Below are positions 1-64,000 of a DNA stretch of 64,000 bases, one piece after another (within the stretch, counting starts at the first letter, position 1; the number at the start of each line of letters is the position of its first letter). Below the pieces are notes generated by a model. That model was not told the DNA's origin, made no database searches, and saw nothing but the letters and a program-made list of their open reading frames with translations. The stretch is from an uncultured Bacteroidota bacterium (GTDB lineage Bacteria; Bacteroidota; Bacteroidia; NS11-12g; UBA9320). The stretch is from assembly GCA_937124965.1 (NCBI GenBank), contig CAKZLB010000016.1, forward strand, positions 150,712 through 214,711, given 5' to 3'. The translations under genes and the position numbers were made by a program.

Positions 1-3000
1 CGCAGAAAGGGCCTGCAGGAGTAATTTTAGAATTTGGTATTGAATCCACAACAATAATCGATGAATCCATATTTGAACACCCATTGCCATCCGTTATCGA
101 ATAGAATATTTTGTGACTACCAGTTTTTGCAACACTTGGGTCAAAATTACCAGTTGTGTCAAGGTAAGCTGTTGGTGAGAACCTTCCTCCTGAATTTACC
201 GTTGTAACGGTAATAATTGATGCGTTCTCGCATTGCGGCATAGTCGCATTAATTCCCGCATCCGGAATTGAGTCAATAGTTATTGATGTAGAATCAATAT
301 TCTTGCAACCATTACCGTCAACAAATTGATAGTAGACCTTATTCGTTCCTACATTGGCATTGGCAGGAGTGAATACTCCATTTGTATCAATATAGCTGGA
401 AGCATTAAAAACTCCGCCAACATTTAAACGTGGCATTATTTGAACTGAAGTATCATTCATACAGAATGGTCCGTATGTTTGAAGTGATGCGTCAGGAATG
501 GTATCAACTAAAATAGTAACAGAGTCTTTGTTTGAACAACCTGCTCCGTCAACAAGGGAGTAGTATATTGTATGACTTCCAGCGCCCGAAATCATTGGGT
601 CAAAGTTTCCTGATGTATCCATGAACGAAGTCAAAATAAACTTTCCATATGTGTTTGTTACCGGATTGATCTTTTGTATGCCTCCATTTTGACAAAACGG
701 ACCTGCTGGACTAATTTGTGCATCTGGTATGGAGTCTACTCGAACAGTGAAAGAGTCAGTATTTGAACATTGGTTGCCGTCTATAACGGAATAGAATACG
801 TTGTGTAAACCTACGTCAGCAATCCAAGGGTCAAACATTCCAACAGTGTCAAGATATGTGGTAGCTGAGAATCGACCAGAGGCGGAAGTATTTATACTTT
901 GTAATAGTTGAGTCGTGTCATTTTTACAAAATGGGCCACTTGGAAGTATGCTAGCATTTGGAATTGTGTCGATGCTAATAACTGTTGAATCGGTGTTTTG
1001 ACAACCATTTCCATCAACAAACGTGTAGAATATCGTAGCGCTGTCGCTTGCAACAAAGCTTGGAGAAAAGTTACCTGTAGAGTCGATAAATATATCTTTT
1101 TGAAATAACCCAGCCGAATTGACTGCTGCAGCTAACTGCTGGTCTTCCGCATTTCTACAAAAAGGTCCTGCAGAAATAATTGAGGCGTCAGGTATTGAAT
1201 CTACTGTAACTGCGGTAGAATCTACATTTGAACAACCTTTCCCATCGACAAATTTATAATAAACGGTGTGTTGACCTGATAACGCTAATGCCGGATTGAA
1301 GACTCCTAAAGTGTCAAGATATGATGTTTTGTAGAAAACGCCACCATCATTAACTTTAGGTTTTAACGTATCGATTCCATTGTTTTCGCAAATTCGTAAT
1401 GTATTGATGCTCGCATCTGGAATACTGTCGATAGCAATCAAAATGGAATCGGAGGACGAGCACCCTTTTCCATCGGTAATGTTGTAATACAGTTTAACCG
1501 AATCAAGCGTAGTTGCAGAAGGATCAAATTTTCCGGTACTATCAATAAAGCTTCCACCTGAAAAATGACCACCAGAAACAAACGAGCTTAGTTGGATAAT
1601 TGAATCATTTTTACAAATAATTCCTGGATTTTGAATACCAGCATTTGGGAGTGAATCAACCACTATTTCAATTGAATCCGTATTTGAACAGGAGTTGTTA
1701 TCTGTATATGAATAGTATACTGGATGAGTCCCTTGTGTAGCAGTAAGCGGGTTAAATACACCGTTTGAGTCTACATAAATTCCACCATGGAATCGTCCTC
1801 CAATGTTTGTTAATGGTGTTAGTTGAACTGAATCAACACTTTGACAGAATGGGCCACTTTTGGTGATTCGCGCATCAGGTATAGTATCAAATTGAATCGT
1901 AATAGAGTCGGTGTTTTTGCAACCGTTGTTATCAGTAACAAAGTAGAATACTACGTGACTGCCTGGTGTAGCAAGTCCTGGATCTACGTTTCCTGAAGTG
2001 TCTAAGAATGCTGTACTTGTAAACCTACCATTACCAGATACGGAAGGAGATAGCGTGTAAGGAGCAGCATTTAAACAAAATGGACCAGCGCTGTCAATCG
2101 AAGCATTTGGAATGCTATCTACTAAGATTATTGTGGAATCAATAGTCGAACAACCGTTACTATCTGTTAGTTGATAGAAGATTTTATGTGAACCAGCTTT
2201 AGCGATTGCAGGGTCAAAGTTTCCAATAGAATCTATGTAGCTAGTTTGTAAAAATGAGCCATACGTATTTGAAGATGGTGTAATTTTGGAAATCGAGTCA
2301 TTCTCACAAAACGGACTTGTATTCGTAATTGAAGCATCTGGAATTGAATCCACAACAATAATTGATGAATCAGTATTTGAACACCCATTGCCATCAGTAA
2401 TAGTATAGAATATTTTGTGACTTCCAGATTTTGCGATACTTGGGTCAAATTTTCCAGCGGTATCGAGGTATGTGGTAGGAGAGAATCTTCCACCCGAATT
2501 GACCGCTGTAAGTGTAACAATCGACGCATTTTCACATTGACGCATTACCGCATTAATCGCCGCATCTGGAATAGAATCAACCACAACAATAGTTGAATCC
2601 GTTGACGAACAGTTGTTGCCATCGGTAAACGTATAGTATACCTGATGACTGCCCGCTTGAGCCACAGCCGGATTGAAGTTACCCACTGTATCTAAGTACG
2701 ATGTTGAGCTAAACACACCTCGGGTGTTCACCGCTGCCGTTAATTGCTGCACACCCGCATTTTCACAGAACGGCCCTGCAGACGTAATCGCCGCGTTAGG
2801 CAAGCTGTCTACGCGAATTATAGATGAGTCGGTTGCACTACAACCATTCCCGTCGGTAAAGCTGTAGAATATCGTGTGCTGACCTACACTCGCAGTATTC
2901 GGGTTGAAATTACCTGCTGAGTCAATATAGGCCGTTGTTGTAAAGCGTCCTCCAGAGTTCACCGCAGCTTGTACTACTTGAACTCCTGCATCCAAGCAGA

Positions 3001-3510
3001 ATGGACCGGCTTGAGTAATTGAAGCATCCGGTATCGTATCGACATATATCGTAACCGAGTCCATACCAATACAGTAATTACCCGCAGTTCGATAATAAAC
3101 CTTTGCAGAGCCTCCAATTACGCTATCCGGATAGAACAACCCGGTTGAGTCAACATAGTTTCCTCCATAGAAGAAACCGTCATTGTTGTTCACGGTGAGT
3201 TGAGTCACCGTGTCGTTTTTACACACGGCCGCGATCGAATCAATTTGGATTTGTGGCACCGAATCGAGGATGAACAAACCAGTATCCAGTGTAAGACAGC
3301 CAAACGTATCCACCACGCCGTAATAAATCACATTGTTTCCAAAACTTGCCGATTCGGTTGTAACCAAGCCACTGCTATCCACAGCATTATGACCGTAGTA
3401 CCAACCGTTATTCGCAAGCGTTGACAAGCGGAACGTATCTAGCTCCGAGCAAACATTTTCATCCTGGGTGAAAAGGCTGTCGTATTGTTTTGTCTCGGTG
3501 ACTGTAATCG
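1..3510 (-). repeat. Tandem 231-bp coding repeats (about 16 copies of a 77-residue Ig-like unit)
   Basis: Within the giant minus-strand gene, a unit of about 231 bp recurs at regular spacing. The codons for the conserved P-F-C motif fall near 2, 235, 461, 694, 928, 1156, 1387, 1611, 1844, 2076, 2306, 2534, 2765 and 2996, with two more divergent copies near 3225 and 3450. Each unit reads roughly D-S-I-P-D-A-S-I, G-P-F-C, a GG-x-F turn, Y-x-D-S-x-G-x-F-x-P, then Y-x-x-x-D-x-N-G-C-S. The two cysteines are about 54 residues apart. This fits a tandem array of Ig-like folds, each possibly closed by a disulfide. DNA identity between units is moderate, except for one pair about 2.3 kb apart. Confidence 0.9.
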
Positions 3511-6500
3511 TATCGTAGTTGCTCACACAACCAAACTTGTCGGTTACCCGAACGTGGTGTGTGCCGCTTTGATTAAACCATTGAGCTGAATCCGTCACCA
3601 CATTACTCCAAGCGTAGTTATACGTCCGTTCAGATTCTGGTGTGATGACCAAGTACTGCGGATTGTTTTTCGAAATGTGGAAATTTCGTACGCGGTATTC
3701 GTTGTAGTAATACGAGTGAGCCCCAAGACCGAACTTAAAACCACCTTGCGTGCGCGATGTTGGATCGGTATACGTAGTAACCAATACATCGTCTATGTAG
3801 ATTTCAAAGTATCCTGCTTTGTAAACGATGCGGACATTGTGCCATTGTCCGTTATCGAGCACCAGACCAACATTGTTGGTGCTTAATCGACTATTATCCC
3901 ACTCAATGTGAGTACGGTTGTAATAAGAACTCAATGCGACGATGTAACCACCGGAGGCATAGTCGATATTCGTTGGTGTACCAGTCGCAAATAAGTAGAA
4001 ATACAACCCATAATACCGCGCTCCGCTTGAATAGTAGTCAAAGCTAATCTCGAAGCTGTCGGACAGAGACATGGTAGAATCTTCATATTCTATCTGGCCG
4101 TTGGTCGCATTAATGGTTTTAGGCGTTAATGTGACATAGCCATTAAACGCTGAATGACTTGCAGACCCCTTCGTAGTTCCGGTGGTTGTAGCGTTCATCG
4201 AATCCTTAACCAAGTATGGATCGTGGTAACTGATAACCGGCCCTATGTGAACTGAATCACCCACACAGAAAGATGTGTCGCTTGGCAGCGTTAATTCGGG
4301 CAATGGGTTGATTTGAATGTAAACACTATCCTTATACACACAGGCACTTCGCATCTTGAGCGTAAGGTTGTCAAAAAACACGTAACAGTTTGATGTCGCG
4401 GTATTCGTTTTATTGGTTTGAATGATTACCCTAAGCTTTCGTGTTTTTTTAGGCGTGGTTCTGGAGTGTTCAAAGTACTCCCAGTTGTCTGAGTAGTTTT
4501 TCAATCCAGATTGGAAAATACCCAATAACGTTCCACCCGAATCTAGGTATTGTAGGATTACTTGACCTTCATCTTCGTAAGAACTATATCCTCTTATGTA
4601 ACCAGATATAGATGATTTGGCAATACCCGAATCTATATCAACTGAATCAAATGAAACATCTACCTCTTGATACATTTCCAGAATTCCCGTTGATGTATTA
4701 GAGCTATGTCTTGATTCAGCTGAATAGCTACCATCACGTGAACCATAACCAGATGCCCTAGACCAACTTCCGCTTGTTATTGTCCATGAACCTGAACCTG
4801 GGTTACTCTCAAAACTATTATTAGTGAGCAGTTCCGGCTTATCCTGCATACTGTAGATATACATACCGGTTTGATTTACCGTTAAGCTATCGGTTGAGTC
4901 ACCGGTATTCCAAAATCCTTCTCCATGTGACAATGAACCAACAAGCGTGATGCTGTCTCCCAAGCACAGGTTGGTATCGTTGTTTAGTACGTCTATCGAA
5001 GGAGCAAACGGAACATCAATTACAATCTCGATTGAATCCTTACTTCCATAGTTGATATTTTCTACTAGGAGTTTTACCGTGTAATTCTGTTCTATACTTG
5101 ATGGCGGATAAACAATCGTTGGGTTTAAAACTGTGTCTGTAAGGCCATTATATCCAAAATTCCAGAAATATCTGATGCTGTCTCCTCTGGATGAGGTGTT
5201 CACAAACTCGATAACATTCTCTGGGCACGAGGTGTTGTAATAGAAGGCCGCGTTCGGTTGGAATATGTCTACCGGATTACAGGTTGTGTCCGTATTTTCT
5301 TTCGCCTCAACCGACATTTCAAGTTCGCCGGTGGCATTTTCCGGTGTTACAATTTGGACGTAGTACGTTCCTTTGCGGATACAATCCAACACAAATGACG
5401 TGAGGGCATTGTTATTACACGGTGCCGAGGTTAAACTTTTGCAATTACCATAGTACGTTCTGTATCGTATTTCATCAGCTTTTGCGCTGGTATATTCTGC
5501 GAGTTTAAACTCAAGATCAACTTTGGTGGTATCCGTGTAATTAACCACAAACCAGCTCGATTTGTATCCCTTGGGACCATACAAACATCCCATGTCGCTG
5601 CCGTCTTCTCCAAAGTCGGTTCCTATGGTGTGGCAATTCACAATCAACCTGTCAGCTACCTTCTCTAAGGTATCAATTTGTAATGGCACAGCCGCTTCAC
5701 AGAAATCCCCAGTGTGGAAATTGAAGACGAATCTAGGCGTAACATAGTCTACACATTCATGATCATCGCAACTGTTTATTTGAACATAGTACGTTCCCGG
5801 ATTCACACATATGTATCGCGCATACCCCATCTCAGTACTATATCTTGTATAGCTTATTGGCGCCACATAACTCAAGCCGTTAAGAGAGTCTCCATCAACT
5901 ACAGATTTATAAACGCGAATTCTATTAGGATCATAAATGATGGTACTAGAATTACTTGTTGACCTGTAATTGTAGTACATGTAACCGGTTGAATCTATCT
6001 TCAACTTGTACCACAATGTTTTACCGACTGCTGGATCGTTACAGCCATAACGATAGTATGTTCGTCCGTAATCGGTAGTATCTAAGCTACCCCCAATAAA
6101 GTAGCTGGAGTCACCTTCATATATGGTACCTGAACTAAATACACTTGCTCCACCCGCAGCATTGTTTACCTCGTTTGCAGTTGAGTAATAATCAAACTTG
6201 GTTGCCTGCGCCGGATAAAAATCAAAAGCTATTTGAGGCTCCGTATAGCTTCCGCATTGAATACCTCCGCAATGATTTATACTCATGTAATAGGTACCTG
6301 GACGAATACAAGCCATTAAATGCCCATCTGAGAGAAGATTATTGAACGTAGCGTCGGAATTATAACTCGCCGACACATATTCCAATCCATTAATTGAGTC
6401 ACCAATTACCGTTGTGCGATAAAGCCTTATGTAATGTGTATTGTATGAGTAGGTGGTGAGAGTGCTAGACCCCGATAAGTAACTATATAGGAAATTGTAG

Positions 6501-9500
6501 TGGATGTAACCCGATGAGTCGCATTCAAACTTGTACCATACGGTTCCTGCGTTTGCGGTATCGTTGCACCCATAGCTCGAAGAAGTTCGTCCAACATCCG
6601 TGGAATCTAACGTTGAACCTGCAAAATAGGTGCGTTCACCTTTATACAATATTTTGGACGCCAGTTTGGTGTCTACACTTGAATCCGGAATAGTAATTCG
6701 CAAATCGAAACCATCAAAATAAACATTGTGATTGTAGCCCCCAGAATTCTGTTGCGACCTCAGCCTAACTCGAATCTTTTTTGTTCCAGTAGGTAGTGTT
6801 TCACTTCTTGCAACTTGTTGCCAGCTTCCTATGGAAGCAATCCAATTACTTTTATAGGTACTTAAAATTCCACCGGAACTATTCAAATACTCAAGTACAA
6901 TTTGTCCCTTATCCGGATTGGTTTCATTTGCCGATTGGACGTAGCCTGAGAAATTAAGCACCGCTACACCCGCTTGAATTAACGAATCGTATGCGTTTAA
7001 CGATACTGTTTGTGTGAGATCTACCGTATCATTTCGATAGTACCAATAGGACTGGCACCACAAGTGACGCACTCCTTCAATTGGTGTTACGTCCTGTCTA
7101 GCAAAGTTCCACACACCGGATTCTTGAGTCCAGCCATTGTAGCCTTCCATACTCCCATTAACCAATAAGTTAGCATCATTAATCCCGTTGATTAGACCGG
7201 CAGTCGAATAGTAATCAAATTTGGTGTCCGGTATCGTGGCACTGTCATAAGTAACATCCAACCATATATTACGATTAACATTTGGTACTGTTCCTTGGGT
7301 AGGGGAATTGTTCAATTCCACAAGAACATAGTAGCGTATCGGTTTAATCTTGTCACATGCAGGTAATTGGAAACTTACAGTATGATTTGACGACCTGTAA
7401 TGGCAATATGTAAAATCTCGCGATATGTACGTAAGCCCGTCTGATAGTGTTGAATCAATTTTACCAGCTGACTTGAGCGCTGCTATACTCAGGCTTCCAT
7501 CTTCATCCGATTGATATACCGAAAAGTGTATTCCACGAAGCCGATCACCCAAATATGATGAACTGTGCGAATTAAGTTTTACCGTAACATTACCTCTTCC
7601 CTCAACCGTGAAGCTGTACCAAATATTACGTTTTGTGTTATACCGCCATGGATAATATTGTGTCCCGTCTGGATAAGAATAATAACTCGAGTCGTACGGG
7701 TACATCACAACATTCGTATCCCCTGAATAAATCAGCGGTTGCACATAACTGTAACAGCTAGAATATGTCGGATCAGATAGTTCCGCTCCCGTAAAGCACG
7801 TTATCATATCGTGGCTTGCTGGCAAGCTTGTATCGCTAGGGTGAACCTCACCTACTTTACCGTCGTGAGGCACACCATCACCCGGTATTCTTCCAAAGTC
7901 ATAAGCGTTAGCTGCGTGGTCAAATCTTGAGTGGGCCACGCTATCCACATAAACTACAGGCTGAATAGTATGGCGTTGTCCCGATGCTCTTTTTACAAAG
8001 TAAACTAACGAATAGACACCTGCTTGTAAATTGCAAAATTCAACGTAGTTTGCATCGAAGTTACAATCCTGTACTGGACTGGCCGTTGCGAGCTTGGCCG
8101 AATCCTTACGCACATCGAAATTGAAAACCTTTACATCCACACCACTACTCACATTACCATAGATCTTCACGAAAGCATCATTGGCCAAATTGAATGTATA
8201 ATAGACAATATCCGTAGTCGCAGTATCGCAGAGTTGCCCTTTTGGAAAGTGGTTCAACGGTGTATCTAAGTCACACTCTAAAATTTCGATCGGGAACGTA
8301 TACTTCTTCAAATTCAAGTGCATTCCAGCAACCGTACTGTAATTGGTATCGTAGTTAATTGGTTGATTGTTGTTAATCAAACTATCTACATACGCTGCTT
8401 TTGAAGGGCGATAATACTTAGGAGGTGTAACGTTTGATGCTCTGGTTGACATTGCAATCCGATATGGATACTGATACATGTTACGGTAATCGGAAGTACT
8501 CTGAATATCACTGGAATCAAAACCTATTGCAGCATCATTAGAAACCACTATGGTGTACCAACCAGGTGGTAATGGTCGGCAATCTGATGTTGTTCTGGAA
8601 TAACCGGTGCACGACCAATCTGAACCATCTTCATAAAGCTTCAACCCAGACTTGCCATAGCGTATATCACCGGTAAATAACGAGAACCGCCAACCTGCTC
8701 GAACATAGGGGCTGTAGCCTATGTTTATATTGGTTACCATGGTGGAATCCAAATAAAATACATGATACCTATTTTTTCTTCCACAGTATACTCCGTCGAT
8801 TGTATCCGGATTGGAAGCACAGGTGAATGAATCTAAAGCACCTGAGTAGTTGCCATAAGCGTCAATACTGTCAATAAATTCGGCCTTGGCATAGGTGTTA
8901 AACTTAGTTGAGGCTGTATAAAAGTTATAAGAAGGCCTTTCTGTATAGCCAATTACATCATCATCAAACATAGAAACCAACGTGTATTCGCCGGGTTCTA
9001 AACAGTAGGACTGTCTGGTGACGTTGAAGCCCAAGCAATTTCCTACTTTGTTCAAACCTGTAAGTGTATCCGGATACGCAGAAACCGATTGCGCAGCACG
9101 TAAATCAATTGCGTTCCCTTTGTATAGGGCATGCAGTGAGTTGTAGTCGTAATACGGCCTTCCACGATACGCACTGGATAGTCCATTGATATGAACCATA
9201 CCGCTATCAGCATCCCCATCATTGTCCCAATCCCCTACTTTGAACGTCCGGTACATCACCTTTCTGTAATCTCGGCCCGTATCGCAAACATTCTCTGGCA
9301 AAATTCCATCAAAACACGCAACGGTATCGTAGCCGCCATAATAGGTTGTGTAATTATATAAAGGGTTAAGGCTATTGATGGTATCGCCATCTCCTACATT
9401 TCTCAATGCAAATCGGTTTTGATCCGGAAGAGGGAACTGATCTAATTCAAACCTGTAATCTCCACCCAGTTGCATACTTCCGTTACAGTTATTCGAACTA

Positions 9501-10951
9501 TAGTTCCATACGGAGTCGATACCTAAGAGCTGTAACAAGTATTTCCCTGGAGGTAGACAATTAAGATTGAAATCATTTGTCCCTGTTCCTTGTAGAAGGA
9601 TATTACTTGTATCCACAACACCACACGACGATGAAGCCGAATCTGAAAACAACCTAAAACCTAAGTAACTGTAATTCTTGTGGTTGCTGTTGGCTCCGTG
9701 ATATAAATCAATGGTAATATTGGAATACTGCTTTAACTCAAATTCCATCCACTCACTGGCATTGTAGTTCCAATTTCCGAAGGTTACCGGAGAGTTGACG
9801 TTACCACATGCACTATTCGAGAACAGCGATTCGCATGAGAAACCAAAACTAAAATCATTATTCCCCTGAATAACTCCCAAATCCCTTGCCTGGCCTTGCA
9901 ATGGCTTTGGATAACCAGCATACAATGAGGTTTGATCCGCGATTCTAAATCGCATGGTTTTGGTTAAATCCTTATGGTAAAGGAGCTGAACCGAGTATAC
10001 TTCACCTGAATCAAAAAGGCATTTATAATCTTTAACTACATCACGACAATTTGAATAACACGAATGGTTGCTTGACCAATCGTGATAGCTAGAATCAAGT
10101 AACTGCAGAGCTCCGCCATTCCGGCAATCTCCTTTGTAAATTCGATATCCAAACGTGTCCGCCTGAGAGCACGAACTACCGGAACCAACACTAAACTTAA
10201 GTTGGGTATTATCGTGGTTTTGATTTGAGGTAAATACAAACCAAGCGCTTTGGTTGTATTCCAAATAATTTGAGCCGATGTCAGGGAATAGCTCCGTTGA
10301 GTCCTTCACCGTATAACACCCAAGCTCATAATCTACGTAGACATTTTGTGAGCCAGGTTTCCCAACTACCTGATCTCCAAAATCGTATGCACTGTCTTGT
10401 GCATCATATTCAGCGTTAACAACCGCGGGGTATTCATAAGGAAATGAAGTGGTAATATCTAAATACACACGTCCCATCGCACGTGCTTTAGAACTAACCT
10501 GCACCAAATACCATCCCGGTTCCATACACGGGTGGAATGAGCTACCGAACTGGTTTAAGGTTGTAAGTTTAGCAGCAGTTGCTTGGCTTGAAGTAGGTAA
10601 GCATTGGTCTGTAAAGTACGTGGTAAATCCTACGTCCTTGGTGGCTATAGCATTCGCGTTTTGTTTCAGCTCGATATCTATACCCCGCCGTACAGGAAGA
10701 TAAAACTTAAACCAAATCGATTTTTTATCGTTACCAGAAGAAACTAATGAGGAGTGAAAGTATTCGCCAACTTGAAGGGTAGCGCTATCAATGTTGATTG
10801 AATCAGTTCTATAAGTTCCAATTTCGTAGCCACCGGTTCCAAGAGTGATTTCTATACTATTATGACAACTATCGTTAGAAGGTATTTGAGCAAATAAAGT
10901 GTTCCCAAATGATAGAGCAAGGATAAATAAGACAATTCTAACTATACGCAA
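1..10951 (-). CDS. Giant secreted multidomain repeat protein, probable surface adhesin (partial, C-terminus off left edge)
   Basis: The frame is open on the minus strand from a TTG at 10951 to the left edge, giving at least 3650 residues; both ends are in the same frame. The start is set by a signal peptide (MRIVRIVLF... ending LFAQ). Residues about 30-1880 hold roughly ten beta-sandwich modules, each closing with a pattern like C-x-x-P-G-x-Y-x-x-x-I, resembling PPC domains. Two carbohydrate-binding-like jelly rolls lie near residues 1260-1420 and 2040-2200, a PKD-like domain (WNFG) near 1895-1975, and a lectin/LamG-like domain near 2240-2425. From about residue 2500 onward there are tandem 77-residue Ig-like repeats. 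An acidic Asp-rich loop (DWDNDGDADS) sits near residue 574. In this phylum such proteins are usually T9SS-exported adhesins; the sorting domain would lie outside the window. The function is inferred from architecture. Confidence 0.85.
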   Translation of the reverse strand, partial: MRIVRIVLFILALSFGNTLFAQIPSNDSCHNSIEITLGTGGYEIGTYRTDSINIDSATLQVGEYFHSSLVSSGNDKKSIWFKFYLPVRRGIDIELKQNANAIATKDVGFTTYFTDQCLPTSSQATAAKLTTLNQFGSSFHPCMEPGWYLVQVSSKARAMGRVYLDITTSFPYEYPAVVNAEYDAQDSAYDFGDQVVGKPGSQNVYVDYELGCYTVKDSTELFPDIGSNYLEYNQSAWFVFTSNQNHDNTQLKFSVGSGSSCSQADTFGYRIYKGDCRNGGALQLLDSSYHDWSSNHSCYSNCRDVVKDYKCLFDSGEVYSVQLLYHKDLTKTMRFRIADQTSLYAGYPKPLQGQARDLGVIQGNNDFSFGFSCESLFSNSACGNVNSPVTFGNWNYNASEWMEFELKQYSNITIDLYHGANSNHKNYSYLGFRLFSDSASSSCGVVDTSNILLQGTGTNDFNLNCLPPGKYLLQLLGIDSVWNYSSNNCNGSMQLGGDYRFELDQFPLPDQNRFALRNVGDGDTINSLNPLYNYTTYYGGYDTVACFDGILPENVCDTGRDYRKVMYRTFKVGDWDNDGDADSGMVHINGLSSAYRGRPYYDYNSLHALYKGNAIDLRAAQSVSAYPDTLTGLNKVGNCLGFNVTRQSYCLEPGEYTLVSMFDDDVIGYTERPSYNFYTASTKFNTYAKAEFIDSIDAYGNYSGALDSFTCASNPDTIDGVYCGRKNRYHVFYLDSTMVTNINIGYSPYVRAGWRFSLFTGDIRYGKSGLKLYEDGSDWSCTGYSRTTSDCRPLPPGWYTIVVSNDAAIGFDSSDIQSTSDYRNMYQYPYRIAMSTRASNVTPPKYYRPSKAAYVDSLINNNQPINYDTNYSTVAGMHLNLKKYTFPIEILECDLDTPLNHFPKGQLCDTATTDIVYYTFNLANDAFVKIYGNVSSGVDVKVFNFDVRKDSAKLATASPVQDCNFDANYVEFCNLQAGVYSLVYFVKRASGQRHTIQPVVYVDSVAHSRFDHAANAYDFGRIPGDGVPHDGKVGEVHPSDTSLPASHDMITCFTGAELSDPTYSSCYSYVQPLIYSGDTNVVMYPYDSSYYSYPDGTQYYPWRYNTKRNIWYSFTVEGRGNVTVKLNSHSSSYLGDRLRGIHFSVYQSDEDGSLSIAALKSAGKIDSTLSDGLTYISRDFTYCHYRSSNHTVSFQLPACDKIKPIRYYVLVELNNSPTQGTVPNVNRNIWLDVTYDSATIPDTKFDYYSTAGLINGINDANLLVNGSMEGYNGWTQESGVWNFARQDVTPIEGVRHLWCQSYWYYRNDTVDLTQTVSLNAYDSLIQAGVAVLNFSGYVQSANETNPDKGQIVLEYLNSSGGILSTYKSNWIASIGSWQQVARSETLPTGTKKIRVRLRSQQNSGGYNHNVYFDGFDLRITIPDSSVDTKLASKILYKGERTYFAGSTLDSTDVGRTSSSYGCNDTANAGTVWYKFECDSSGYIHYNFLYSYLSGSSTLTTYSYNTHYIRLYRTTVIGDSINGLEYVSASYNSDATFNNLLSDGHLMACIRPGTYYMSINHCGGIQCGSYTEPQIAFDFYPAQATKFDYYSTANEVNNAAGGASVFSSGTIYEGDSSYFIGGSLDTTDYGRTYYRYGCNDPAVGKTLWYKLKIDSTGYMYYNYRSTSNSSTIIYDPNRIRVYKSVVDGDSLNGLSYVAPISYTRYSTEMGYARYICVNPGTYYVQINSCDDHECVDYVTPRFVFNFHTGDFCEAAVPLQIDTLEKVADRLIVNCHTIGTDFGEDGSDMGCLYGPKGYKSSWFVVNYTDTTKVDLEFKLAEYTSAKADEIRYRTYYGNCKSLTSAPCNNNALTSFVLDCIRKGTYYVQIVTPENATGELEMSVEAKENTDTTCNPVDIFQPNAAFYYNTSCPENVIEFVNTSSRGDSIRYFWNFGYNGLTDTVLNPTIVYPPSSIEQNYTVKLLVENINYGSKDSIEIVIDVPFAPSIDVLNNDTNLCLGDSITLVGSLSHGEGFWNTGDSTDSLTVNQTGMYIYSMQDKPELLTNNSFESNPGSGSWTITSGSWSRASGYGSRDGSYSAESRHSSNTSTGILEMYQEVDVSFDSVDIDSGIAKSSISGYIRGYSSYEDEGQVILQYLDSGGTLLGIFQSGLKNYSDNWEYFEHSRTTPKKTRKLRVIIQTNKTNTATSNCYVFFDNLTLKMRSACVYKDSVYIQINPLPELTLPSDTSFCVGDSVHIGPVISYHDPYLVKDSMNATTTGTTKGSASHSAFNGYVTLTPKTINATNGQIEYEDSTMSLSDSFEISFDYYSSGARYYGLYFYLFATGTPTNIDYASGGYIVALSSYYNRTHIEWDNSRLSTNNVGLVLDNGQWHNVRIVYKAGYFEIYIDDVLVTTYTDPTSRTQGGFKFGLGAHSYYYNEYRVRNFHISKNNPQYLVITPESERTYNYAWSNVVTDSAQWFNQSGTHHVRVTDKFGCVSNYDTITVTETKQYDSLFTQDENVCSELDTFRLSTLANNGWYYGHNAVDSSGLVTTESASFGNNVIYYGVVDTFGCLTLDTGLFILDSVPQIQIDSIAAVCKNDTVTQLTVNNNDGFFYGGNYVDSTGLFYPDSVIGGSAKVYYRTAGNYCIGMDSVTIYVDTIPDASITQAGPFCLDAGVQVVQAAVNSGGRFTTTAYIDSAGNFNPNTASVGQHTIFYSFTDGNGCSATDSSIIRVDSLPNAAITSAGPFCENAGVQQLTAAVNTRGVFSSTSYLDTVGNFNPAVAQAGSHQVYYTFTDGNNCSSTDSTIVVVDSIPDAAINAVMRQCENASIVTLTAVNSGGRFSPTTYLDTAGKFDPSIAKSGSHKIFYTITDGNGCSNTDSSIIVVDSIPDASITNTSPFCENDSISKITPSSNTYGSFLQTSYIDSIGNFDPAIAKAGSHKIFYQLTDSNGCSTIDSTIILVDSIPNASIDSAGPFCLNAAPYTLSPSVSGNGRFTSTAFLDTSGNVDPGLATPGSHVVFYFVTDNNGCKNTDSITIQFDTIPDARITKSGPFCQSVDSVQLTPLTNIGGRFHGGIYVDSNGVFNPLTATQGTHPVYYSYTDNNSCSNTDSIEIVVDSLPNAGIQNPGIICKNDSIIQLSSFVSGGHFSGGSFIDSTGKFDPSATTLDSVKLYYNITDGKGCSSSDSILIAIDSIPDASINTLRICENNGIDTLKPKVNDGGVFYKTSYLDTLGVFNPALALSGQHTVYYKFVDGKGCSNVDSTAVTVDSIPDASIISAGPFCRNAEDQQLAAAVNSAGLFQKDIFIDSTGNFSPSFVASDSATIFYTFVDGNGCQNTDSTVISIDTIPNASILPSGPFCKNDTTQLLQSINTSASGRFSATTYLDTVGMFDPWIADVGLHNVFYSVIDGNQCSNTDSFTVRVDSIPDAQISPAGPFCQNGGIQKINPVTNTYGKFILTSFMDTSGNFDPMISGAGSHTIYYSLVDGAGCSNKDSVTILVDTIPDASLQTYGPFCMNDTSVQIMPRLNVGGVFNASSYIDTNGVFTPANANVGTNKVYYQFVDGNGCKNIDSTSITIDSIPDAGINATMPQCENASIITVTTVNSGGRFSPTAYLDTTGNFDPSVAKTGSHKIFYSITDGNGCSNMDSSIIVVDSIPNSKITPAGPFC

Positions 10952-10987
10952 AACGACATCTGTGATGGTTACTTCTTCAATGTCCCC

Positions 10988-10995
10988 CAAAAATA
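10988..10995 (-). promoter_or_regulatory. Candidate -7 box for the giant repeat gene
   Basis: The minus strand reads TATTTTTG, a perfect match to the Bacteroidota -7 consensus TAnnTTTG, 36 nt upstream of the chosen TTG start. No good -33 TTTG was found at the usual spacing, so only the -7 element is supported. Confidence 0.5.
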
Positions 10996-11032
10996 CTAAA
11001 AATAGTCTAACTAGTTAGGGGCTGGCCTCACT

Positions 11033-11740
11033 CTAACATCGTGCAGTTTTCCGTTTTTTTCCAATCCGCCCTTTGTCTTCAACTTTTTGAATGTAATCAA
11101 GTGCTAAAGGTACTTTGCAGTTTCCTGTGGCCATCACCACACTAACTTTTCCAATAGTTGATGCTACCTTCTTTGCTTTTTCGGTAAGTTCGGGAACGTA
11201 AGAACCAATGGCGATTACAAACCCATTCATAACATATGGCAACCTATTCGGCGCTTGGTGGATTGTTTTTTCGACTCGATCTAAAAGTTTTGAATAGGCT
11301 TGAATGTCTAATCGATCGTCAGTATTTACCGCGGCAAAAGATGCCAATGCAGACCATCCACAAGCAACGACTTGTTCTTTGTCAGAATCAATCCATTCTA
11401 ACCCTAATTCAAATCCAAAATCTGTGTCGCCAGCAACCCAAGGTACTGCATATTCATTTAAATAATACCAATAGGCTTGATCTGCCCATTGGTTTAATAT
11501 TGCCTTTGTCATTTTCGACTCGTCTGCACACAGAGCAGCTAGATACATCGCATCTGAATTTCCGGTGGCAAACAACTCCAACGACAATTCATGATTCTTT
11601 TTTGTCTTTTTTAATATCTTTTTTAAATCGGCGACTTTTACACCAAAATAAGGTTCTTTAGCGCCATGCACACCTAATGTTTTTTTTGTTTGTGCATCAC
11701 CAAAAGCCTCAAGCTGAGTCATTACTTCTTGAAATGTCAT
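11033..11740 (-). CDS. DNA alkylation repair protein (AlkD-like)
   Basis: This 235-residue protein is built of short helical repeats. It matches the DNA alkylation repair family (AlkC/AlkD, HEAT-like repeats), which excises bulky or alkylated bases. Visible features include LGVHGAKEPYFGVKVADLKK near residue 22, the ALCAD and WADQAYWYYLNEY segments in the middle, and a conserved ACGWSALASFA stretch. The C-terminus is basic (GRIGKKRKTARC), as expected for a DNA-binding protein. It starts with ATG 33 nt downstream of a small lipoprotein gene on the same strand, so the two may be co-transcribed. It lies directly upstream of the giant repeat gene, with which no functional link is evident. Family assignment is secure; substrate is unknown. 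Confidence 0.85.
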   Translation of the reverse strand: MTFQEVMTQLEAFGDAQTKKTLGVHGAKEPYFGVKVADLKKILKKTKKNHELSLELFATGNSDAMYLAALCADESKMTKAILNQWADQAYWYYLNEYAVPWVAGDTDFGFELGLEWIDSDKEQVVACGWSALASFAAVNTDDRLDIQAYSKLLDRVEKTIHQAPNRLPYVMNGFVIAIGSYVPELTEKAKKVASTIGKVSVVMATGNCKVPLALDYIQKVEDKGRIGKKRKTARC

Positions 11741-11773
11741 AGGAATTCATTTTTGAACAAAATATTGTTGGTT

Positions 11774-11905
11774 TCAAAACCCACCCGGGCAGTTACAATT
11801 TTTTTTACCTTTATAGCCACCAGTCCTTCTCGAACCACAAGAAGTCATGATTGTTATTGAGAACAATGTAAGAAGTAAAATTATCAGACCGCGTTTTCGA
11901 AACAT
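11774..11905 (-). CDS. Small (43-residue) lipoprotein
   Basis: A short reading frame, ATG to TGA, encodes 43 residues. It has a basic start (MFRKRG), a hydrophobic core (LIILLLTLFSIT) and a Bacteroidota-style lipobox ending M-T-S-C-G near residue 23. The mature part is only about 21 residues, is basic, and ends N-C-N-C-P-G-G-F. A TATTTTTG box lies 5 nt before the ATG. The Lys/Arg-Gly segment followed by a C-x-C-P motif recalls small lipoproteins of unknown function common in this phylum. It lies between alkD (same strand) and the divergent DUF368 gene. Function unknown. Confidence 0.7.
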   Translation of the reverse strand: MFRKRGLIILLLTLFSITIMTSCGSRRTGGYKGKKNCNCPGGF

Positions 11906-11906
11906 A

Positions 11907-11938
11907 TTGTCAAAAATAAGAACTATCAATTAGCTTTG
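11907..11938 (+). promoter_or_regulatory. Promoter for the DUF368-aroE operon
   Basis: TTG at 11907-11909 and TAGCTTTG at 11931-11938 are separated by 21 nt. The -7 box is a perfect TAnnTTTG match. It lies 27 nt before the ATG at 11966. The -33 element sits next to the start codon of the divergent small lipoprotein. Confidence 0.6.
11911..11918 (-). promoter_or_regulatory. Candidate -7 box for the small lipoprotein
   Basis: The minus strand reads TATTTTTG, a perfect TAnnTTTG match, with only 5 nt between the box and the ATG at 11905. If it is used, the transcript would have almost no leader. It overlaps the spacer of the divergent DUF368 promoter. Confidence 0.45.
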
Positions 11939-11965
11939 TCCCATTAACGAAGTAAAAGCACATTT

Positions 11966-12877
11966 ATGATTAAGTCATTGTTGGTTTTTTTAAAAGGTTT
12001 AGCGATGGGAGCAGCGGATGTTGTTCCGGGAGTTTCGGGAGGAACTATCGCCTTTATAACAGGTATCTATGATGATTTACTTTCTTCGATCAATGCGATC
12101 AATCTAAAAACGTTAAAACAACTCCGAGAAGAAGGTATTGCCGCTGTTTGGAAAACCATAAATGGGAATTTTTTGGTTGCACTTGTGTTGGGAATAGCCG
12201 TAAGTTTTTTATCATTATCAAAACTATTTAAACATCTATTAGATACCCATCCTAACTTGGTTTGGGCATTTTTCTTCGGGTTAGTTATCGGTAGTATCTT
12301 TTTGGTCAGCAGGATGGTTGGAAAGTGGAGTATTCAGGCAATTGTTGCGACAATTATTGGAACTGCAATTAGTTATTACTTGACAATTATACAACCAGGG
12401 GGAGAAGCCAATAGTATGGCTTTTATTTTCTTAAGTGGAGCGATTGCCATCTGTGCAATGATTTTACCAGGAGTGTCAGGTTCGTTCATTCTGTTAATTC
12501 TTGGGGTTTATTATCCAATGTTAGAAGCGGTGTCTGAATTAGATATAAAATTTATCGCAATTTTGGGTTCAGGAGCAATTGTTGGTTTGTTAAGTTTTAG
12601 CCGATTTTTGAAATGGCTATTAGACAAATATTATGATGTTACTGTCGCCCTATTATTAGGGTTTCTTATCGGATCATTGAATAAACTTTGGCCATGGAAG
12701 CACACCCTTCAAACGCGATTAAATAGTCATGGTATTGAAGTGCCATTTATTCAAGAAAACGTGATTCCTTCACAAGTTACAAATCCTCAAATTGGAGTTG
12801 TAGTGGTATTAATGGTTGTTGGTATTGCAATCATAGTTTTAATGAGCAAGTTCGCTCCAAAGGAATTGGATGCCTAA
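11966..12877 (+). CDS. DUF368 membrane protein, PopT-type undecaprenyl-phosphate translocase
   Basis: This 303-residue polytopic membrane protein belongs to the DUF368 family, for which an undecaprenyl-phosphate translocase role (PopT) has been shown in other bacteria. It would return the lipid carrier to the cytoplasmic face for peptidoglycan and polysaccharide synthesis. The two-fold family signature is visible: GAADVVPGVSGGTIAF near residue 17 and AMILPGVSGSFILLILG near residue 163, both followed by hydrophobic spans. About eight membrane segments are apparent. The stop overlaps the aroE start by 8 nt, so the genes are translationally coupled. A consensus promoter lies just upstream. Family assignment is secure; the transport role here is by homology. 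Confidence 0.85.
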   Translation: MIKSLLVFLKGLAMGAADVVPGVSGGTIAFITGIYDDLLSSINAINLKTLKQLREEGIAAVWKTINGNFLVALVLGIAVSFLSLSKLFKHLLDTHPNLVWAFFFGLVIGSIFLVSRMVGKWSIQAIVATIIGTAISYYLTIIQPGGEANSMAFIFLSGAIAICAMILPGVSGSFILLILGVYYPMLEAVSELDIKFIAILGSGAIVGLLSFSRFLKWLLDKYYDVTVALLLGFLIGSLNKLWPWKHTLQTRLNSHGIEVPFIQENVIPSQVTNPQIGVVVVLMVVGIAIIVLMSKFAPKELDA

Positions 12878-13601
12878 GGTTTTTGGAATCATAGGGAATC
12901 CAGTAGAGCACAGTTTTTCGCCTCAATTTTTTAGTGACAAGTTTAAGCGATTGGGTTTGTCGAACGTATACAAACGGTTTGAGCTACCATCCATCAAAGC
13001 TTTTAACGACGTTTTAAAATCCGAACACAACCTTTCTGGTTTAAATGTGACTAGCCCTTATAAAGAAGTGATTATTGAGTATCTAGATGAGCTTTCACCG
13101 ATTGCTCAAGAAATTCAAGCAGTTAATACAATCGAGTTTTACAGCGATAAATTGATAGGACACAATACGGATGTTATTGGTTTTGATGCCGTCATTAAAG
13201 GGTTGAATATTGGGAAAACTCCATGTTTAATTCTAGGAACTGGCGGGGCGTCTAAGGCTGTTCAGTTTGTTTTGAATAATCGAAACATTCCCTTCTTACA
13301 AGTTTCAAGAAACAATGTAGCGGAGAGTATTTCATATAGCTCAATTGATACTTCAATTATCAGTAAGTACCCAGTTGTGATTAACACCACTCCAGTTGGA
13401 ATGGGTGATCTAATAGGGGAAAAGCCACCAATTCCATATCAACATATTTCCACAGATAACATTTTGATTGATTTGATTTATAAACCTCGAACCACCGCAT
13501 TTTTAGAAGAGGGTTTAAGGCTAGGATCTAGGGTGAAAAATGGATATCAAATGTTAATCGAACAAGCTGAAGCTTCATGGGAAATATGGAATTCTCGTTG
13601 A
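12870..13601 (+). CDS. aroE: Shikimate dehydrogenase
   Basis: This protein reduces 3-dehydroshikimate to shikimate with NADPH in the cytoplasmic pathway to chorismate. Motifs seen: GIIGNPVEHSFSP near residue 6 (substrate loop with the family S-x-S-P-like pattern), LNVTSPYKE with the catalytic lysine near residue 66, GHNTDVIGFD near residue 97, the Rossmann turn GTGGASKA near residue 124, and NTTPVGM near residue 174. At 243 residues it is shorter than the usual 270 or so, as is common in this phylum; no motif is missing. The start overlaps the end of the DUF368 gene by 8 nt. Confidence 0.92.
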   Translation: MPKVFGIIGNPVEHSFSPQFFSDKFKRLGLSNVYKRFELPSIKAFNDVLKSEHNLSGLNVTSPYKEVIIEYLDELSPIAQEIQAVNTIEFYSDKLIGHNTDVIGFDAVIKGLNIGKTPCLILGTGGASKAVQFVLNNRNIPFLQVSRNNVAESISYSSIDTSIISKYPVVINTTPVGMGDLIGEKPPIPYQHISTDNILIDLIYKPRTTAFLEEGLRLGSRVKNGYQMLIEQAEASWEIWNSR

Positions 13602-13641
13602 GAAAAACTGTAACTTGCAACCATAATTATACTCTTGTTTT

Positions 13642-15201
13642 ATGAGCACATTACTTTCATTTATTCAAGACTTGCCTTGGTGGGGCTGGATCGTTTTTGT
13701 ACTACTTGTCATTGTTATACGTGACGTTTTTTTTAACCGTAAGCATACAATCACCCACAACTTTCCGTTGGTCGGACACCTTCGTTATGTTTTGGAAAAG
13801 ATTGGTCCTGAGTTGAGACAGTACATTGTTGCAAACAACAGAGAGGAACTGCCGTTTAACAGAAGTGAGCGGTCTTGGATTTATGCTAGTTCTAAATTGG
13901 AAAACAACTACCAAGGGTTTGGAACCGATAAAGATATTCACGACGCTAATTATCATTTTATTAAACCAAGTTTGTTTGGTTATAAAATGCAGGAAGACCA
14001 TCCAAACATTATTGAAAAAGACTTCTTGCCATGCGCAAAGGTGATGGGAGAGTACAATAAACGAAAGCGTCCTTATCGTCCTAAATCTGTAATCAATATT
14101 TCTGCAATGAGCTATGGTTCTCTGTCGGCGCGAGCAATAGATTCTCTAAATCAAGGAGCAAAGAAAGCAGGGTGTTTTCACAATACTGGAGAAGGTGGAT
14201 TGTCAATGTACCATAGCAATGGGGCAGATGTAGTGTTTCAATTTGGTACGGGATATTTTGGTGTTCGAAACGACGATGGTTCTTTTTCGCTCGATAAACT
14301 TGAAAAACTCGTTGAGAACAATTCGTTTGTTAAAGCGATAGAGATTAAACTCTCACAGGGAGCCAAACCAGGTAAGGGCGGAGTTCTGCCTGGGTCAAAA
14401 ATTACAAAAGAAATATCGGAGATTAGACATGTACCGATGGGTAAAGATGTAATTTCTCCGTCTTTTCATACCGCTTTTAGCGACATTGATGAGATGTTCG
14501 AGCTAATTGAACAAATTGCAGAAAGAACAGGTTTGCCAGTTGGTGTTAAAGCAGCGGTTGGCCGATTAGAGCAATGGGAGTACATGGCGGATTTGATGAT
14601 AAAAACAGGTCGAGGTCCGGATTTTATTTCTATTGATGGAGGTGAAGGAGGTACTGGCGCCGCACCACCAAGTTTTGCAGATCATGTATCTCTACCCTTG
14701 TTTTACGGATTTAGTGCCGTATATAAACTGTTTAAAGAAAAAGGAATTGCGTCTAGAGTGGTTTGGATTGCCGGCGGAAAGTTAGGGTTGCCAGCTAAAG
14801 CAGCAAAAGCATTTGCTATGGGTGCAGATTTAATTTATGTAGCTCGTGAAGCCATGATGAGTATAGGGTGTATTCAGGCTCAAGTCTGTCACAACAATCG
14901 ATGCCCAACGGGTATTGCAACTCAAAATAAGTGGTTGCAAGCCGGAATTAATGTGCCTATAAAGTCTGATCGTTTCAGCTATTACGCGAAGTCCTTTCGA
15001 AAAGAATTAATCGAATTGGCAATGGCTTCTGGCCACGAACATCCTTGCCAGTTTACTATGAGCGACATTGATGTAAGCATGGGTGATGCTAATTATACTA
15101 AAACGCTTATTGATTGTTTTGGGTATGAAAAAGAAGAGGTAATTTTTAATGGAACCAAAGAATTGAAAAATTGTCAATATTTAGGAGGGAACAATGGATA
15201 G
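13642..15201 (+). CDS. Membrane-anchored FMN-binding glutamate synthase family protein
   Basis: This 519-residue protein has an N-terminal membrane helix (residues about 12-28, WWGWIVFVLLVIVI) followed by the FMN-binding/central domain of glutamate synthase. Visible are SAMSYGSLSARAI, the glycine-rich GEGGLS and GKGGVLPGSKIT, the FMN-site DGGEGGTGAAPP near residue 332, and a cysteine cluster C-x5-C-x4-C around residue 415 (CIQAQVCHNNRCPTG) suited to a 3Fe-4S centre. There is no glutaminase domain, so it is not classical GltB. The reaction is unproven in such stand-alone members. The stop overlaps the next gene by 8 nt, suggesting the two proteins act together. Confidence 0.85.
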   Translation: MSTLLSFIQDLPWWGWIVFVLLVIVIRDVFFNRKHTITHNFPLVGHLRYVLEKIGPELRQYIVANNREELPFNRSERSWIYASSKLENNYQGFGTDKDIHDANYHFIKPSLFGYKMQEDHPNIIEKDFLPCAKVMGEYNKRKRPYRPKSVINISAMSYGSLSARAIDSLNQGAKKAGCFHNTGEGGLSMYHSNGADVVFQFGTGYFGVRNDDGSFSLDKLEKLVENNSFVKAIEIKLSQGAKPGKGGVLPGSKITKEISEIRHVPMGKDVISPSFHTAFSDIDEMFELIEQIAERTGLPVGVKAAVGRLEQWEYMADLMIKTGRGPDFISIDGGEGGTGAAPPSFADHVSLPLFYGFSAVYKLFKEKGIASRVVWIAGGKLGLPAKAAKAFAMGADLIYVAREAMMSIGCIQAQVCHNNRCPTGIATQNKWLQAGINVPIKSDRFSYYAKSFRKELIELAMASGHEHPCQFTMSDIDVSMGDANYTKTLIDCFGYEKEEVIFNGTKELKNCQYLGGNNG

Positions 15202-16030
15202 TCAACAAAATAAAGTAACTGCAAATAAAGCGTATTCAAGAGGTCTTTGGAGAGTACGAATTTGGCCAATGGTCATTGTTTTAGTAGCGTTTGGAGGATT
15301 GCTTTACGCTGTTTTGCAAGTTGGAATAGCATTAGAATATGCGCTTATTGCGTTTGGAGCAGTTTTATTGATTTGCTTCATCTGGTCATTACGAAACATC
15401 GGGAAATGGAAAACATGGATGGCAGAAAATTCTGGCAATCCAAAAACAAGTTTGGAACTAGCAAAAGCTTCTTTTCTGAAATATTCACTTAAGGAGAATC
15501 TTGCAATTTGGTCTAAAAATGAAAAGTTGAAGTACCGTAGTGCCTTTGATAAACGAATGGATGAAGTTCGGAAAGAGTATTTAACGGATGCAGAGAACCG
15601 CTACTCCAATAAGCAACCGGTCATTGTTCATTACAAATTTTCTGGTCTTTTATGGATGTTATTATTTGAAATAGCTGTCATTGCTGGGTTAGTCATTCTT
15701 TTTATGCAGCAAGACGATACTGGGTTAAAAGCTGTGTTTGGAGGCCTGGCTCTAATTGGGTTTGTTGGTTTTATTTACACCATCAAAACTATTTGGAAAA
15801 GAAATGTTAAAGTGATTGAAATCACGGTTCACGGTATCACCATACTGGAAGAACATTTTGGTTGGATAGAGCTCGAAACCATTGATGTTGTTCGCGGAAA
15901 TACGCTGATTTATAAGAGGCATAAAGGCGAACAAAAAGAGCTAAATACATCAAATCTATCTCTGTCTGGTAATTATTTAGACGAGTTAATTTTGTTCTAC
16001 CGAACCGTTAAAACGTCAGAAACAGAATAG
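15194..16030 (+). CDS. Four-helix membrane protein with PH-like C-terminus, unknown function
   Basis: This 278-residue protein has two paired hydrophobic segments, near residues 22-66 and 148-195. Between them lies a charged, probably helical cytoplasmic stretch. The C-terminal 75 residues (VIEITVHGITILEEHFGWIELETIDVV...) look like a bacterial PH-like beta domain. It starts 8 nt inside the end of the glutamate-synthase-like gene, so the two are translationally coupled. A hairpin terminator lies about 215 nt downstream. I do not recognise a named family. A membrane partner of the upstream enzyme is an inference from coupling only. Confidence 0.65.
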   Translation: MDSQQNKVTANKAYSRGLWRVRIWPMVIVLVAFGGLLYAVLQVGIALEYALIAFGAVLLICFIWSLRNIGKWKTWMAENSGNPKTSLELAKASFLKYSLKENLAIWSKNEKLKYRSAFDKRMDEVRKEYLTDAENRYSNKQPVIVHYKFSGLLWMLLFEIAVIAGLVILFMQQDDTGLKAVFGGLALIGFVGFIYTIKTIWKRNVKVIEITVHGITILEEHFGWIELETIDVVRGNTLIYKRHKGEQKELNTSNLSLSGNYLDELILFYRTVKTSETE

Positions 16031-16298
16031 TCGTTGTCTAATATAAGAAACACTCATGATGCTTGCTTTGTGTAAAGCAATGCCTTTAATATGCTGATAA
16101 ACAATGTGTTGTCTTTTTGAGTAATGCTCTCTCATGACATGGAATGAAAAGTGAAATACCTATCGTGAAATTCATACAGACACTCTCTGATATTGAGTTT
16201 CAAATGATAATACAAAATTCATATTCATTCAATTAGGGTCTGAGGGAGCAGCTGGGAAGTTGCTCTTTCTTTTTGTCCGGATTTTTGTGTTTAGTGCC
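16031..16298. other. Intergenic region with a small inverted repeat and a terminator
   Basis: This 268-bp gap has no convincing reading frame. At 16063-16080 there is a perfect 7-bp inverted repeat, TTGCTTT, loop GTGT, AAAGCAA, with no T-run after it. Near the right end lies the terminator listed separately. A processed 3' UTR or a small RNA is possible, but no good promoter box was found inside. Confidence 0.4.
16246..16274 (+). terminator. Rho-independent terminator
   Basis: Stem GAGCAGCT (16246-16253), loop GGGA, stem AGTTGCTC (16258-16265), with one G-T pair, followed by a T-rich tract. The orientation serves the plus-strand genes ending at 16030. Confidence 0.7.
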
Positions 16299-17639
16299 TT
16301 ATTTAAGTTCATCCGAATCTTCAATAGTTGGTATTTGATTAGTTTCTGTGGGTGCTAACTCTTCTACTCCTTTCAATTTTCGTTGTATTGCTCGAGTCCG
16401 TTTTCCAATCGCGTCATCGAGTTGGTTAAGTCCTGTTTGAATATGCTTCTGAGCTTTATCCATAAGTCCACCGAAAGTTTCAAATTCCTTTTTGACAGCC
16501 GCCAACACTTGCCATACTTCACCACTTCGACGTTGAATTGCCAACGTTTTGAAACCCATCTGTAAGCTATTAAGTATTGCCGCTAATGTTGTTGGGCCGG
16601 TGACTATCACTTTATAGTCTCGCTGCAACTCTTCTAGCAAAGCAGCTTTTCGCACTACTTCTGCATAGATACCCTCAAAAGGTAAAAACATGATTGCGAA
16701 GTCAGTAGTGTTTGGTGGATCGATATACTTCGTGCTGATGTCTTTTGCCATTTTTTTAATCGTATTTTCAAGATTTTTTTGGGCAAGAGCCACGGTTTCT
16801 GGTGCTCCGTCATCGTATGCATTTTGCAGTTGCTCGTAAATGTCTTTCGGGAATTTTGCATCAACGGGTAACCAAACTCTTGAATTTGTATCATCTTTGC
16901 CAGGCAGTTTTATGGCGAACTCTACCACGTCTTGACTTGATTGTTTAGTTCTTACGTTTGCTTCATATTGGTCTGGGGCAAGAATCTGTTCTAACAACAT
17001 GGCTAACTGAACTTCCCCAATTCCTCCTCGCATTTTGACATTACTAAGCACGCGCTTTAATCCTCCAACATCTGTTGCCAAGTTTTTCATTTCTCCCAAA
17101 CCTTCCTGAACAGCTTGTAACTGCTTTCCAACGGTTTCGAAAGATTGACTAAGTCTATCGTTTAACGTTTTTTGAAGTTTTTCATCTACCGTTTTACGCA
17201 TTTCATCAAGCTGCTTTGAATTGTCTTCTCGAATGTCTTTGAGTTGTTTTTCTATGGAGTTATTTAAATCAGCGAGTCGTTCGACAGCAACTTTGTTTGT
17301 TTCAACTTGTTGGTTTGAAAAGTCGCTAAATTTTTGACGTATTTGTTCGGCAAGATCTTTACTACTTTGATTTAGTTTGGTTTCAAAAGAGCGTAACGAT
17401 TCCGTTAAATCTTGACGATTTATGCGGGCGGTTTCATTTGACTCATTTCTGTTTCGTTGAAACTCATCGCCAATTTGCTGTTGTTGTCGATTTAACTGAG
17501 ACTCAAATCGACCCACGGCATCTTCAATTTCTCGTAATTGTGATTTGATGTTAATTACAGGCTTCTTAAAAAGTAAAATCAACACTATAATCAATACGAT
17601 GATAAACGTGGCAATAGGAAGGAGTTCGATCATATGCAT
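16299..17639 (-). CDS. rmuC: DNA recombination protein RmuC
   Basis: This 446-residue protein has one N-terminal membrane helix (residues about 5-26), a long coiled coil rich in Gln and Glu (residues about 30-195), then the conserved RmuC core. Core motifs include GGIGEVQLAMLLEQILAP near residue 205, LPVDAKFP near residue 252, FLPFEGIYAEV near residue 318 and GPTTLAAILNSLQMGFKTL near residue 348. RmuC limits DNA inversions at short inverted repeats and has a nuclease-like fold. Two possible ATG starts (17639 and 17633) differ by two codons. It stands alone on the minus strand, converging with the upstream plus-strand operon. Confidence 0.92.
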   Translation of the reverse strand: MHMIELLPIATFIIVLIIVLILLFKKPVINIKSQLREIEDAVGRFESQLNRQQQQIGDEFQRNRNESNETARINRQDLTESLRSFETKLNQSSKDLAEQIRQKFSDFSNQQVETNKVAVERLADLNNSIEKQLKDIREDNSKQLDEMRKTVDEKLQKTLNDRLSQSFETVGKQLQAVQEGLGEMKNLATDVGGLKRVLSNVKMRGGIGEVQLAMLLEQILAPDQYEANVRTKQSSQDVVEFAIKLPGKDDTNSRVWLPVDAKFPKDIYEQLQNAYDDGAPETVALAQKNLENTIKKMAKDISTKYIDPPNTTDFAIMFLPFEGIYAEVVRKAALLEELQRDYKVIVTGPTTLAAILNSLQMGFKTLAIQRRSGEVWQVLAAVKKEFETFGGLMDKAQKHIQTGLNQLDDAIGKRTRAIQRKLKGVEELAPTETNQIPTIEDSDELK

Positions 17640-17704
17640 TTAAACGTAAGGAATCACAAATTAGCACCTTCAAATGGATATTTGAAAGAGTGCAAGTACA
17701 ATTC

Positions 17705-18856
17705 CTATTTTTTATAAAATACGCTTAAAAGAAACGTGCTGTTAAAGTGAACAATAGAGGCAGAAATACGCACCACCCAGGGGAATCGATATAGTATTTT
17801 CATAATGCGAAGATTGCGCCTTAAACTGTGTTCAATGTTCGACTCTATTGCAGCATCATACGTCCGTAAAAATTTAGCATTAAATTGATTTTGTTCGAAG
17901 CACGAAACAACTTGTTCTGCGGCAAGTATGCCACTTTCAATAGCCTTGTCTATGCCATGACCTTGAAGTGGATCGATTAAATGAGCAGCATCACCCAAGA
18001 GTAAAAAACGGTCGCCAGAAAAACTCCGTTTAGTTCCACCAACTGGGAGTTTAAACCCCGTGGGTTTTGATATTTCTTTAGCATTTTTGAATTTCGGAGA
18101 AATAGTCGGATGTGATTGAATTGTATACTGTAAAATCTGTTTCACATCAAATGCACTGTTTCTTTTTTGTTTCTTGAGAAAGCCGATACCTACATTGTAT
18201 TGGTTGTTGGCCAAAGGAAAAATCCAAAAATATCCTTGGATTTTATTGAGTAAATAGAACTCATTGGTGGTAGGAGCACAATCGACATTAGAGTAATACG
18301 TTCTAATTGCAAAACCATTTAAAAGTTCGGCTTTTTGTTTTTTAGCAAATGTTCTAGTAGCAATTGAATTGGCTCCATCTGCACCTAAAATTAGTTGAGA
18401 ACTTGCAATTTCGTTGTCTTCTTTATCGTAGACATGAACGAAGTCTTTTATTTCGACTCTCTTTATTTCTTTTCCAATAAGTAGGTCAGTGTCTGTGTGT
18501 TCCTTTACTAATTCAAATAAGAAATTGTCAAAATCAAGTCGTTTTGCATTATATGCTTCGGCCTTCCAATTGAGATCGATTGTTCGACCATTTTCTGGGA
18601 ATATGAGGCTTCTGGTAACCTGTTGCTTTGAAGTGATTGTAGAAAATGATTCATCATCATTGACCAGTTTTCGAATAAGCTTAAGTGTGGGGCCTGGAAT
18701 AGCATCTCCACAAATTTTATCACGAGGAAAATTAGCTTTGTCGATGAGCGCAACACTCAGATTAGCATCTTTTAACGCAAGAGCACATGCCGTTCCAGCA
18801 GGCCCTGCCCCCAAAATAATTACATCATAATGCTTTTTATCTTGAGTTTTTTTCAA
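17705..18856 (-). CDS. FAD-dependent oxidoreductase, geranylgeranyl reductase family
   Basis: This 383-residue flavoprotein has an N-terminal dinucleotide fold (ILGAGPAGTACALAL near residue 15), the FPRDKICGDAIPG motif typical of the geranylgeranyl reductase family near residue 43, and a second FAD motif LLGDAAHLIDPLQGHGID near residue 287. Members reduce isoprenoid chains or act in lipid, quinone or pigment pathways; the substrate here cannot be read from sequence. The C-terminus is hydrophobic, suggesting membrane association. Translation appears to begin at a TTG, because the upstream ATG is out of frame and soon stops. A TAGTTTTG box lies upstream. Confidence 0.82.
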   Translation of the reverse strand: MKKTQDKKHYDVIILGAGPAGTACALALKDANLSVALIDKANFPRDKICGDAIPGPTLKLIRKLVNDDESFSTITSKQQVTRSLIFPENGRTIDLNWKAEAYNAKRLDFDNFLFELVKEHTDTDLLIGKEIKRVEIKDFVHVYDKEDNEIASSQLILGADGANSIATRTFAKKQKAELLNGFAIRTYYSNVDCAPTTNEFYLLNKIQGYFWIFPLANNQYNVGIGFLKKQKRNSAFDVKQILQYTIQSHPTISPKFKNAKEISKPTGFKLPVGGTKRSFSGDRFLLLGDAAHLIDPLQGHGIDKAIESGILAAEQVVSCFEQNQFNAKFLRTYDAAIESNIEHSLRRNLRIMKILYRFPWVVRISASIVHFNSTFLLSVFYKK

Positions 18857-18884
18857 TGCACATTTATTAGAGTTGAATGAAGGA

Positions 18885-18892
18885 CAAAACTA
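18885..18892 (-). promoter_or_regulatory. Candidate -7 box for the FAD oxidoreductase gene
   Basis: The minus strand reads TAGTTTTG, a perfect TAnnTTTG match, 28 nt before the TTG start at 18856. The nearest upstream TTTG is only 11 nt away, so no properly spaced -33 box is seen. Confidence 0.45.
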
Positions 18893-18981
18893 TACTAATT
18901 ACGCAAAACGTTCTCTGATTAAATCAGATAAACCAATGCATGTTGGTGTGTCATTCAATAAAGTCTAAAGGGAATGGGAAT

Positions 18982-20439
18982 TTACAGTTCGTTTTGAACC
19001 TGTTCTTCGTCTGTTGCGGGGCTCAGGTGATAGACTTTCGAAGCAACAATAATGGATATGAAACCCCACATAGGAACCGCAATTTTATCGAATTCACTAT
19101 AGTTGTTTAAGAAGCCATGTATGAAATAGGTTACCAGTCCAAGCAGTGCTCCAAGTACAAGCCCTTTTATCCGAAAATCAGTGGAATTATAATAAACATA
19201 AAACCCTTGATGCATGGTTGCCAAAACAAGAGCTAACCATAACAAACCGCCAATCAAACCAGATTCCGCAAAAGGCCTTAAGTATTCACTATGAACATTT
19301 CCAAGGTCTCCCGCATTTGTACTAATGATACTCATTTCATGCGGCAACTGATAAACGCCATATTCAAACGTGTACGTGCCAGGGCCAAAACCAGTAATTG
19401 GTTTATCTTGAAACATCCGATAAACACAGCTCCATCTATTAAGTCGCTCCAGATTAGAAGGGTCGGTACTTACATTGCTAAATGACTGAAGGTGTGAAGC
19501 AATATCATCATCTGAATCTTGTTTGTTTCGAGCCAGTTCAGAGAAAATTGCATTCTGAAACAATAAGAAAACTGCCAAAAGGCTTACCGCAATGGTAATC
19601 AGTGTTTTAAATTGCACTTTTAGCAACAGCAAACCATATACACCAAATGCGATTACTAAACTTAACCAAGAGGCTCTCGTAAATGAGAAAACAACACCTA
19701 TGGCAATTACCAGCGCTACGCCCAGCGCGGTTAACGTCCAAAACCAATTGATATTCATTTTACGACCAAAAACGCCAAATACTAGCATCGGAGGCAACGC
19801 AAACGAGATCGCTGCAGCGTACATCCCGTGATCTGGTATAAACGGTCTCATTGCTGTGTACGCATACAGTCTTGTGAAACTCTCAGCAGCGTGATTTTTT
19901 AAGGTATAAAGCGTTAATATCACTGTCGCGATTGAGAACAACCACACAAATAAATACATGGCTTTTTTCTTCTTAAAGAAATGCGATAGTAGAAGCAGGA
20001 AGACTACAATATACCACGTATACGACAAGGAATATTTAAAACTAACTAATGGGTGTGTACTTGATATGGTAGTTATGAATAACCAAGCCATGGTAGCTAA
20101 TGCTATAATGACCACTGGACTTTTTAAGATTTTTAACTCAAAGACTTTTCCACTGATTAACTTAAATAAAACTCCAAGAAAGAGTAAGACAATTAATGGT
20201 TCTGTAGGTAAGGATAAGCCAATTCCAGCGCCAATATCTTTAAAAGGGATAGACAAAGGAGTTGCCAACGCAAGAAATAATATCACCTTGTCCGTGTGAT
20301 GAATTAGTATGTAAAAAAACAAAGGAACCAGCGGTAATGCGGTGAGATAGTAAAAATCAAATGCAAAACACACCATATTGATTGCTAAGAAAAGCAGACC
20401 AAGAAGGTAAAATCCACGAAGTTCGAAGCGACGAATCAT
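18982..20439 (-). CDS. O-antigen ligase family protein (Wzy/WaaL-like)
   Basis: This 485-residue integral membrane protein has about 11-12 hydrophobic segments. It has one large periplasmic loop (residues about 300-385) carrying the signature TGFGPGTYTFEYG and the H-S-E-Y motif (NVHSEYLRPFAESG). These are the hallmarks of the O-antigen ligase/polymerase superfamily, which polymerises or transfers undecaprenyl-linked glycans at the outer face of the inner membrane. It is the last gene of a minus-strand series with a Wzz-like protein (6 nt gap) and a Wzx-like flippase. Polymerase versus ligase cannot be decided from sequence. Confidence 0.85.
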   Translation of the reverse strand: MIRRFELRGFYLLGLLFLAINMVCFAFDFYYLTALPLVPLFFYILIHHTDKVILFLALATPLSIPFKDIGAGIGLSLPTEPLIVLLFLGVLFKLISGKVFELKILKSPVVIIALATMAWLFITTISSTHPLVSFKYSLSYTWYIVVFLLLLSHFFKKKKAMYLFVWLFSIATVILTLYTLKNHAAESFTRLYAYTAMRPFIPDHGMYAAAISFALPPMLVFGVFGRKMNINWFWTLTALGVALVIAIGVVFSFTRASWLSLVIAFGVYGLLLLKVQFKTLITIAVSLLAVFLLFQNAIFSELARNKQDSDDDIASHLQSFSNVSTDPSNLERLNRWSCVYRMFQDKPITGFGPGTYTFEYGVYQLPHEMSIISTNAGDLGNVHSEYLRPFAESGLIGGLLWLALVLATMHQGFYVYYNSTDFRIKGLVLGALLGLVTYFIHGFLNNYSEFDKIAVPMWGFISIIVASKVYHLSPATDEEQVQNEL

Positions 20440-20445
20440 TTGCGA

Positions 20446-21462
20446 CTAAGCCTCTATTTTCTTGCGTTGTTCGATAAATAATAAGTAGATGCACGCCATG
20501 GCAAGAGTGGCGGTTGTGCCAAGTAAAACGATTAGTTTCCGATTAGGAAGAGCCTTTTTTTCAGGAGGACTTGCGTTTGAAACGACAAATTTGTGCGGGA
20601 TAGTTTTTTCAACATCAACCTTCGACTTTTTATGTCGTTTTCGCAACATACTCAATTCTTCGAGTTCAAGAATTAACGTTTCATATAAGTTGGTGTATTC
20701 TGAACCATATTTTGCCAATGTATCTTTTTCAGATTGCAATTCTTTGATTCGAGCAAGACTGCTACTACTGCTTGCCTTCATGCCATATAAACTTTCAGAA
20801 ATTGACTGAGCTTGTTTCTCAATATCGATAATTCCTTTGGCACCTAACCGTTGTAATCCAACTTTTAAGTCCCAAACTTCTTTTTCTTTGTTTTTGAACT
20901 CTTCGTCAACAATGGCAAACGCTTCACGTGCAACCTCTTGTTGAATTTCTGTTTTTACAGAGTCATACGCTGCTGCAATACCATTTGCGAGCATAGCGGC
21001 CATTTCTGGATCTTCATCCAGCACCTTAATTGAGATGGATAAATAACGTGTTCTGGTATAGCTAATATTGTTCTCCATTTTTTTCTGGAGTTTCGTTCTT
21101 GGGTAGGCACCATTAGGATCGATTTCATAATGCTTCATCAAATCGAAGTTGTTGATTATACGATTTGACAATTTATCAGACTTTAAAATCTGTAATGCAT
21201 TTTCGGCTTCCTCTTCTTCACCAAAAGCAAGAACATCCGATTCACGTTTGTTTAAATCTGTAAACATCGCATTTCCAATCGAATTCACGGTTGTTGGATA
21301 AAAGACAACTTCAGCCTCGTATCGAGGGGTAATTAAAAAAGAAACAGCGGCACTAACAACGGCTGCAATAAGTCCAATGATGATTAAATGTTTCTTCCAT
21401 CGGAGGATGAAAGTTAAAATGTCAGAAAAGGTGAAATCAATAAAGTTTTCTTGTTTGCTCAT
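20446..21462 (-). CDS. Wzz-type polysaccharide chain-length determinant protein
   Basis: This 338-residue protein has the two-helix Wzz layout: a membrane helix near residues 25-47 (LIIIGLIAAVVSAAVSFL), a long periplasmic coiled-coil region, and a second helix near residues 311-330. A Pro-rich motif before the second helix (NASPPEKKALPNRKLI) is characteristic of Wzz/PCP proteins. There is no cytoplasmic kinase domain. Partners would be the O-antigen ligase/polymerase 6 nt downstream and the flippase 36 nt upstream. The probable role is control of chain length or export of a surface polysaccharide. Confidence 0.85.
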   Translation of the reverse strand: MSKQENFIDFTFSDILTFILRWKKHLIIIGLIAAVVSAAVSFLITPRYEAEVVFYPTTVNSIGNAMFTDLNKRESDVLAFGEEEEAENALQILKSDKLSNRIINNFDLMKHYEIDPNGAYPRTKLQKKMENNISYTRTRYLSISIKVLDEDPEMAAMLANGIAAAYDSVKTEIQQEVAREAFAIVDEEFKNKEKEVWDLKVGLQRLGAKGIIDIEKQAQSISESLYGMKASSSSSLARIKELQSEKDTLAKYGSEYTNLYETLILELEELSMLRKRHKKSKVDVEKTIPHKFVVSNASPPEKKALPNRKLIVLLGTTATLAMACIYLLFIEQRKKIEA

Positions 21463-21498
21463 ATTATTTAGCTATTCAAAAAAGTCTGCAAAAATAGA

Positions 21499-22959
21499 TT
21501 AATTGTCTGAAGCTTTGTGGGTTTTACGACGACTCAGGTTCTTCAGGGTATTCGAACTAATTATTCCGCTGCCTACGACGAGCAAAACGGATAACGAAAC
21601 TCCGAATGACATATGAACGAAGCTATTTTCTAAAAATTGTAAACTACCAAAAAAAAGTAAACAGAACACGCCAAGAATACCCACAATTTTAAGTGTAAGT
21701 CTTTGATTGACATGGAATTGGAACTTTTTGTAACTGTACATTAAACAGCCTAAGGCAAAAACAGATTGAGTAATCAATGTTGCTAATCCTGCTCCGAATA
21801 TGCCGTAGATAGGTATCATAACCCAATTAAGTATGATGTTTAAGCTTGCAGAAACAAGTGCAACATAATTTAAGATTTTCATTGTATTGGCTGCAGTCAG
21901 TAAGGTGCCAAAAACAAAAACGGACGCTGATGAAACGAAGCTGAACATCAAAACCACAAACGTATCAGAAGAAATAATGGAGACCTTATTTGGGTACATT
22001 ACACTCAAAATCTCATGTGCATGCGGCGAAAAAATAATTGCACCTAAGAGGGCAGGGATAATTAACACCTTGACTGCAATACTTGCAAGAGACTCAACTT
22101 CTTTTGGGTTAAAAATGATTCTTGCAAACATTGGTAATAACATACCAGAGAACAATGCGGCTATCATATTCCCTGCATCAATGAGTCGGTAGCACATTGC
22201 ATAACGATCGGTTTCTCCATCGCCTAACATTTCACCAATCATAACGGCATCTACTCTCGTAAAAATTGCCATAAGCGTTATCAGTAATGCATAGGGTAGT
22301 GACTTTCGGACTAGACTGAAAACGTTGGCTTTACGTGCACGCTCACTAATTTTTTTGCGTTTAAAAATGTTTATACCAAAAGCTAAAGCAAAAGTTAAAA
22401 CGACACCAGTAAGCTGAACAAACACGAAGTTTTTGATGGTTAAATATTGTTCAAAACCAGGAACATAAAGCCAAAAAATACAAATTATTATAACCAACAA
22501 CCGATCCGCAACAGCCAGGCTCCCGTCTAATTTGAACAAGTGCATTGCGGCTAGATTGGAACGTAAATACTGATTTAGAGAATTGATTATTTGGAAAAGA
22601 GCTAACGCCCCTAAAATCGTCAGTTGCATCTGCGATAGGTGCATCAAACTACTTGCGACCCACAAAGCGAATAAATAAAGCAACGACAATAACAGTTTCG
22701 CACCAAAAAATACCTTGAAATTACTAAAGAAATAGCCCTGATTTGTAGCAACTTCTTTACTATTCATGTTATTCAGACCGAAGTCTAAAACGATAACAAA
22801 AAGTATCGATAAGCTTAATAACTGGTAGTAGACGCCATAGTCCTCTTTAGGCAACAAATCTTGTACGGCCCTATCTATAAGGAGTATCCATACCGCTTTA
22901 ATAAGAACGTTTAAGCCCTGTACAAATAGCAAGTCAGACCAAAACTTCTTTTGAGCCAT
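21499..22959 (-). CDS. Wzx-like lipid-linked oligosaccharide flippase (MOP superfamily)
   Basis: This 486-residue protein has about 12-14 membrane helices spread over its full length and the pattern of the polysaccharide biosynthesis/MATE-like flippases. Conserved features include FTRVDAVMIGEMLGDGETDRYAMCYRL near the middle (split here by helix ends) and a basic C-terminal tail. It would move undecaprenyl-linked units across the inner membrane before polymerisation by the downstream Wzy-like protein. It starts 3 nt after the stop of kmo, so it is likely read from the same transcript. No glycosyltransferase genes lie nearby. Confidence 0.82.
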   Translation of the reverse strand: MAQKKFWSDLLFVQGLNVLIKAVWILLIDRAVQDLLPKEDYGVYYQLLSLSILFVIVLDFGLNNMNSKEVATNQGYFFSNFKVFFGAKLLLSLLYLFALWVASSLMHLSQMQLTILGALALFQIINSLNQYLRSNLAAMHLFKLDGSLAVADRLLVIIICIFWLYVPGFEQYLTIKNFVFVQLTGVVLTFALAFGINIFKRKKISERARKANVFSLVRKSLPYALLITLMAIFTRVDAVMIGEMLGDGETDRYAMCYRLIDAGNMIAALFSGMLLPMFARIIFNPKEVESLASIAVKVLIIPALLGAIIFSPHAHEILSVMYPNKVSIISSDTFVVLMFSFVSSASVFVFGTLLTAANTMKILNYVALVSASLNIILNWVMIPIYGIFGAGLATLITQSVFALGCLMYSYKKFQFHVNQRLTLKIVGILGVFCLLFFGSLQFLENSFVHMSFGVSLSVLLVVGSGIISSNTLKNLSRRKTHKASDN

Positions 22960-22962
22960 TTA

Positions 22963-24309
22963 CTAAGAAGTCAACGTATCACGTTTGTTTAAAATGTCAA
23001 GGATAAAAGTTCGATCTGTAATTTTATCTTCCAAACCATTTTTTATTATGTGCTTAACCAGTTGAGTGTTTTGTGCACCTTTAGTTTTTGCCTCTGAATA
23101 TGGAATGTTCGTAAAGGTTACCATTTCATACTGCGATTGAAACAAATCAGGGTGTAACTCACATAAATTGTGTTCTACTTTCTTGTAACGTAAGAATTCT
23201 TCATCACCTACTAAGTCTCGCATTTCAATGAAATTTTGAATTGCTAAGTCAGCAATTGCGTCGGCATTTGCTTTTCTCGATTTTTGGTAGGCATCGAATG
23301 CTGCTAATATATCTCCATTGTGTTCTTCAATGCACTCGTCTAAAATTACACAGTCTTCAAAAGCGCAATTCATTCCTTGACCATAAAACGGAACTACGGC
23401 ATGGCAAGCATCGCCTAACAGAGCTGCTTTACCTTTCACCCAAGGATAACATCTTACTGTGACCAAACTGCCAGTTGGATTTGCAAAATAGTCTTCAACC
23501 AAGGTTGGCATTAAGGGTACTGAATCCGCAAATTTGTCGTTGAAAAATGCTTCAACATCTTCTTTAGTCTTAAGCGTATCAAAACTTGTTGGTCCGTTAA
23601 ATGGATAAAACAAGGTGCACGTAAAGGACTTGTCAGGGTTGGGAAGAGCAATCATCATGTATTCGCCCCTTGGCCAAATGTGAAGTGCATATGGTTCCAT
23701 GGCAAAGTCGCCACTAGCAGTTGGTGGAATTGTTAATTCCTTATAGCCATGTTCCAAGTAGTCTTGAGAAAAGTTAAATCGTCCAGACTTCATCATTCTC
23801 AATCGAATTTGAGAGAATGCACCATCACCACCTACCACAAAATCTGCTTCTTGCGTTAATTTATTACCGCTTTCATCTACGAAAGTTGTTGTTGCTGTAT
23901 CGAAATCGACAGATACACATTTGTAGTTAAAGTGTAAATGAACATCTGGATTTTCATCAGCTAATTTCAAAAGTTGGACGTTCAGGCCACCTCGTGAAAC
24001 AGAGTTAATGAATTGTCCTTCAGTTCCATATGGTTGATGAACAAGATTACCCTCTTCGTCGTGCATCATTCTCCCATGCATAGGAATTGCTTCGGATAAA
24101 ATGGCTTCTTTTAACCCGACTTTTTCTAACGCACGAATTCCTCGAGCAGAGAGGGCCAAGTTTATTGATTTTCCAGCACTGATATCAGCTTTTCGCATAT
24201 CTGGTCGTCGTTCGAATACATTTACTTCGTAACCACGTTTTGCAAAATATACGGCCATTAGCGAGCCCGCTAATCCTCCTCCAACTACAGTTATTCTTGT
24301 TTTAGACAT
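22963..24309 (-). CDS. kmo: Kynurenine 3-monooxygenase
   Basis: This 448-residue FAD-dependent hydroxylase converts L-kynurenine to 3-hydroxykynurenine with NADPH and oxygen. Motifs: VVGGGLAGSLMAVYFAKRG near residue 8, the family-specific ERRPDMR and GKSINLALSARG near residues 34-56, FVVGGDGAFS near residue 157, and the second FAD site LLGDACHAVVPFYGQGMNCAFEDC near residue 297 (adjacent motifs). The C-terminal membrane helix of eukaryotic KMO is absent, as in other bacteria. Tryptophan 2,3-dioxygenase, which supplies the pathway, lies at 62318-63271. The gene is followed after 3 nt by a flippase gene. Confidence 0.92.
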   Translation of the reverse strand: MSKTRITVVGGGLAGSLMAVYFAKRGYEVNVFERRPDMRKADISAGKSINLALSARGIRALEKVGLKEAILSEAIPMHGRMMHDEEGNLVHQPYGTEGQFINSVSRGGLNVQLLKLADENPDVHLHFNYKCVSVDFDTATTTFVDESGNKLTQEADFVVGGDGAFSQIRLRMMKSGRFNFSQDYLEHGYKELTIPPTASGDFAMEPYALHIWPRGEYMMIALPNPDKSFTCTLFYPFNGPTSFDTLKTKEDVEAFFNDKFADSVPLMPTLVEDYFANPTGSLVTVRCYPWVKGKAALLGDACHAVVPFYGQGMNCAFEDCVILDECIEEHNGDILAAFDAYQKSRKANADAIADLAIQNFIEMRDLVGDEEFLRYKKVEHNLCELHPDLFQSQYEMVTFTNIPYSEAKTKGAQNTQLVKHIIKNGLEDKITDRTFILDILNKRDTLTS

Positions 24310-24415
24310 ATGCTTGCAAGTTTAATGAAGTTTTAAACAAATAAAGATGACAATTGCCAACCAGCAATGGTATTTATTTTTATTCTAATCAACATGCTGC
24401 TTGTCGTGTTGTCAA

Positions 24416-26083
24416 CTAGTGCCTGGCGTCACGTGCTCTTAAAAAATTTTGGAAAGCTTCTTCTTCTTTTTTCTTCATTGCCCTATTTCGTGAAGGGACA
24501 GATTTTGATTCGATTCCAAGTTCTTTGTTAAGATAATTTAATCGCTCATATAAGTACTCACTATAAGGATACATCGCTAATCCCCTCTCAATAATTTCAA
24601 GTCCTTTCTTGGGATTGTTTTTCTTGTAAAAAGCCATGCCTCCTTTCCCGTACGCTTCAACTATCGTTGTTTCTACTAAGATGAGATCCTCAGTAAAGCG
24701 GCTAAATATAAATTCAATCGAATCTAGTTCATATAAGCCTTGATCCATTTTTTTATCGCGAAACGCTTCGTATGCTTTAGCTGCGTGCATCGATAGCCGC
24801 ATTGACTGGAACAGCGAATTTTCTAATAAAAATGGATACTGGTTTTCAAGTGATTTTAAGCCATTAATACTGTGAAAGTATGCTTGGTCAGTAGATAAAC
24901 GTCTAACGATAGATTCAGCAATCACTTGTTGCAGAAAAAAACTTGACGTGTCATATTGGTAAGCTGTATCTGCGTATTTCAAAGTTTTATTAACCCTACT
25001 TGTGCGATAGTAATATTCGGCACATGATACATAGTAAATTCGGTTAAGTTCATGAATAAGAGCACTGTCTTTTATTCGATTACGTAAGTATGCATATGAT
25101 TTGTCAAATAACTTTTTGTTGTTGTCAACGAACAGACTGTTTTTGATACTCAGTTGATACAACTCCGAAAACGTATTTTTTTCCACCTTTGCTTGTTGGC
25201 AGTAAAGTGCTATGTATTTCATTTCATCAAGCTTTGTAAATGTTAAACCAGTTACTTTATAGTTTAAAATACTTAGAACTAAAAAGTCATTTTTATCTGA
25301 GGGATATATTTTTTGACATTTTAGGCTAGAGTTCAACGCATTGTCAAAATCTTGATTGTTGATATGTGAAATAGCTTCGTTATAGTACTGGAGACTAGCG
25401 AGCTCTCGTAAGTTGATATCTTCAACTTCAAAGAAGAAATTATTATAAACTTTGCGACTACCAAGAGAGTCGACCTCTTCCTGAGATATATATTTTAGTG
25501 AGATTAGTTCCTTAATTGAAGCAGAAATATCGTTGTCGGTGGGATAGTAATAACCTGATTTTGGTGCTGTTGATTCGACAATAATGTCTTTAGTACCAGG
25601 ATATGCTACTGAATAGACATGGGTTGGAGCCATTTTTATTTGAAAAGGAATGTTCATCTCCTCAAATATCAAAGAATATAAAGCCGTAGCTGAAACACAA
25701 TTGTACTCGCTAATGGTAAAAATTTTATTAAAGTTAGAAATTTCGGTGTATTTCGAGAGGTATTCAGCGTGGGTCAGTTTAAATATTTTCTGAACTTTTT
25801 TAACTTGGTTGGAAGTTTTTGCTTTGTTTTTGGCAAGTTCAAGAGCGTATTGTTCAATTGATGATTTAATCTTATTTGCTTTAAGATCGTTCATGTCGCC
25901 GGAAATTGCCAACAGTAGGTCTAACGGTTGTGCAACACTCAAAGAATCAAAAACTTTTTTTTCAAAATCACTTTTGTACGTGATAAAAGTCAAACTATCG
26001 CTTATGGCTATGGTTTTTGTAACGGTTAGGGAGATTACAACAATCGTTGCTAAATATTTGAGCATTGGTTTAAATAAATTCAT
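24416..26083 (-). CDS. Secreted TPR protein with transglutaminase-like domain
   Basis: This 555-residue protein has an N-terminal signal-like hydrophobic stretch (YLATIVVISLTVTKTIA). A transglutaminase-like core follows at residues about 95-185, with a candidate catalytic Cys near residue 129 (YNCVSATALY) and a His near residue 155 (PTHVYSVAYPG). The remaining 350 residues are helical with TPR-like spacing, ending in repeats such as KKGLEIIERGLAMYP and a basic C-terminus. It may hydrolyse or crosslink cell-envelope proteins, but many relatives are uncharacterised. A consensus promoter lies 10 nt upstream of the ATG. It is divergent from the M1 aminopeptidase. Confidence 0.6.
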   Translation of the reverse strand: MNLFKPMLKYLATIVVISLTVTKTIAISDSLTFITYKSDFEKKVFDSLSVAQPLDLLLAISGDMNDLKANKIKSSIEQYALELAKNKAKTSNQVKKVQKIFKLTHAEYLSKYTEISNFNKIFTISEYNCVSATALYSLIFEEMNIPFQIKMAPTHVYSVAYPGTKDIIVESTAPKSGYYYPTDNDISASIKELISLKYISQEEVDSLGSRKVYNNFFFEVEDINLRELASLQYYNEAISHINNQDFDNALNSSLKCQKIYPSDKNDFLVLSILNYKVTGLTFTKLDEMKYIALYCQQAKVEKNTFSELYQLSIKNSLFVDNNKKLFDKSYAYLRNRIKDSALIHELNRIYYVSCAEYYYRTSRVNKTLKYADTAYQYDTSSFFLQQVIAESIVRRLSTDQAYFHSINGLKSLENQYPFLLENSLFQSMRLSMHAAKAYEAFRDKKMDQGLYELDSIEFIFSRFTEDLILVETTIVEAYGKGGMAFYKKNNPKKGLEIIERGLAMYPYSEYLYERLNYLNKELGIESKSVPSRNRAMKKKEEEAFQNFLRARDARH

Positions 26084-26093
26084 GTTATTGTTT

Positions 26094-26124
26094 CAAAAGT
26101 AACATTCCGTAATAGTCCAACAAA
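26094..26124 (-). promoter_or_regulatory. Promoter for the transglutaminase/TPR gene
   Basis: On the minus strand TTTG (26121-26124) and TACTTTTG (26094-26101) are separated by exactly 19 nt. Both elements and the spacing match the Bacteroidota housekeeping promoter consensus. The ATG is at 26083. Confidence 0.75.
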
Positions 26125-26203
26125 GTGTTCTAATCTTTCACTAACTTGATATTTTCAATTCTAAAAATAAACCGATACTGTGATTAAAAACTATTTTCGA
26201 GCC

Positions 26204-28660
26204 ATGAAAAATATTTTTTGCTTGCTGTTATTGGTTATCGCAGGAACTGCGTTTACTCAAGACTTTAAACATTCAATAGCTGACCCAGATGGAGAACCAC
26301 GGGAACACCAGCTTGATATAATTCACATGAAAGTTGATGTGAGCTTTGAGCCAGCGAAAGGTTTAGTGAAAGGAAAGGCGACTCATGTTTTCAAGCCCTT
26401 ACGAAAATCGGTAGATGCAGCATTCTGGAATGCCCCAGACATAGATATCAAAGAGGCGAAATTATTGGGTAAAGACCAGAGTGAAATGACATTAATTTAC
26501 ACTCCTGAAGGTGTGTTAACTAATTTTGAAAAGCCATTAACGTGGGATACCGAATACACTATTGAATTTACCTATGAAGCGACACCGCGAAAAGGTATTT
26601 ATTTTATTGGTTGGAATTCACCAACGGTTACAGATCCAAAGAACCAAACGCGACATCAGATATGGACACAGGGACAAGGTATTGATAATCGTCATTGGAT
26701 ACCAATGTACGATGATATGAATGATAAATTTATTACTGAAACCATCGTAACTTTTGAAACTGGTTATAAAGTCTTATCAAATGGTGAAAAATTGTCAGAG
26801 AAAAAGAATAAAAATGGGACCACCACTTGGCATTATTTGATGCCCAAACCACATGCGGGCTATTTGCTAATGCTGGCAATCGACAAATACGCAATTAAAG
26901 AAACTAAAACAAAAAACGGAACGCCTGTACAGTTTTGGTATTATCCTGAACATCCGGAAAAGTTAGAACCTACAAGCTTACACACCGAAAAAATTATTGA
27001 GTTTTTAGAAGATGAAACGGGATATCCTTATCCATGGGGTACATACAGCCAGGTCATGGTTCAAGACTTTATGTATGGCGCAATGGAAAATACATCTGCG
27101 ACCATATTCGGTGATTTTTTTAATGTCGATGAAATAGGCTTTAACGATCGAAACTATGTGTCAGTCAATGCCCATGAGTTAACACATCAATGGTTTGGTG
27201 ACTTAATTACCGCGAGATCAGGTAGAGGAACTTGGTTGCAAGAAAGCTTTGCGACATACTATGCCAAGTTATTTATGAAATCCATTGAAGGCGATGATGC
27301 GTATGCAATGAATATGCGTAATGAAGTCCAAAGTGCTCTAAATGCGAGCAAGAAGGATGATTATCCTGTGGTGCATTCAAAAGCAGGAACGGCTCGAGTT
27401 TACCCGAAGGGAAGTACAGTAATCCATATGCTGCGTTATGTTTTGGGTGATGAAGAATACAAAAGAGTGATTGCTCATTACTTGAAAAAGTACGCCTTTG
27501 CGAACGTTGAGACAAATGATTTGGAGCAAGCAATACAAGATGTTTTAGGGCAGAATTTAAGCTGGTTTTTTGATCAATGGTTGTACAACGGAGGTGAACC
27601 GCATTACGAAGTAAGATATGAAAACTATGGAAGTAAAACGGTTATGACGGTTGAACAGATTCATGACCAGAGCTTAACAATTGGCCTATTTAAAATGCCA
27701 ATTACCTGTGGAGTATATTTTACCGATGGAACCAAGCAAGAGGTGAAATACGTAGTGCAAAAACAAACTGAGCAAATTGTATTTGAACACAGTGCAGAAA
27801 AGGAAGTTGCATATGTATTGTTTGATGTAAACAGTGAGGTGTTAAAGCAAGTTACCTTCAATAAAAATGCAAAAGAGTTAATGAATCAATTGAGTTCTGC
27901 AGCAAATATGATAGATCGATATGATGCAGTATTAGGCTTAGAAAAAGTCGATATAGAAACTAAGCGAGAAGCACTTCAAAAGGCATTTCAGAAAGAGACA
28001 TATCATGCCATAAAATCTGAAATTCTCAAACAATTGTTAAAAGATCCTAAAAGCAACTTTTTTCTAGTTAGTAAGTTAACAAAAGAAGACGTTCGTGTTA
28101 AACGAGTTGTTTTGTCTGATTGCGACAACGCAAAAGTATTTAAATCAGTTTTCGAAACGAGCTTGAGCGACAAATCATATGTAAATAAAGAGTATGCACT
28201 TAAGTGCTTATGCGAAGGAAAAGGAACGAATAGGGATGCGTACTTTGAGAGAACTCAGAAAGATATTGGAATGGGACACAACGTCAGAATTACATGGTTA
28301 AGTTATAAATTGGATCAATTGAAATCGGATTCAACGGATCAATTGAGAGATAAATCCAGCAATTACTATTTACACTTGAATGAGCTTACTGGCTATAGTT
28401 CGAATTTGTATGAATTTAGAACCCGATTAAATGCATTTGCTGCCATAAAAAAGTTTAATTATTTAAATGCATCAGCAATAGTAAACATGCTTGAAGCAGG
28501 TACAAGCACTAATCGACGACTTGCGGGACCTGCTATTCAAACGTTACAATGGTATAATGAGCAATATCCAATGAAGACAGCCATTCAGGCAGTTTTTAAC
28601 CAATATAATTTTACCGAAAAACAGAGAGAAATTTTACGTAATGCAGGAGTGGTTGAATAA
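26204..28660 (+). CDS. M1 family zinc aminopeptidase (secreted)
   Basis: This 818-residue protein has a signal peptide (MKNIFCLLLLVIAGTAFTQ) that sets the start at the ATG at 26204; a GTG eight codons earlier is less likely. The M1 catalytic domain shows the exopeptidase motif GAMEN near residue 292 and the zinc motif HELTHQWFGD near residue 324. The third zinc ligand Glu sits in LQESFATYYA, with the H-E-x-x-H-x18-E spacing kept. A C-terminal helical domain follows. It would remove N-terminal residues from peptides in the periplasm or at the surface. It is divergent from the transglutaminase-like gene and upstream of metK. Confidence 0.93.
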   Translation: MKNIFCLLLLVIAGTAFTQDFKHSIADPDGEPREHQLDIIHMKVDVSFEPAKGLVKGKATHVFKPLRKSVDAAFWNAPDIDIKEAKLLGKDQSEMTLIYTPEGVLTNFEKPLTWDTEYTIEFTYEATPRKGIYFIGWNSPTVTDPKNQTRHQIWTQGQGIDNRHWIPMYDDMNDKFITETIVTFETGYKVLSNGEKLSEKKNKNGTTTWHYLMPKPHAGYLLMLAIDKYAIKETKTKNGTPVQFWYYPEHPEKLEPTSLHTEKIIEFLEDETGYPYPWGTYSQVMVQDFMYGAMENTSATIFGDFFNVDEIGFNDRNYVSVNAHELTHQWFGDLITARSGRGTWLQESFATYYAKLFMKSIEGDDAYAMNMRNEVQSALNASKKDDYPVVHSKAGTARVYPKGSTVIHMLRYVLGDEEYKRVIAHYLKKYAFANVETNDLEQAIQDVLGQNLSWFFDQWLYNGGEPHYEVRYENYGSKTVMTVEQIHDQSLTIGLFKMPITCGVYFTDGTKQEVKYVVQKQTEQIVFEHSAEKEVAYVLFDVNSEVLKQVTFNKNAKELMNQLSSAANMIDRYDAVLGLEKVDIETKREALQKAFQKETYHAIKSEILKQLLKDPKSNFFLVSKLTKEDVRVKRVVLSDCDNAKVFKSVFETSLSDKSYVNKEYALKCLCEGKGTNRDAYFERTQKDIGMGHNVRITWLSYKLDQLKSDSTDQLRDKSSNYYLHLNELTGYSSNLYEFRTRLNAFAAIKKFNYLNASAIVNMLEAGTSTNRRLAGPAIQTLQWYNEQYPMKTAIQAVFNQYNFTEKQREILRNAGVVE

Positions 28661-28726
28661 TGCAGATGTATTGGTATACTTTTATAAATTCATCTAAATT
28701 CGCAGCAATTTAAAACAAAGACGTTT

Positions 28727-29980
28727 ATGTCATATTTTTTTACATCTGAGTCTGTCTCGGAAGGACATCCTGATAAAGTAGCAGATCAAATTTCAGATGC
28801 GCTAATTGATAATTTTTTGGCTTTTGATCCTGAGTCAAAAGTAGCTTGTGAAACTCTGGTAACCACTGGTCAGGTTGTGTTGGCTGGTGAGGTAAAATCC
28901 AGAACATATTTGGACGTTCAAAAAATCACGCGTGATGTAATTAACAAAATTGGTTACACGAAAAGTGAATATATGTTTGATGGTAATTCATGTGGTGTTT
29001 TCTCGGCAATTCATGAGCAAAGTTCAGACATTAACCAAGGCGTTGATCGTGGTGACCGGATGGAACAAGGTGCTGGTGATCAAGGTATGATGTTTGGGTA
29101 TGCAACAAGTGAAACGGATAACTTTATGCCGTTGGCAGTAGATTTGTCTCATAAAATATTACAAGAACTTGCCTGGTTCCGACGAGAGGGGTCTCAAATA
29201 AGTTACTTACGCCCTGATTCAAAAAGTCAGGTAACCATAGAATACGATGATAATAATCAACCAGTGCGTATTGAGGCAATTGTGATTTCAACTCAACATG
29301 ATGATTTTGATGAAGATGAAGCAATGTTAGCTAAGATAAAGTCTGACATGATTAACATTGTCATCCCAAAGGTGAAAGAACAATTAAGTCCTGCAATTCA
29401 AGCATTGTTTGGTGATGATATCAAATATCACATTAACCCTACTGGGAAGTTTGTGATTGGTGGACCACACGGAGATACTGGACTAACAGGTCGTAAGATA
29501 ATTGTTGATACGTATGGAGGAAAAGGAGCACACGGTGGTGGAGCATTTTCAGGAAAAGATCCAAGTAAAGTTGATAGAAGTGCAGCATATGCAACACGAC
29601 ATATTGCTAAAAACATGGTAGCTGCTGGACTATGCGATGAGGTTTTAGTTCAAGTGTCTTATGCAATTGGTGTAGTTGAGCCTATGGCTTTATTTGTTGA
29701 TACGTATGGAACATCTCATGTAAACCTATCCGATGGAGAGATTGCAGAAAAAATCAAAAATATCTTTGATATGAGACCTGCAGCAATTGAAGATCGATTG
29801 AAGTTACGAACACCAATTTATAGTGAAACTGCGGCCTATGGACACATGGGACGAAAAAATGAAGTTGTAACGAAACGATTTGAAACACCGGATGGTGTAG
29901 TAAAAGAAGTTACTGTCGAGTTATTCCCATGGGAAAAACTTGACTTTACAGATAAGATAAAATCAGGATTTAAAATCTAA
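28727..29980 (+). CDS. metK: S-adenosylmethionine synthetase
   Basis: This 417-residue cytoplasmic enzyme makes S-adenosylmethionine from methionine and ATP. Motifs: [14 protein letters not shown] near residue 14, [12 protein letters not shown] near residue 122, [20 protein letters not shown] near residue 246 and [19 protein letters not shown] near residue 271. It is longer than the roughly 384 residues of the E. coli enzyme because of an internal insertion (about residues 150-200), as usual in Bacteroidota. The gap to glmS is only 13 nt, so the two probably share a transcript. Confidence 0.97.
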
Positions 29981-29993
29981 CTAATAAAAAAAT

Positions 29994-31838
29994 ATGTGTG
30001 GAATTGTTGCATATGCTGGTCCAAACCAAGCATTTGACTTTTTAATAAAAGGTCTTCAACGTTTAGAATATAGAGGCTATGACAGTGCGGGAATAGCTCT
30101 ATTAAACGGAGATTTGAACATTTACAAGCAAAAAGGCAAGGTTCAAGATTTATTGGACGAAACCTCTGGTAAAAATATTGAAGGAACAACTGGAATTGGC
30201 CATACTCGATGGGCAACGCATGGAGAACCAAATAAGGTAAACGCACATCCACACTTAAGCCAAAGCGGAGATATAGCTGTAATTCATAATGGCATTATTG
30301 AGAATTATGCGACAATTAAAGAAGCTCTCGTAAAACGTGGACACACATTTTTAAGTGACACGGATACTGAGGTGCTTATTCACTTAATTGAAGATATAAA
30401 ACAGCATGAAGATGTAGATCTTTTTGAAGCGGTAAGATTAGCGCTAAATGAAGTTATTGGCGCGTATGCTATTGTAATTATCAGCAAAGATGATCCAGGA
30501 ACAATTATCGGAGCAAGAAAAGGAAGTCCTCTCGTTATTGGTATTGGAAAGGATAAGAAAGAATACTTCATGGCTAGTGATGCAACACCTATTGTTGAGT
30601 ACACTAGAGATGTGATTTATTTAGACGATAACGAAATAGCTCACATTAAGGACTCTGAATTGACGATTAAGACAATCGACAATGTTGAAAAGACTCCATA
30701 TATTCAGAAGTTAGAGGTTACTCTTGAGGCCATTGAAAAAGGTGGCTACGATCACTTTATGCTCAAAGAAATATATGAGCAACCAAAGTCGATTTACGAT
30801 AGTATGAGAGGAAGGTTTAATCAGACCGACTTAACATTTGCCATGAGAAGCTTGCGTGAATATGAGTCGAAGATTAAAAACTTAAATCGGATTATAATAG
30901 TAGGTTGTGGAACTAGCTGGCACGCTGGTTTGGTGGGAGAATATTTGATCGAAGAGTTCGCTCGACTGCCTGTAGAAGTTGAATACGCTTCTGAGTTTAG
31001 GTATAGAGACCCTGTAATAACTGAAGACGATTTAGTTATTGCAATTAGCCAATCAGGGGAAACTGCAGATACACTTGCAGCCCTAGAAATGGCCAAGGAA
31101 AAAGGCGCAACGATCTATGGAATTTGTAATGTCGTTGGTTCTTCTATCCCAAGAATGACTGATGCTGGGGCCTATACCCATGCTGGCCCAGAGATTGGAG
31201 TTGCTTCAACAAAAGCATTTACTGCACAGGTTACTGTTTTGACTCTTATTGCCTTGGGTATAGCAGATATTCGTGGAAAGATTAGTAAAGATAGACTACG
31301 AGAAATATTTGCAGAATTAGAAGTCTTGCCGACGAAGGTTCAGGAAGTATTAGATACGTGCTCCGAAAAAGTAATTGAAATTGCTAAACGTTACAAAGAT
31401 GTGGACCATTGCCTATATTTAGGACGAGGAATTAACTTTCCTGTTGCTCTTGAAGGGGCATTAAAATTGAAAGAAATATCGTACATCCATGCTGAAGGGT
31501 ATCCTGCGGCAGAGATGAAACACGGCCCGATTGCTTTAATTGATGAAAATATGCCAGTAGTCGTGGTTGCTCCTAAACGAGGCTACTACGAAAAAGTGCT
31601 TAGCAACATTCAAGAAGTAAAGGCTAGAAAAGGTAACATCATTTCTATCGTAACTCACGGTGATGAGAAAGTTGCAGGATTGTCTGATTACTTTGTTGAA
31701 ATACCAGATACTGAAGATTGTCTAGTTCCAATTTTGGCGACTATACCTATGCAATTGCTGTCTTACCACATGGCAGTTATGCGTGGATGTAATGTTGACC
31801 AACCACGAAATTTAGCAAAATCAGTTACTGTCGAGTAG
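29994..31838 (+). CDS. glmS: Glutamine-fructose-6-phosphate aminotransferase (isomerizing)
   Basis: This 614-residue enzyme makes glucosamine-6-phosphate, the first step toward UDP-GlcNAc for peptidoglycan and LPS. The catalytic Cys follows the initiator Met (MCGIVAYAG). The glutaminase domain (GHTRWATHG, HNGIIENY) is followed by two SIS domains (GCGTSWHAG; LGRGINFPVALEGALKLKEI) and the typical C-terminus DQPRNLAKSVTVE. No glmS riboswitch-like structure is possible in the 13-nt gap upstream. Three cell-envelope genes follow with 6 nt, overlapping and overlapping junctions. Confidence 0.97.
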   Translation: MCGIVAYAGPNQAFDFLIKGLQRLEYRGYDSAGIALLNGDLNIYKQKGKVQDLLDETSGKNIEGTTGIGHTRWATHGEPNKVNAHPHLSQSGDIAVIHNGIIENYATIKEALVKRGHTFLSDTDTEVLIHLIEDIKQHEDVDLFEAVRLALNEVIGAYAIVIISKDDPGTIIGARKGSPLVIGIGKDKKEYFMASDATPIVEYTRDVIYLDDNEIAHIKDSELTIKTIDNVEKTPYIQKLEVTLEAIEKGGYDHFMLKEIYEQPKSIYDSMRGRFNQTDLTFAMRSLREYESKIKNLNRIIIVGCGTSWHAGLVGEYLIEEFARLPVEVEYASEFRYRDPVITEDDLVIAISQSGETADTLAALEMAKEKGATIYGICNVVGSSIPRMTDAGAYTHAGPEIGVASTKAFTAQVTVLTLIALGIADIRGKISKDRLREIFAELEVLPTKVQEVLDTCSEKVIEIAKRYKDVDHCLYLGRGINFPVALEGALKLKEISYIHAEGYPAAEMKHGPIALIDENMPVVVVAPKRGYYEKVLSNIQEVKARKGNIISIVTHGDEKVAGLSDYFVEIPDTEDCLVPILATIPMQLLSYHMAVMRGCNVDQPRNLAKSVTVE

Positions 31839-31844
31839 TCTGTA

Positions 31845-32972
31845 ATGACTTATTTCACAAGAAGTAGTTTCAGGCAAATGCGGTTGAAATTGTTTCTTAG
31901 TTTATTTCTCTTTTGTTTAGTAAGCTTTAAGGGCTACAGCCAAGATTTGGTTACAATTTGTGCCCTTCCAGATGAAGTGTCTGAAAGTTCAGGCTTAGTC
32001 GTATTAAACGAAAATAATTTTCTAACTCATAATGATGGGGGAGATGCTCCTAAAATATATTTTCTTGATTCAACAGGTGCAATTACGAAAGAAGTATATG
32101 TTGAAAATGTTTTGAATACTGATTGGGAAGATATTACAATCAATCAAACGGGACATGTCTTTGTTGGAGATTTTGGAAACAACAATCAACAGAGAAAAGA
32201 TTTAAAAATTTTACGGCTTCCTCCAATATCTAACTGGAATGATACTATTTCAGCAGAAACAATTACGTTGACATATGCTAACCAAAAGGAATTTCCTCCA
32301 AGTTCAGAACGACGTTTTTTTGATTGCGAAGCAATAGCTTCTTTTAGTGACAGTCTTTTGCTTATCAGTAAAAATTGGTCTAACCCCTATACTGGGTTTG
32401 CTTATTTTTATAAAATTAGTTCATCGATAGATTCTGCATCACTTGTGCCTTTTGATAGCCTGTATACAGGAACAATAAAAGAAATTTCGTGGGTAACTAG
32501 TGCAACGATTTCTGATAGTTTCTTGTATCTATTGTCTAGTGCACATTATTGGAAAATTAGCATTGTTAAAGGGTTGGATGTTTCTTCAAGCAAAAAGTTT
32601 CCGTTAAATCACTTTAGTCAAAAGGAGGCAATTGATGTACATAATGGTACCATTTTTATAACAGATGAATCAACTGGGGGCTTTGGGAATTTATACAAGG
32701 TTAGGGAACCAGTATCCAACAGTCAAACCATAATTAGGGAACAACCTGTCTATATTTATAAAGATTTAGACAAGTGGGTCATACGCAATAAAAAAGAAGA
32801 ATCTATTTCTTATAAGTTATACAGTGTTTCGGGGAAACTAGTTGGAGAGGGAGCGGGCAGCAAAAATTTTATACCAATTGAAAATAGTACAATACTAAAC
32901 GATGCTATTTATGTGTTAGAAGTAACACAAGAGGGCGTCTTGCCCCAATATTTCAAAATTAGTAAGTTGTGA
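31845..32972 (+). CDS. Secreted protein with beta-propeller-like body and T9SS-type C-terminal domain
   Basis: This 375-residue protein has a signal peptide; the first possible start is 31845, but the ATG at 31878 (MRLKLFLSLFLFCL...) gives a cleaner one ending at YSQ. The body (SSGLVVLNENNFLTHNDGG, WEDITI, VGDFGNN, FFDCEAIA) looks like a beta-propeller fold seen in secreted surface proteins. The last 75 residues (YKLYSVSGKLVGEG ... YFKISKL) resemble a type A T9SS sorting domain. It follows glmS by 6 nt and overlaps the SanA-like gene by 4 nt. The molecular function is unknown. Confidence 0.7.
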   Translation: MTYFTRSSFRQMRLKLFLSLFLFCLVSFKGYSQDLVTICALPDEVSESSGLVVLNENNFLTHNDGGDAPKIYFLDSTGAITKEVYVENVLNTDWEDITINQTGHVFVGDFGNNNQQRKDLKILRLPPISNWNDTISAETITLTYANQKEFPPSSERRFFDCEAIASFSDSLLLISKNWSNPYTGFAYFYKISSSIDSASLVPFDSLYTGTIKEISWVTSATISDSFLYLLSSAHYWKISIVKGLDVSSSKKFPLNHFSQKEAIDVHNGTIFITDESTGGFGNLYKVREPVSNSQTIIREQPVYIYKDLDKWVIRNKKEESISYKLYSVSGKLVGEGAGSKNFIPIENSTILNDAIYVLEVTQEGVLPQYFKISKL

Positions 32973-33604
32973 AAAGAGGGTTACGTTGGTTTTTCTACGG
33001 TTTCATTGGCATGCTGCTGATAATTGCAACTTGCGACGTATTTATTGAGGAGACGACTAAATCGCTTGTTTTCGATACCATAGAAAGTGTGCCACCCAAA
33101 TCCGTTGCATTGGTTCTTGGCACACGATTCAAATACGGAAATTATATGAACCCTTATTTCGTTTATCGTATGGAGGCTGCAGCGACACTTTACAAAGCTG
33201 GCAAAGTAAAGTACATTATTGTTAGTGGCGATAATAGCAGAGTGGATTACGATGAGTCTTCCGATATGAAGGAGTTTCTTATTACGTTAGGTGTTCCTGC
33301 TAATGCCATTTATCTTGATTACGCTGGTTTTAGAACCTTAGACAGTGTGGTGAGATGCAAAAAGATATTTGGACAAAAAGATATAATTGTTGTGTCTCAA
33401 AAATTTCACAATCAAAGAGCGGCGTTTATTGGTAAATATAGAAACGTAAAGGTAACCGGGTTTAACGCAAAAGATGTTACGAAAAAGTCTGGCTTGTCGG
33501 TAAATATAAGAGAAAAAGGGGCCAGAGTTAAGGCAGTAATTGATATTGTTATCGGTAAAGACCCTAAGTTTTTAGGACCTAAAATTGGAATAGGTGAGGC
33601 ATAA
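32969..33604 (+). CDS. SanA/YdcF-like DUF218 membrane protein
   Basis: This 211-residue protein has one N-terminal membrane helix (FFYGFIGMLLIIATC) followed by a DUF218 domain. Domain features include ALVLGTRFKYG near residue 48, an IIVSGDNSR turn near residue 84 and IIVVSQKFHNQRAAFI near residue 138. E. coli SanA of this type affects outer-membrane permeability to vancomycin; the reaction is not known. It uses a GTG start overlapping the previous stop, and its end overlaps the next gene, so translation is coupled. The context with glmS and an L,D-transpeptidase supports a cell-envelope role. Confidence 0.8.
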   Translation: MKRGLRWFFYGFIGMLLIIATCDVFIEETTKSLVFDTIESVPPKSVALVLGTRFKYGNYMNPYFVYRMEAAATLYKAGKVKYIIVSGDNSRVDYDESSDMKEFLITLGVPANAIYLDYAGFRTLDSVVRCKKIFGQKDIIVVSQKFHNQRAAFIGKYRNVKVTGFNAKDVTKKSGLSVNIREKGARVKAVIDIVIGKDPKFLGPKIGIGEA

Positions 33605-34346
33605 ATATTTCATATTACGAATAATAGTTCTGTTTTTTTCTTTTGGATTTGTAAATCAAACTAATTTTAAAGCAAACCAACTAGTCTATCCAAAAGTTAA
33701 ACAAGCTTTTAGCAATCAAGAGGTTGATTTGAAAACGCTATTTAGGTTGAACAAGATTAACCCTGATGAATGTGAAGTCTATATTAGAGGTTTTAAAAAA
33801 GAGGGGACTCTAGAATTGTGGGCAAGAAATAGAACGGACAAACGATATTCCTATATCGAATCGTATCCATTTTGCAGTAACGTTGGAGTTTTAGGCCCAA
33901 AAAGGAGAGAGGGGGATAATCAGATCCCAGAGGGTTTCTACAATCTTTCTAGTTTCAATCCAAATAGCAACTACCACCTTTCATTGCAAGTAAGCTACCC
34001 GAACAAATCGGATAGTATTTTAAGTAAGCATAAAAAACTAGGTGGGTTGATTTTTATTCATGGAGGATGTCAAACCATAGGGTGTATTCCAATTATGGAT
34101 GATAAAATTGAACGATTGTATGTGAGTTGTGTATTGGCTCGTAGTAATGGACAAATAGAAATTCCTATCCATATTTTTCCAAACAGGATGAATTACAGCA
34201 ATTATAAATCATTGTTAAATTCTGATAATGATAAATCAAAACATGTGTTCTGGACAAATCTTAAACCAGTCTATCAACATTTTGAAGAAACTGGAGAATT
34301 ATTGACAATTTCAGTAAACCATCAAGGTCGGTATCTGTTTAAATGA
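33594..34346 (+). CDS. L,D-transpeptidase-like protein (YafK-type)
   Basis: This 250-residue protein has a signal-like N-terminus (YFILRIIVLFFSFGFV) and a YkuD-type catalytic segment at residues about 150-175, with motif FIHGGCQTIGCIPIMDD. The His and second Cys fit the L,D-transpeptidase catalytic pair. The preceding G-x-N-Q-I-P-E-G-x-Y pattern matches the YafK subgroup, whose E. coli member cleaves peptidoglycan-lipoprotein links (DpaA). A GTG start overlaps the SanA-like gene by 11 nt. The role may be cross-linking or hydrolysis; which one cannot be decided from sequence. Confidence 0.8.
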   Translation: MRHKYFILRIIVLFFSFGFVNQTNFKANQLVYPKVKQAFSNQEVDLKTLFRLNKINPDECEVYIRGFKKEGTLELWARNRTDKRYSYIESYPFCSNVGVLGPKRREGDNQIPEGFYNLSSFNPNSNYHLSLQVSYPNKSDSILSKHKKLGGLIFIHGGCQTIGCIPIMDDKIERLYVSCVLARSNGQIEIPIHIFPNRMNYSNYKSLLNSDNDKSKHVFWTNLKPVYQHFEETGELLTISVNHQGRYLFK

Positions 34347-34412
34347 TTATTAAGTTACACTATGAAAGGTATGACTACAACATTACGGTAGCATTTTTAT
34401 CACCAATCGGGT

Positions 34413-34420
34413 TAATTTTG
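34413..34420 (+). promoter_or_regulatory. Candidate -7 box for the acyl-CoA dehydrogenase gene
   Basis: TAATTTTG, a perfect TAnnTTTG match, 25 nt before the ATG at 34446. No TTTG occurs at the expected -33 spacing. Confidence 0.45.
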
Positions 34421-34445
34421 CGCCAAAGTAGAATTAGTTAAACGT

Positions 34446-35585
34446 ATGAACTTCGAACAAACGGAAAACCAAAAAATGATAGCGGATATGGTCCGCGATT
34501 TTGCAGCAAAAGAGATTCAACCAAACGTAATGGACTGGGACGAAAGTCAACATTTTCCTATCGACTTATTCCGAAAAATGGGAGAGTTAGGGTTAATGGG
34601 AGTCTTGGTGCCAACTGAATACGGAGGGTCTGGTTTTGGTTATTTTGAATATGTAACTGCGATTGTTGAGCTTTCAAAGGTTTGTGGAAGTATAGGTTTG
34701 TCGATGGCTGCACACAATTCGCTGTGTACAGGCCACATTATGGCTTTTGGTAATGAAGAACAGAAGCAAAAATACTTGCCAAAACTGGCTACAGGAGAAT
34801 GGATCGGTGCATGGGGTTTAACAGAAACAGGTACAGGTTCGGATGCTGGCGGAATGAATACAACGGCTGTGCTTGATGGAGACCAATGGGTTTTAAACGG
34901 CTCAAAAAATTTCATTACACACGCGATAAGTGGAGAAGTTGCAGTAGTTATTGCCCGAACTGGCGAAAAAGGTGACTCGCACGGGATGTCGGCGTTTATT
35001 GTTGAAAAAGGAACTCCAGGTTTCTCTGGAGGGAAGAAAGAAAATAAATTGGGAATGAGAGCATCGGAAACAGCTTGTTTGTTTTTTGACGATTGTCGTA
35101 TTCCTAAGGAGAATTTGTTAGGCAAAGAGGGCGATGGTTTTATTCAGGCTATGAAAGTATTAGATGGTGGAAGAATAAGTATTGCGTCTTTGTCTTTAGG
35201 GATTGCTAAAGGTGCTTATGAGGCAGCATTACAATATTCCAAAGAGCGTGAACAATTCGGGAAACCTATTTCTCAGTTTCAAGCTATTGGGTTCAAACTT
35301 GCAGACATGGCCACTCAAATTGAAAGTGCTGAATTGTTAATTTTACAATCGGCGTATTTGAAAAATGAAGGCAAGCCAATGACAAAAGAGTCTGCAATGG
35401 CAAAATATTATGCTTCAGAAGTTTCTTGTACAGTTGCAACCGAGGCAGTTCAGATCTTTGGTGGTTATGGGTATACAAAAGATTACCCAGTAGAAAAGTT
35501 CTATCGCGACTGCAAACTGTGTACAATTGGAGAAGGTACTTCAGAAATTCAGAAATTAGTAATCAGTCGACAGTTATTGAAATAA
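34446..35585 (+). CDS. Acyl-CoA dehydrogenase
   Basis: This 379-residue flavoenzyme matches short/medium-chain acyl-CoA dehydrogenases. It introduces a trans-2 double bond into acyl-CoA during beta-oxidation and passes electrons to ETF. Motifs: [15 protein letters not shown] near residue 48, [14 protein letters not shown] near residue 122, GSKNFITHA near residue 154, [20 protein letters not shown] near residue 242, and the C-terminal catalytic region [20 protein letters not shown] with its Glu. The length is normal. Neighbouring genes are not of fatty-acid metabolism, so the acyl chain specificity is unknown. Confidence 0.93.
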
Positions 35586-35647
35586 AGTTTTTTTAGCCAA
35601 AAAAATATTCTCATATTTGCACCCCTTTAAAAATCAGAAGAAACACA

Positions 35648-35830
35648 ATGTTAGTTGTTAACGTAAAAGAAAACGAATCAGTAGAGAAAGCTTTAAAAAA
35701 GTTCAAGAAGAAATTTGAACGAACTGGTGTCTTAAGAGAACTTAGAGATCGCAAGCAGTTTACAAAGCCTTCAGTGAAGAAGCGTATGCAAATGATTAAG
35801 GCTAAGTACAAGCAGAGCCTAAATAACTAA
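35648..35830 (+). CDS. rpsU: 30S ribosomal protein S21
   Basis: This 60-residue basic protein begins MLVVNVKENESVEKALKKFK and matches bacterial S21, a small-subunit protein that aids mRNA binding near the anti-Shine-Dalgarno region. The length and Lys-rich helix are typical. The next gene is xerC-like, 44 nt downstream, followed by hpf. The rpsU-xerC-hpf order before the tRNA/tuf block is common in Flavobacteria-type genomes. Confidence 0.95.
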   Translation: MLVVNVKENESVEKALKKFKKKFERTGVLRELRDRKQFTKPSVKKRMQMIKAKYKQSLNN

Positions 35831-35874
35831 TTCATAAGTATTTTTCGTTAAAATTTATTATCTTGCCGTAGCCT

Positions 35875-36762
35875 ATGGTTGCTACTGCTCGATTCGTTAA
35901 TGATTACGTTGATTATTTAGAGTTTCAGAAATCTTTTTCTGGAAACACAATCACTGCGTACATCAAAGATCTTGAGCAATATTTTTCTTTTCAAGAATTA
36001 GAGCTAGGAGACAAATCGCCACTTGCCTCGAACACGGCAACTATCCGGTCATGGCTGGTTTCGTTGATGGAGGAAAATCTTAAAACAACTTCAATTAATA
36101 GAAAGTTAAGTACGTTAAAGTCTTTTTTTAAGTATTTGCGTATGATGGAGTTGGTGGAAATTAATCCAGCGAAACCTGTTCGAAATTTAAAGCTACCCCA
36201 GAAAATACCTGTTTATCTGCGAGTCAAAGAGTCAAATCGTTTGTTTGACGATTTGTCTGAAGCAGAAGATGATGATTTGTTGAAGTCGTCGGTTGTACTT
36301 CTATTATATCATACGGGAATCAGGCGTATGGAGTTAATCGAATTGAAGCTCACGAACGTCGATTTGAAAAAAGGTCAGATCAAGGTATACGGAAAGGGTA
36401 AGAAAGAGCGTATAGTGCCAATTGGATTAGAAGTGGTAAGGGTCTTAGAACGATACAAACGTATTAGGCTATCAATTGAAAGTGAAAGCGATACCTTATT
36501 CATATTGCCTAATGGCAAACCACTTTATCCCAAATGGGTTTATAATTGTGTGAATACCACAATAAGTAAGTATTCAAAAGTAGAGAAAAAAAGTCCGCAC
36601 GTGCTTAGGCATAGTTTTGCAACTCATCTGTTGCAGAATGGCGCTGAGATTGCATCTATCAAAGAATTATTAGGTCATGCAAGTTTAGCGTCTACTCAAA
36701 TCTATGCTCAAAGTGACATTGCACATCTTAAGAAAGTTCATAAGTTACACCCTAAATCATAA
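35875..36762 (+). CDS. xerC: Tyrosine recombinase XerC-type
   Basis: This 295-residue protein has an N-terminal SAM-like DNA-binding domain (residues about 8-95) and a C-terminal catalytic domain. Active-site residues are all visible: Arg in HTGIRRMELIEL near residue 148, Lys in GKGKKERIVPI near residue 176, the H-x-x-R box HVLRHSFATHLL near residue 242, His in LGHASLAST near residue 267, and Tyr in QIYAQ. Length and sequence fit Xer recombinases that resolve chromosome dimers at dif. No dif-like site was recognised nearby. It sits between rpsU and hpf, a position that favours a housekeeping role rather than an integrase. Confidence 0.88.
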   Translation: MVATARFVNDYVDYLEFQKSFSGNTITAYIKDLEQYFSFQELELGDKSPLASNTATIRSWLVSLMEENLKTTSINRKLSTLKSFFKYLRMMELVEINPAKPVRNLKLPQKIPVYLRVKESNRLFDDLSEAEDDDLLKSSVVLLLYHTGIRRMELIELKLTNVDLKKGQIKVYGKGKKERIVPIGLEVVRVLERYKRIRLSIESESDTLFILPNGKPLYPKWVYNCVNTTISKYSKVEKKSPHVLRHSFATHLLQNGAEIASIKELLGHASLASTQIYAQSDIAHLKKVHKLHPKS

Positions 36763-36766
36763 AGAA

Positions 36767-37069
36767 ATGAGAGTAGAAATTCAATCAATTCATTTTAAAG
36801 CAGACTCAAAGTTGGTCGATTACATAGAGAAGAAACTTGGGAAGTTAGAGCAGATTAGTGATGCTATAGTAGATTCACAAGTTTTTTTAAAGGTTGAAAA
36901 TAACAGACACAAAGAAAATAAGACTGTAGAAATCAAAGTAAATGTTCAGAATCAAAGCCTGTTCAAAACTCAGACATCACAGAGTTTTGAGGCGGCAACA
37001 GACTTGGCTGTTGATGCTTTAAAAGTTCAGATAAAAAAGTATAAAGAACGACTTGCATCAACTTCTTAA
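36767..37069 (+). CDS. hpf: Ribosome hibernation promoting factor (short HPF/RaiA family)
   Basis: This 100-residue protein matches the sigma-54 modulation/HPF family: RVEIQSIHFKADSKLVDYIEKK at the start (residues 2-23, quoted only by ends here: RVEIQ to YIEKK), then a central V-x-V-x-x-Q turn, and a helical KYKERL end. It binds the 30S decoding region and stabilises inactive ribosomes in stationary phase. An upstream in-frame start at 36704 would overlap xerC, so the ATG at 36767, 4 nt after the xerC stop, is preferred. There is no C-terminal dimerisation domain, so it is the short form. Confidence 0.88.
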   Translation: MRVEIQSIHFKADSKLVDYIEKKLGKLEQISDAIVDSQVFLKVENNRHKENKTVEIKVNVQNQSLFKTQTSQSFEAATDLAVDALKVQIKKYKERLASTS

Positions 37070-37086
37070 AATATTTTAAAAAATCT

Positions 37087-37118
37087 TTTGATAAGAAAAT
37101 AAATAAAATGTACTTTTG
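37087..37118 (+). promoter_or_regulatory. Consensus promoter for the tRNA-tuf-secE-nusG-ribosomal-rpoBC block
   Basis: TTTG (37087-37090) and TACTTTTG (37111-37118) are separated by 20 nt, a strong match to the Bacteroidota -33/-7 promoter. The next gene is tRNA-Thr at 37193, giving a leader of about 70 nt. No other promoter this good was seen up to rpoC. Confidence 0.8.
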
Positions 37119-37192
37119 CCAACCCTAAAAACGAGAGGAACACCTGAGTAAGGTAATGAAGATGTTTTAATTGTTGTATGGGTAAATGAAAA

Positions 37193-37265
37193 GCCACTTT
37201 AGCTCAGTTGGTAGAGCAGCTGATTTGTAATCAGCCGGTCGTTGGTTCGAGTCCGACAAGTGGCT
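37193..37265 (+). tRNA. tRNA-Thr (anticodon TGT)
   Basis: A full cloverleaf of 73 nt: acceptor GCCACTT pairs with AAGTGGC, D-arm TAGCTCAGTTGGTAGAGCA, anticodon loop TTTGTAA, T-arm GTTGGTTCGAGTCCGAC. The CCA end is not encoded. It is the first of four tRNAs ahead of tuf. Confidence 0.95.
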
Positions 37266-37279
37266 CTTTTTTTTGTACT

Positions 37280-37360
37280 GGGGAGGTACCAGAGCGGTCA
37301 AATGGGACGGACTGTAAATCCGTTGCTTCGGCTACGTAGGTTCGAATCCTACCCTCCCCA
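37280..37360 (+). tRNA. tRNA-Tyr (anticodon GTA)
   Basis: An 81-nt class II tRNA: acceptor GGGGAGG pairs with CCTCCCC, anticodon loop CTGTAAA, and a long variable arm with a CTTCGG turn. The T-loop reads GGTTCGAATCC. CCA is not encoded. Confidence 0.94.
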
Positions 37361-37436
37361 CTGCAGTTGTTATTTGAAATACCAAAAAAGTTAAAGAGGA
37401 TTTCTTTTTTGGATCATCGCATAGCAAGGGCAATAT

Positions 37437-37509
37437 GCGGGAGTAGCTCAGTTGGTAGAGCGACAGCCTTCCAAGCTGTAGGTCGCGGGTTCGAGCCTCG
37501 TCTCCCGCT
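37437..37509 (+). tRNA. tRNA-Gly (anticodon TCC)
   Basis: A 73-nt tRNA: acceptor GCGGGAG pairs with CTCCCGC, anticodon loop CTTCCAA, T-loop GGGTTCGAGCCTC. CCA is not encoded. Confidence 0.95.
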
Positions 37510-37565
37510 CACTGTTGTTGCCGATGTGACTCAGGCTTATGCTTGAGCAAATTGGCTTACAATAA

Positions 37566-37637
37566 GCCGACGTAGCTCAGGGGTAGAGCGTTTCCTTGGT
37601 AAGGAAGAGGTCGTGGGTTCAATTCCCATCGTTGGCT
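37566..37637 (+). tRNA. tRNA-Thr (anticodon GGT)
   Basis: A 72-nt tRNA: acceptor GCCGACG pairs with CGTTGGC through one G-T pair, anticodon loop TTGGTAA, T-arm GTGGGTTCAATTCCCAT. It is the last tRNA before tuf, 82 nt downstream. Confidence 0.94.
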
Positions 37638-37719
37638 CTGAGTAGCACAGCAAAAGAATGTAAATAATCCTCACAGGAAAAAGTTTAAAAAAAAATTAAA
37701 AAGTAATTTATTTCAAGTC

Positions 37720-38907
37720 ATGGCTAAAGAAACATTTGACCGTTCCAAACCACACGTAAACATTGGAACTATTGGTCACGTTGACCACGGTAAAACAACT
37801 TTGACAGCTGCTATTTCTAGCGTTTTATCTTCTCAAGGTCTTGCAGACGTTCAAGATTTTGCTTCGATTGACTCTGCTCCAGAGGAAAAAGAAAGAGGAA
37901 TCACGATTAACACAGCTCACATTGAGTATCAAACAGCAAACAGACACTACGCACACGTAGATTGTCCAGGTCACGCGGATTATGTAAAGAACATGGTAAC
38001 GGGTGCTGCACAAATGGACGGTGCTATATTAGTAGTGGCTGCTACTGATGGTCCTATGCCACAAACAAAGGAACATATCCTACTTGCTCGTCAGGTTGGT
38101 GTACCTCGATTGGTTATCTTCATGAATAAAGTTGACATGGTTGACGATGAAGAATTATTAGAGCTAGTTGAAATGGAAATTAGAGAATTACTTGATTTCT
38201 ACGGATTTGATGCTGACAATACGCCAATCATCAAAGGATCTGCTTTAGGTGGATTGAATGGTGAAGGTAAATGGGTTGAAACAATCACTGAATTGATGGA
38301 TGCGGTTGATAACTGGATTCCACTTCCTCCACGGTTGGTTGATCAAGATTTCTTGATGCCAGTTGAGGACGTATTCTCTATCACAGGTCGTGGTACAGTT
38401 GCTACAGGAAGAATCGAAAGAGGTGTTATCAACGTAGGTGACCCAGTTGAAATTATTGGTATGGGTGCTGAGAAGTTAACTTCTACTTGTACTGGGGTTG
38501 AGATGTTTAGAAAATTATTAGACAGAGGAGAAGCTGGTGATAACGCAGGTATCTTACTAAGAGGTATCGAGAAAACTGATATCAAAAGAGGTATGGTTAT
38601 CGTTAAGCCTAACTCGGTAACTCCACACGCTAAATTCAAAGCTGAGGTTTACGTATTGTCAAAAGAAGAAGGTGGACGTCATACTCCATTCTTTAACAAA
38701 TACAGACCACAATTTTACCTAAGAACTACTGACGTAACTGGAGAAATCAAGTTGCCAGAAGGAACTGAAATGGTAATGCCAGGTGACAACGTAACTATTA
38801 CTGTTGAGTTGTTAAATACTGTAGCGATGGAAAAAGGATTGAAGTTTGCGATCCGTGAAGGTGGAAGAACAGTTGGTGCTGGTCAGGTAACTGAAATTTT
38901 AGATTAA
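37720..38907 (+). CDS. tuf: Elongation factor Tu
   Basis: This 395-residue GTPase delivers aminoacyl-tRNA to the ribosome. GTP-binding motifs are intact: GHVDHGKTT near residue 19, [12 protein letters not shown] near residue 81 and NKVDM near residue 136. Domains 2 and 3 follow, with [12 protein letters not shown] and the C-terminal [17 protein letters not shown]. It begins [19 protein letters not shown], as usual for the phylum. It is flanked by tRNA-Thr and, after a strong hairpin, tRNA-Trp. Codon use is biased toward a highly expressed pattern (e.g. GGT, GTA, CGT). Confidence 0.98.
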
Positions 38908-38925
38908 TAACAACATAAATTATAT

Positions 38926-38959
38926 CATATAGCTGGCAATTTTTATTGCCGGCTATATG
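38926..38959 (+). promoter_or_regulatory. Long hairpin between tuf and tRNA-Trp
   Basis: A 15-bp stem (38926-38940 with 38945-38959) closes on a TTTT loop. One pair is T-G, the rest Watson-Crick; the arms begin CATATAG and end CTATATG. There is no T-run after it, so it does not look like an intrinsic terminator. It may be an RNA-processing site, an attenuator, or a 3' stabiliser for tuf mRNA. Confidence 0.7.
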
Positions 38960-38965
38960 ACTTAT

Positions 38966-39038
38966 AGGAGAGTAGTTCAATTGGTAGAGCAGCGGTCTCC
39001 AAAACCGCAAGTTGCAGGTTCGATCCCTGTCTCTCCTG
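38966..39038 (+). tRNA. tRNA-Trp (anticodon CCA)
   Basis: A 73-nt tRNA: acceptor AGGAGAG pairs with CTCTCCT, anticodon loop CTCCAAA, T-arm TGCAGGTTCGATCCCTG. It starts 7 nt after the tuf hairpin and is followed by secE after 34 nt. CCA is not encoded. Confidence 0.95.
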
Positions 39039-39072
39039 CAGCAAAGGTTTCTAACCAAAAGAAATTTGAATA

Positions 39073-39264
39073 ATGGGAAAACTTAAAAATTTGTGGAACG
39101 TAACATACGATGAGCTAGTCAACAAAGTGACTTGGCCAAGTTGGGACGATCTAGTTCAGAGCACTATTATAGTTTTAGTAGCTTCAATCATATTTGCACT
39201 GGCAATTTATGTTCTTGATTTAGGTTTCGACGTTCTTACAAATTTCTTATATAAATTAATCTAG
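39073..39264 (+). CDS. secE: Preprotein translocase subunit SecE
   Basis: This 63-residue protein has a basic/amphipathic start, the conserved VNKVTWPSWDDL motif near residue 17, and a single membrane helix (residues about 30-50, IIVLVASIIFALAIYVL). It is the short SecE type that forms SecYEG with SecY and SecG in the inner membrane. Its place between tRNA-Trp and nusG is the classical order. Confidence 0.95.
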   Translation: MGKLKNLWNVTYDELVNKVTWPSWDDLVQSTIIVLVASIIFALAIYVLDLGFDVLTNFLYKLI

Positions 39265-39295
39265 TAGGTCGTTTAATCGTCTAATAAGAGTAGCA

Positions 39296-39850
39296 ATGGA
39301 GCAAGAAGTGTCAAGCGATTTTAAGTGGTATGTTGTAAGAGCAATTACTGGTCAAGAGAAAAAAGTCAAGGCCATGATTGAGTCTGAATTAGCATTTGAA
39401 AAGCTTACTCAATATGTTCCACAAATTCTGATTCCTACGACTAAGGTCTATGAAATTAGAAACGGGAAAAAGACATCTCGTGAAAAAAACTTTTATCCTG
39501 GGTACATCTATGTTCACGCAAATCTTGTCGGTGAGGTGTTGCCAACGATCAAAAGTATAAATGGTGTTGTTGGGTTCTTAGGTGATGAGCAAGGAACTCC
39601 AATTCCAGTTCGAAAGACTGAAATGAACCGAATCTTAGGTCAGGTTGATGAAGCGAACGAAAGTGGAGAAAGCATGATTGAACCATTTATCGTTGGAGAA
39701 ATGGTGAAAGTGAATGACGGACCATTTAGCGGATTTAACGGTATCATTGAAGAGGTTAACGAAGAAAAGAAAAAATTGAAAGTTATGGTGAAGATTTTCG
39801 GACGAAAAACTCCACTAGAATTAAACTACGTTCAAGTAGAAAAAGAATAA
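39296..39850 (+). CDS. nusG: Transcription termination/antitermination protein NusG
   Basis: This 184-residue protein has the NGN domain ([20 protein letters not shown] near residue 10) and a C-terminal KOW domain ([20 protein letters not shown] near residue 142). NusG binds RNA polymerase, reduces pausing and couples transcription with translation. The stop is 4 nt before rplK, consistent with one operon. Confidence 0.96.
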
Positions 39851-39854
39851 TAAA

Positions 39855-40298
39855 ATGGCAAAGGAAATTACAGGTTACGTAAAGTTACAAGTAAAAGGTG
39901 GTGGCGCGAATCCAGCACCTCCAATTGGTCCAGCACTTGGTGCTAAAGGGGTAAATATTGTTGACTTTTGTAAGCAGTTTAATGCTCGAACACAAGATCG
40001 TGCTGGTAAGGTTTTACCAGTAGTGATTACTGTTTATCAAGACAAATCGTTCGACTTTATAATTAAGACTCCACCAGTTGCATCACAATTGTTAGAAGCG
40101 GTTAAATTAAAAAGTGGTTCTGCTGAGCCAAACCGTGTGAAGGTGGCAAAAGTGACTTGGGATCAAGTACGTGCAATTGCAGAAGATAAAATGACTGACC
40201 TTAATGCTTTTAAAGTAACATCGGCCATGCAAATGGTTGCTGGTACAGCAAGAAGTATGGGCATCACTGTTACCGGACAGTTTCCGGAAGATAACTAA
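39855..40298 (+). CDS. rplK: 50S ribosomal protein L11
   Basis: This 147-residue protein carries the L11 signatures: [20 protein letters not shown] near residue 10, the [12 protein letters not shown] loop, and the C-terminal [14 protein letters not shown]-binding segment. It binds the GTPase-associated region of 23S rRNA. It is followed by rplA. Confidence 0.97.
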
Positions 40299-40319
40299 AT
40301 AGTTAATCGTAAGTATTTT

Positions 40320-41018
40320 ATGGGAAAAATTTCTAAAAAAAGAAAAGAAGCCCTTGCAAAAGTTGAAAAGGACAAACTTTACAGCTTAAGTGAGGCGTCG
40401 AAATTAGTGAAGGAAATCTCCTACACTAAATTTGATTCGTCTGTTGATCTAGACGTTAAATTAGGCGTAGATCCAAGACAAGCAAACCAGATGGTACGTG
40501 GTGTTGCATCTTTACCACACGGTACTGGTAAAAACGTTCGCGTTTTAGTATTGTGTTCTCCAGACAAAGAGGAAGAAGCTAAAGAAGCTGGTGCTGACTA
40601 TGTTGGACTTGATGAGTATATCGAGAAAATTCAAGGTGGTTGGGTAGATGTTGATGTTATTATCACACAACCAAGTGTTATGGGTAAATTAGGAAGACTA
40701 GGTAGAATATTAGGACCTAGAAACTTAATGCCAAATCCAAAGTCAGGAACTGTAACTATGGAAGTAGGAAAAGCAGTAACTGAGGTTAAAGCTGGTAAAA
40801 TTGACTTTAAAGTAGATAAAACAGGTATTATTCACAGTTCAGTTGCCAAAGTTTCTTTTGATGCAGATAAAATCAATGAAAACGCAACTGAGTTCATTCA
40901 AACGCTGTTTAGGTTAAAACCTTCATCAGCAAAAGGAACATACTTTCAATCGATTACACTTTCTAGTACAATGAGTCCTGGAATCAAAGTTGACGCAAAC
41001 AGTATTACTGGAATCTAA
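40320..41018 (+). CDS. rplA: 50S ribosomal protein L1
   Basis: This 232-residue protein has L1 motifs: [20 protein letters not shown] near residue 43, [19 protein letters not shown] near residue 127, and the C-terminal [20 protein letters not shown]. It binds the L1 stalk of 23S rRNA. In many bacteria L1 represses its own operon; no obvious L1-binding copy was found in the short gaps here. Confidence 0.97.
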
Positions 41019-41034
41019 TTCTAAACGCAAGAAA

Positions 41035-41556
41035 ATGACACGAGAAGAAAAGAAAGTAGTGATTGATCAACTTGTAGAGAGTTTCAACACATATGAATTT
41101 ATATACGTTACAGATAGTTCTGAGTTAACAGCTAACACAAACAACGATCTAAGACGATTACTCCACAAGAATGGAGTTAAAATGCAAGTAGCCAAGAACA
41201 CCTTAATCCGTCAGGCATTAGTGAGAGCCGAAAAGGACTGGGGTGAGCTTACTGATACCCTTAAAGGGACAACCGCACTCTTATTCGCTTCCAATCCAAA
41301 AGCACCAGCTATTGCCATTAAAGACTTCCGAAAGAAGGGCAAAAAGCCAGTGTTGAAGGGTGCTTACTTAGATAGTGCCATCTACATCGGAGACGATCAG
41401 TTAGAAGGTCTAACGAAGTACAAATCAAAAGAAGACTTGATTGGAGAAATTATCGGATTACTTCAATCGCCAGCGAAAAATGTTATTTCATCTCTTAAAT
41501 CAGGTGGATCAACAATCGCAGGTCTTATCAAAACTTTATCCGAAAAAGAAAATTAA
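41035..41556 (+). CDS. rplJ: 50S ribosomal protein L10
   Basis: This 173-residue protein anchors L7/L12 dimers to the stalk. Visible are MTREEKKVVIDQLVESF at the start, VAKNTLIRQAL near residue 61, and TTALLFASNPKAPAIAIKDF near residue 88. A TTG 15 codons upstream also opens this frame but falls inside rplA, so the ATG at 41035, 16 nt after the rplA stop, is chosen. The rplA-rplJ gap is too short for an E. coli-type L10 leader. Confidence 0.94.
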   Translation: MTREEKKVVIDQLVESFNTYEFIYVTDSSELTANTNNDLRRLLHKNGVKMQVAKNTLIRQALVRAEKDWGELTDTLKGTTALLFASNPKAPAIAIKDFRKKGKKPVLKGAYLDSAIYIGDDQLEGLTKYKSKEDLIGEIIGLLQSPAKNVISSLKSGGSTIAGLIKTLSEKEN

Positions 41557-41587
41557 TTAAAAAAACAACTTTAAAAAGTTAACGAAA

Positions 41588-41965
41588 ATGGCAGACTTAA
41601 AAGAATTTGCAGAACAGTTAGTAAATCTTACTGTAAAAGAAGTGAACGAATTGGCTAACATCTTAAAAGATGAGTACGGTATCGAACCAGCAGCAGCGGC
41701 AGCTGTAGCAGTTGCAGGACCTGCAGCAGACGGTGGTGACGCAGCTGAAGAGCAAACTGAATTTACAGTGATTTTAAAATCAGCAGGTGCAGCGAAATTA
41801 CAAGTTGTTAAAGCTGTAAAAGAACTTACAGGTTTAGGCTTGAAAGAAGCGAAAGAAATAGTTGACTCAGCTCCAAAAGAAATCAAGGAAAACGTAGCTA
41901 AAGACGAAGCAGATGCTTTGAAAGCTAAACTTGAAGAAGCAGGAGCTGAAGTTGAAATCAAGTAA
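41588..41965 (+). CDS. rplL: 50S ribosomal protein L7/L12
   Basis: This 125-residue acidic protein has the N-terminal dimerisation helix ([20 protein letters not shown]), an Ala-rich hinge ([15 protein letters not shown]) and the C-terminal domain ([33 protein letters not shown]). It recruits translation factors to the ribosome. A hairpin follows before rpoB. Confidence 0.97.
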
Positions 41966-41985
41966 GATTTAACATTAACAACGCA

Positions 41986-42014
41986 ATAGACCCCAGAGAA
42001 ATCTGCGGGTCTAT
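41986..42014 (+). promoter_or_regulatory. Hairpin between rplL and rpoB
   Basis: The outer stem ATAGACCC (41986-41993) pairs with GGGTCTAT (42007-42014). An inner CAGA/TCTG stem (41994-41997 with 42002-42005) adds four pairs, with one bulged C. No T-run follows. The position matches the rplL-rpoB attenuator/RNA-processing region known in E. coli, so partial termination or cleavage is likely. Confidence 0.7.
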
Positions 42015-42071
42015 CTGTGTTTGAAAGCCCTTGTAGTATTTTTTAATACTCTAACCCTTAAATATATTGCC

Positions 42072-45000
42072 TTGTCAACAGTACAAAAGAAAGAAAGAAT
42101 AAGTTTTGCACGCATCCCAGAAATCATAAAATATCCTGATTTCCTCGATGTTCAAGTGCAATCGTTTCAGGAGTTTTTCCAGTTAGAAACCTCTTCTGAA
42201 GATAGAGCCAATGAAGGACTCTATAAGGTGTTTAGTGAGAATTTTCCAATTACCGATTCTCGTAACATCTTCGTATTAGAATTTTTGGATTACTTCGTAG
42301 ATCCACCACGATATACAATGGCCGAGTGCATTGATAGAGGGTTAACCTATGCCGTTCCACTGAAAGCGAAATTAAAGCTTTCTTGTAACGATATAGAACA
42401 CGAAGACTTTGAGACTATTGTTCAGGACGTATATCTAGGAACAATTCCTTACATGACTCCACGTGGTACGTTTATCATTAATGGAGCTGAACGTGTAATC
42501 GTCTCTCAATTACACCGTTCTCCAGGAGTTTTCTTTGCTCAATCGTATCACACGAACGGAACAAAGCTTTACTCTGCACGAGTAATTCCTTTTAAAGGTA
42601 GTTGGATCGAATTTGCAACTGACGTAAACAACGTTATGTATGCATATATCGACCGAAAAAAGAAATTCCCGGTAACCACATTGCTGCGATCAATTGGCTA
42701 CGAAACGGATAAAGACATTTTAGATATTTTTGGTTTAGCAGAGGAAGTTAAAGTTTCTAAAGCTGGACTTAAAAGATGCATCGGTAGAAAATTAGCGGCA
42801 AGAGTGCTTCGATCGTGGATTGAAGATTTCGTTGATGAAGATACTGGTGAGGTTGTTTCTATTGAACGTAACGAAGTTGTTATTGAAAGAGACACCGTTA
42901 TTGAAGAAGAACATGTTGCTGAAATTATAGATTCAGGAGTTAAAACAATTATCCTAAGTAAGGAAATTGATAATAAAAATGACTTTGCAATCATTCACAA
43001 CACGTTACAAAAAGATACGTCAAACAGTGGAAAAGAAGCTGTTGAACATATTTATCGTCAATTAAGAAATACTGATCCGCCTGATGAAGAAACAGCTCGT
43101 GGTATCATCGACCGTTTATTCTTCTCAGACAAACGTTATGATTTAGGAGAAGTCGGGCGTTATAGAATTAATAAAAAATTAAAGCTTGATACTTCATCTG
43201 ATACACGCGTATTAACAAATGAAGACATCATTCTAATCATTCGTTACCTTATTGAATTAAGTAACTCGAGAACAGACGTCGATGATATCGATCACTTGAG
43301 TAACAGAAGGGTGCGAACAGTTGGAGAGCAGTTGTATTCTCAGTTTGGTGTTGGTCTTGCTCGTATGGCAAGAACAATTCGAGAAAGAATGAACATTCGA
43401 GACAACGAAGTATTTACCCCTACAGACTTGATTAATGCACGGACATTGTCATCTGTAATCAACTCATTCTTTGGAACGAACCAACTTTCTCAGTTTATGG
43501 ATCAAACGAATCCACTTGCTGAGATTACTCACAAAAGAAGAATGTCGGCATTAGGACCTGGTGGTCTTTCTAGAGATAGAGCTGGTTTCGAGGTTCGTGA
43601 CGTTCATTATACTCACTACGGTAGACTTTGTACGATTGAAACACCTGAAGGACCAAACATTGGTTTGATTTCTTCTCTGTGTGTACACGCCAAAATAAAC
43701 AGTATGGGCTTTATCGAAACCCCATATCGAAAAGTTACAGATGGAAAGGTTGAAGATGGTGTTGTTTTCTTGAGTGCTGAAGAAGAAGATACTCAAATCA
43801 TTGCGCAAGCAAATGCACCGGTTGATGAAAAAGGTAATTTCCAAAACGACGAAATTAAAGCAAGAAATGAAGGCGACTTCCCAATTGTAAAACCTTCAGA
43901 GGTTAATTACATGGATGTTGCGCCAAACCAAATTGTTTCTATTGCTGCGTCATTGATTCCTTTCTTGGAGCATGATGATGCGAACCGTGCCCTGATGGGA
44001 TCGAACATGCAACGTCAGGCAGTTCCTTTGTTGCGTCCTGAAGCTCCAATTGTTGGAACAGGATTAGAACAAAAAATTGCTGAAGATTCAAGAAATTTAA
44101 TAAACGCTGAAGGTGATGGCGTTGTTGAATATGTTGACGCCAATGAAATTAGAGTACGATATGACTTGACGGATGATGAAAGAACAGTTTCTTTCATTGG
44201 TGAGGTAAAATCGTATCCTGTTACTAAATTTCAACGTACCAACCAAAACACATGTATTAACCTAAGACCTATCGTTAAAAAAGGCGATAGAGTTACTAAG
44301 GGTCAAGTATTGTGTGATGGATACGCAACAGATCAAGGAGAATTAGCACTTGGTAGAAACCTTAAAGTAGCATTCATGCCTTGGCAAGGGTACAACTTTG
44401 AGGATGCGATTGTAATTTCCGAAAAAGTTGTTAAAGAAGATTTCTATACTTCAGTTCATATCGTAGAATACGAATTAGAGGTTAGAGACACGAAACGAGG
44501 AGAGGAAGAATTAACCAACGATATCCCTAACGTAAGTGAAGAAGCGACGAAAAACCTAGATGAACATGGGTTGATTCGAATTGGAGCACGTATAAAAGAA
44601 GGTGACATTTTAATTGGAAAAATCACTCCAAAAGGAGAGTCAGAACCTTCGCCAGAAGAAAAACTTTTACGAGCGATTTTTGGTGATAAAGCAGGTGATG
44701 TAAAAGACGCTAGTTTAAAAGCTTCACCATCAACACAGGGTATAGTAATTGACAAAAAACTATTTACCCGTGTTAAAAAGGATAAAGCGACAAAAGCGGA
44801 CGATAAGGTAAAACTTGCAAAGCTTGATGCAGAACACGAGAAGACTTTAGCGAAATTAAAGTCAACGCTTGTAGAAAAGCTTTTCAAGATTGTTAACGGA
44901 AGAACCTCTCAAGGAGTTAGCAATGTGTATTTTGAAGAAGTTATTCCAAAAGGAACTAAGTTTACTCAAAAAGCACTTACTGAAATTGATTACGCAACTG

Positions 45001-45875
45001 TTTCATACAATGGTTGGACAGCTGATGATAAGAAGAATGAGTTAATTGCTGAAACGCTAAATAACTATAAACTTCGTATCAATGAAGTAACAACGGATTA
45101 TAAGAGACAACACTTTGCAATTAGTGTTGGGGATGAATTACCTACTGGTATCTTACAAATGGCTAAGGTTTACTTGGCCAAGAAAAGAAAACTTAAAGTA
45201 GGTGATAAAATGGCTGGTCGTCACGGAAACAAGGGTATTGTTGCTCGAATAGTTCCAGAAGCGGATATGCCTTTCTTGGAAGACGGTTCTCCAGTTGATA
45301 TTGTATTGAATCCACTTGGTGTACCTTCACGGATGAACTTAGGACAGATTTACGAAACTGTTCTTGGTTGGGCTGGGCAAGAGTTAGGAGTAAATTTTGC
45401 AACTCCAATTTTTGACGGAGCTAGTGAAAAAGACATCGAAGAGTATGTAACAAAAGCTGGTGTTCCTGCAAATGGATCAACACACCTATACAACGGTCTA
45501 ACAGGTGAGCGATTTGATCAACCTACAACTGTTGGGATTATATATATGTTGAAACTGGGTCACATGGTTGACGATAAGATGCACTCTCGTTCTATTGGAC
45601 CATACTCGTTAATTACGCAACAACCATTGGGTGGTAAAGCTCAATTTGGTGGTCAGCGTTTTGGTGAGATGGAGGTTTGGGCACTTGAGGCATTTGGAGC
45701 TTCAAATATCCTTCGAGAAATCTTAACGGTAAAATCTGATGATATTATCGGAAGAGCCAAGACATACGAGGCAATTGTTAAAGGAGATAACAGTGTTGAA
45801 CCAGGTTTACCTGAATCGTTCAACGTACTTCTTCACGAGCTTCGTGGACTAGGTTTAGAGTTAACATTTGATTGA
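42072..45875 (+). CDS. rpoB: DNA-directed RNA polymerase subunit beta
   Basis: This protein of about 1267 residues forms one side of the RNA polymerase active centre. Signatures: [11 protein letters not shown] near residue 155, the rifampicin region [25 protein letters not shown] (split; [10 protein letters not shown] near residue 466), GEPS-type and GRHGNKG motifs near residue 1055, and the C-terminal [27 protein letters not shown] region. The start is uncertain: the frame opens at TTG 42021, but TTG 42072 ([12 protein letters not shown]) aligns with the normal Bacteroidota N-terminus and avoids a non-conserved 17-residue extension. No ATG is available early in the frame. Confidence 0.95.
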
Positions 45876-45918
45876 TCAATAGTTAACCTTAGTTTCAATT
45901 CAATTAGAAAAACACAAA

Positions 45919-48900
45919 ATGGCTTACAATAAAAAAGAGCAAAAAATAAAAAGTAACTTCACAAGTCTTCGTATCGGACTTTCATCTCCAGAGGTGATTC
46001 TCCAACGATCGAATGGTGAAGTTATAAAACCAGAAACGATTAATTACCGTTCGTACAAACCAGAAATGGGAGGATTGTTTTGTGAAAGAATCTTTGGTCC
46101 TGTTAAGGATTACGAATGTCATTGTGGAAAATACAAACGTATTCGATACAAAGGAATCGTTTGTGATAGATGTGGTGTTGAGGTAACTGAAAAGAAAGTT
46201 AGACGTGAGCGAATGGGTCACATCGAACTAGTTGTTCCTGTTGCACACATTTGGTACTTCCGTTCTTTACCTAACAAAATTGGTTACTTGCTAGGATTGC
46301 CATCTAAGAAATTAGATATGATTATTTACTACGAACGCTACGTAGTAATTCAAGCAGGTGTTAAAGAGGAAGATGGTATCAATTACCTAGACTTCTTGAC
46401 TGAAGAAGAATATCTAGATATTTTAGATACGTTACCAAAAGAAAATCAATATTTAGAGGATACTGATCCAAATAAATTTGTAGCGAAAATGGGAGCGGAT
46501 GCCATATGGGATCTGTTAGGCCGATTGAACTTAGACGAGTTGTCTTATCAATTACGTCACCAAGCTGCAAATGAAACATCACAACAGCGAAAAGCTGAGG
46601 CATTAAAACGTCTTAAAGTTATTGAAGGATTCAGAGATGCAAATTCTAGGTTTGAAAACAAGCCAGAATGGATGATCATGAAAATTCTTCCAGTTATTCC
46701 ACCAGAATTACGTCCTCTTGTACCACTAGATGGTGGTCGATTTGCGACTTCTGATTTGAACGACTTGTATCGACGTGTAATTATTCGAAACAATCGTCTA
46801 AAGAGACTTATGGAGATTAAAGCTCCAGAGGTAATCTTGAGAAACGAGAAAAGAATGCTTCAGGAGGCTGTTGATAGTTTACTTGACAACACACGTAGAG
46901 CAAACGCAGTGAAGGCAAGTGGTAACCGTCCTCTAAAATCACTGAGTGATATGCTGAAAGGTAAGCAAGGGCGTTTCCGTCAAAACTTACTTGGTAAGCG
47001 GGTAGATTATTCAGGTCGATCTGTAATTGTAGTTGGACCAACACTAAAACTTCACGAGTGCGGTTTACCAAAAGGAATGGCAAGTGAGTTGTTCAAGCCA
47101 TTTATTATTCGAAAACTGATCGAACGAGGAATCGTAAAAACAGTTAAGTCTGCTAAAAAAATAGTTGATAGAAAGGATCCAGTTATCTGGGAAATTCTTG
47201 AAAATATATTAAAAGGTCATCCGATCTTGCTTAACCGGGCTCCAACGCTTCACAGATTAGGTATTCAAGCTTTTCAACCAAAATTAGTTGAGGGAAAAGC
47301 GATTCGATTACACCCGCTAGTATGTACAGGTTTTAACGCGGATTTTGATGGAGATCAAATGGCTGTTCACGTTCCACTTGGAAACGCAGCAGTACTTGAG
47401 GCGCAAATTTTAATGTTAGCTCCTCATAACATTTTGAACCCAGCAAACGGTGCACCTATTGCAGTACCATCTCAGGATATGGTTTTAGGTCTTTATTACT
47501 TAACAAAAGGTAGAAAAGATACGAAAGAAAAGCCAGTGGCTGGAGAAGGACTTGTGTTTTACTCTGCAGAGGAACTTAAAATTGCACACAACGAAGGGCG
47601 TGCTGGACTTCACGCTAACATCAAAATCAAAGCAACTGTTAAGGAAAACGGAGAACTAGTTTCTAAAGTTATCGAGACTACAGTTGGGAGAGTATTGTTT
47701 AATGAGTTTGTTCCAGAACAAATGGGATTCATTAACCAACTATTGACAAAAAAATCGCTTCGAACGATTATTGGTGACATGGTGAAAGAAGTTGGAATTG
47801 CACAAACAGCTGACTTCCTAGATAATATCAAAAATCTTGGTTTCCAATATTCATTTAAAGGAGGCTTGTCATTTAATATTAGTGACGTTGTATTACCAGA
47901 TTCTAAAGAAGGCTTAATCGATGCTGCAAAGATTGAGGTTGATGAAATTTGGGAAAACTACAACAACGGTTTTATCACAAACAACGAGCGTTATAACCAA
48001 ATTATTGATATCTGGACTCGTGTAAACTCTAAAGTATCGGATGCATTGTTACAGAAGTTAACATCAGATGATCAAGGGTTTAACCCAATCTATATGATGT
48101 TGGACTCAGGAGCAAGGGGTTCTAAAGAGCAGATTCGTCAGCTTGGAGGAATGCGGGGTCTGATGGCAAAACCACAAAAGAAAACAGGTCATGGTGGAAC
48201 GGGTGAAATTATCGAGAATCCGATTCTTTCGAACTTCCGTCAAGGACTGTCGATTTTGGAGTACTTTATTTCTACACACGGTGCTCGTAAGGGTCTTGCG
48301 GATACGGCTTTGAAAACGGCCGATGCGGGTTATTTAACACGTCGACTACATGACGTTGCTCAAGATGTTGTTATCAACTTAGTTGATTGCGAAACATTAA
48401 GAGGAATTGAAGTTACTGCACTTAAAGAAAACGAAGAAATCGTTGAAAGCTTGTACGACAGAATCTTAGGTCGAACAAACTTATATGACGTTGAAGATCC
48501 TAAATCTGGAGAAGTAATTCTAGAAGCAGGTTCTGAAATCACAGAAGAAGTAGCGCAACGTATTGTTGATGCTGGAATTGACAGAATGGAAATTCGATCT
48601 GTTATGACTTGTGAAAATCAACGAGGAGTATGTGCTAAGTGTTATGGACGAAGCCTTCCAACAGGAAGAATGGTTCAACGAGGAGAAGCAGTTGGTGTAA
48701 TTGCCGCTCAGTCTATCGGGGAGCCAGGAACACAGCTTACATTGAGAACGTTCCACGTGGGTGGTACTGCATCAAACATCGCATCTGAGTCAGAAATGAA
48801 TGTACGATATGATGGAGTGTTGGAGTTTGATGAAATAAAAACTGTTGATAGAATCACTGAAGACGGAGAGAAAGAGGAAATTATTGTTGGACGATCTGGA

Positions 48901-50241
48901 GAGATAAAGGTAATTAATGCCAAAACGAAGGAGATGTTGAACACCCTTAACATTCCTTATGGCTCAATTTTACTTGTAAAAGATGGTCAGAAAGTGAAAA
49001 AAGGTGACGCTATTTGTAAGTGGGATCCATACAACGCGGTAATCGTAAGTGATAACGAAGGTAAGATTGAATTTAAAGACATTATCGACGGTATCACGTA
49101 TAAAGATGAGATTGATGAGCAAACAGGATTTAAGGAAAAAGTTTTGGTTGAAAACCGAGACAAAAAAGTTATTCCTTCTGTACTGTTGGTTGACAAGAAA
49201 GGTGAAATATTAAGAGAATTCAACCTTCCTGTTGGAGCTCACATTTCTGTCGATGATAATCAAAAAATTAAATCAGGTGAAATTATTGCCAAAATTCCAA
49301 GAGTCCTTGGAAAGACTGGTGATATCACGGGTGGTCTGCCAAGAGTAACGGAGCTGTTTGAAGCACGTAACCCTTCTAACCCAGCCGTTGTATCTGAAAT
49401 TGATGGAGTTGTAAGCTACGGTGGTATTAAGCGTGGTAACAGAGAAATAATTATTGAATCTAAAGAAGGTGTTAAAAAGAAATATCTTGTTTCTTTATCT
49501 AAACACATTTTGGTTCAAGATAATGACTTTGTTAAAGCAGGTACTCCATTGTCAGACGGTTCTATTACACCAAAAGATATACTTGCAATTGAAGGTCCAA
49601 GTGCGGTGCACAACTACATCGTTAATGGTATTCAAGAAGTATATCGACTACAAGGTGTAAAAATCAATGATAAACACATCGAGGTTATCGTGCGTCAAAT
49701 GATGCAGAAAGTAACAATCGTTGATCCAGGAGATACGAAGTTCTTAGAAGGTGAAGGTGTAGATAAATACGACTTTAAAGAACAAAACAACTGGATTTAT
49801 GATAAGAAAGTTGTTGTTGAATCAGGAGATTCTAATGAATTGAAACCAGGACAAATTGTAAGTGTAAGAAAACTTAGAGATGTAAACTCGGTACTAAAAC
49901 GTAAGGATTTGAAAGTTGCAGAAGTGCGTGATGCAGTTCCAGCGACATCAGAGCCATTGTTAATGGGTATCACGAAAGCATCGTTAGGTACACAAAGCTT
50001 TATGTCTGCTGCATCATTCCAAGAAACTACAAAAGTTCTGAATGAAGCAGCTATAGCCGGAAAGGTTGATAACCTTACTGGTTTGAAAGAAAACGTAATT
50101 GTAGGTCACTCGATTCCAGCGGGTACAGGTTTAAGAGACTACGAAGACATCATTGTTGGTTCTCAAGAAGAATACGACTTATTGATGAGTTCGAAGGAGG
50201 AAGAAACCCAAACGGTTGGAGAAGTAGGAGCTGCTAATTAA
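45919..50241 (+). CDS. rpoC: DNA-directed RNA polymerase subunit beta'
   Basis: This 1440-residue protein contains the catalytic motif [15 protein letters not shown] near residue 473, with three Mg-binding Asp. The N-terminal zinc site ([20 protein letters not shown]) lies near residue 66 and a second Cys cluster ([13 protein letters not shown]) near residue 897. The trigger-loop region ([18 protein letters not shown]) is present. An insertion in the region of residues 960-1130, with lipoyl-like beta repeats, is typical for this phylum. It lies 43 nt after rpoB and ends the block at a clear terminator. Confidence 0.98.
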
Positions 50242-50262
50242 TTAATTTTTAAACTTTTCATG

Positions 50263-50296
50263 AAAATGCCCCAGAAATGGGGCATTTTTGTTTTTT
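50263..50296 (+). terminator. Rho-independent terminator after rpoC
   Basis: Stem AAAATGCCCCA (50263-50273), loop GAAA, stem TGGGGCATTTT (50278-50288), followed by T-rich sequence. It is a strong 11-bp hairpin ending the tRNA-tuf-rpoBC block. Confidence 0.9.
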
Positions 50297-50307
50297 AAAA
50301 TTTACAA

Positions 50308-50616
50308 ATGGAAGAAAATAAAGGAAATCAAATCGATATTGAATTAAGTGAGGAAGTGGCTGATGGAACGTATTCAAACCTTGCAATAATTTCGCATTCA
50401 AACTCGGAATTTATTGTAGACTTTGTTCGCATGATGCCTGGCACGCCTAAAGCAAAAGTGAAACAGAGAATAATTCTATCTCCGCAACACGCCAAAAGAC
50501 TGATGTTTGCATTAAATGAAAACATTAGTAAGTATGAGGATGCATTTGGAGAGATAGAGTCTCATGATCAAGTTCCTAATTTTCCAATGAACTTTGGACC
50601 AGCAGGAGAGGCATAA
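50308..50616 (+). CDS. DUF3467 family protein
   Basis: This 102-residue acidic protein matches the DUF3467 family: YSNLAIISHSNSEFIVDF near residue 22, then MMPGTPKAKVKQRIILSP and a helix AKRLMFALNENISKYE. The function of the family is not established. It begins 12 nt after the rpoC terminator and is followed 21 nt later by a DUF937 gene, so the two may share a promoter. It is commonly found next to rpoC in Bacteroidota. Confidence 0.82.
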   Translation: MEENKGNQIDIELSEEVADGTYSNLAIISHSNSEFIVDFVRMMPGTPKAKVKQRIILSPQHAKRLMFALNENISKYEDAFGEIESHDQVPNFPMNFGPAGEA

Positions 50617-50636
50617 ACAATAGAAATTAAATAAAA

Positions 50637-51239
50637 ATGGATATAACTCAAATAATAATGTCTCAGTTGGGAGACAATGGTTTAGAAGCAATGGCCAATA
50701 AAATTGGTGCAGACAAAAACCAAACGGCCAAAGCACTTGAAGGAGCAGTTCCAACACTTTTAGGCGCAATGTCAAACAATACTAGCTCAGAGTCAGGAGC
50801 TTCTGGTTTATTGGGCGCTTTAGATCGTGACCATGACGGAAGTATTTTAGATGATGTGATGGGTTTTATTGGCGGTGGAGATGATTCCAAAGGAGCGGGA
50901 ATATTGTCTCACGTTCTTGGGAGTAAACAACCTGCTGTTGAATCTGGACTTAGCCAAAAAACTGGTTTAAACTCTTCTCAAATTGGCAACTTATTAAAAA
51001 TGGTAGCTCCATTAATAATGGGTTACTTAGGCAAACAGAAAAAAGAACAAGGAAGCGGTTTTGACCTTGGTGGAATTGCTGGAATGTTAGGTGGAATGGC
51101 TCAAACTTCTGATAAAAATACTGGATTAGATTTAGGAGACATCCTTAATGTAGTTGGTGGTTTGTCTGGAAATAATTCTGGAAACTCACAAAGCGGAGGA
51201 GGCATCGGCGGAATGTTAGGAAAGCTTTTTGGAAGGTAA
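50637..51239 (+). CDS. DUF937 family protein with EF-hand-like loop
   Basis: This 200-residue protein shows the DUF937 pattern: an N-terminal helical repeat (LEAMANKIGADKNQTAKALE), a Gly-rich middle, and a second helical unit (ESGLSQKTGLNSSQIGNLLK). A DRDHDGSILDD segment near residue 64 has the spacing of a calcium-binding EF-hand loop. The C-terminus is glycine-rich (GGGIGGMLGKLFGR). No signal peptide is seen. The function is unknown. A UUCG-type terminator follows. Confidence 0.8.
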   Translation: MDITQIIMSQLGDNGLEAMANKIGADKNQTAKALEGAVPTLLGAMSNNTSSESGASGLLGALDRDHDGSILDDVMGFIGGGDDSKGAGILSHVLGSKQPAVESGLSQKTGLNSSQIGNLLKMVAPLIMGYLGKQKKEQGSGFDLGGIAGMLGGMAQTSDKNTGLDLGDILNVVGGLSGNNSGNSQSGGGIGGMLGKLFGR

Positions 51240-51262
51240 ATCCTGGATAGAATAAAACTTGT

Positions 51263-51286
51263 AAAGCGACTTCGGTCGCTTTTTTT
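51263..51286 (+). terminator. Rho-independent terminator after the DUF937 gene
   Basis: Stem AAAGCGAC (51263-51270), TTCG tetraloop, stem GTCGCTTT (51275-51282), then a T-run. It is a textbook intrinsic terminator. Confidence 0.92.
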
Positions 51287-51344
51287 ATGTCAAAATATTA
51301 ATAAACAGGTAGTTATAGTTTGAAATCAAATCACGTTTATGGTA

Positions 51345-51375
51345 TTTGAAATAAGTACTTGATTTAGTAACTTAG
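51345..51375 (+). promoter_or_regulatory. Candidate promoter for the DUF1800-DUF1501 genes
   Basis: TTTG (51345-51348) and TAACTTAG (51368-51375) are separated by 19 nt. The -7 box has one mismatch to TAnnTTTG. The ATG is at 51412. Confidence 0.5.
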
Positions 51376-51411
51376 ACAACAAATTTGAAGAGTACTATCT
51401 AATTTCTTTCT

Positions 51412-53016
51412 ATGATTGAAACAGCACAACAAACTGCTCGTACTTTAGCCGGTATTGATGCATACACTGGAACTTGGGGGTACAAAGAAGTCATTCATTT
51501 ACTGAGACGAACCATGTTTGGAGCAGTGAAGACCGATATTGATTATTTCTTGAATAAAAACATGTTGGATTCTGTGGATGAATTGCTTGATCCAAGCTCA
51601 TTTACGCCAGCACCTCCAGTCAATAATTATAATAGTGGACGACTTACAGATCCAGATATTGCTTTAGGCGACACCTGGGTAAACGGACCGTCGAACGCTG
51701 GTCTCAATAATGCCAGAATGAATTCTCTAAGATCATGGTGGACAGGAAGAATGATTCATCAAGATCGAAGTGTTCTTGAGAAAATGACGCTGTTTTGGCA
51801 CAATCATTTTGCAACAGAAATGGCGGTTTATAGGGATCCAATTTTTGGGTACCGATACCAACAGTTATTACGTGCTAACAGTCTTGGAGATTTTAAAAAA
51901 TTTGTCAAACTAATCACATTAGATCCAGCGATGCTGGTTTACCTTAACGGTGAAAAGAATTCAAAACGGGCAGCTGATGAAAATTATGCAAGAGAACTTC
52001 AAGAGCTTTTTACCCTAGGAAAAGGAGAAGGTTCAAAATATACAGAAACTGATGTTCAACAAGCAGCAAGGGTATTAACAGGTTATCGCATTAATCGGAC
52101 AACCTATGAAGGCTATTTTAATCCAAACCTTCACGACGTGGATGATAAGACGTTCTCTTCATTTTATGGCGGCAAAACGATTACTGGAAAATCTGGTGCT
52201 GACGGAGAAAAGGAGTTAGATGAATTGTTGGATATGATTTTCGACAAAGAAGAAGTATCTAAATTTATTTGTAGAAAGTTGTATCGATGGTTTGTGTATT
52301 ATGAAATTGATGCTGCCGCTGAAACAAATGTGATTGAACCATTAGCAGCAATATTTAGAAATAATCAATATCAAATTAAGCCAGTATTAGAAGCGTTATT
52401 AAAAAGTGAACACTTCTACGATGTGGTAAATCAAGGAGCAAAAATCAAAAGCCCCGTGGATTATTCAGTTGGGTTGATGCGACAAAATGTAGTTGATTTT
52501 CCCGATGAGAACAATTTAGTAGAACAATATTATATGTGGACGATTGTTTCACAAGTATGTGCATTGCAACAACAAAATATTGGGGATCCTCCAAGTGTTG
52601 CTGGTTGGCAAGCGTATTACCAATATCCACAGTTTCAAGAGATATGGATTAATACCGATACATTACCAAAACGAAATCAAATATCAGATGTAATGATGCT
52701 GGCAGGAGTTAGTAGATCGGGTCAGAAGATAATAATTGATCCAATTGCGGTTGCTGAAATGTTCAGCAAACCCGATGATGCTGCCACACTAGTTCAAGAT
52801 TTAATTAACTACTACTATACATTAGATGTTAGCACCGACCAAAAAGAGTACATGAAATCCTTTTTATTGTCGGGTCAAAGTGCTTCGTATTGGAAAGATG
52901 CTTGGGACGATTATCAAGCTGATAAAACGAACAATACGCTAAAGACCATCGTCAACACCAGACTACAAGGTCTGCTGAAATATTTAATGAATTTGGCTGA
53001 ATTTCAATTGTCGTAA
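51412..53016 (+). CDS. DUF1800 family protein
   Basis: This 534-residue protein matches DUF1800. Motifs seen: HLLRRTMFGAV near residue 28, MTLFWHNHFATEMAVYRDP near residue 125, ENYARELQELFTLGKGEGS near residue 190, and LYRWFVYYEI plus AGWQAYYQYP further on. No convincing signal peptide or sorting domain is visible, unlike its partner. The next gene encodes DUF1501 18 nt downstream; the two families are almost always neighbours, so joint function is likely. Its biochemical role is not known. A candidate promoter lies just upstream. Confidence 0.88.
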   Translation: MIETAQQTARTLAGIDAYTGTWGYKEVIHLLRRTMFGAVKTDIDYFLNKNMLDSVDELLDPSSFTPAPPVNNYNSGRLTDPDIALGDTWVNGPSNAGLNNARMNSLRSWWTGRMIHQDRSVLEKMTLFWHNHFATEMAVYRDPIFGYRYQQLLRANSLGDFKKFVKLITLDPAMLVYLNGEKNSKRAADENYARELQELFTLGKGEGSKYTETDVQQAARVLTGYRINRTTYEGYFNPNLHDVDDKTFSSFYGGKTITGKSGADGEKELDELLDMIFDKEEVSKFICRKLYRWFVYYEIDAAAETNVIEPLAAIFRNNQYQIKPVLEALLKSEHFYDVVNQGAKIKSPVDYSVGLMRQNVVDFPDENNLVEQYYMWTIVSQVCALQQQNIGDPPSVAGWQAYYQYPQFQEIWINTDTLPKRNQISDVMMLAGVSRSGQKIIIDPIAVAEMFSKPDDAATLVQDLINYYYTLDVSTDQKEYMKSFLLSGQSASYWKDAWDDYQADKTNNTLKTIVNTRLQGLLKYLMNLAEFQLS

Positions 53017-53033
53017 ACATAAACAGGAGAACA

Positions 53034-54629
53034 ATGAAAAGAAGAGATTTTTTAAAAACTACCGCACCGTTTGCGACATTACCAGTACTATTAAACGGAT
53101 TACCTATTCATGCATTAGGAAGCCCAGACACAATGAATGTTTTGAGCAAAGCGTTTGTGAACACCGACCACGTTATGGTGCTGATACAAATGAATGGAGG
53201 TAACGATGGACTAAATACGGTTATCCCAACCGATCAATATTCCAACTTAAGCAAAGCGCGATCAAACGTTATGATTCCATTGGCAAAAGCTTTGGTGATG
53301 GATGGGGTGGACGGAACTTCATTGCATCCTGCAATGACGGGAATGCGTAATTTGTTTAACGACGAGAAGTTATCAATTGTGCAAAGTGTTGGGTATCCTA
53401 ATCCAAACTTTTCGCATTTTAGAAGTACCGATATTTGGCATACTGCATCTGATTCTGACGAGGCATTACACTCCGGTTGGGTCGGTAGATATTTAAGTCA
53501 CGAATTCCCTAATTACCCAATGGGTTTTCCAAATTCAGATATGCCAGACCCTCTTGTTCTACAAATTGGTTCTGTGGTGTCGACGGTTTGTCAAGGGGTG
53601 AGCGTAAACATGGGGATGGCGATTAGCGATCCGTCAGCGTATTATCAATTGGTTACAGGAAATTATACACCGTCTCCAAAAACAAACGCTGGCAAAGAAT
53701 TGGACTATATACGTCAAGTAGCGGGTCAAAGTAACGAGTACGGACAAGCAGTTAAAACGGCAGGTGAAAAAGGGAATAATAAAAGCACAAAATATCCAAC
53801 CGCTGGAGAAAACTCATTAGCAGATCAACTGAAAATTGTAGCTCAATTGATTTCTGGAGGATTGAAGACACGTATTTATGTGGTTAATATCAATGGATTC
53901 GATACACATGCCTCTCAAGTTAGTGCTACTGGAGGAACAGAGACTGGAAATCATGCGAATCTTTTAAGCAATCTCAGCAATGCCATTGATGCGTTTCAAG
54001 ACGATATCGAATTACTTGGACTTAAAGATCGAGTGTTAGGTATGACGTATTCTGAGTTTGGTCGACGTATAATGTCAAACTTTAGTTTAGGCACAGATCA
54101 CGGTGCTGCTGCACCAATGTTTCTGTTTGGAACAAGCGTAAAGCCAGGGATTCTTGGAGACAATCCTACGATTGCAGATACAGTAGCAGTAAATGACAAC
54201 GTTCCAATGCAGTATGATTTTAGATCAGTGTATGCCAGTGTTCTTAAAGATTGGTTCTGTTTAGAAAATACAGAGGTTGATTCGGTTATGCTTAAAACCC
54301 ATCAAACATTACCGTTGCTTAAAGATACTTGTAATACGAATTCAAGTACTCGAAATGAATTACGCAAGAGCGGTGACGCTTATGTAATGAACTATCCAAA
54401 CCCGTTTTCTCATTCTACAACCATACGATTTGAGTCTACTGGAGGGCATATATTACTTCAAGTGTTTAATCCGCAAGGACAAATTATTGATACACTAGTT
54501 GATTCAGAAGTGCCTGTAGGAGAACACTCCGTAGCTTTTACCGCGAATAATCTTGCTCCAGGGACCTATTTTTATAGGTATCAAAATGGAGAGATTCAGC
54601 AAACAAAACCGATGATTCTTGTAAACTAA
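53034..54629 (+). CDS. DUF1501 family protein with Tat signal and T9SS-type C-terminal domain
   Basis: This 531-residue protein starts with a twin-arginine signal (MKRRDFLKTTAPFATLPVLL). The DUF1501 domain, related to the alkaline phosphatase/sulfatase fold, shows VLIQMNGGNDGLNTVIP near residue 48, NFSHFRSTDIWHT near residue 123, NINGFDTHASQ near residue 285, and MTYSEFGRRIMSN with TDHGAAAPMF near residue 340. The last 80 residues (MNYPNPFSHSTTIRF ... KPMILVN) form a type A T9SS sorting domain. The combination predicts Tat export followed by surface delivery. It follows DUF1800 by 18 nt. Confidence 0.9.
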   Translation: MKRRDFLKTTAPFATLPVLLNGLPIHALGSPDTMNVLSKAFVNTDHVMVLIQMNGGNDGLNTVIPTDQYSNLSKARSNVMIPLAKALVMDGVDGTSLHPAMTGMRNLFNDEKLSIVQSVGYPNPNFSHFRSTDIWHTASDSDEALHSGWVGRYLSHEFPNYPMGFPNSDMPDPLVLQIGSVVSTVCQGVSVNMGMAISDPSAYYQLVTGNYTPSPKTNAGKELDYIRQVAGQSNEYGQAVKTAGEKGNNKSTKYPTAGENSLADQLKIVAQLISGGLKTRIYVVNINGFDTHASQVSATGGTETGNHANLLSNLSNAIDAFQDDIELLGLKDRVLGMTYSEFGRRIMSNFSLGTDHGAAAPMFLFGTSVKPGILGDNPTIADTVAVNDNVPMQYDFRSVYASVLKDWFCLENTEVDSVMLKTHQTLPLLKDTCNTNSSTRNELRKSGDAYVMNYPNPFSHSTTIRFESTGGHILLQVFNPQGQIIDTLVDSEVPVGEHSVAFTANNLAPGTYFYRYQNGEIQQTKPMILVN

Positions 54630-54694
54630 CGTTTACCAAACTTTGATGTTACGTATGTGTTTTATACAATAGAATGATTCATTTTTGTTAACTC

Positions 54695-55882
54695 ATGCAT
54701 AAGAACTTAATTCGAGCAGGCCGAATATTTTTGGCCGTCATGTTTCTGTTTTCAGGAATAAGTAAATTGTTATCAATCGCATTCTTTGATGCAATGGTTG
54801 CAGAGCTTTTCCTTGGGCCCAATTATTACGATTTTCCTTCAGGTTTATATTGGACACAAATACTAACGCGAATTCTAATTTCCGTAGAACTTGTCCTGGG
54901 CATAAGTATTTTGGTAGACAAATGGGTGAAGAAAATATCAGTTCCTGCCATCTTTGGAATGCTTTTGCTATTCACCGTTCATTTGTTTTATGAAGGACTG
55001 ACGAGTGACAAAGGATTTATAGAAGGGAATTGTGGTTGTTTTGGTGATGTATTACCCATGAACAATCTGGAAAGCATCATCAAAAATATTGTAGCGATGT
55101 TAGTAGCTGTTTATATTTGGTTGAGATATAAGCACGAAGAAACGTTGGCCGTTTGGGTTTCACCGTTAGTTGTTGGGCTAGTCACCTTTGGAACGTTGTT
55201 GTTTGGGGTAAAGTCGTATGAAGCTGCTGATGAAACGTTGGATATCACAAATACCACTGCGCTGTTAGATTCAAATTTAATTGACAAAGACACATTTAAG
55301 GTGGTTGAACCAACGGTAAAAGATACAGCAAAAGCTACTAAAACTGTTGATGAAAAAGAAGGAACCAACCCAAAAACGATTGAGCCAAGCCCTCAACCAA
55401 AGCCAACAGGAGTTTTAGCTATGTTGGATAAGTTGGGTCCACTTTCCGATGGACAAAAAATGGACTTATCAAACGGTGATGTCGCTGTTTGTTTGTTTAG
55501 CATGACTTGTGGACATTGTCAAGAATCGTATAAGGAGATGTGTGAGTTAAGCAAGAACGCGTCACTTCCAAAATTATACTTAATCAACTTTGGAAAAGAG
55601 TTTGAACAGAAGTATTTCTTTAATCAGGCAGGAGGTTGTAAGCATCCATATTATCGAACGGAGGATTATACAGAGTTTAATCGAATGCTTCAAGGTAAAG
55701 GGTTTCCTAGAATACTTGCTTTAAAAGATGGTAAAATTGTCCAAGACTGGGACATTGATACCTATAATAAAGATGTGTTTACTAAACATTTTGGGATTAA
55801 AGAAAAACCCAAAGAGGAGCCATTAATTAAAAAGAATGATGATAATGACATCAACGATTTGGGCGGCAATCCTTGGGATTAA
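54695..55882 (+). CDS. MauE/DoxX-like membrane protein fused to a thioredoxin-like domain
   Basis: This 395-residue protein has an N-terminal four- or five-helix membrane domain (residues about 8-160) of the DoxX/MauE type. Its C-G-C-F-G motif is near residue 113, as in MauE-like redox proteins. A Pro/Lys/Thr-rich linker (about 185-240) leads to a thioredoxin-like domain with a C-G-H-C active site at residues 272-275 (CLFSMTCGHCQE). The C-terminus is acidic. An electron path from the quinone pool through the membrane domain to the thioredoxin domain is plausible by analogy with VKOR and MauE. It follows the DUF1501 gene by 65 nt on the same strand. Confidence 0.75.
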   Translation: MHKNLIRAGRIFLAVMFLFSGISKLLSIAFFDAMVAELFLGPNYYDFPSGLYWTQILTRILISVELVLGISILVDKWVKKISVPAIFGMLLLFTVHLFYEGLTSDKGFIEGNCGCFGDVLPMNNLESIIKNIVAMLVAVYIWLRYKHEETLAVWVSPLVVGLVTFGTLLFGVKSYEAADETLDITNTTALLDSNLIDKDTFKVVEPTVKDTAKATKTVDEKEGTNPKTIEPSPQPKPTGVLAMLDKLGPLSDGQKMDLSNGDVAVCLFSMTCGHCQESYKEMCELSKNASLPKLYLINFGKEFEQKYFFNQAGGCKHPYYRTEDYTEFNRMLQGKGFPRILALKDGKIVQDWDIDTYNKDVFTKHFGIKEKPKEEPLIKKNDDNDINDLGGNPWD

Positions 55883-55884
55883 AA

Positions 55885-56364
55885 TCACTCAGAACGTAGG
55901 TTGTTAATTTCTTTTTGAAAGTCATACTGCAAGTCCTCATGTAAAGTAGTCATAGCTTTTTTCGCCAACTGCAGTTGTCTGCTGTAAATATTCCAAAGAG
56001 TTACGTTGTTTTCAATCGAGGGTTTTAGGAGTAATAACTGTTTACAAAAGTATAATAACAGTTCAACTTCAGTCTCTTTCTTCTTTGAGTAACGAATGTA
56101 TTTTTTAGTATTTCTTAAAACTTTGCGAATCGTTTTTTTCATCCAATAGTACGTTTGAGTATTTATTTCAGACAATCCTGCATCAATGCTTTCTTTTACA
56201 GAGTCAACATAACCCGATTCATTTGAAGAGTTAAATAATAAGTATGTGAGAAGTTCTTTGTTCTCTTTTTTGAATCGAGATAGATTCAGTACCAACTCTG
56301 TGATTTGATTACCTGATAAATGTTTTAACTCGTCTTTAATCTCTTTTATGGATGCCGTTTTCAT
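55885..56364 (-). CDS. Helical protein of unknown function
   Basis: This 159-residue protein is predicted all-helical and highly charged. It has a conserved-looking N-terminus (MKTASIKEIKDELKHLSGNQ) and a Lys/Arg-rich middle (TIRKVLRNTKKYIRYSKKKE). There is no signal peptide or membrane segment. Similar short proteins occur in many Bacteroidota without assigned function. The stop lies 2 nt from the end of the convergent plus-strand gene, with no terminator between. I do not recognise a named family. Confidence 0.6.
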   Translation of the reverse strand: MKTASIKEIKDELKHLSGNQITELVLNLSRFKKENKELLTYLLFNSSNESGYVDSVKESIDAGLSEINTQTYYWMKKTIRKVLRNTKKYIRYSKKKETEVELLLYFCKQLLLLKPSIENNVTLWNIYSRQLQLAKKAMTTLHEDLQYDFQKEINNLRSE

Positions 56365-56463
56365 GTTGAATGTCCAAAGGTATGAGTATTGATTGAATAA
56401 AACTGTTAGCCAGAATGTTCTGATAATTTGTATCTTGTGGATTCAAGAATTAACAATACTTCT

Positions 56464-56631
56464 ATGATTTTACTTGGTACACCGACTATTTTAGTCCAAT
56501 TTGATATAGTAACAGCGCTAATTTTTAGTTGTATTGTACTTGGGTACTTTCTGCTTTACTTTTACTTCTCGTGGAAGGAAGCGACAAGAAGTAGAGCGGC
56601 TAACATTGGAACTATCTGGAAACAAGCCTAA
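56464..56631 (+). CDS. Small single-pass membrane protein (55 residues)
   Basis: From the ATG at 56464 this frame encodes 55 residues. A membrane helix (ALIFSCIVLGYFLLYFYFSW) lies near residues 19-38, followed by a basic, charged tail (KEATRSRAANIGTIWKQA). A TTG 12 codons upstream also opens the frame but adds a non-hydrophobic extension. A bidirectional terminator follows immediately, which supports a real short gene. It is an orphan between the unknown helical protein and gcvP. Function unknown. Confidence 0.5.
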   Translation: MILLGTPTILVQFDIVTALIFSCIVLGYFLLYFYFSWKEATRSRAANIGTIWKQA

Positions 56632-56644
56632 TATACTTGCAGAA

Positions 56645-56675
56645 AAAAAGCCTGATTGAATCAACCAGGCTTTTT
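56645..56675. terminator. Bidirectional terminator between the small membrane gene and gcvP
   Basis: AAAAAGCCTG (56645-56654) pairs with CAGGCTTTTT (56666-56675) across an 11-nt loop. A-runs and T-runs flank it on both strands, so it can end transcripts from both the plus-strand small gene and the minus-strand gcvP. Confidence 0.85.
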
Positions 56676-56698
56676 AGTATCTATTCTAAGGTGATTGA

Positions 56699-59587
56699 TT
56701 AAGCTTCCGCTGTTTCTTCTTCGTATTCAGACAAAGGTAAACACGCACAAACTAAGTTTCTATCACCGTAAGTGTTGTCAACTCGTGATACTGAAGGCCA
56801 GAACTTTCGGTCTTTTACCCATGGTCTTGGATAAGCCGCCATTTCTCTAGTGTATTTGTGGCTCCAGTCTGACGACATAACACGTTCTGCAGTATGTGGT
56901 GCATTAACAAGCATATTGTCATCTTGGCTATATGTTCCATTTTCTATCGATCGAATTTCTTCACGGATAGATAAAAGTGCATCACAGAATCGATCTAGTT
57001 CATCTTTACTTTCACTCTCTGTAGGCTCAACCATTAATGTTCCAGCAATTGGAAAAGAAACAGTTGGGGCATGATATCCATAGTCCATCAATCGTTTTGC
57101 GATATCTTCAACCTGAACACCAGAATCTGCCTTTAAAACACGTGTGTCAACAATCATCTCGTGTGCCACCGTGCCATTAACACCTGTATATAAAAGCTGA
57201 TATGGCCCATCTAGTTTGGCCTTAATATAGTTTGCGTTAAGAATTGCAATTTTCGTCGCCTCAGCTAATCCTTTTGCCCCCATCATTTTGATATAAGCGT
57301 AAGAAATAAGCAAAATACTAGAGCTTCCAAATGGGGCAGCAGAAATCGCCGACATTGCTTTGTCTCCACCAGTTTTGACGATTGAATGCCCTGGTATATA
57401 CGGCAACAAGTGAGCAGCAACTCCAATAGGGCCCATGCCTGGTCCACCACCACCGTGAGGTATGCAGAAAGTTTTGTGTAAGTTTAAGTGACAAACATCA
57501 GCACCAATTAAGCCAGGATTTGTTAAACCAACCTGTGCGTTCATGTTTGCTCCGTCCATGTAAACTTGTCCACCGTGAGAATGAATGATTGACGTAATTT
57601 CTCTAATTGTTTCTTCATAAACACCATTGGTTGACGGATACGTAACCATGATGCATGCAAGGTTTTCTGAGTGTTGCTCAGCTTTTAGTTTTAAGTCTTC
57701 AACGTCGATATATCCATTATCCAGACATTTAACTACAACCACTTTCATTCCAGCCATCACTGCACTCGCAGGATTTGTACCGTGTGCTGAAGCTGGGATA
57801 ATTGCAATGTTTCTATGATGCTCACCTCTATCTCGGAAATACTCTCGAATTACCATTAGGCCAGCATATTCCCCTTGGGCCCCAGAGTTAGGTTGCATAC
57901 TCATACCTGCAAAACCTGTAATTTCTGATAAATCAGCTGCAAGTTCTTCAATAATTTCATAGTAGCCGTCCACTTGGTTACGCGGAACAAATGGGTGTAT
58001 TGCGTTAAACTCTGGCCATGTCACAGGAATCATTTCTGTAGTGGCATTCAATTTCATTGTGCAACTTCCCAAAGAAATCATAGAATGTGTTAACGACAAA
58101 TCTTTGTTCTCTAAACGTTTGATATATCGTAACATTTCATGCTCAATGTGGTATGAATGAAAGACTTCGTGGGTCATAAACTCCGAAGTACGAACAAAAG
58201 CTTTGTCCCAATCTAAAGTCAAGTCACTTGCCAAATCAGTAGCACTTACGCTCGTGTTAGAGCTTGAAGCAAAACAATCTATTATCGTTTGAATGTCTTT
58301 TAACTCCGTTGTTTCATCAATTGAAATTCCAATAAAATCATTTTCAATTCTGAAGTTAATTTCCTTTGATTCTGACGCTTCAACAATTTTTGAGATTTGT
58401 TCAGAGGTTAAATCAGTAACACGTAATGTATCGAAATACGTTTTATTCGCTTGATTAAACCCTAGTTTTCCTAGAGCTTCATCGAGGACTTTAGCTAAAC
58501 CATGAATTTTACCTGAAATCTTTTTAAGTCCGTCAGGTCCATGATAAACACCATACATTCCAGCCATAATTGCAAGAAGTACCTGAGCCGTACAAATATT
58601 TGATGTAGCCTTGTCTCGTTTAATATGTTGCTCTCTTGTTTGAAGAGCCATACGCAACGCACGTTTGCCTGTAGCATCTTTACTTACTCCTATAATTCGA
58701 CCAGGAATTTGTCTTTTGTAAGCGTCTTTTGTGGCAAAATAAGCCGCATGCGGGCCACCAAATCCTAGTGGTACACCAAAGCGTTGAGTATTTCCAACCA
58801 CAGCATCCGCTCCCCACTCTCCCGGAGAAGTTAACATGGTTAGCGCCAATAAATCAGCAGCAGCTGCAACTAATACACCAGCATTGTGCGCCATTTCGCA
58901 AAATGCTTTATAGTCACGAATTTCCCCATTCGAATCAGGGTATTGCACCAATGCACCGAAAAATGAATCATCCAATGTCGTTGTTGCAAAATCTCCAAAT
59001 ACCAATTCAATTCCAACTGGTACTGCTCTCGTTTTTAAGATGTCAATTGTTTGAGGAAAGATATTTTCATCAACAAAAAATTTATTTACTCCTTTTCTCT
59101 TGCAAACATTATGGAACATTGTCATAGATTCAGCAGCGGCAGTACCTTCATCTAGAAGAGAAGCATTTGCTAATTCCATACCGGTAAGATCCATAACCAT
59201 TGTTTGGAAGTTCAAAAGTGCCTCCAATCGACCTTGAGCAATCTCAGCTTGATATGGTGTGTATTGAGTGTACCATCCTGGATTTTCCATGATGTTTCGT
59301 AAAATAACAGCAGGCGTGTGCGTATTGTAATACCCCATCCCAATATAATTTTTGTACACTTTATTCTTAGAAGCTAACTTCCTCAAGTTTGCCAAGAAAT
59401 CTTGTTCACTCATCGCAGAAGTTATATTCAAGTCTCGATTAAGACGAATATCTTCGGGAATGGTTTTTTCAATTAATTCAGACAAACTACCGATGCCAAT
59501 AGTCTCCAACATAGCTTTTTGATCTGCTGTTGAAGGTCCGTTGTGTCGATCCTTAAAGAAATCGATTTGACTTACGTTTAATTGCAT
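56699..59587 (-). CDS. gcvP: Glycine dehydrogenase (decarboxylating), P-protein
   Basis: This protein of about 962 residues is the PLP-dependent subunit of the glycine cleavage system. Motifs: FKDRHNGPS at the start, [19 protein letters not shown] near residue 80, the [15 protein letters not shown] segment in the second half, and the PLP-lysine site [20 protein letters not shown]. The single-chain (alpha plus beta fused) form is kept. An ATG 20 codons upstream (59647) exists, but the -7 box TATTTTTG at 59610-59617 lies inside that extension. The ATG at 59587 gives the typical N-terminus ([17 protein letters not shown]). Confidence 0.95.
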
Positions 59588-59609
59588 TTGTTGCTCTTTT
59601 AATGGGTGG

Positions 59610-59617
59610 CAAAAATA
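59610..59617 (-). promoter_or_regulatory. Candidate -7 box for gcvP
   Basis: The minus strand reads TATTTTTG, a perfect TAnnTTTG match, 22 nt before the ATG at 59587. It also helps decide that start over the upstream ATG at 59647. No matching -33 was found. Confidence 0.5.
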
Positions 59618-59695
59618 ATGCAAGGTTCTCGTATTTTTAGTATCCACAGAATACCAAAATTTGCTTCTAAAGAAACGTAGTTTTTGGGCTAAAAT

Positions 59696-60298
59696 CTAAT
59701 TGCTTTCGTCCGCCTTCATTCGGTCGGCTAAGCCTTCATTTGTTTGAGCTATTCTGGTCAGTTCTGCATGCACAATGTTGCTAATTCGCTGGTATTCTGG
59801 CTCTAAACTATGAATGGTTTTACTAAGACCTTCCGCAAACTTTAAATTTTGGTCAGTGTCGAACATCTCCTTTTTATAAAAAGTTTTGAATTCTTCTTTT
59901 GTCAGTTCGTTTTTAGTCACCGAAGTGCGCAAATCATTAGCTTGTTTTTGAAGTGACTTTAGTTCATCAAATGCTTTAGGATATTGTTTTAGAAAATTGG
60001 AATATGCTTTTTTTACACCACGATATCTGGTCATTGAATTTCCAAATTCTTCTGAAATCTCCATGTCGTAGTATTCTTTGATATAATCTATTTGTTTGGT
60101 GATGATTGCTTCTCGAGCACTTATGGTAGCATAGTCAATTCGCAAGTATTCTTCAGTTAAGTCTAGCTTCTGATCTAAGGAGTCGAGCCGGATAACATAT
60201 GCGGAATTATCTGTGTTGCAACCTGTCTCAGAAAACAAAAGAACGATACAGCCTAAAATTAAGCTAAGTAAAACTGCTGGATTTTTTGTGTTCGTCAT
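59696..60298 (-). CDS. Coiled-coil lipoprotein of unknown function
   Basis: This 200-residue protein has a signal peptide with a lipobox (LLFSETGC, Cys near residue 27), so it is probably lipid-anchored. The rest is long helices with heptad-like patterns (LDSLDQKLDLTEEYLRI; LKSLQKQANDLRTSV; ELTRIAQTNEGLADRM). No enzyme motif is visible. It lies upstream of gcvP on the same strand (about 108 nt to the gcvP start) and is divergent from the chromate-transporter-like gene. I do not recognise the family. Confidence 0.65.
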   Translation of the reverse strand: MTNTKNPAVLLSLILGCIVLLFSETGCNTDNSAYVIRLDSLDQKLDLTEEYLRIDYATISAREAIITKQIDYIKEYYDMEISEEFGNSMTRYRGVKKAYSNFLKQYPKAFDELKSLQKQANDLRTSVTKNELTKEEFKTFYKKEMFDTDQNLKFAEGLSKTIHSLEPEYQRISNIVHAELTRIAQTNEGLADRMKADESN

Positions 60299-60332
60299 AT
60301 TTTTGTCTTAGTTTTAAATTCAAGTAAGTTTA

Positions 60333-61619
60333 GTGAAATCGGGGGCGAAAGTAAAAAAAATTAAACGCTTCATGTTCTTAAAGGATGTGTTTGTCCTTGC
60401 TATTTCAGCGTTTGGAGGTCCAGCAATGCATATTGCCCTATTTCAAAAACGGATGGTAGAACGAAAAAACTACTTAACCGAACACGAGCTTCTAGAGCTA
60501 TATTCTCTTTGCCAAATGCTGCCAGGTCCTAGTAGTACACAAACAATTACGTCGATGGGTTATAAATTCGGTGGGCCAGTACTTGCGTTCTTAACACTAA
60601 TGATTTGGATTTTGCCCGCATTTATTTTAATGACGGCATGTTCGTTCCTTTTCGTTTTTCTTGATGTAGGAGTAACCGACAAGGTCTTTCGATTTATTGA
60701 GCCGCTTGCAGTTGCTTTTGTCCTTACTGCAGGAATTGGTATGGCTAGAAAGGTGACTAAGGGAAGCTTAAGGTTGATTTTGATGGTGATTGCGTTCATT
60801 ATTGTTGCGCTGTTACGACATCCCTTGGAGCAGTATGTAAAAACACCTTGGATGTTTCCTTTTGTGATTGTGGGTGGAGGTGTTATTAGTTACTTCTTAA
60901 GTAAAAAAGACGAGGATATCGTTCGCAATGAGCAAGAAATTAAAAGCAAAGTTGTAATAAAATGGACCTACCCAATTGTCTTTGGTTTGATTTTTATATT
61001 CGCAGCTATTTTAGGAAAGATAACAGATAACCGTCTGTTTATTTTATTTGAAAATACGTATCGATTTGGTTCTCTTGTTTTTGGAGGTGGAAATGTTTTG
61101 GTTCCTATGATGTTTGACCAATTTGTGCAGTTTCACGATTGGATTAACCCGCAAGAATTTCTTACAGGAATTGGGCTAAATCAAGCGGTTCCAGGGCCAA
61201 TATTTACAGTTGCAACTTATAGTGGCGGGTTGGTGATGAGAGAAGGAGGAATAGTAACGCAGTTGCTAGGATGTTTGGTTGCGTCTATTGGAATATTTTT
61301 ACCCGGTACATTGATGATTTTTTTCGTCTATCCGATGTGGGACAGTATAAAAAATTATAAAATTATTAGAAGGTCTTTAGACGGTGTTATTGCTGTTTCC
61401 TCAGGGCTGGTTTTAGCTGCGGGTTATTTACTCTTTTTGCCAGTTGCGTTTGAATGGGTTAAGCCCAATAGCTTTCATTACACTAACTTGCAATCGCATA
61501 ATTTTATAAACTATTTTGACATTGGATTAGTTATAATATTGTCACTAATGTTGACTAAGTTTAAGATCCCAACTCCAATATGGGTGGTTCTTGCTATTTT
61601 AGCAGGTATCATTTTTTAA
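60333..61619 (+). CDS. Chromate transporter (ChrA/CHR) family protein
   Basis: This 428-residue membrane protein has two homologous halves, as in long-chain CHR proteins. The first shows FGGPAMHIALFQ near residue 27 and LCQMLPGPSSTQ near residue 59. The second shows FGGGNVLVPMMFDQFV near residue 250 and GLNQAVPGPIFTVATYSG near residue 285. Members export chromate or related oxyanions using proton motive force. The start is a GTG at 60333; an ATG at 60372 is an alternative. No resistance-regulator gene lies nearby, so the natural substrate is unproven. Confidence 0.88.
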   Translation: MKSGAKVKKIKRFMFLKDVFVLAISAFGGPAMHIALFQKRMVERKNYLTEHELLELYSLCQMLPGPSSTQTITSMGYKFGGPVLAFLTLMIWILPAFILMTACSFLFVFLDVGVTDKVFRFIEPLAVAFVLTAGIGMARKVTKGSLRLILMVIAFIIVALLRHPLEQYVKTPWMFPFVIVGGGVISYFLSKKDEDIVRNEQEIKSKVVIKWTYPIVFGLIFIFAAILGKITDNRLFILFENTYRFGSLVFGGGNVLVPMMFDQFVQFHDWINPQEFLTGIGLNQAVPGPIFTVATYSGGLVMREGGIVTQLLGCLVASIGIFLPGTLMIFFVYPMWDSIKNYKIIRRSLDGVIAVSSGLVLAAGYLLFLPVAFEWVKPNSFHYTNLQSHNFINYFDIGLVIILSLMLTKFKIPTPIWVVLAILAGIIF

Positions 61620-61650
61620 ACTTGTACGTATTACATAAAAAAACGAAAGA

Positions 61651-62316
61651 TTGAAACATCGAGTTAACCTACTTTTTGTCCTGTTATTCATAACAAATAT
61701 TTGCTTTGCACAAGCAAAGGACTCAACCAATATTGATGAAAAATTAGTGCAATTTTCTGGGGTTGTTATGACTTCTGATAGTCTTATTGGAATACCATAT
61801 GTTAGTGTTGTTCGCCGTGCAACTCAGCAAGGCAGTTACAGCGACGCATTTGGGTATTTTAATTTTGTTGCTCACAAAGGTGATACAATAGATTTTCAGT
61901 GTATCGGTTTTAAAAAGTCACATTATGTGATTCCGGATACCTTACAGAAGCAAAAGTATTCAATGATCAAGCTAATGACAGAAGACACAATTTTTTTAGA
62001 TGTGTCAATAATTACTCCATTGCCAAAAAGAGAAATGTTTGATTACTACTTTGTTAAGGCAGATATTCCAGATGACGATATGGAGCGTGCACGAAAAAAC
62101 TTAGAGCGAGAAAAACTCAAAGAGGAGAGTGAGACACTAAAGCCAGACGGAAGCGAAACGGGTAAATACTATTTGGCACAGCAAGCCAGAACATATTATT
62201 CGGCGGGTCAAATTGCTCCTAATAATTTGTTAAATCCATTTGCATGGGCACAATTTTTCGAAGCATGGAAACGAGGAGACTTTAAGAAGAAAGAAAAGAA
62301 AATTTCTGGAGAGTAG
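61651..62316 (+). CDS. Secreted protein with carboxypeptidase-regulatory-like domain
   Basis: This 221-residue protein has a signal peptide (LLFVLLFITNICFAQ) and, at residues about 32-110, a carboxypeptidase-regulatory-like beta domain (FSGVVMTSDSLIGIPYVSVV, GYFNFVAHKGDTIDFQCIGF). This domain precedes TonB-dependent receptors in Bacteroidota but also occurs alone. A charged helical stretch (MERARKNLEREKLKEESE) follows. It is not followed by a receptor barrel, so it is a free-standing exported protein. Translation appears to begin with TTG. Function unknown. Confidence 0.65.
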   Translation: MKHRVNLLFVLLFITNICFAQAKDSTNIDEKLVQFSGVVMTSDSLIGIPYVSVVRRATQQGSYSDAFGYFNFVAHKGDTIDFQCIGFKKSHYVIPDTLQKQKYSMIKLMTEDTIFLDVSIITPLPKREMFDYYFVKADIPDDDMERARKNLEREKLKEESETLKPDGSETGKYYLAQQARTYYSAGQIAPNNLLNPFAWAQFFEAWKRGDFKKKEKKISGE

Positions 62317-62317
62317 G

Positions 62318-63271
62318 CTATTTTACGTCGGATACGTGTTGCTTGACCCAAGATTTTCCCCATTCTTCGATTTCCTGATTATTCCATAATTCTGGATAAA
62401 AAATTCTTTTTTGAAATCTTGGAGGTAAGTACTTCTGCCAGTTAGTTCCTCCTGTAGCTGCAATGTCAACAGGGTTTCTTTGCAAGTAAACCACTGCTGT
62501 TTTGTAATGAGCAAGAGGCCAATTAACATTTACATTTAAATCTAAATTTTTCAATGCTTGGATTAATGATTCATCTTGCTGGTCTTCTTTTGGTAACTGC
62601 TTATATCGTGACCAGATATTTGAGTTTTTATAATCTACAGCCATTTGAATTAGTTCAGCATTATACTTTAATTCAAACTGCTTAAGTGTTAAGGTTTTTT
62701 CACCTGTGGCAAGAACAGTTGCTCCCGCTTGCCAATAAATAAAGCGATACATATCTTCAATGTCAGCGCTTCGGTCAAACTGATTTCGATGATCTTTGTC
62801 TACAAGATTGATGAAATCTGTAGAAGCGATTTCGATCATACGATATTGTGCTGATTGAAACCCTGAAGCTGGCAGCAACGCCATTCTAAACTCAAGAAAC
62901 TGTTTCTGGTTCATACCTTCACTCATTACTGTAAATGAGTCGGTTAAGATGATAAAGTACCGATTGATTCGTCTGATTTTTTCAAGCAAATAGGATTTAC
63001 TTATGCTTGTTTCCTCCGCCATCTGCTTCATTTCGTGAAGAATCATTTTAAAGTACAACTCGGTTATCTGGTGGTACATTATAAAGATGTTCTCGTCTGG
63101 AATGTCTGTTTTCGGTTTTTGAAGCGTTAGCAGAGTGTCGAGATGAACATAGTCCCAGTAGGGAACATAGTTTTCGTACAATCTGCCTTCAAGGTATGAG
63201 GCTAAATCTTGCCCCATTGATTTGTATTTAATCTCGAGTTTCTCGATTAATTTTTGAATCGTTGAATCCAT
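62318..63271 (-). CDS. kynA: Tryptophan 2,3-dioxygenase
   Basis: This 317-residue heme enzyme opens the indole ring of tryptophan to give N-formylkynurenine. Signatures: YVPYWDYVHLDTLLTLQKPK near residue 34, IMYHQITELYFKMILHEM near residue 64, MSEGMNQKQFLEFRMALLP near residue 117 and ASGFQSAQYRMIEI near residue 136, plus FIYWQAGATVLATGEKTLT around residue 192. These match the all-helical TDO family rather than IDO. kmo lies at 22963-24309, so the organism has at least two steps of the kynurenine route. The upstream rfbC gene ends 3 nt before its ATG. Confidence 0.93.
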   Translation of the reverse strand: MDSTIQKLIEKLEIKYKSMGQDLASYLEGRLYENYVPYWDYVHLDTLLTLQKPKTDIPDENIFIMYHQITELYFKMILHEMKQMAEETSISKSYLLEKIRRINRYFIILTDSFTVMSEGMNQKQFLEFRMALLPASGFQSAQYRMIEIASTDFINLVDKDHRNQFDRSADIEDMYRFIYWQAGATVLATGEKTLTLKQFELKYNAELIQMAVDYKNSNIWSRYKQLPKEDQQDESLIQALKNLDLNVNVNWPLAHYKTAVVYLQRNPVDIAATGGTNWQKYLPPRFQKRIFYPELWNNQEIEEWGKSWVKQHVSDVK

Positions 63272-63274
63272 GCT

Positions 63275-63820
63275 TTATTTAAACGGTGTTTTAAATTCTA
63301 CGAATGGTACATATACCTTGTCTTTTTCTGATAGCAAAACATCATTCAATTCCCATTCAATATTTAATGCAGAATCGTTATACATAATTCCATCTTCAGA
63401 ACTAGGCAAATAAAAGTTTGTGCATTTGTAACTAAAAATTGTTTGATCTTCCAATGTGCAGAATCCATGAGCGAAGCCTGGTGGCACCCAAAACATTTTT
63501 TTATTTTCTGCAGATAGAATTATGCTATATGACAAACCATAGGTTGGGCTCGACTTTCGGATATCCACAATGACATCTTGCACACTCCCGCTAATAACAC
63601 GTACTAACTTACCTTGGTCGTGAGGAGGTTTTTGAAAATGCAATCCTCTTAAAACGCCTTTATTTGATAACGATTGATTATCTTGGACGAACGTAAGTTT
63701 TAATCCTGCTTCGATAAATTGCTTTTCGTTATAACTTTCAAAAAAGTATCCTCGGTGGTCTCCAAAAACATTGGGTTCAATAATTTTAGGGCCTTCTATG
63801 TTAATATCAGTAAATTTCAA
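63275..63820 (-). CDS. rfbC: dTDP-4-dehydrorhamnose 3,5-epimerase
   Basis: This 181-residue cupin-type enzyme makes dTDP-4-dehydro-L-rhamnose for cell-surface polysaccharides. Motifs: PNVFGDHRGYFFESYN near residue 17, VLRGLHFQKPPHDQGKLVRV near residue 56, VDIRKSSPTYG near residue 86, and FWVPPGFAHGFCTLED near residue 110, with the catalytic His in RGLHFQ. The start codon is TTG (LKFTDINIEG, read as M). No rfbA, rfbB or rfbD gene lies in the window. The gap to kynA is 3 nt, so the genes are probably co-transcribed. Confidence 0.93.
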   Translation of the reverse strand: MKFTDINIEGPKIIEPNVFGDHRGYFFESYNEKQFIEAGLKLTFVQDNQSLSNKGVLRGLHFQKPPHDQGKLVRVISGSVQDVIVDIRKSSPTYGLSYSIILSAENKKMFWVPPGFAHGFCTLEDQTIFSYKCTNFYLPSSEDGIMYNDSALNIEWELNDVLLSEKDKVYVPFVEFKTPFK

Positions 63821-63911
63821 TGTATCTTTTGTTGCTGCAAATTTGTAAAACTTTTATTGATAATGTTGATAACAATGAAGGAAATTAACGAAATCAACTT
63901 TTAGCTAAAAG

Positions 63912-63919
63912 TACTTTTG
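63912..63919 (+). promoter_or_regulatory. Candidate -7 box for the UvrD/PcrA-like helicase gene
   Basis: TACTTTTG, a perfect TAnnTTTG match, lies only 4 nt before the ATG at 63924. If used, transcription would begin at or near the start codon. No -33 TTTG is seen at the expected distance. Confidence 0.4.
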
Positions 63920-63923
63920 AAAT

Positions 63924-64000
63924 ATGAATGATCTGTCAAATGCCGACTATTTGAAAGGGTTGAACGACCCTCAACGAGAAGCAGTAGTGCAAACGAAAGG
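63924..64000 (+). CDS. UvrD/PcrA-type DNA helicase (5' end only)
   Basis: The first 25 codons are present, running off the right edge. The segment LNDPQREAVV matches the Q-motif of superfamily 1A helicases (UvrD, PcrA, Rep), in which the Gln contacts ATP. It is divergent from rfbC. The Walker A motif would follow outside the window, so the exact family member is not decided. Confidence 0.7.
   Translation, partial: MNDLSNADYLKGLNDPQREAVVQTK

Follow-up and report, generated by a model that had tools for sequence, protein, structure and literature searches.

The window analyzed here (64,000 nucleotides from an uncultured Bacteroidota bacterium) encodes a protein in which a MauE/DoxX-type membrane domain and a thioredoxin fold are joined in one chain, each part carrying a pair of cysteines that is invariant among the aligned relatives; the fusion is real, conserved, and spread widely but patchily. 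We consider it on balance probable that this protein functions as a one-chain thiol oxidase anchored in the membrane, in which electrons would pass from client thiols to the CxHC of the thioredoxin domain, from there to the CGC of the membrane domain, and finally to quinone. Between a disulfide-generating and a reducing function we decide for the former.

Architecture of the Fusion Protein

The N-terminal part can be assigned by profile, as MauE (Pfam PF07291) matches residues 5-143 with 61.6 bits against a cut-off of 27 (E 1.2e-16), and DoxX exceeds its own cut-off slightly (27.5 against 23.6 bits). Hydropathy gives five hydrophobic segments (11-29, 56-74, 81-99, 125-143, and 151-169), and the AlphaFold2 model places helices at 2-26, 28-40, 48-73, 78-103, 124-144, and 157-169. 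The mean pLDDT is 79.6 for the whole protein, modeled from 33 sequences, and 87.5 for the membrane domain modeled alone.

The second half was recognized by its fold. No thioredoxin family passes the Pfam cut-off in the full-length protein, and the C-terminal part alone gives at best 11.6 bits for Thioredoxin, under the cut-off of 23.5. A profile of the 33 relatives, compared with solved sequences, found 29 distinct matches at E up to 1 (best 1.3e-6). Thioredoxins, glutaredoxins, and disulfide isomerases make up most of these, next to a few unrelated proteins, and none of the stretches passes by itself. In the model, residues from about 240 to 366 have the thioredoxin-like order of strands and helices; VIA-align superposes residues 236-368 on DsbE-like proteins, ResA, DsbF, and others with Z 12.6-13.1 and rmsd 2.5-2.8 over 123-127 aligned residues in the best 12 rows, and Foldseek finds ResA (E 3.6e-4). 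The domain shares with the ResA/TlpA/DsbE-type thioredoxins the fold, a CxxC, and a proline that we take to be the cis-proline of thioredoxin folds (Pro338), and differs from them in remaining below the Pfam cut-offs and in being carried on a MauE anchor. Those thioredoxins have CxPC where the fusion has CxHC.

Table 1. Features of the fusion gene and its upstream neighbors (window coordinates).
Feature	Coordinates	Strand	Remarks
MauE-thioredoxin fusion gene, 395 aa	54695..55882	+	Open frame, ATG start, no internal stop
Membrane domain, residues 1-177	54695..55225	+	MauE (5-143) plus a fifth hydrophobic helix
CGCFG motif, residues 113-117	55031..55045	+	Loop joining helices 3 and 4, predicted periplasmic
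Disordered linker, residues about 178-236	55226..55402	+	Low pLDDT
Thioredoxin-fold domain, residues about 238-369	55406..55801	+	Structure comparison of the model
CGHC active-site motif, residues 272-275	55508..55519	+	C272, H274, and C275 invariant
Pro338	55706..55708	+	Invariant in 33/33 aligned order sequences
DUF1501 protein, upstream neighbor	53034..54629	+	PF07394, 6.3e-21; T9SS tail (PF18962, TIGR04183)
DUF1800 protein, upstream neighbor	51412..53016	+	PF08811, 1.1e-98

The sequence-only reading of this stretch had recognized the union of the two domains, with a CGCFG in the one and a CGHC in the other, and in this it is borne out by Pfam, by the model, and by the structure matches. 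It had also described the connection as a Pro-rich linker; a linker there is, disordered and with a pLDDT below 50 at 178-221 and 225-228 (the low-confidence stretch as a whole being 178-228), but to call it Pro-rich is generous, as its 59 residues include 5 Pro, mostly near the end, next to 11 Thr, 8 Lys, and 12 Asp/Glu. Its length is not conserved, since the distance from CGCFG to CGHC, 159 residues in the query, ranges from 94 to 188 across 58 fusions. The C-terminus itself (window 55796-55879), which follows a disordered stretch, closes with ...PW or ...PW(D/E/K), conserved in 19 of the 33 aligned sequences, an ending found in close relatives and absent from more distant ones.

The solved structures closest to the membrane domain raise a different possibility, that the MauE bundle binds a client on which the thioredoxin half makes or shuffles disulfides, as an assembly factor comparable with NACHO/TMEM35A in receptor assembly. 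This protein is the best solved match for residues 1-147 (window 54695-55135) of the whole model (Z 11.3, 123 aligned, rmsd 3.4) and for the membrane domain alone (Z 10.7, 122 aligned, rmsd 3.4), in the latter case some 3 units above the next row (Z 7.6). The match is to be taken as a lead, however, since according to the tool's own note a Z below about 13 may reflect a common arrangement of helical bundles; Foldseek finds nothing for the membrane domain alone at E 0.001, no client is known, and the neighboring genes are not conserved between clades, all of which makes an assembly factor improbable. Among the solved folds, VKOR and GGCX appear at noise level only (VKOR of Synechococcus, 4nv5, with Z 5.5, rmsd 3.6, and 107 aligned residues, amid unrelated bundles), and DsbB is absent from the solved-fold matches listed for this domain, which excludes nothing. 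The fusion protein has no Pfam match at E 0.1 to VKOR (PF07884) or to DsbB (PF02600).

Distribution and Conservation

Some match to the protein was obtained in 86 of the 108 genomes sampled from the order, and the full fusion is found in at least 36 of them, that is, in 33 (the host genome included) as chains of 300-450 aa, and in three more that were verified later (G044, G049, and G051) and stand outside the 33-sequence alignment. Fragments or split frames from G004, G015, and G018 (rows L060, L067, and L071) were also left out of this alignment, and rows L048 and L065 entered alignment A2 at full length. Most of the other matches in the order cover the membrane half only, in frames of ~500-570 aa that by their length resemble BT_3928. 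In the phylum sample, 188 of 395 genomes match the profile and both halves are present in at least 26, again counting the host; 25 of the 29 phylum loci taken in full contain both motifs, and four contain CGCFG but no CxxC.

All 33 aligned order sequences keep the four motif cysteines unchanged, at identities down to 21%, while the remaining cysteines of the query recur irregularly in the same set (C266 in 26, C283 in 9, and C315 in 10), so that the motif pattern is not a product of chance. The complete list of invariant positions comprises F17, K24, F31, R59, E65, F93, G107, C113, G114, C115, G117, L125, K130, N131, C272, H274, C275, F308, and P338. A broader set of 58 fusions combines 33 order sequences, chosen for their length and a BLAST hit (a BT_3928-like row without CxxC, L070, was dropped), and 25 phylum sequences, selected by the presence of both motifs, with L103-L106 excluded because they have no CxxC. 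Within it the membrane motif is CGCFG in 56 and CGCMG in 2, the thioredoxin part has CxHC in 57 chains and CEDC in the remaining one, and 20 of the chains contain only four cysteines in all.

The BT_3928 family (NF045576) shares with the fusion a MauE-type domain with its CGC and a C-terminal part that can be aligned. Membership of the fusion itself in that family was considered and rejected, since its 62.3 bits fall short of the cut-off of 250 and it matches only positions 4-164 of the 358 in the model, the match being confined to the N-terminal half. The host genome encodes a separate BT_3928 member elsewhere, with 322.7 bits and above the cut-off. In proteins of the BT_3928 type, or like it, CxC is present and CxxC is absent in all six cases. 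With hhalign, the C-terminal portion of these proteins can be laid over the thioredoxin domain including its proline (P 1.6e-4, probability 51%), and we take BT_3928 to be a relative whose thioredoxin half has probably died. Two fusions of one genus in the phylum sample (L134 and L137) are located near a gene that by eye starts like triose-phosphate isomerase, and also near a protein that by eye is like the neighbor of the host's own BT_3928 gene. A third MauE-like protein in the host genome (L069:6164-7369, 401 aa), for which there is no BT_3928 match, is situated at the Pfam cut-off of 27 (28.6 and 26.6 bits).

Topology and Proposed Mechanism

The mean charges of the loops in the 33 sequences follow a positive-inside pattern over the five hydrophobic segments: 1.3 K/R and 0 D/E in the N-terminus, 0.6 and 2.9 in loop 1-2, 2.4 and 0.2 in loop 2-3, 1.0 and 1.8 in loop 3-4, and 1.8 and 1.1 in loop 4-5, for which the query (with 1 K/R and 2 D/E over the residues counted) is weaker than the mean. 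The predicted topology is thus one with the N-terminus inside and the C-terminus outside, in which the thioredoxin domain, following the fifth helix, would lie outside and both cysteine pairs would be periplasmic. A cytoplasmic thioredoxin domain had been named in the sequence-only reading as an outcome that would tell against it, and hydropathy and charge bias predict the contrary.

The same reading had proposed a self-contained relay, analogous to the fusions of VKOR with thioredoxin, able either to generate or to reduce disulfides; a relay of this kind remains the best reading, and two pairs that are both predicted to be periplasmic would fit it well. We infer that the two pairs exchange electrons, and in which direction, with a quinone at one end and client proteins at the other. 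The steps could have the following order: (i) client dithiols would be oxidized by the disulfide of CGHC in the thioredoxin domain; (ii) once reduced, CGHC would move, by virtue of the flexible linker, to the CGC pair, which is predicted to lie in the loop that connects helices 3 and 4 on the periplasmic side; (iii) finally, CGC would pass both electrons on to a quinone bound within the MauE bundle, from where they would enter respiration.

Several lines of evidence favor this reading. Both pairs are invariant in the 33 aligned sequences, 20 of the 58 fusions hold just those four cysteines, and the third residue of the active site is His in 57 of 58. This residue is His in the oxidizing DsbA (CPHC) and PDI (CGHC), and Pro in reducing thioredoxins. 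In DsbD, electrons travel from cytoplasmic thioredoxin through cysteines of the protein; since all the invariant cysteines of the fusion are on the predicted outer side, an electron path of the DsbD/CcdA style is not to be expected, and in the absence of a conserved cysteine route to the cytoplasm a membrane carrier would be the natural partner. With a quinone as that carrier, thermodynamics favors the flow from thiols to quinone. It is for these reasons taken together (outer-side cysteines, the thiol-to-quinone flow, and His as the third residue) that the oxidase is chosen. Among the points against it are two facts: the CGC need not serve the fused thioredoxin, since the BT_3928-type relatives keep their CxC without a CxxC, and the nearest solved folds, among them ResA and CcmG, include reductants.

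This last point leads to the reverse reading, a reductase in which quinol or another donor would reduce CGC and so keep CGHC reduced, be it for the repair of exported proteins or for the assembly of haem or copper sites. ResA, CcmG, and TlpA, all among the nearest solved folds, are indeed mostly reductants, but the third active-site residue is not Pro, there is no conserved cysteine on the cytoplasmic side for a relay driven by thioredoxin, quinol donates electrons poorly to most disulfides, and the host genome already has two DsbD_TM proteins; a reductase is therefore improbable.

Gene Neighborhood

The gene of the fusion adjoins that of the DUF1501 protein in the window, as the earlier reading had noted with the suggestion of a role in the folding of exported proteins. 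The adjacency is real: the window, four congeners, and one other genus all have DUF1800-DUF1501-fusion in this order and on a single strand, with a gap before the fusion of 65 bases in the window and 53-167 bases in the five relatives. This amounts, however, to 6 of the 57 loci, which does not sustain a functional tie, and the co-occurrence with DUF1501 that had been proposed as a check is uninformative at the level of genomes, as DUF1501 is present in 92 of 105 in the order. In L146, L148, L149, and L150 the same BLAST cluster appears at other positions, where the proteins may share only a sorting tail. The DUF1501 protein starts, by eye, like a twin-arginine substrate, and its three cysteines are kept in all 6 loci, the second and third standing 24 residues apart. 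The interval 51200-56700 contains 9 promoter-like sites where 17.3 were expected, of which one (54643-54670, + strand) falls in the gap before the fusion gene; terminator-like sites number 8 where 3.4 were expected, all of them outside that gap. These counts carry no weight in the argument. A search of plasmids with the fusion gave no match, and a search of contigs gave a single locus, in the same place as in the congener G035.

The proximity to a giant Cys-rich surface protein, adduced earlier in support of the same role, does not hold either, as the two genes are separated by 43.7 kb, a stretch in which rpoB/rpoC and ribosomal genes are recognizable by eye. That protein (window 1-10990, - strand) looks exported, has more than 3663 aa with 84 Cys (2.3%), and runs off the start of the window.

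A second genus of this family shows a different setting: one protein family, defined as a BLAST cluster, occurs upstream of the fusion at a distance of at most three genes in all 12 of its loci, mostly with 461-474 aa, and its member in L042 (L042:5531-6955) combines a metallo-beta-lactamase fold with rhodanese domains. The same locus has a TauE/SafE gene and a Crp-type gene nearby, and a Crp-type regulator family is found near the fusion in 6 loci. These neighbors are suggestive of a device for sulfane sulfur or thiosulfate, in which the thioredoxin half would strip sulfur from persulfides or thiosulfate outside the membrane and the MauE half would pass electrons to quinone, in the manner of a thiosulfate:quinone oxidoreductase with an exported thioredoxin. 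A precedent of sorts is the Bacteroides fragilis operon of DoxDA and the exported thioredoxin TrxP, which according to an excerpt from PMC6158253 is upregulated in a bmoR mutant after exposure to oxygen; as excerpted, it is similar to the fusion in placing a quinone-linked membrane protein of the DoxD type beside an exported thioredoxin, and dissimilar in that these are separate genes and belong to the DoxD/DoxA families, not to MauE. The rhodanese neighborhood, however, was encountered in a single genus; across the other 45 of 57 loci it does not appear at a distance of up to four genes (some contigs ending sooner). The fusion protein matches neither DoxD (PF04173) nor DoxA (PF07680) at E 0.1, so that a sulfur device seems to us rather unlikely.

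Function from the operon was rejected as a general rule, as the neighbors differ by clade (DUF1800-DUF1501, metallo-hydrolase-rhodanese, mutL in L055, and others), and housekeeping genes, recognized by eye, adjoin the fusion in many loci of the phylum. The lack of a fixed partner gene suits a general redox device better than a factor devoted to a single client.

Relation to Known Systems

MauD is a thioredoxin-like protein. The nearest described parallel is the unfused pair of MauE and MauD in Paracoccus, which serves in the maturation of methylamine dehydrogenase, MauE having been speculated to act in the formation of its disulfides (excerpt of PMC7794033, citing van der Palen 1997). The PF07291 membrane domain and, as far as the excerpt goes, the speculated role in disulfides are common to both; the fusion differs in being a single chain and in having no mau genes that could be recognized by eye among the neighbors examined. 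The link of MauE to disulfides has been speculative so far, and the fusion offers direct biochemical access to it; moreover, as both halves of the relay are contained in one protein, its function can easily be tested in one step. A VKOR-DsbA fusion complements an E. coli dsbA dsbB mutant, according to an excerpt of PMC12453122.

The fusions of VKOR with thioredoxin or DsbA in Synechococcus and Clostridium, as they appear in the same excerpt, likewise attach a bundle of the quinone type to a thioredoxin fold with CxxC; the MauE fusion has no PF07884 match and presents a CGC in place of the CXXC plus CXnC of VKOR. It may well work, with somewhat better than even likelihood, as the VKOR-thioredoxin fusions or the DsbA-DsbB pair do, in the absence of any detectable membership in VKOR or DsbB. 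No description of a MauE-thioredoxin fusion was found among the matches listed from the open-licence literature. Architectures of this type do appear in domain databases, and thus the arrangement is probably not new to them even if undescribed.

A wider proposal, which we regard as possible but short of probable, is that these fusions constitute a third class of disulfide-forming enzyme, quinone-linked and made in one piece, with no sequence kinship to DsbB or VKOR, that would supply periplasmic disulfides in those Bacteroidota devoid of both; BT_3928 would then be a descendant or a sister in which the thioredoxin active site was lost.

Redox Context of the Host

What is at stake in such a proposal is how disulfides are formed outside the cytoplasm in these bacteria, or whether any are. 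Profile searches of 105 order genomes find DsbB in 0 (6 of 14 in the control set) and VKOR in 3 (3 of 14 in the control set), a near vacancy that counts in favor of the oxidase; in the phylum sample, VKOR is present in 92 of 395 genomes and 303 are without it. The host genome has no match to VKOR PF07884 at E 0.001, and two frames of 744 and 224 aa match DsbD_TM, a further point for the oxidase. DsbD normally accompanies an oxidizing pathway.

In the phylum sample, moreover, VKOR is found in none of the 26 genomes listed with both halves and in 92 of the 369 others (Fisher p 0.0012, uncorrected for kinship), a difference in favor of the oxidase for which kinship may nevertheless account, since the genomes with the fusion are clustered in few families. 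Against the oxidase stands one genome of the order, G051, that holds the fusion together with a VKOR-type protein. The VKOR segment of that genome is contained in a frame of 451 aa (L163). Likewise, the full fusion was not found in up to 72 of the 108 order genomes, about two thirds, many of them incomplete, among which DsbB is absent and VKOR nearly so, and such bacteria evidently manage without it.

If oxidative folding were widespread, exported proteins might be expected to prefer even numbers of cysteines. Across 839 kb of the host genome, 187 proteins are predicted to be exported, of which 69 have an even number, 77 an odd number, and 41 none. This gives no indication of wide oxidative folding and stands against a broad role, the parity test being a weak one with localization assigned by a simple home-made rule. 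On 464 kb, a first rule gave 33:33 (even:odd) for proteins with signal peptides and 2:9 for lipoproteins, and the rule that was kept gave 39:47. The test decides nothing here, since the E. coli K-12 control reaches only 18:10 (p 0.09), two VKOR-bearing Bacteroidota are without signal (12:14 and 19:34), and one VKOR-bearing Bacteroidota shows an unexpected even excess in its cytoplasmic proteins (44:28, p 0.04). As to the cysteine content itself, exported proteins of the host are hardly poorer than cytoplasmic ones (0.87% vs 0.99%), unlike those of the two VKOR-bearing Bacteroidota (0.27% vs 1.27% and 0.41% vs 0.89%).
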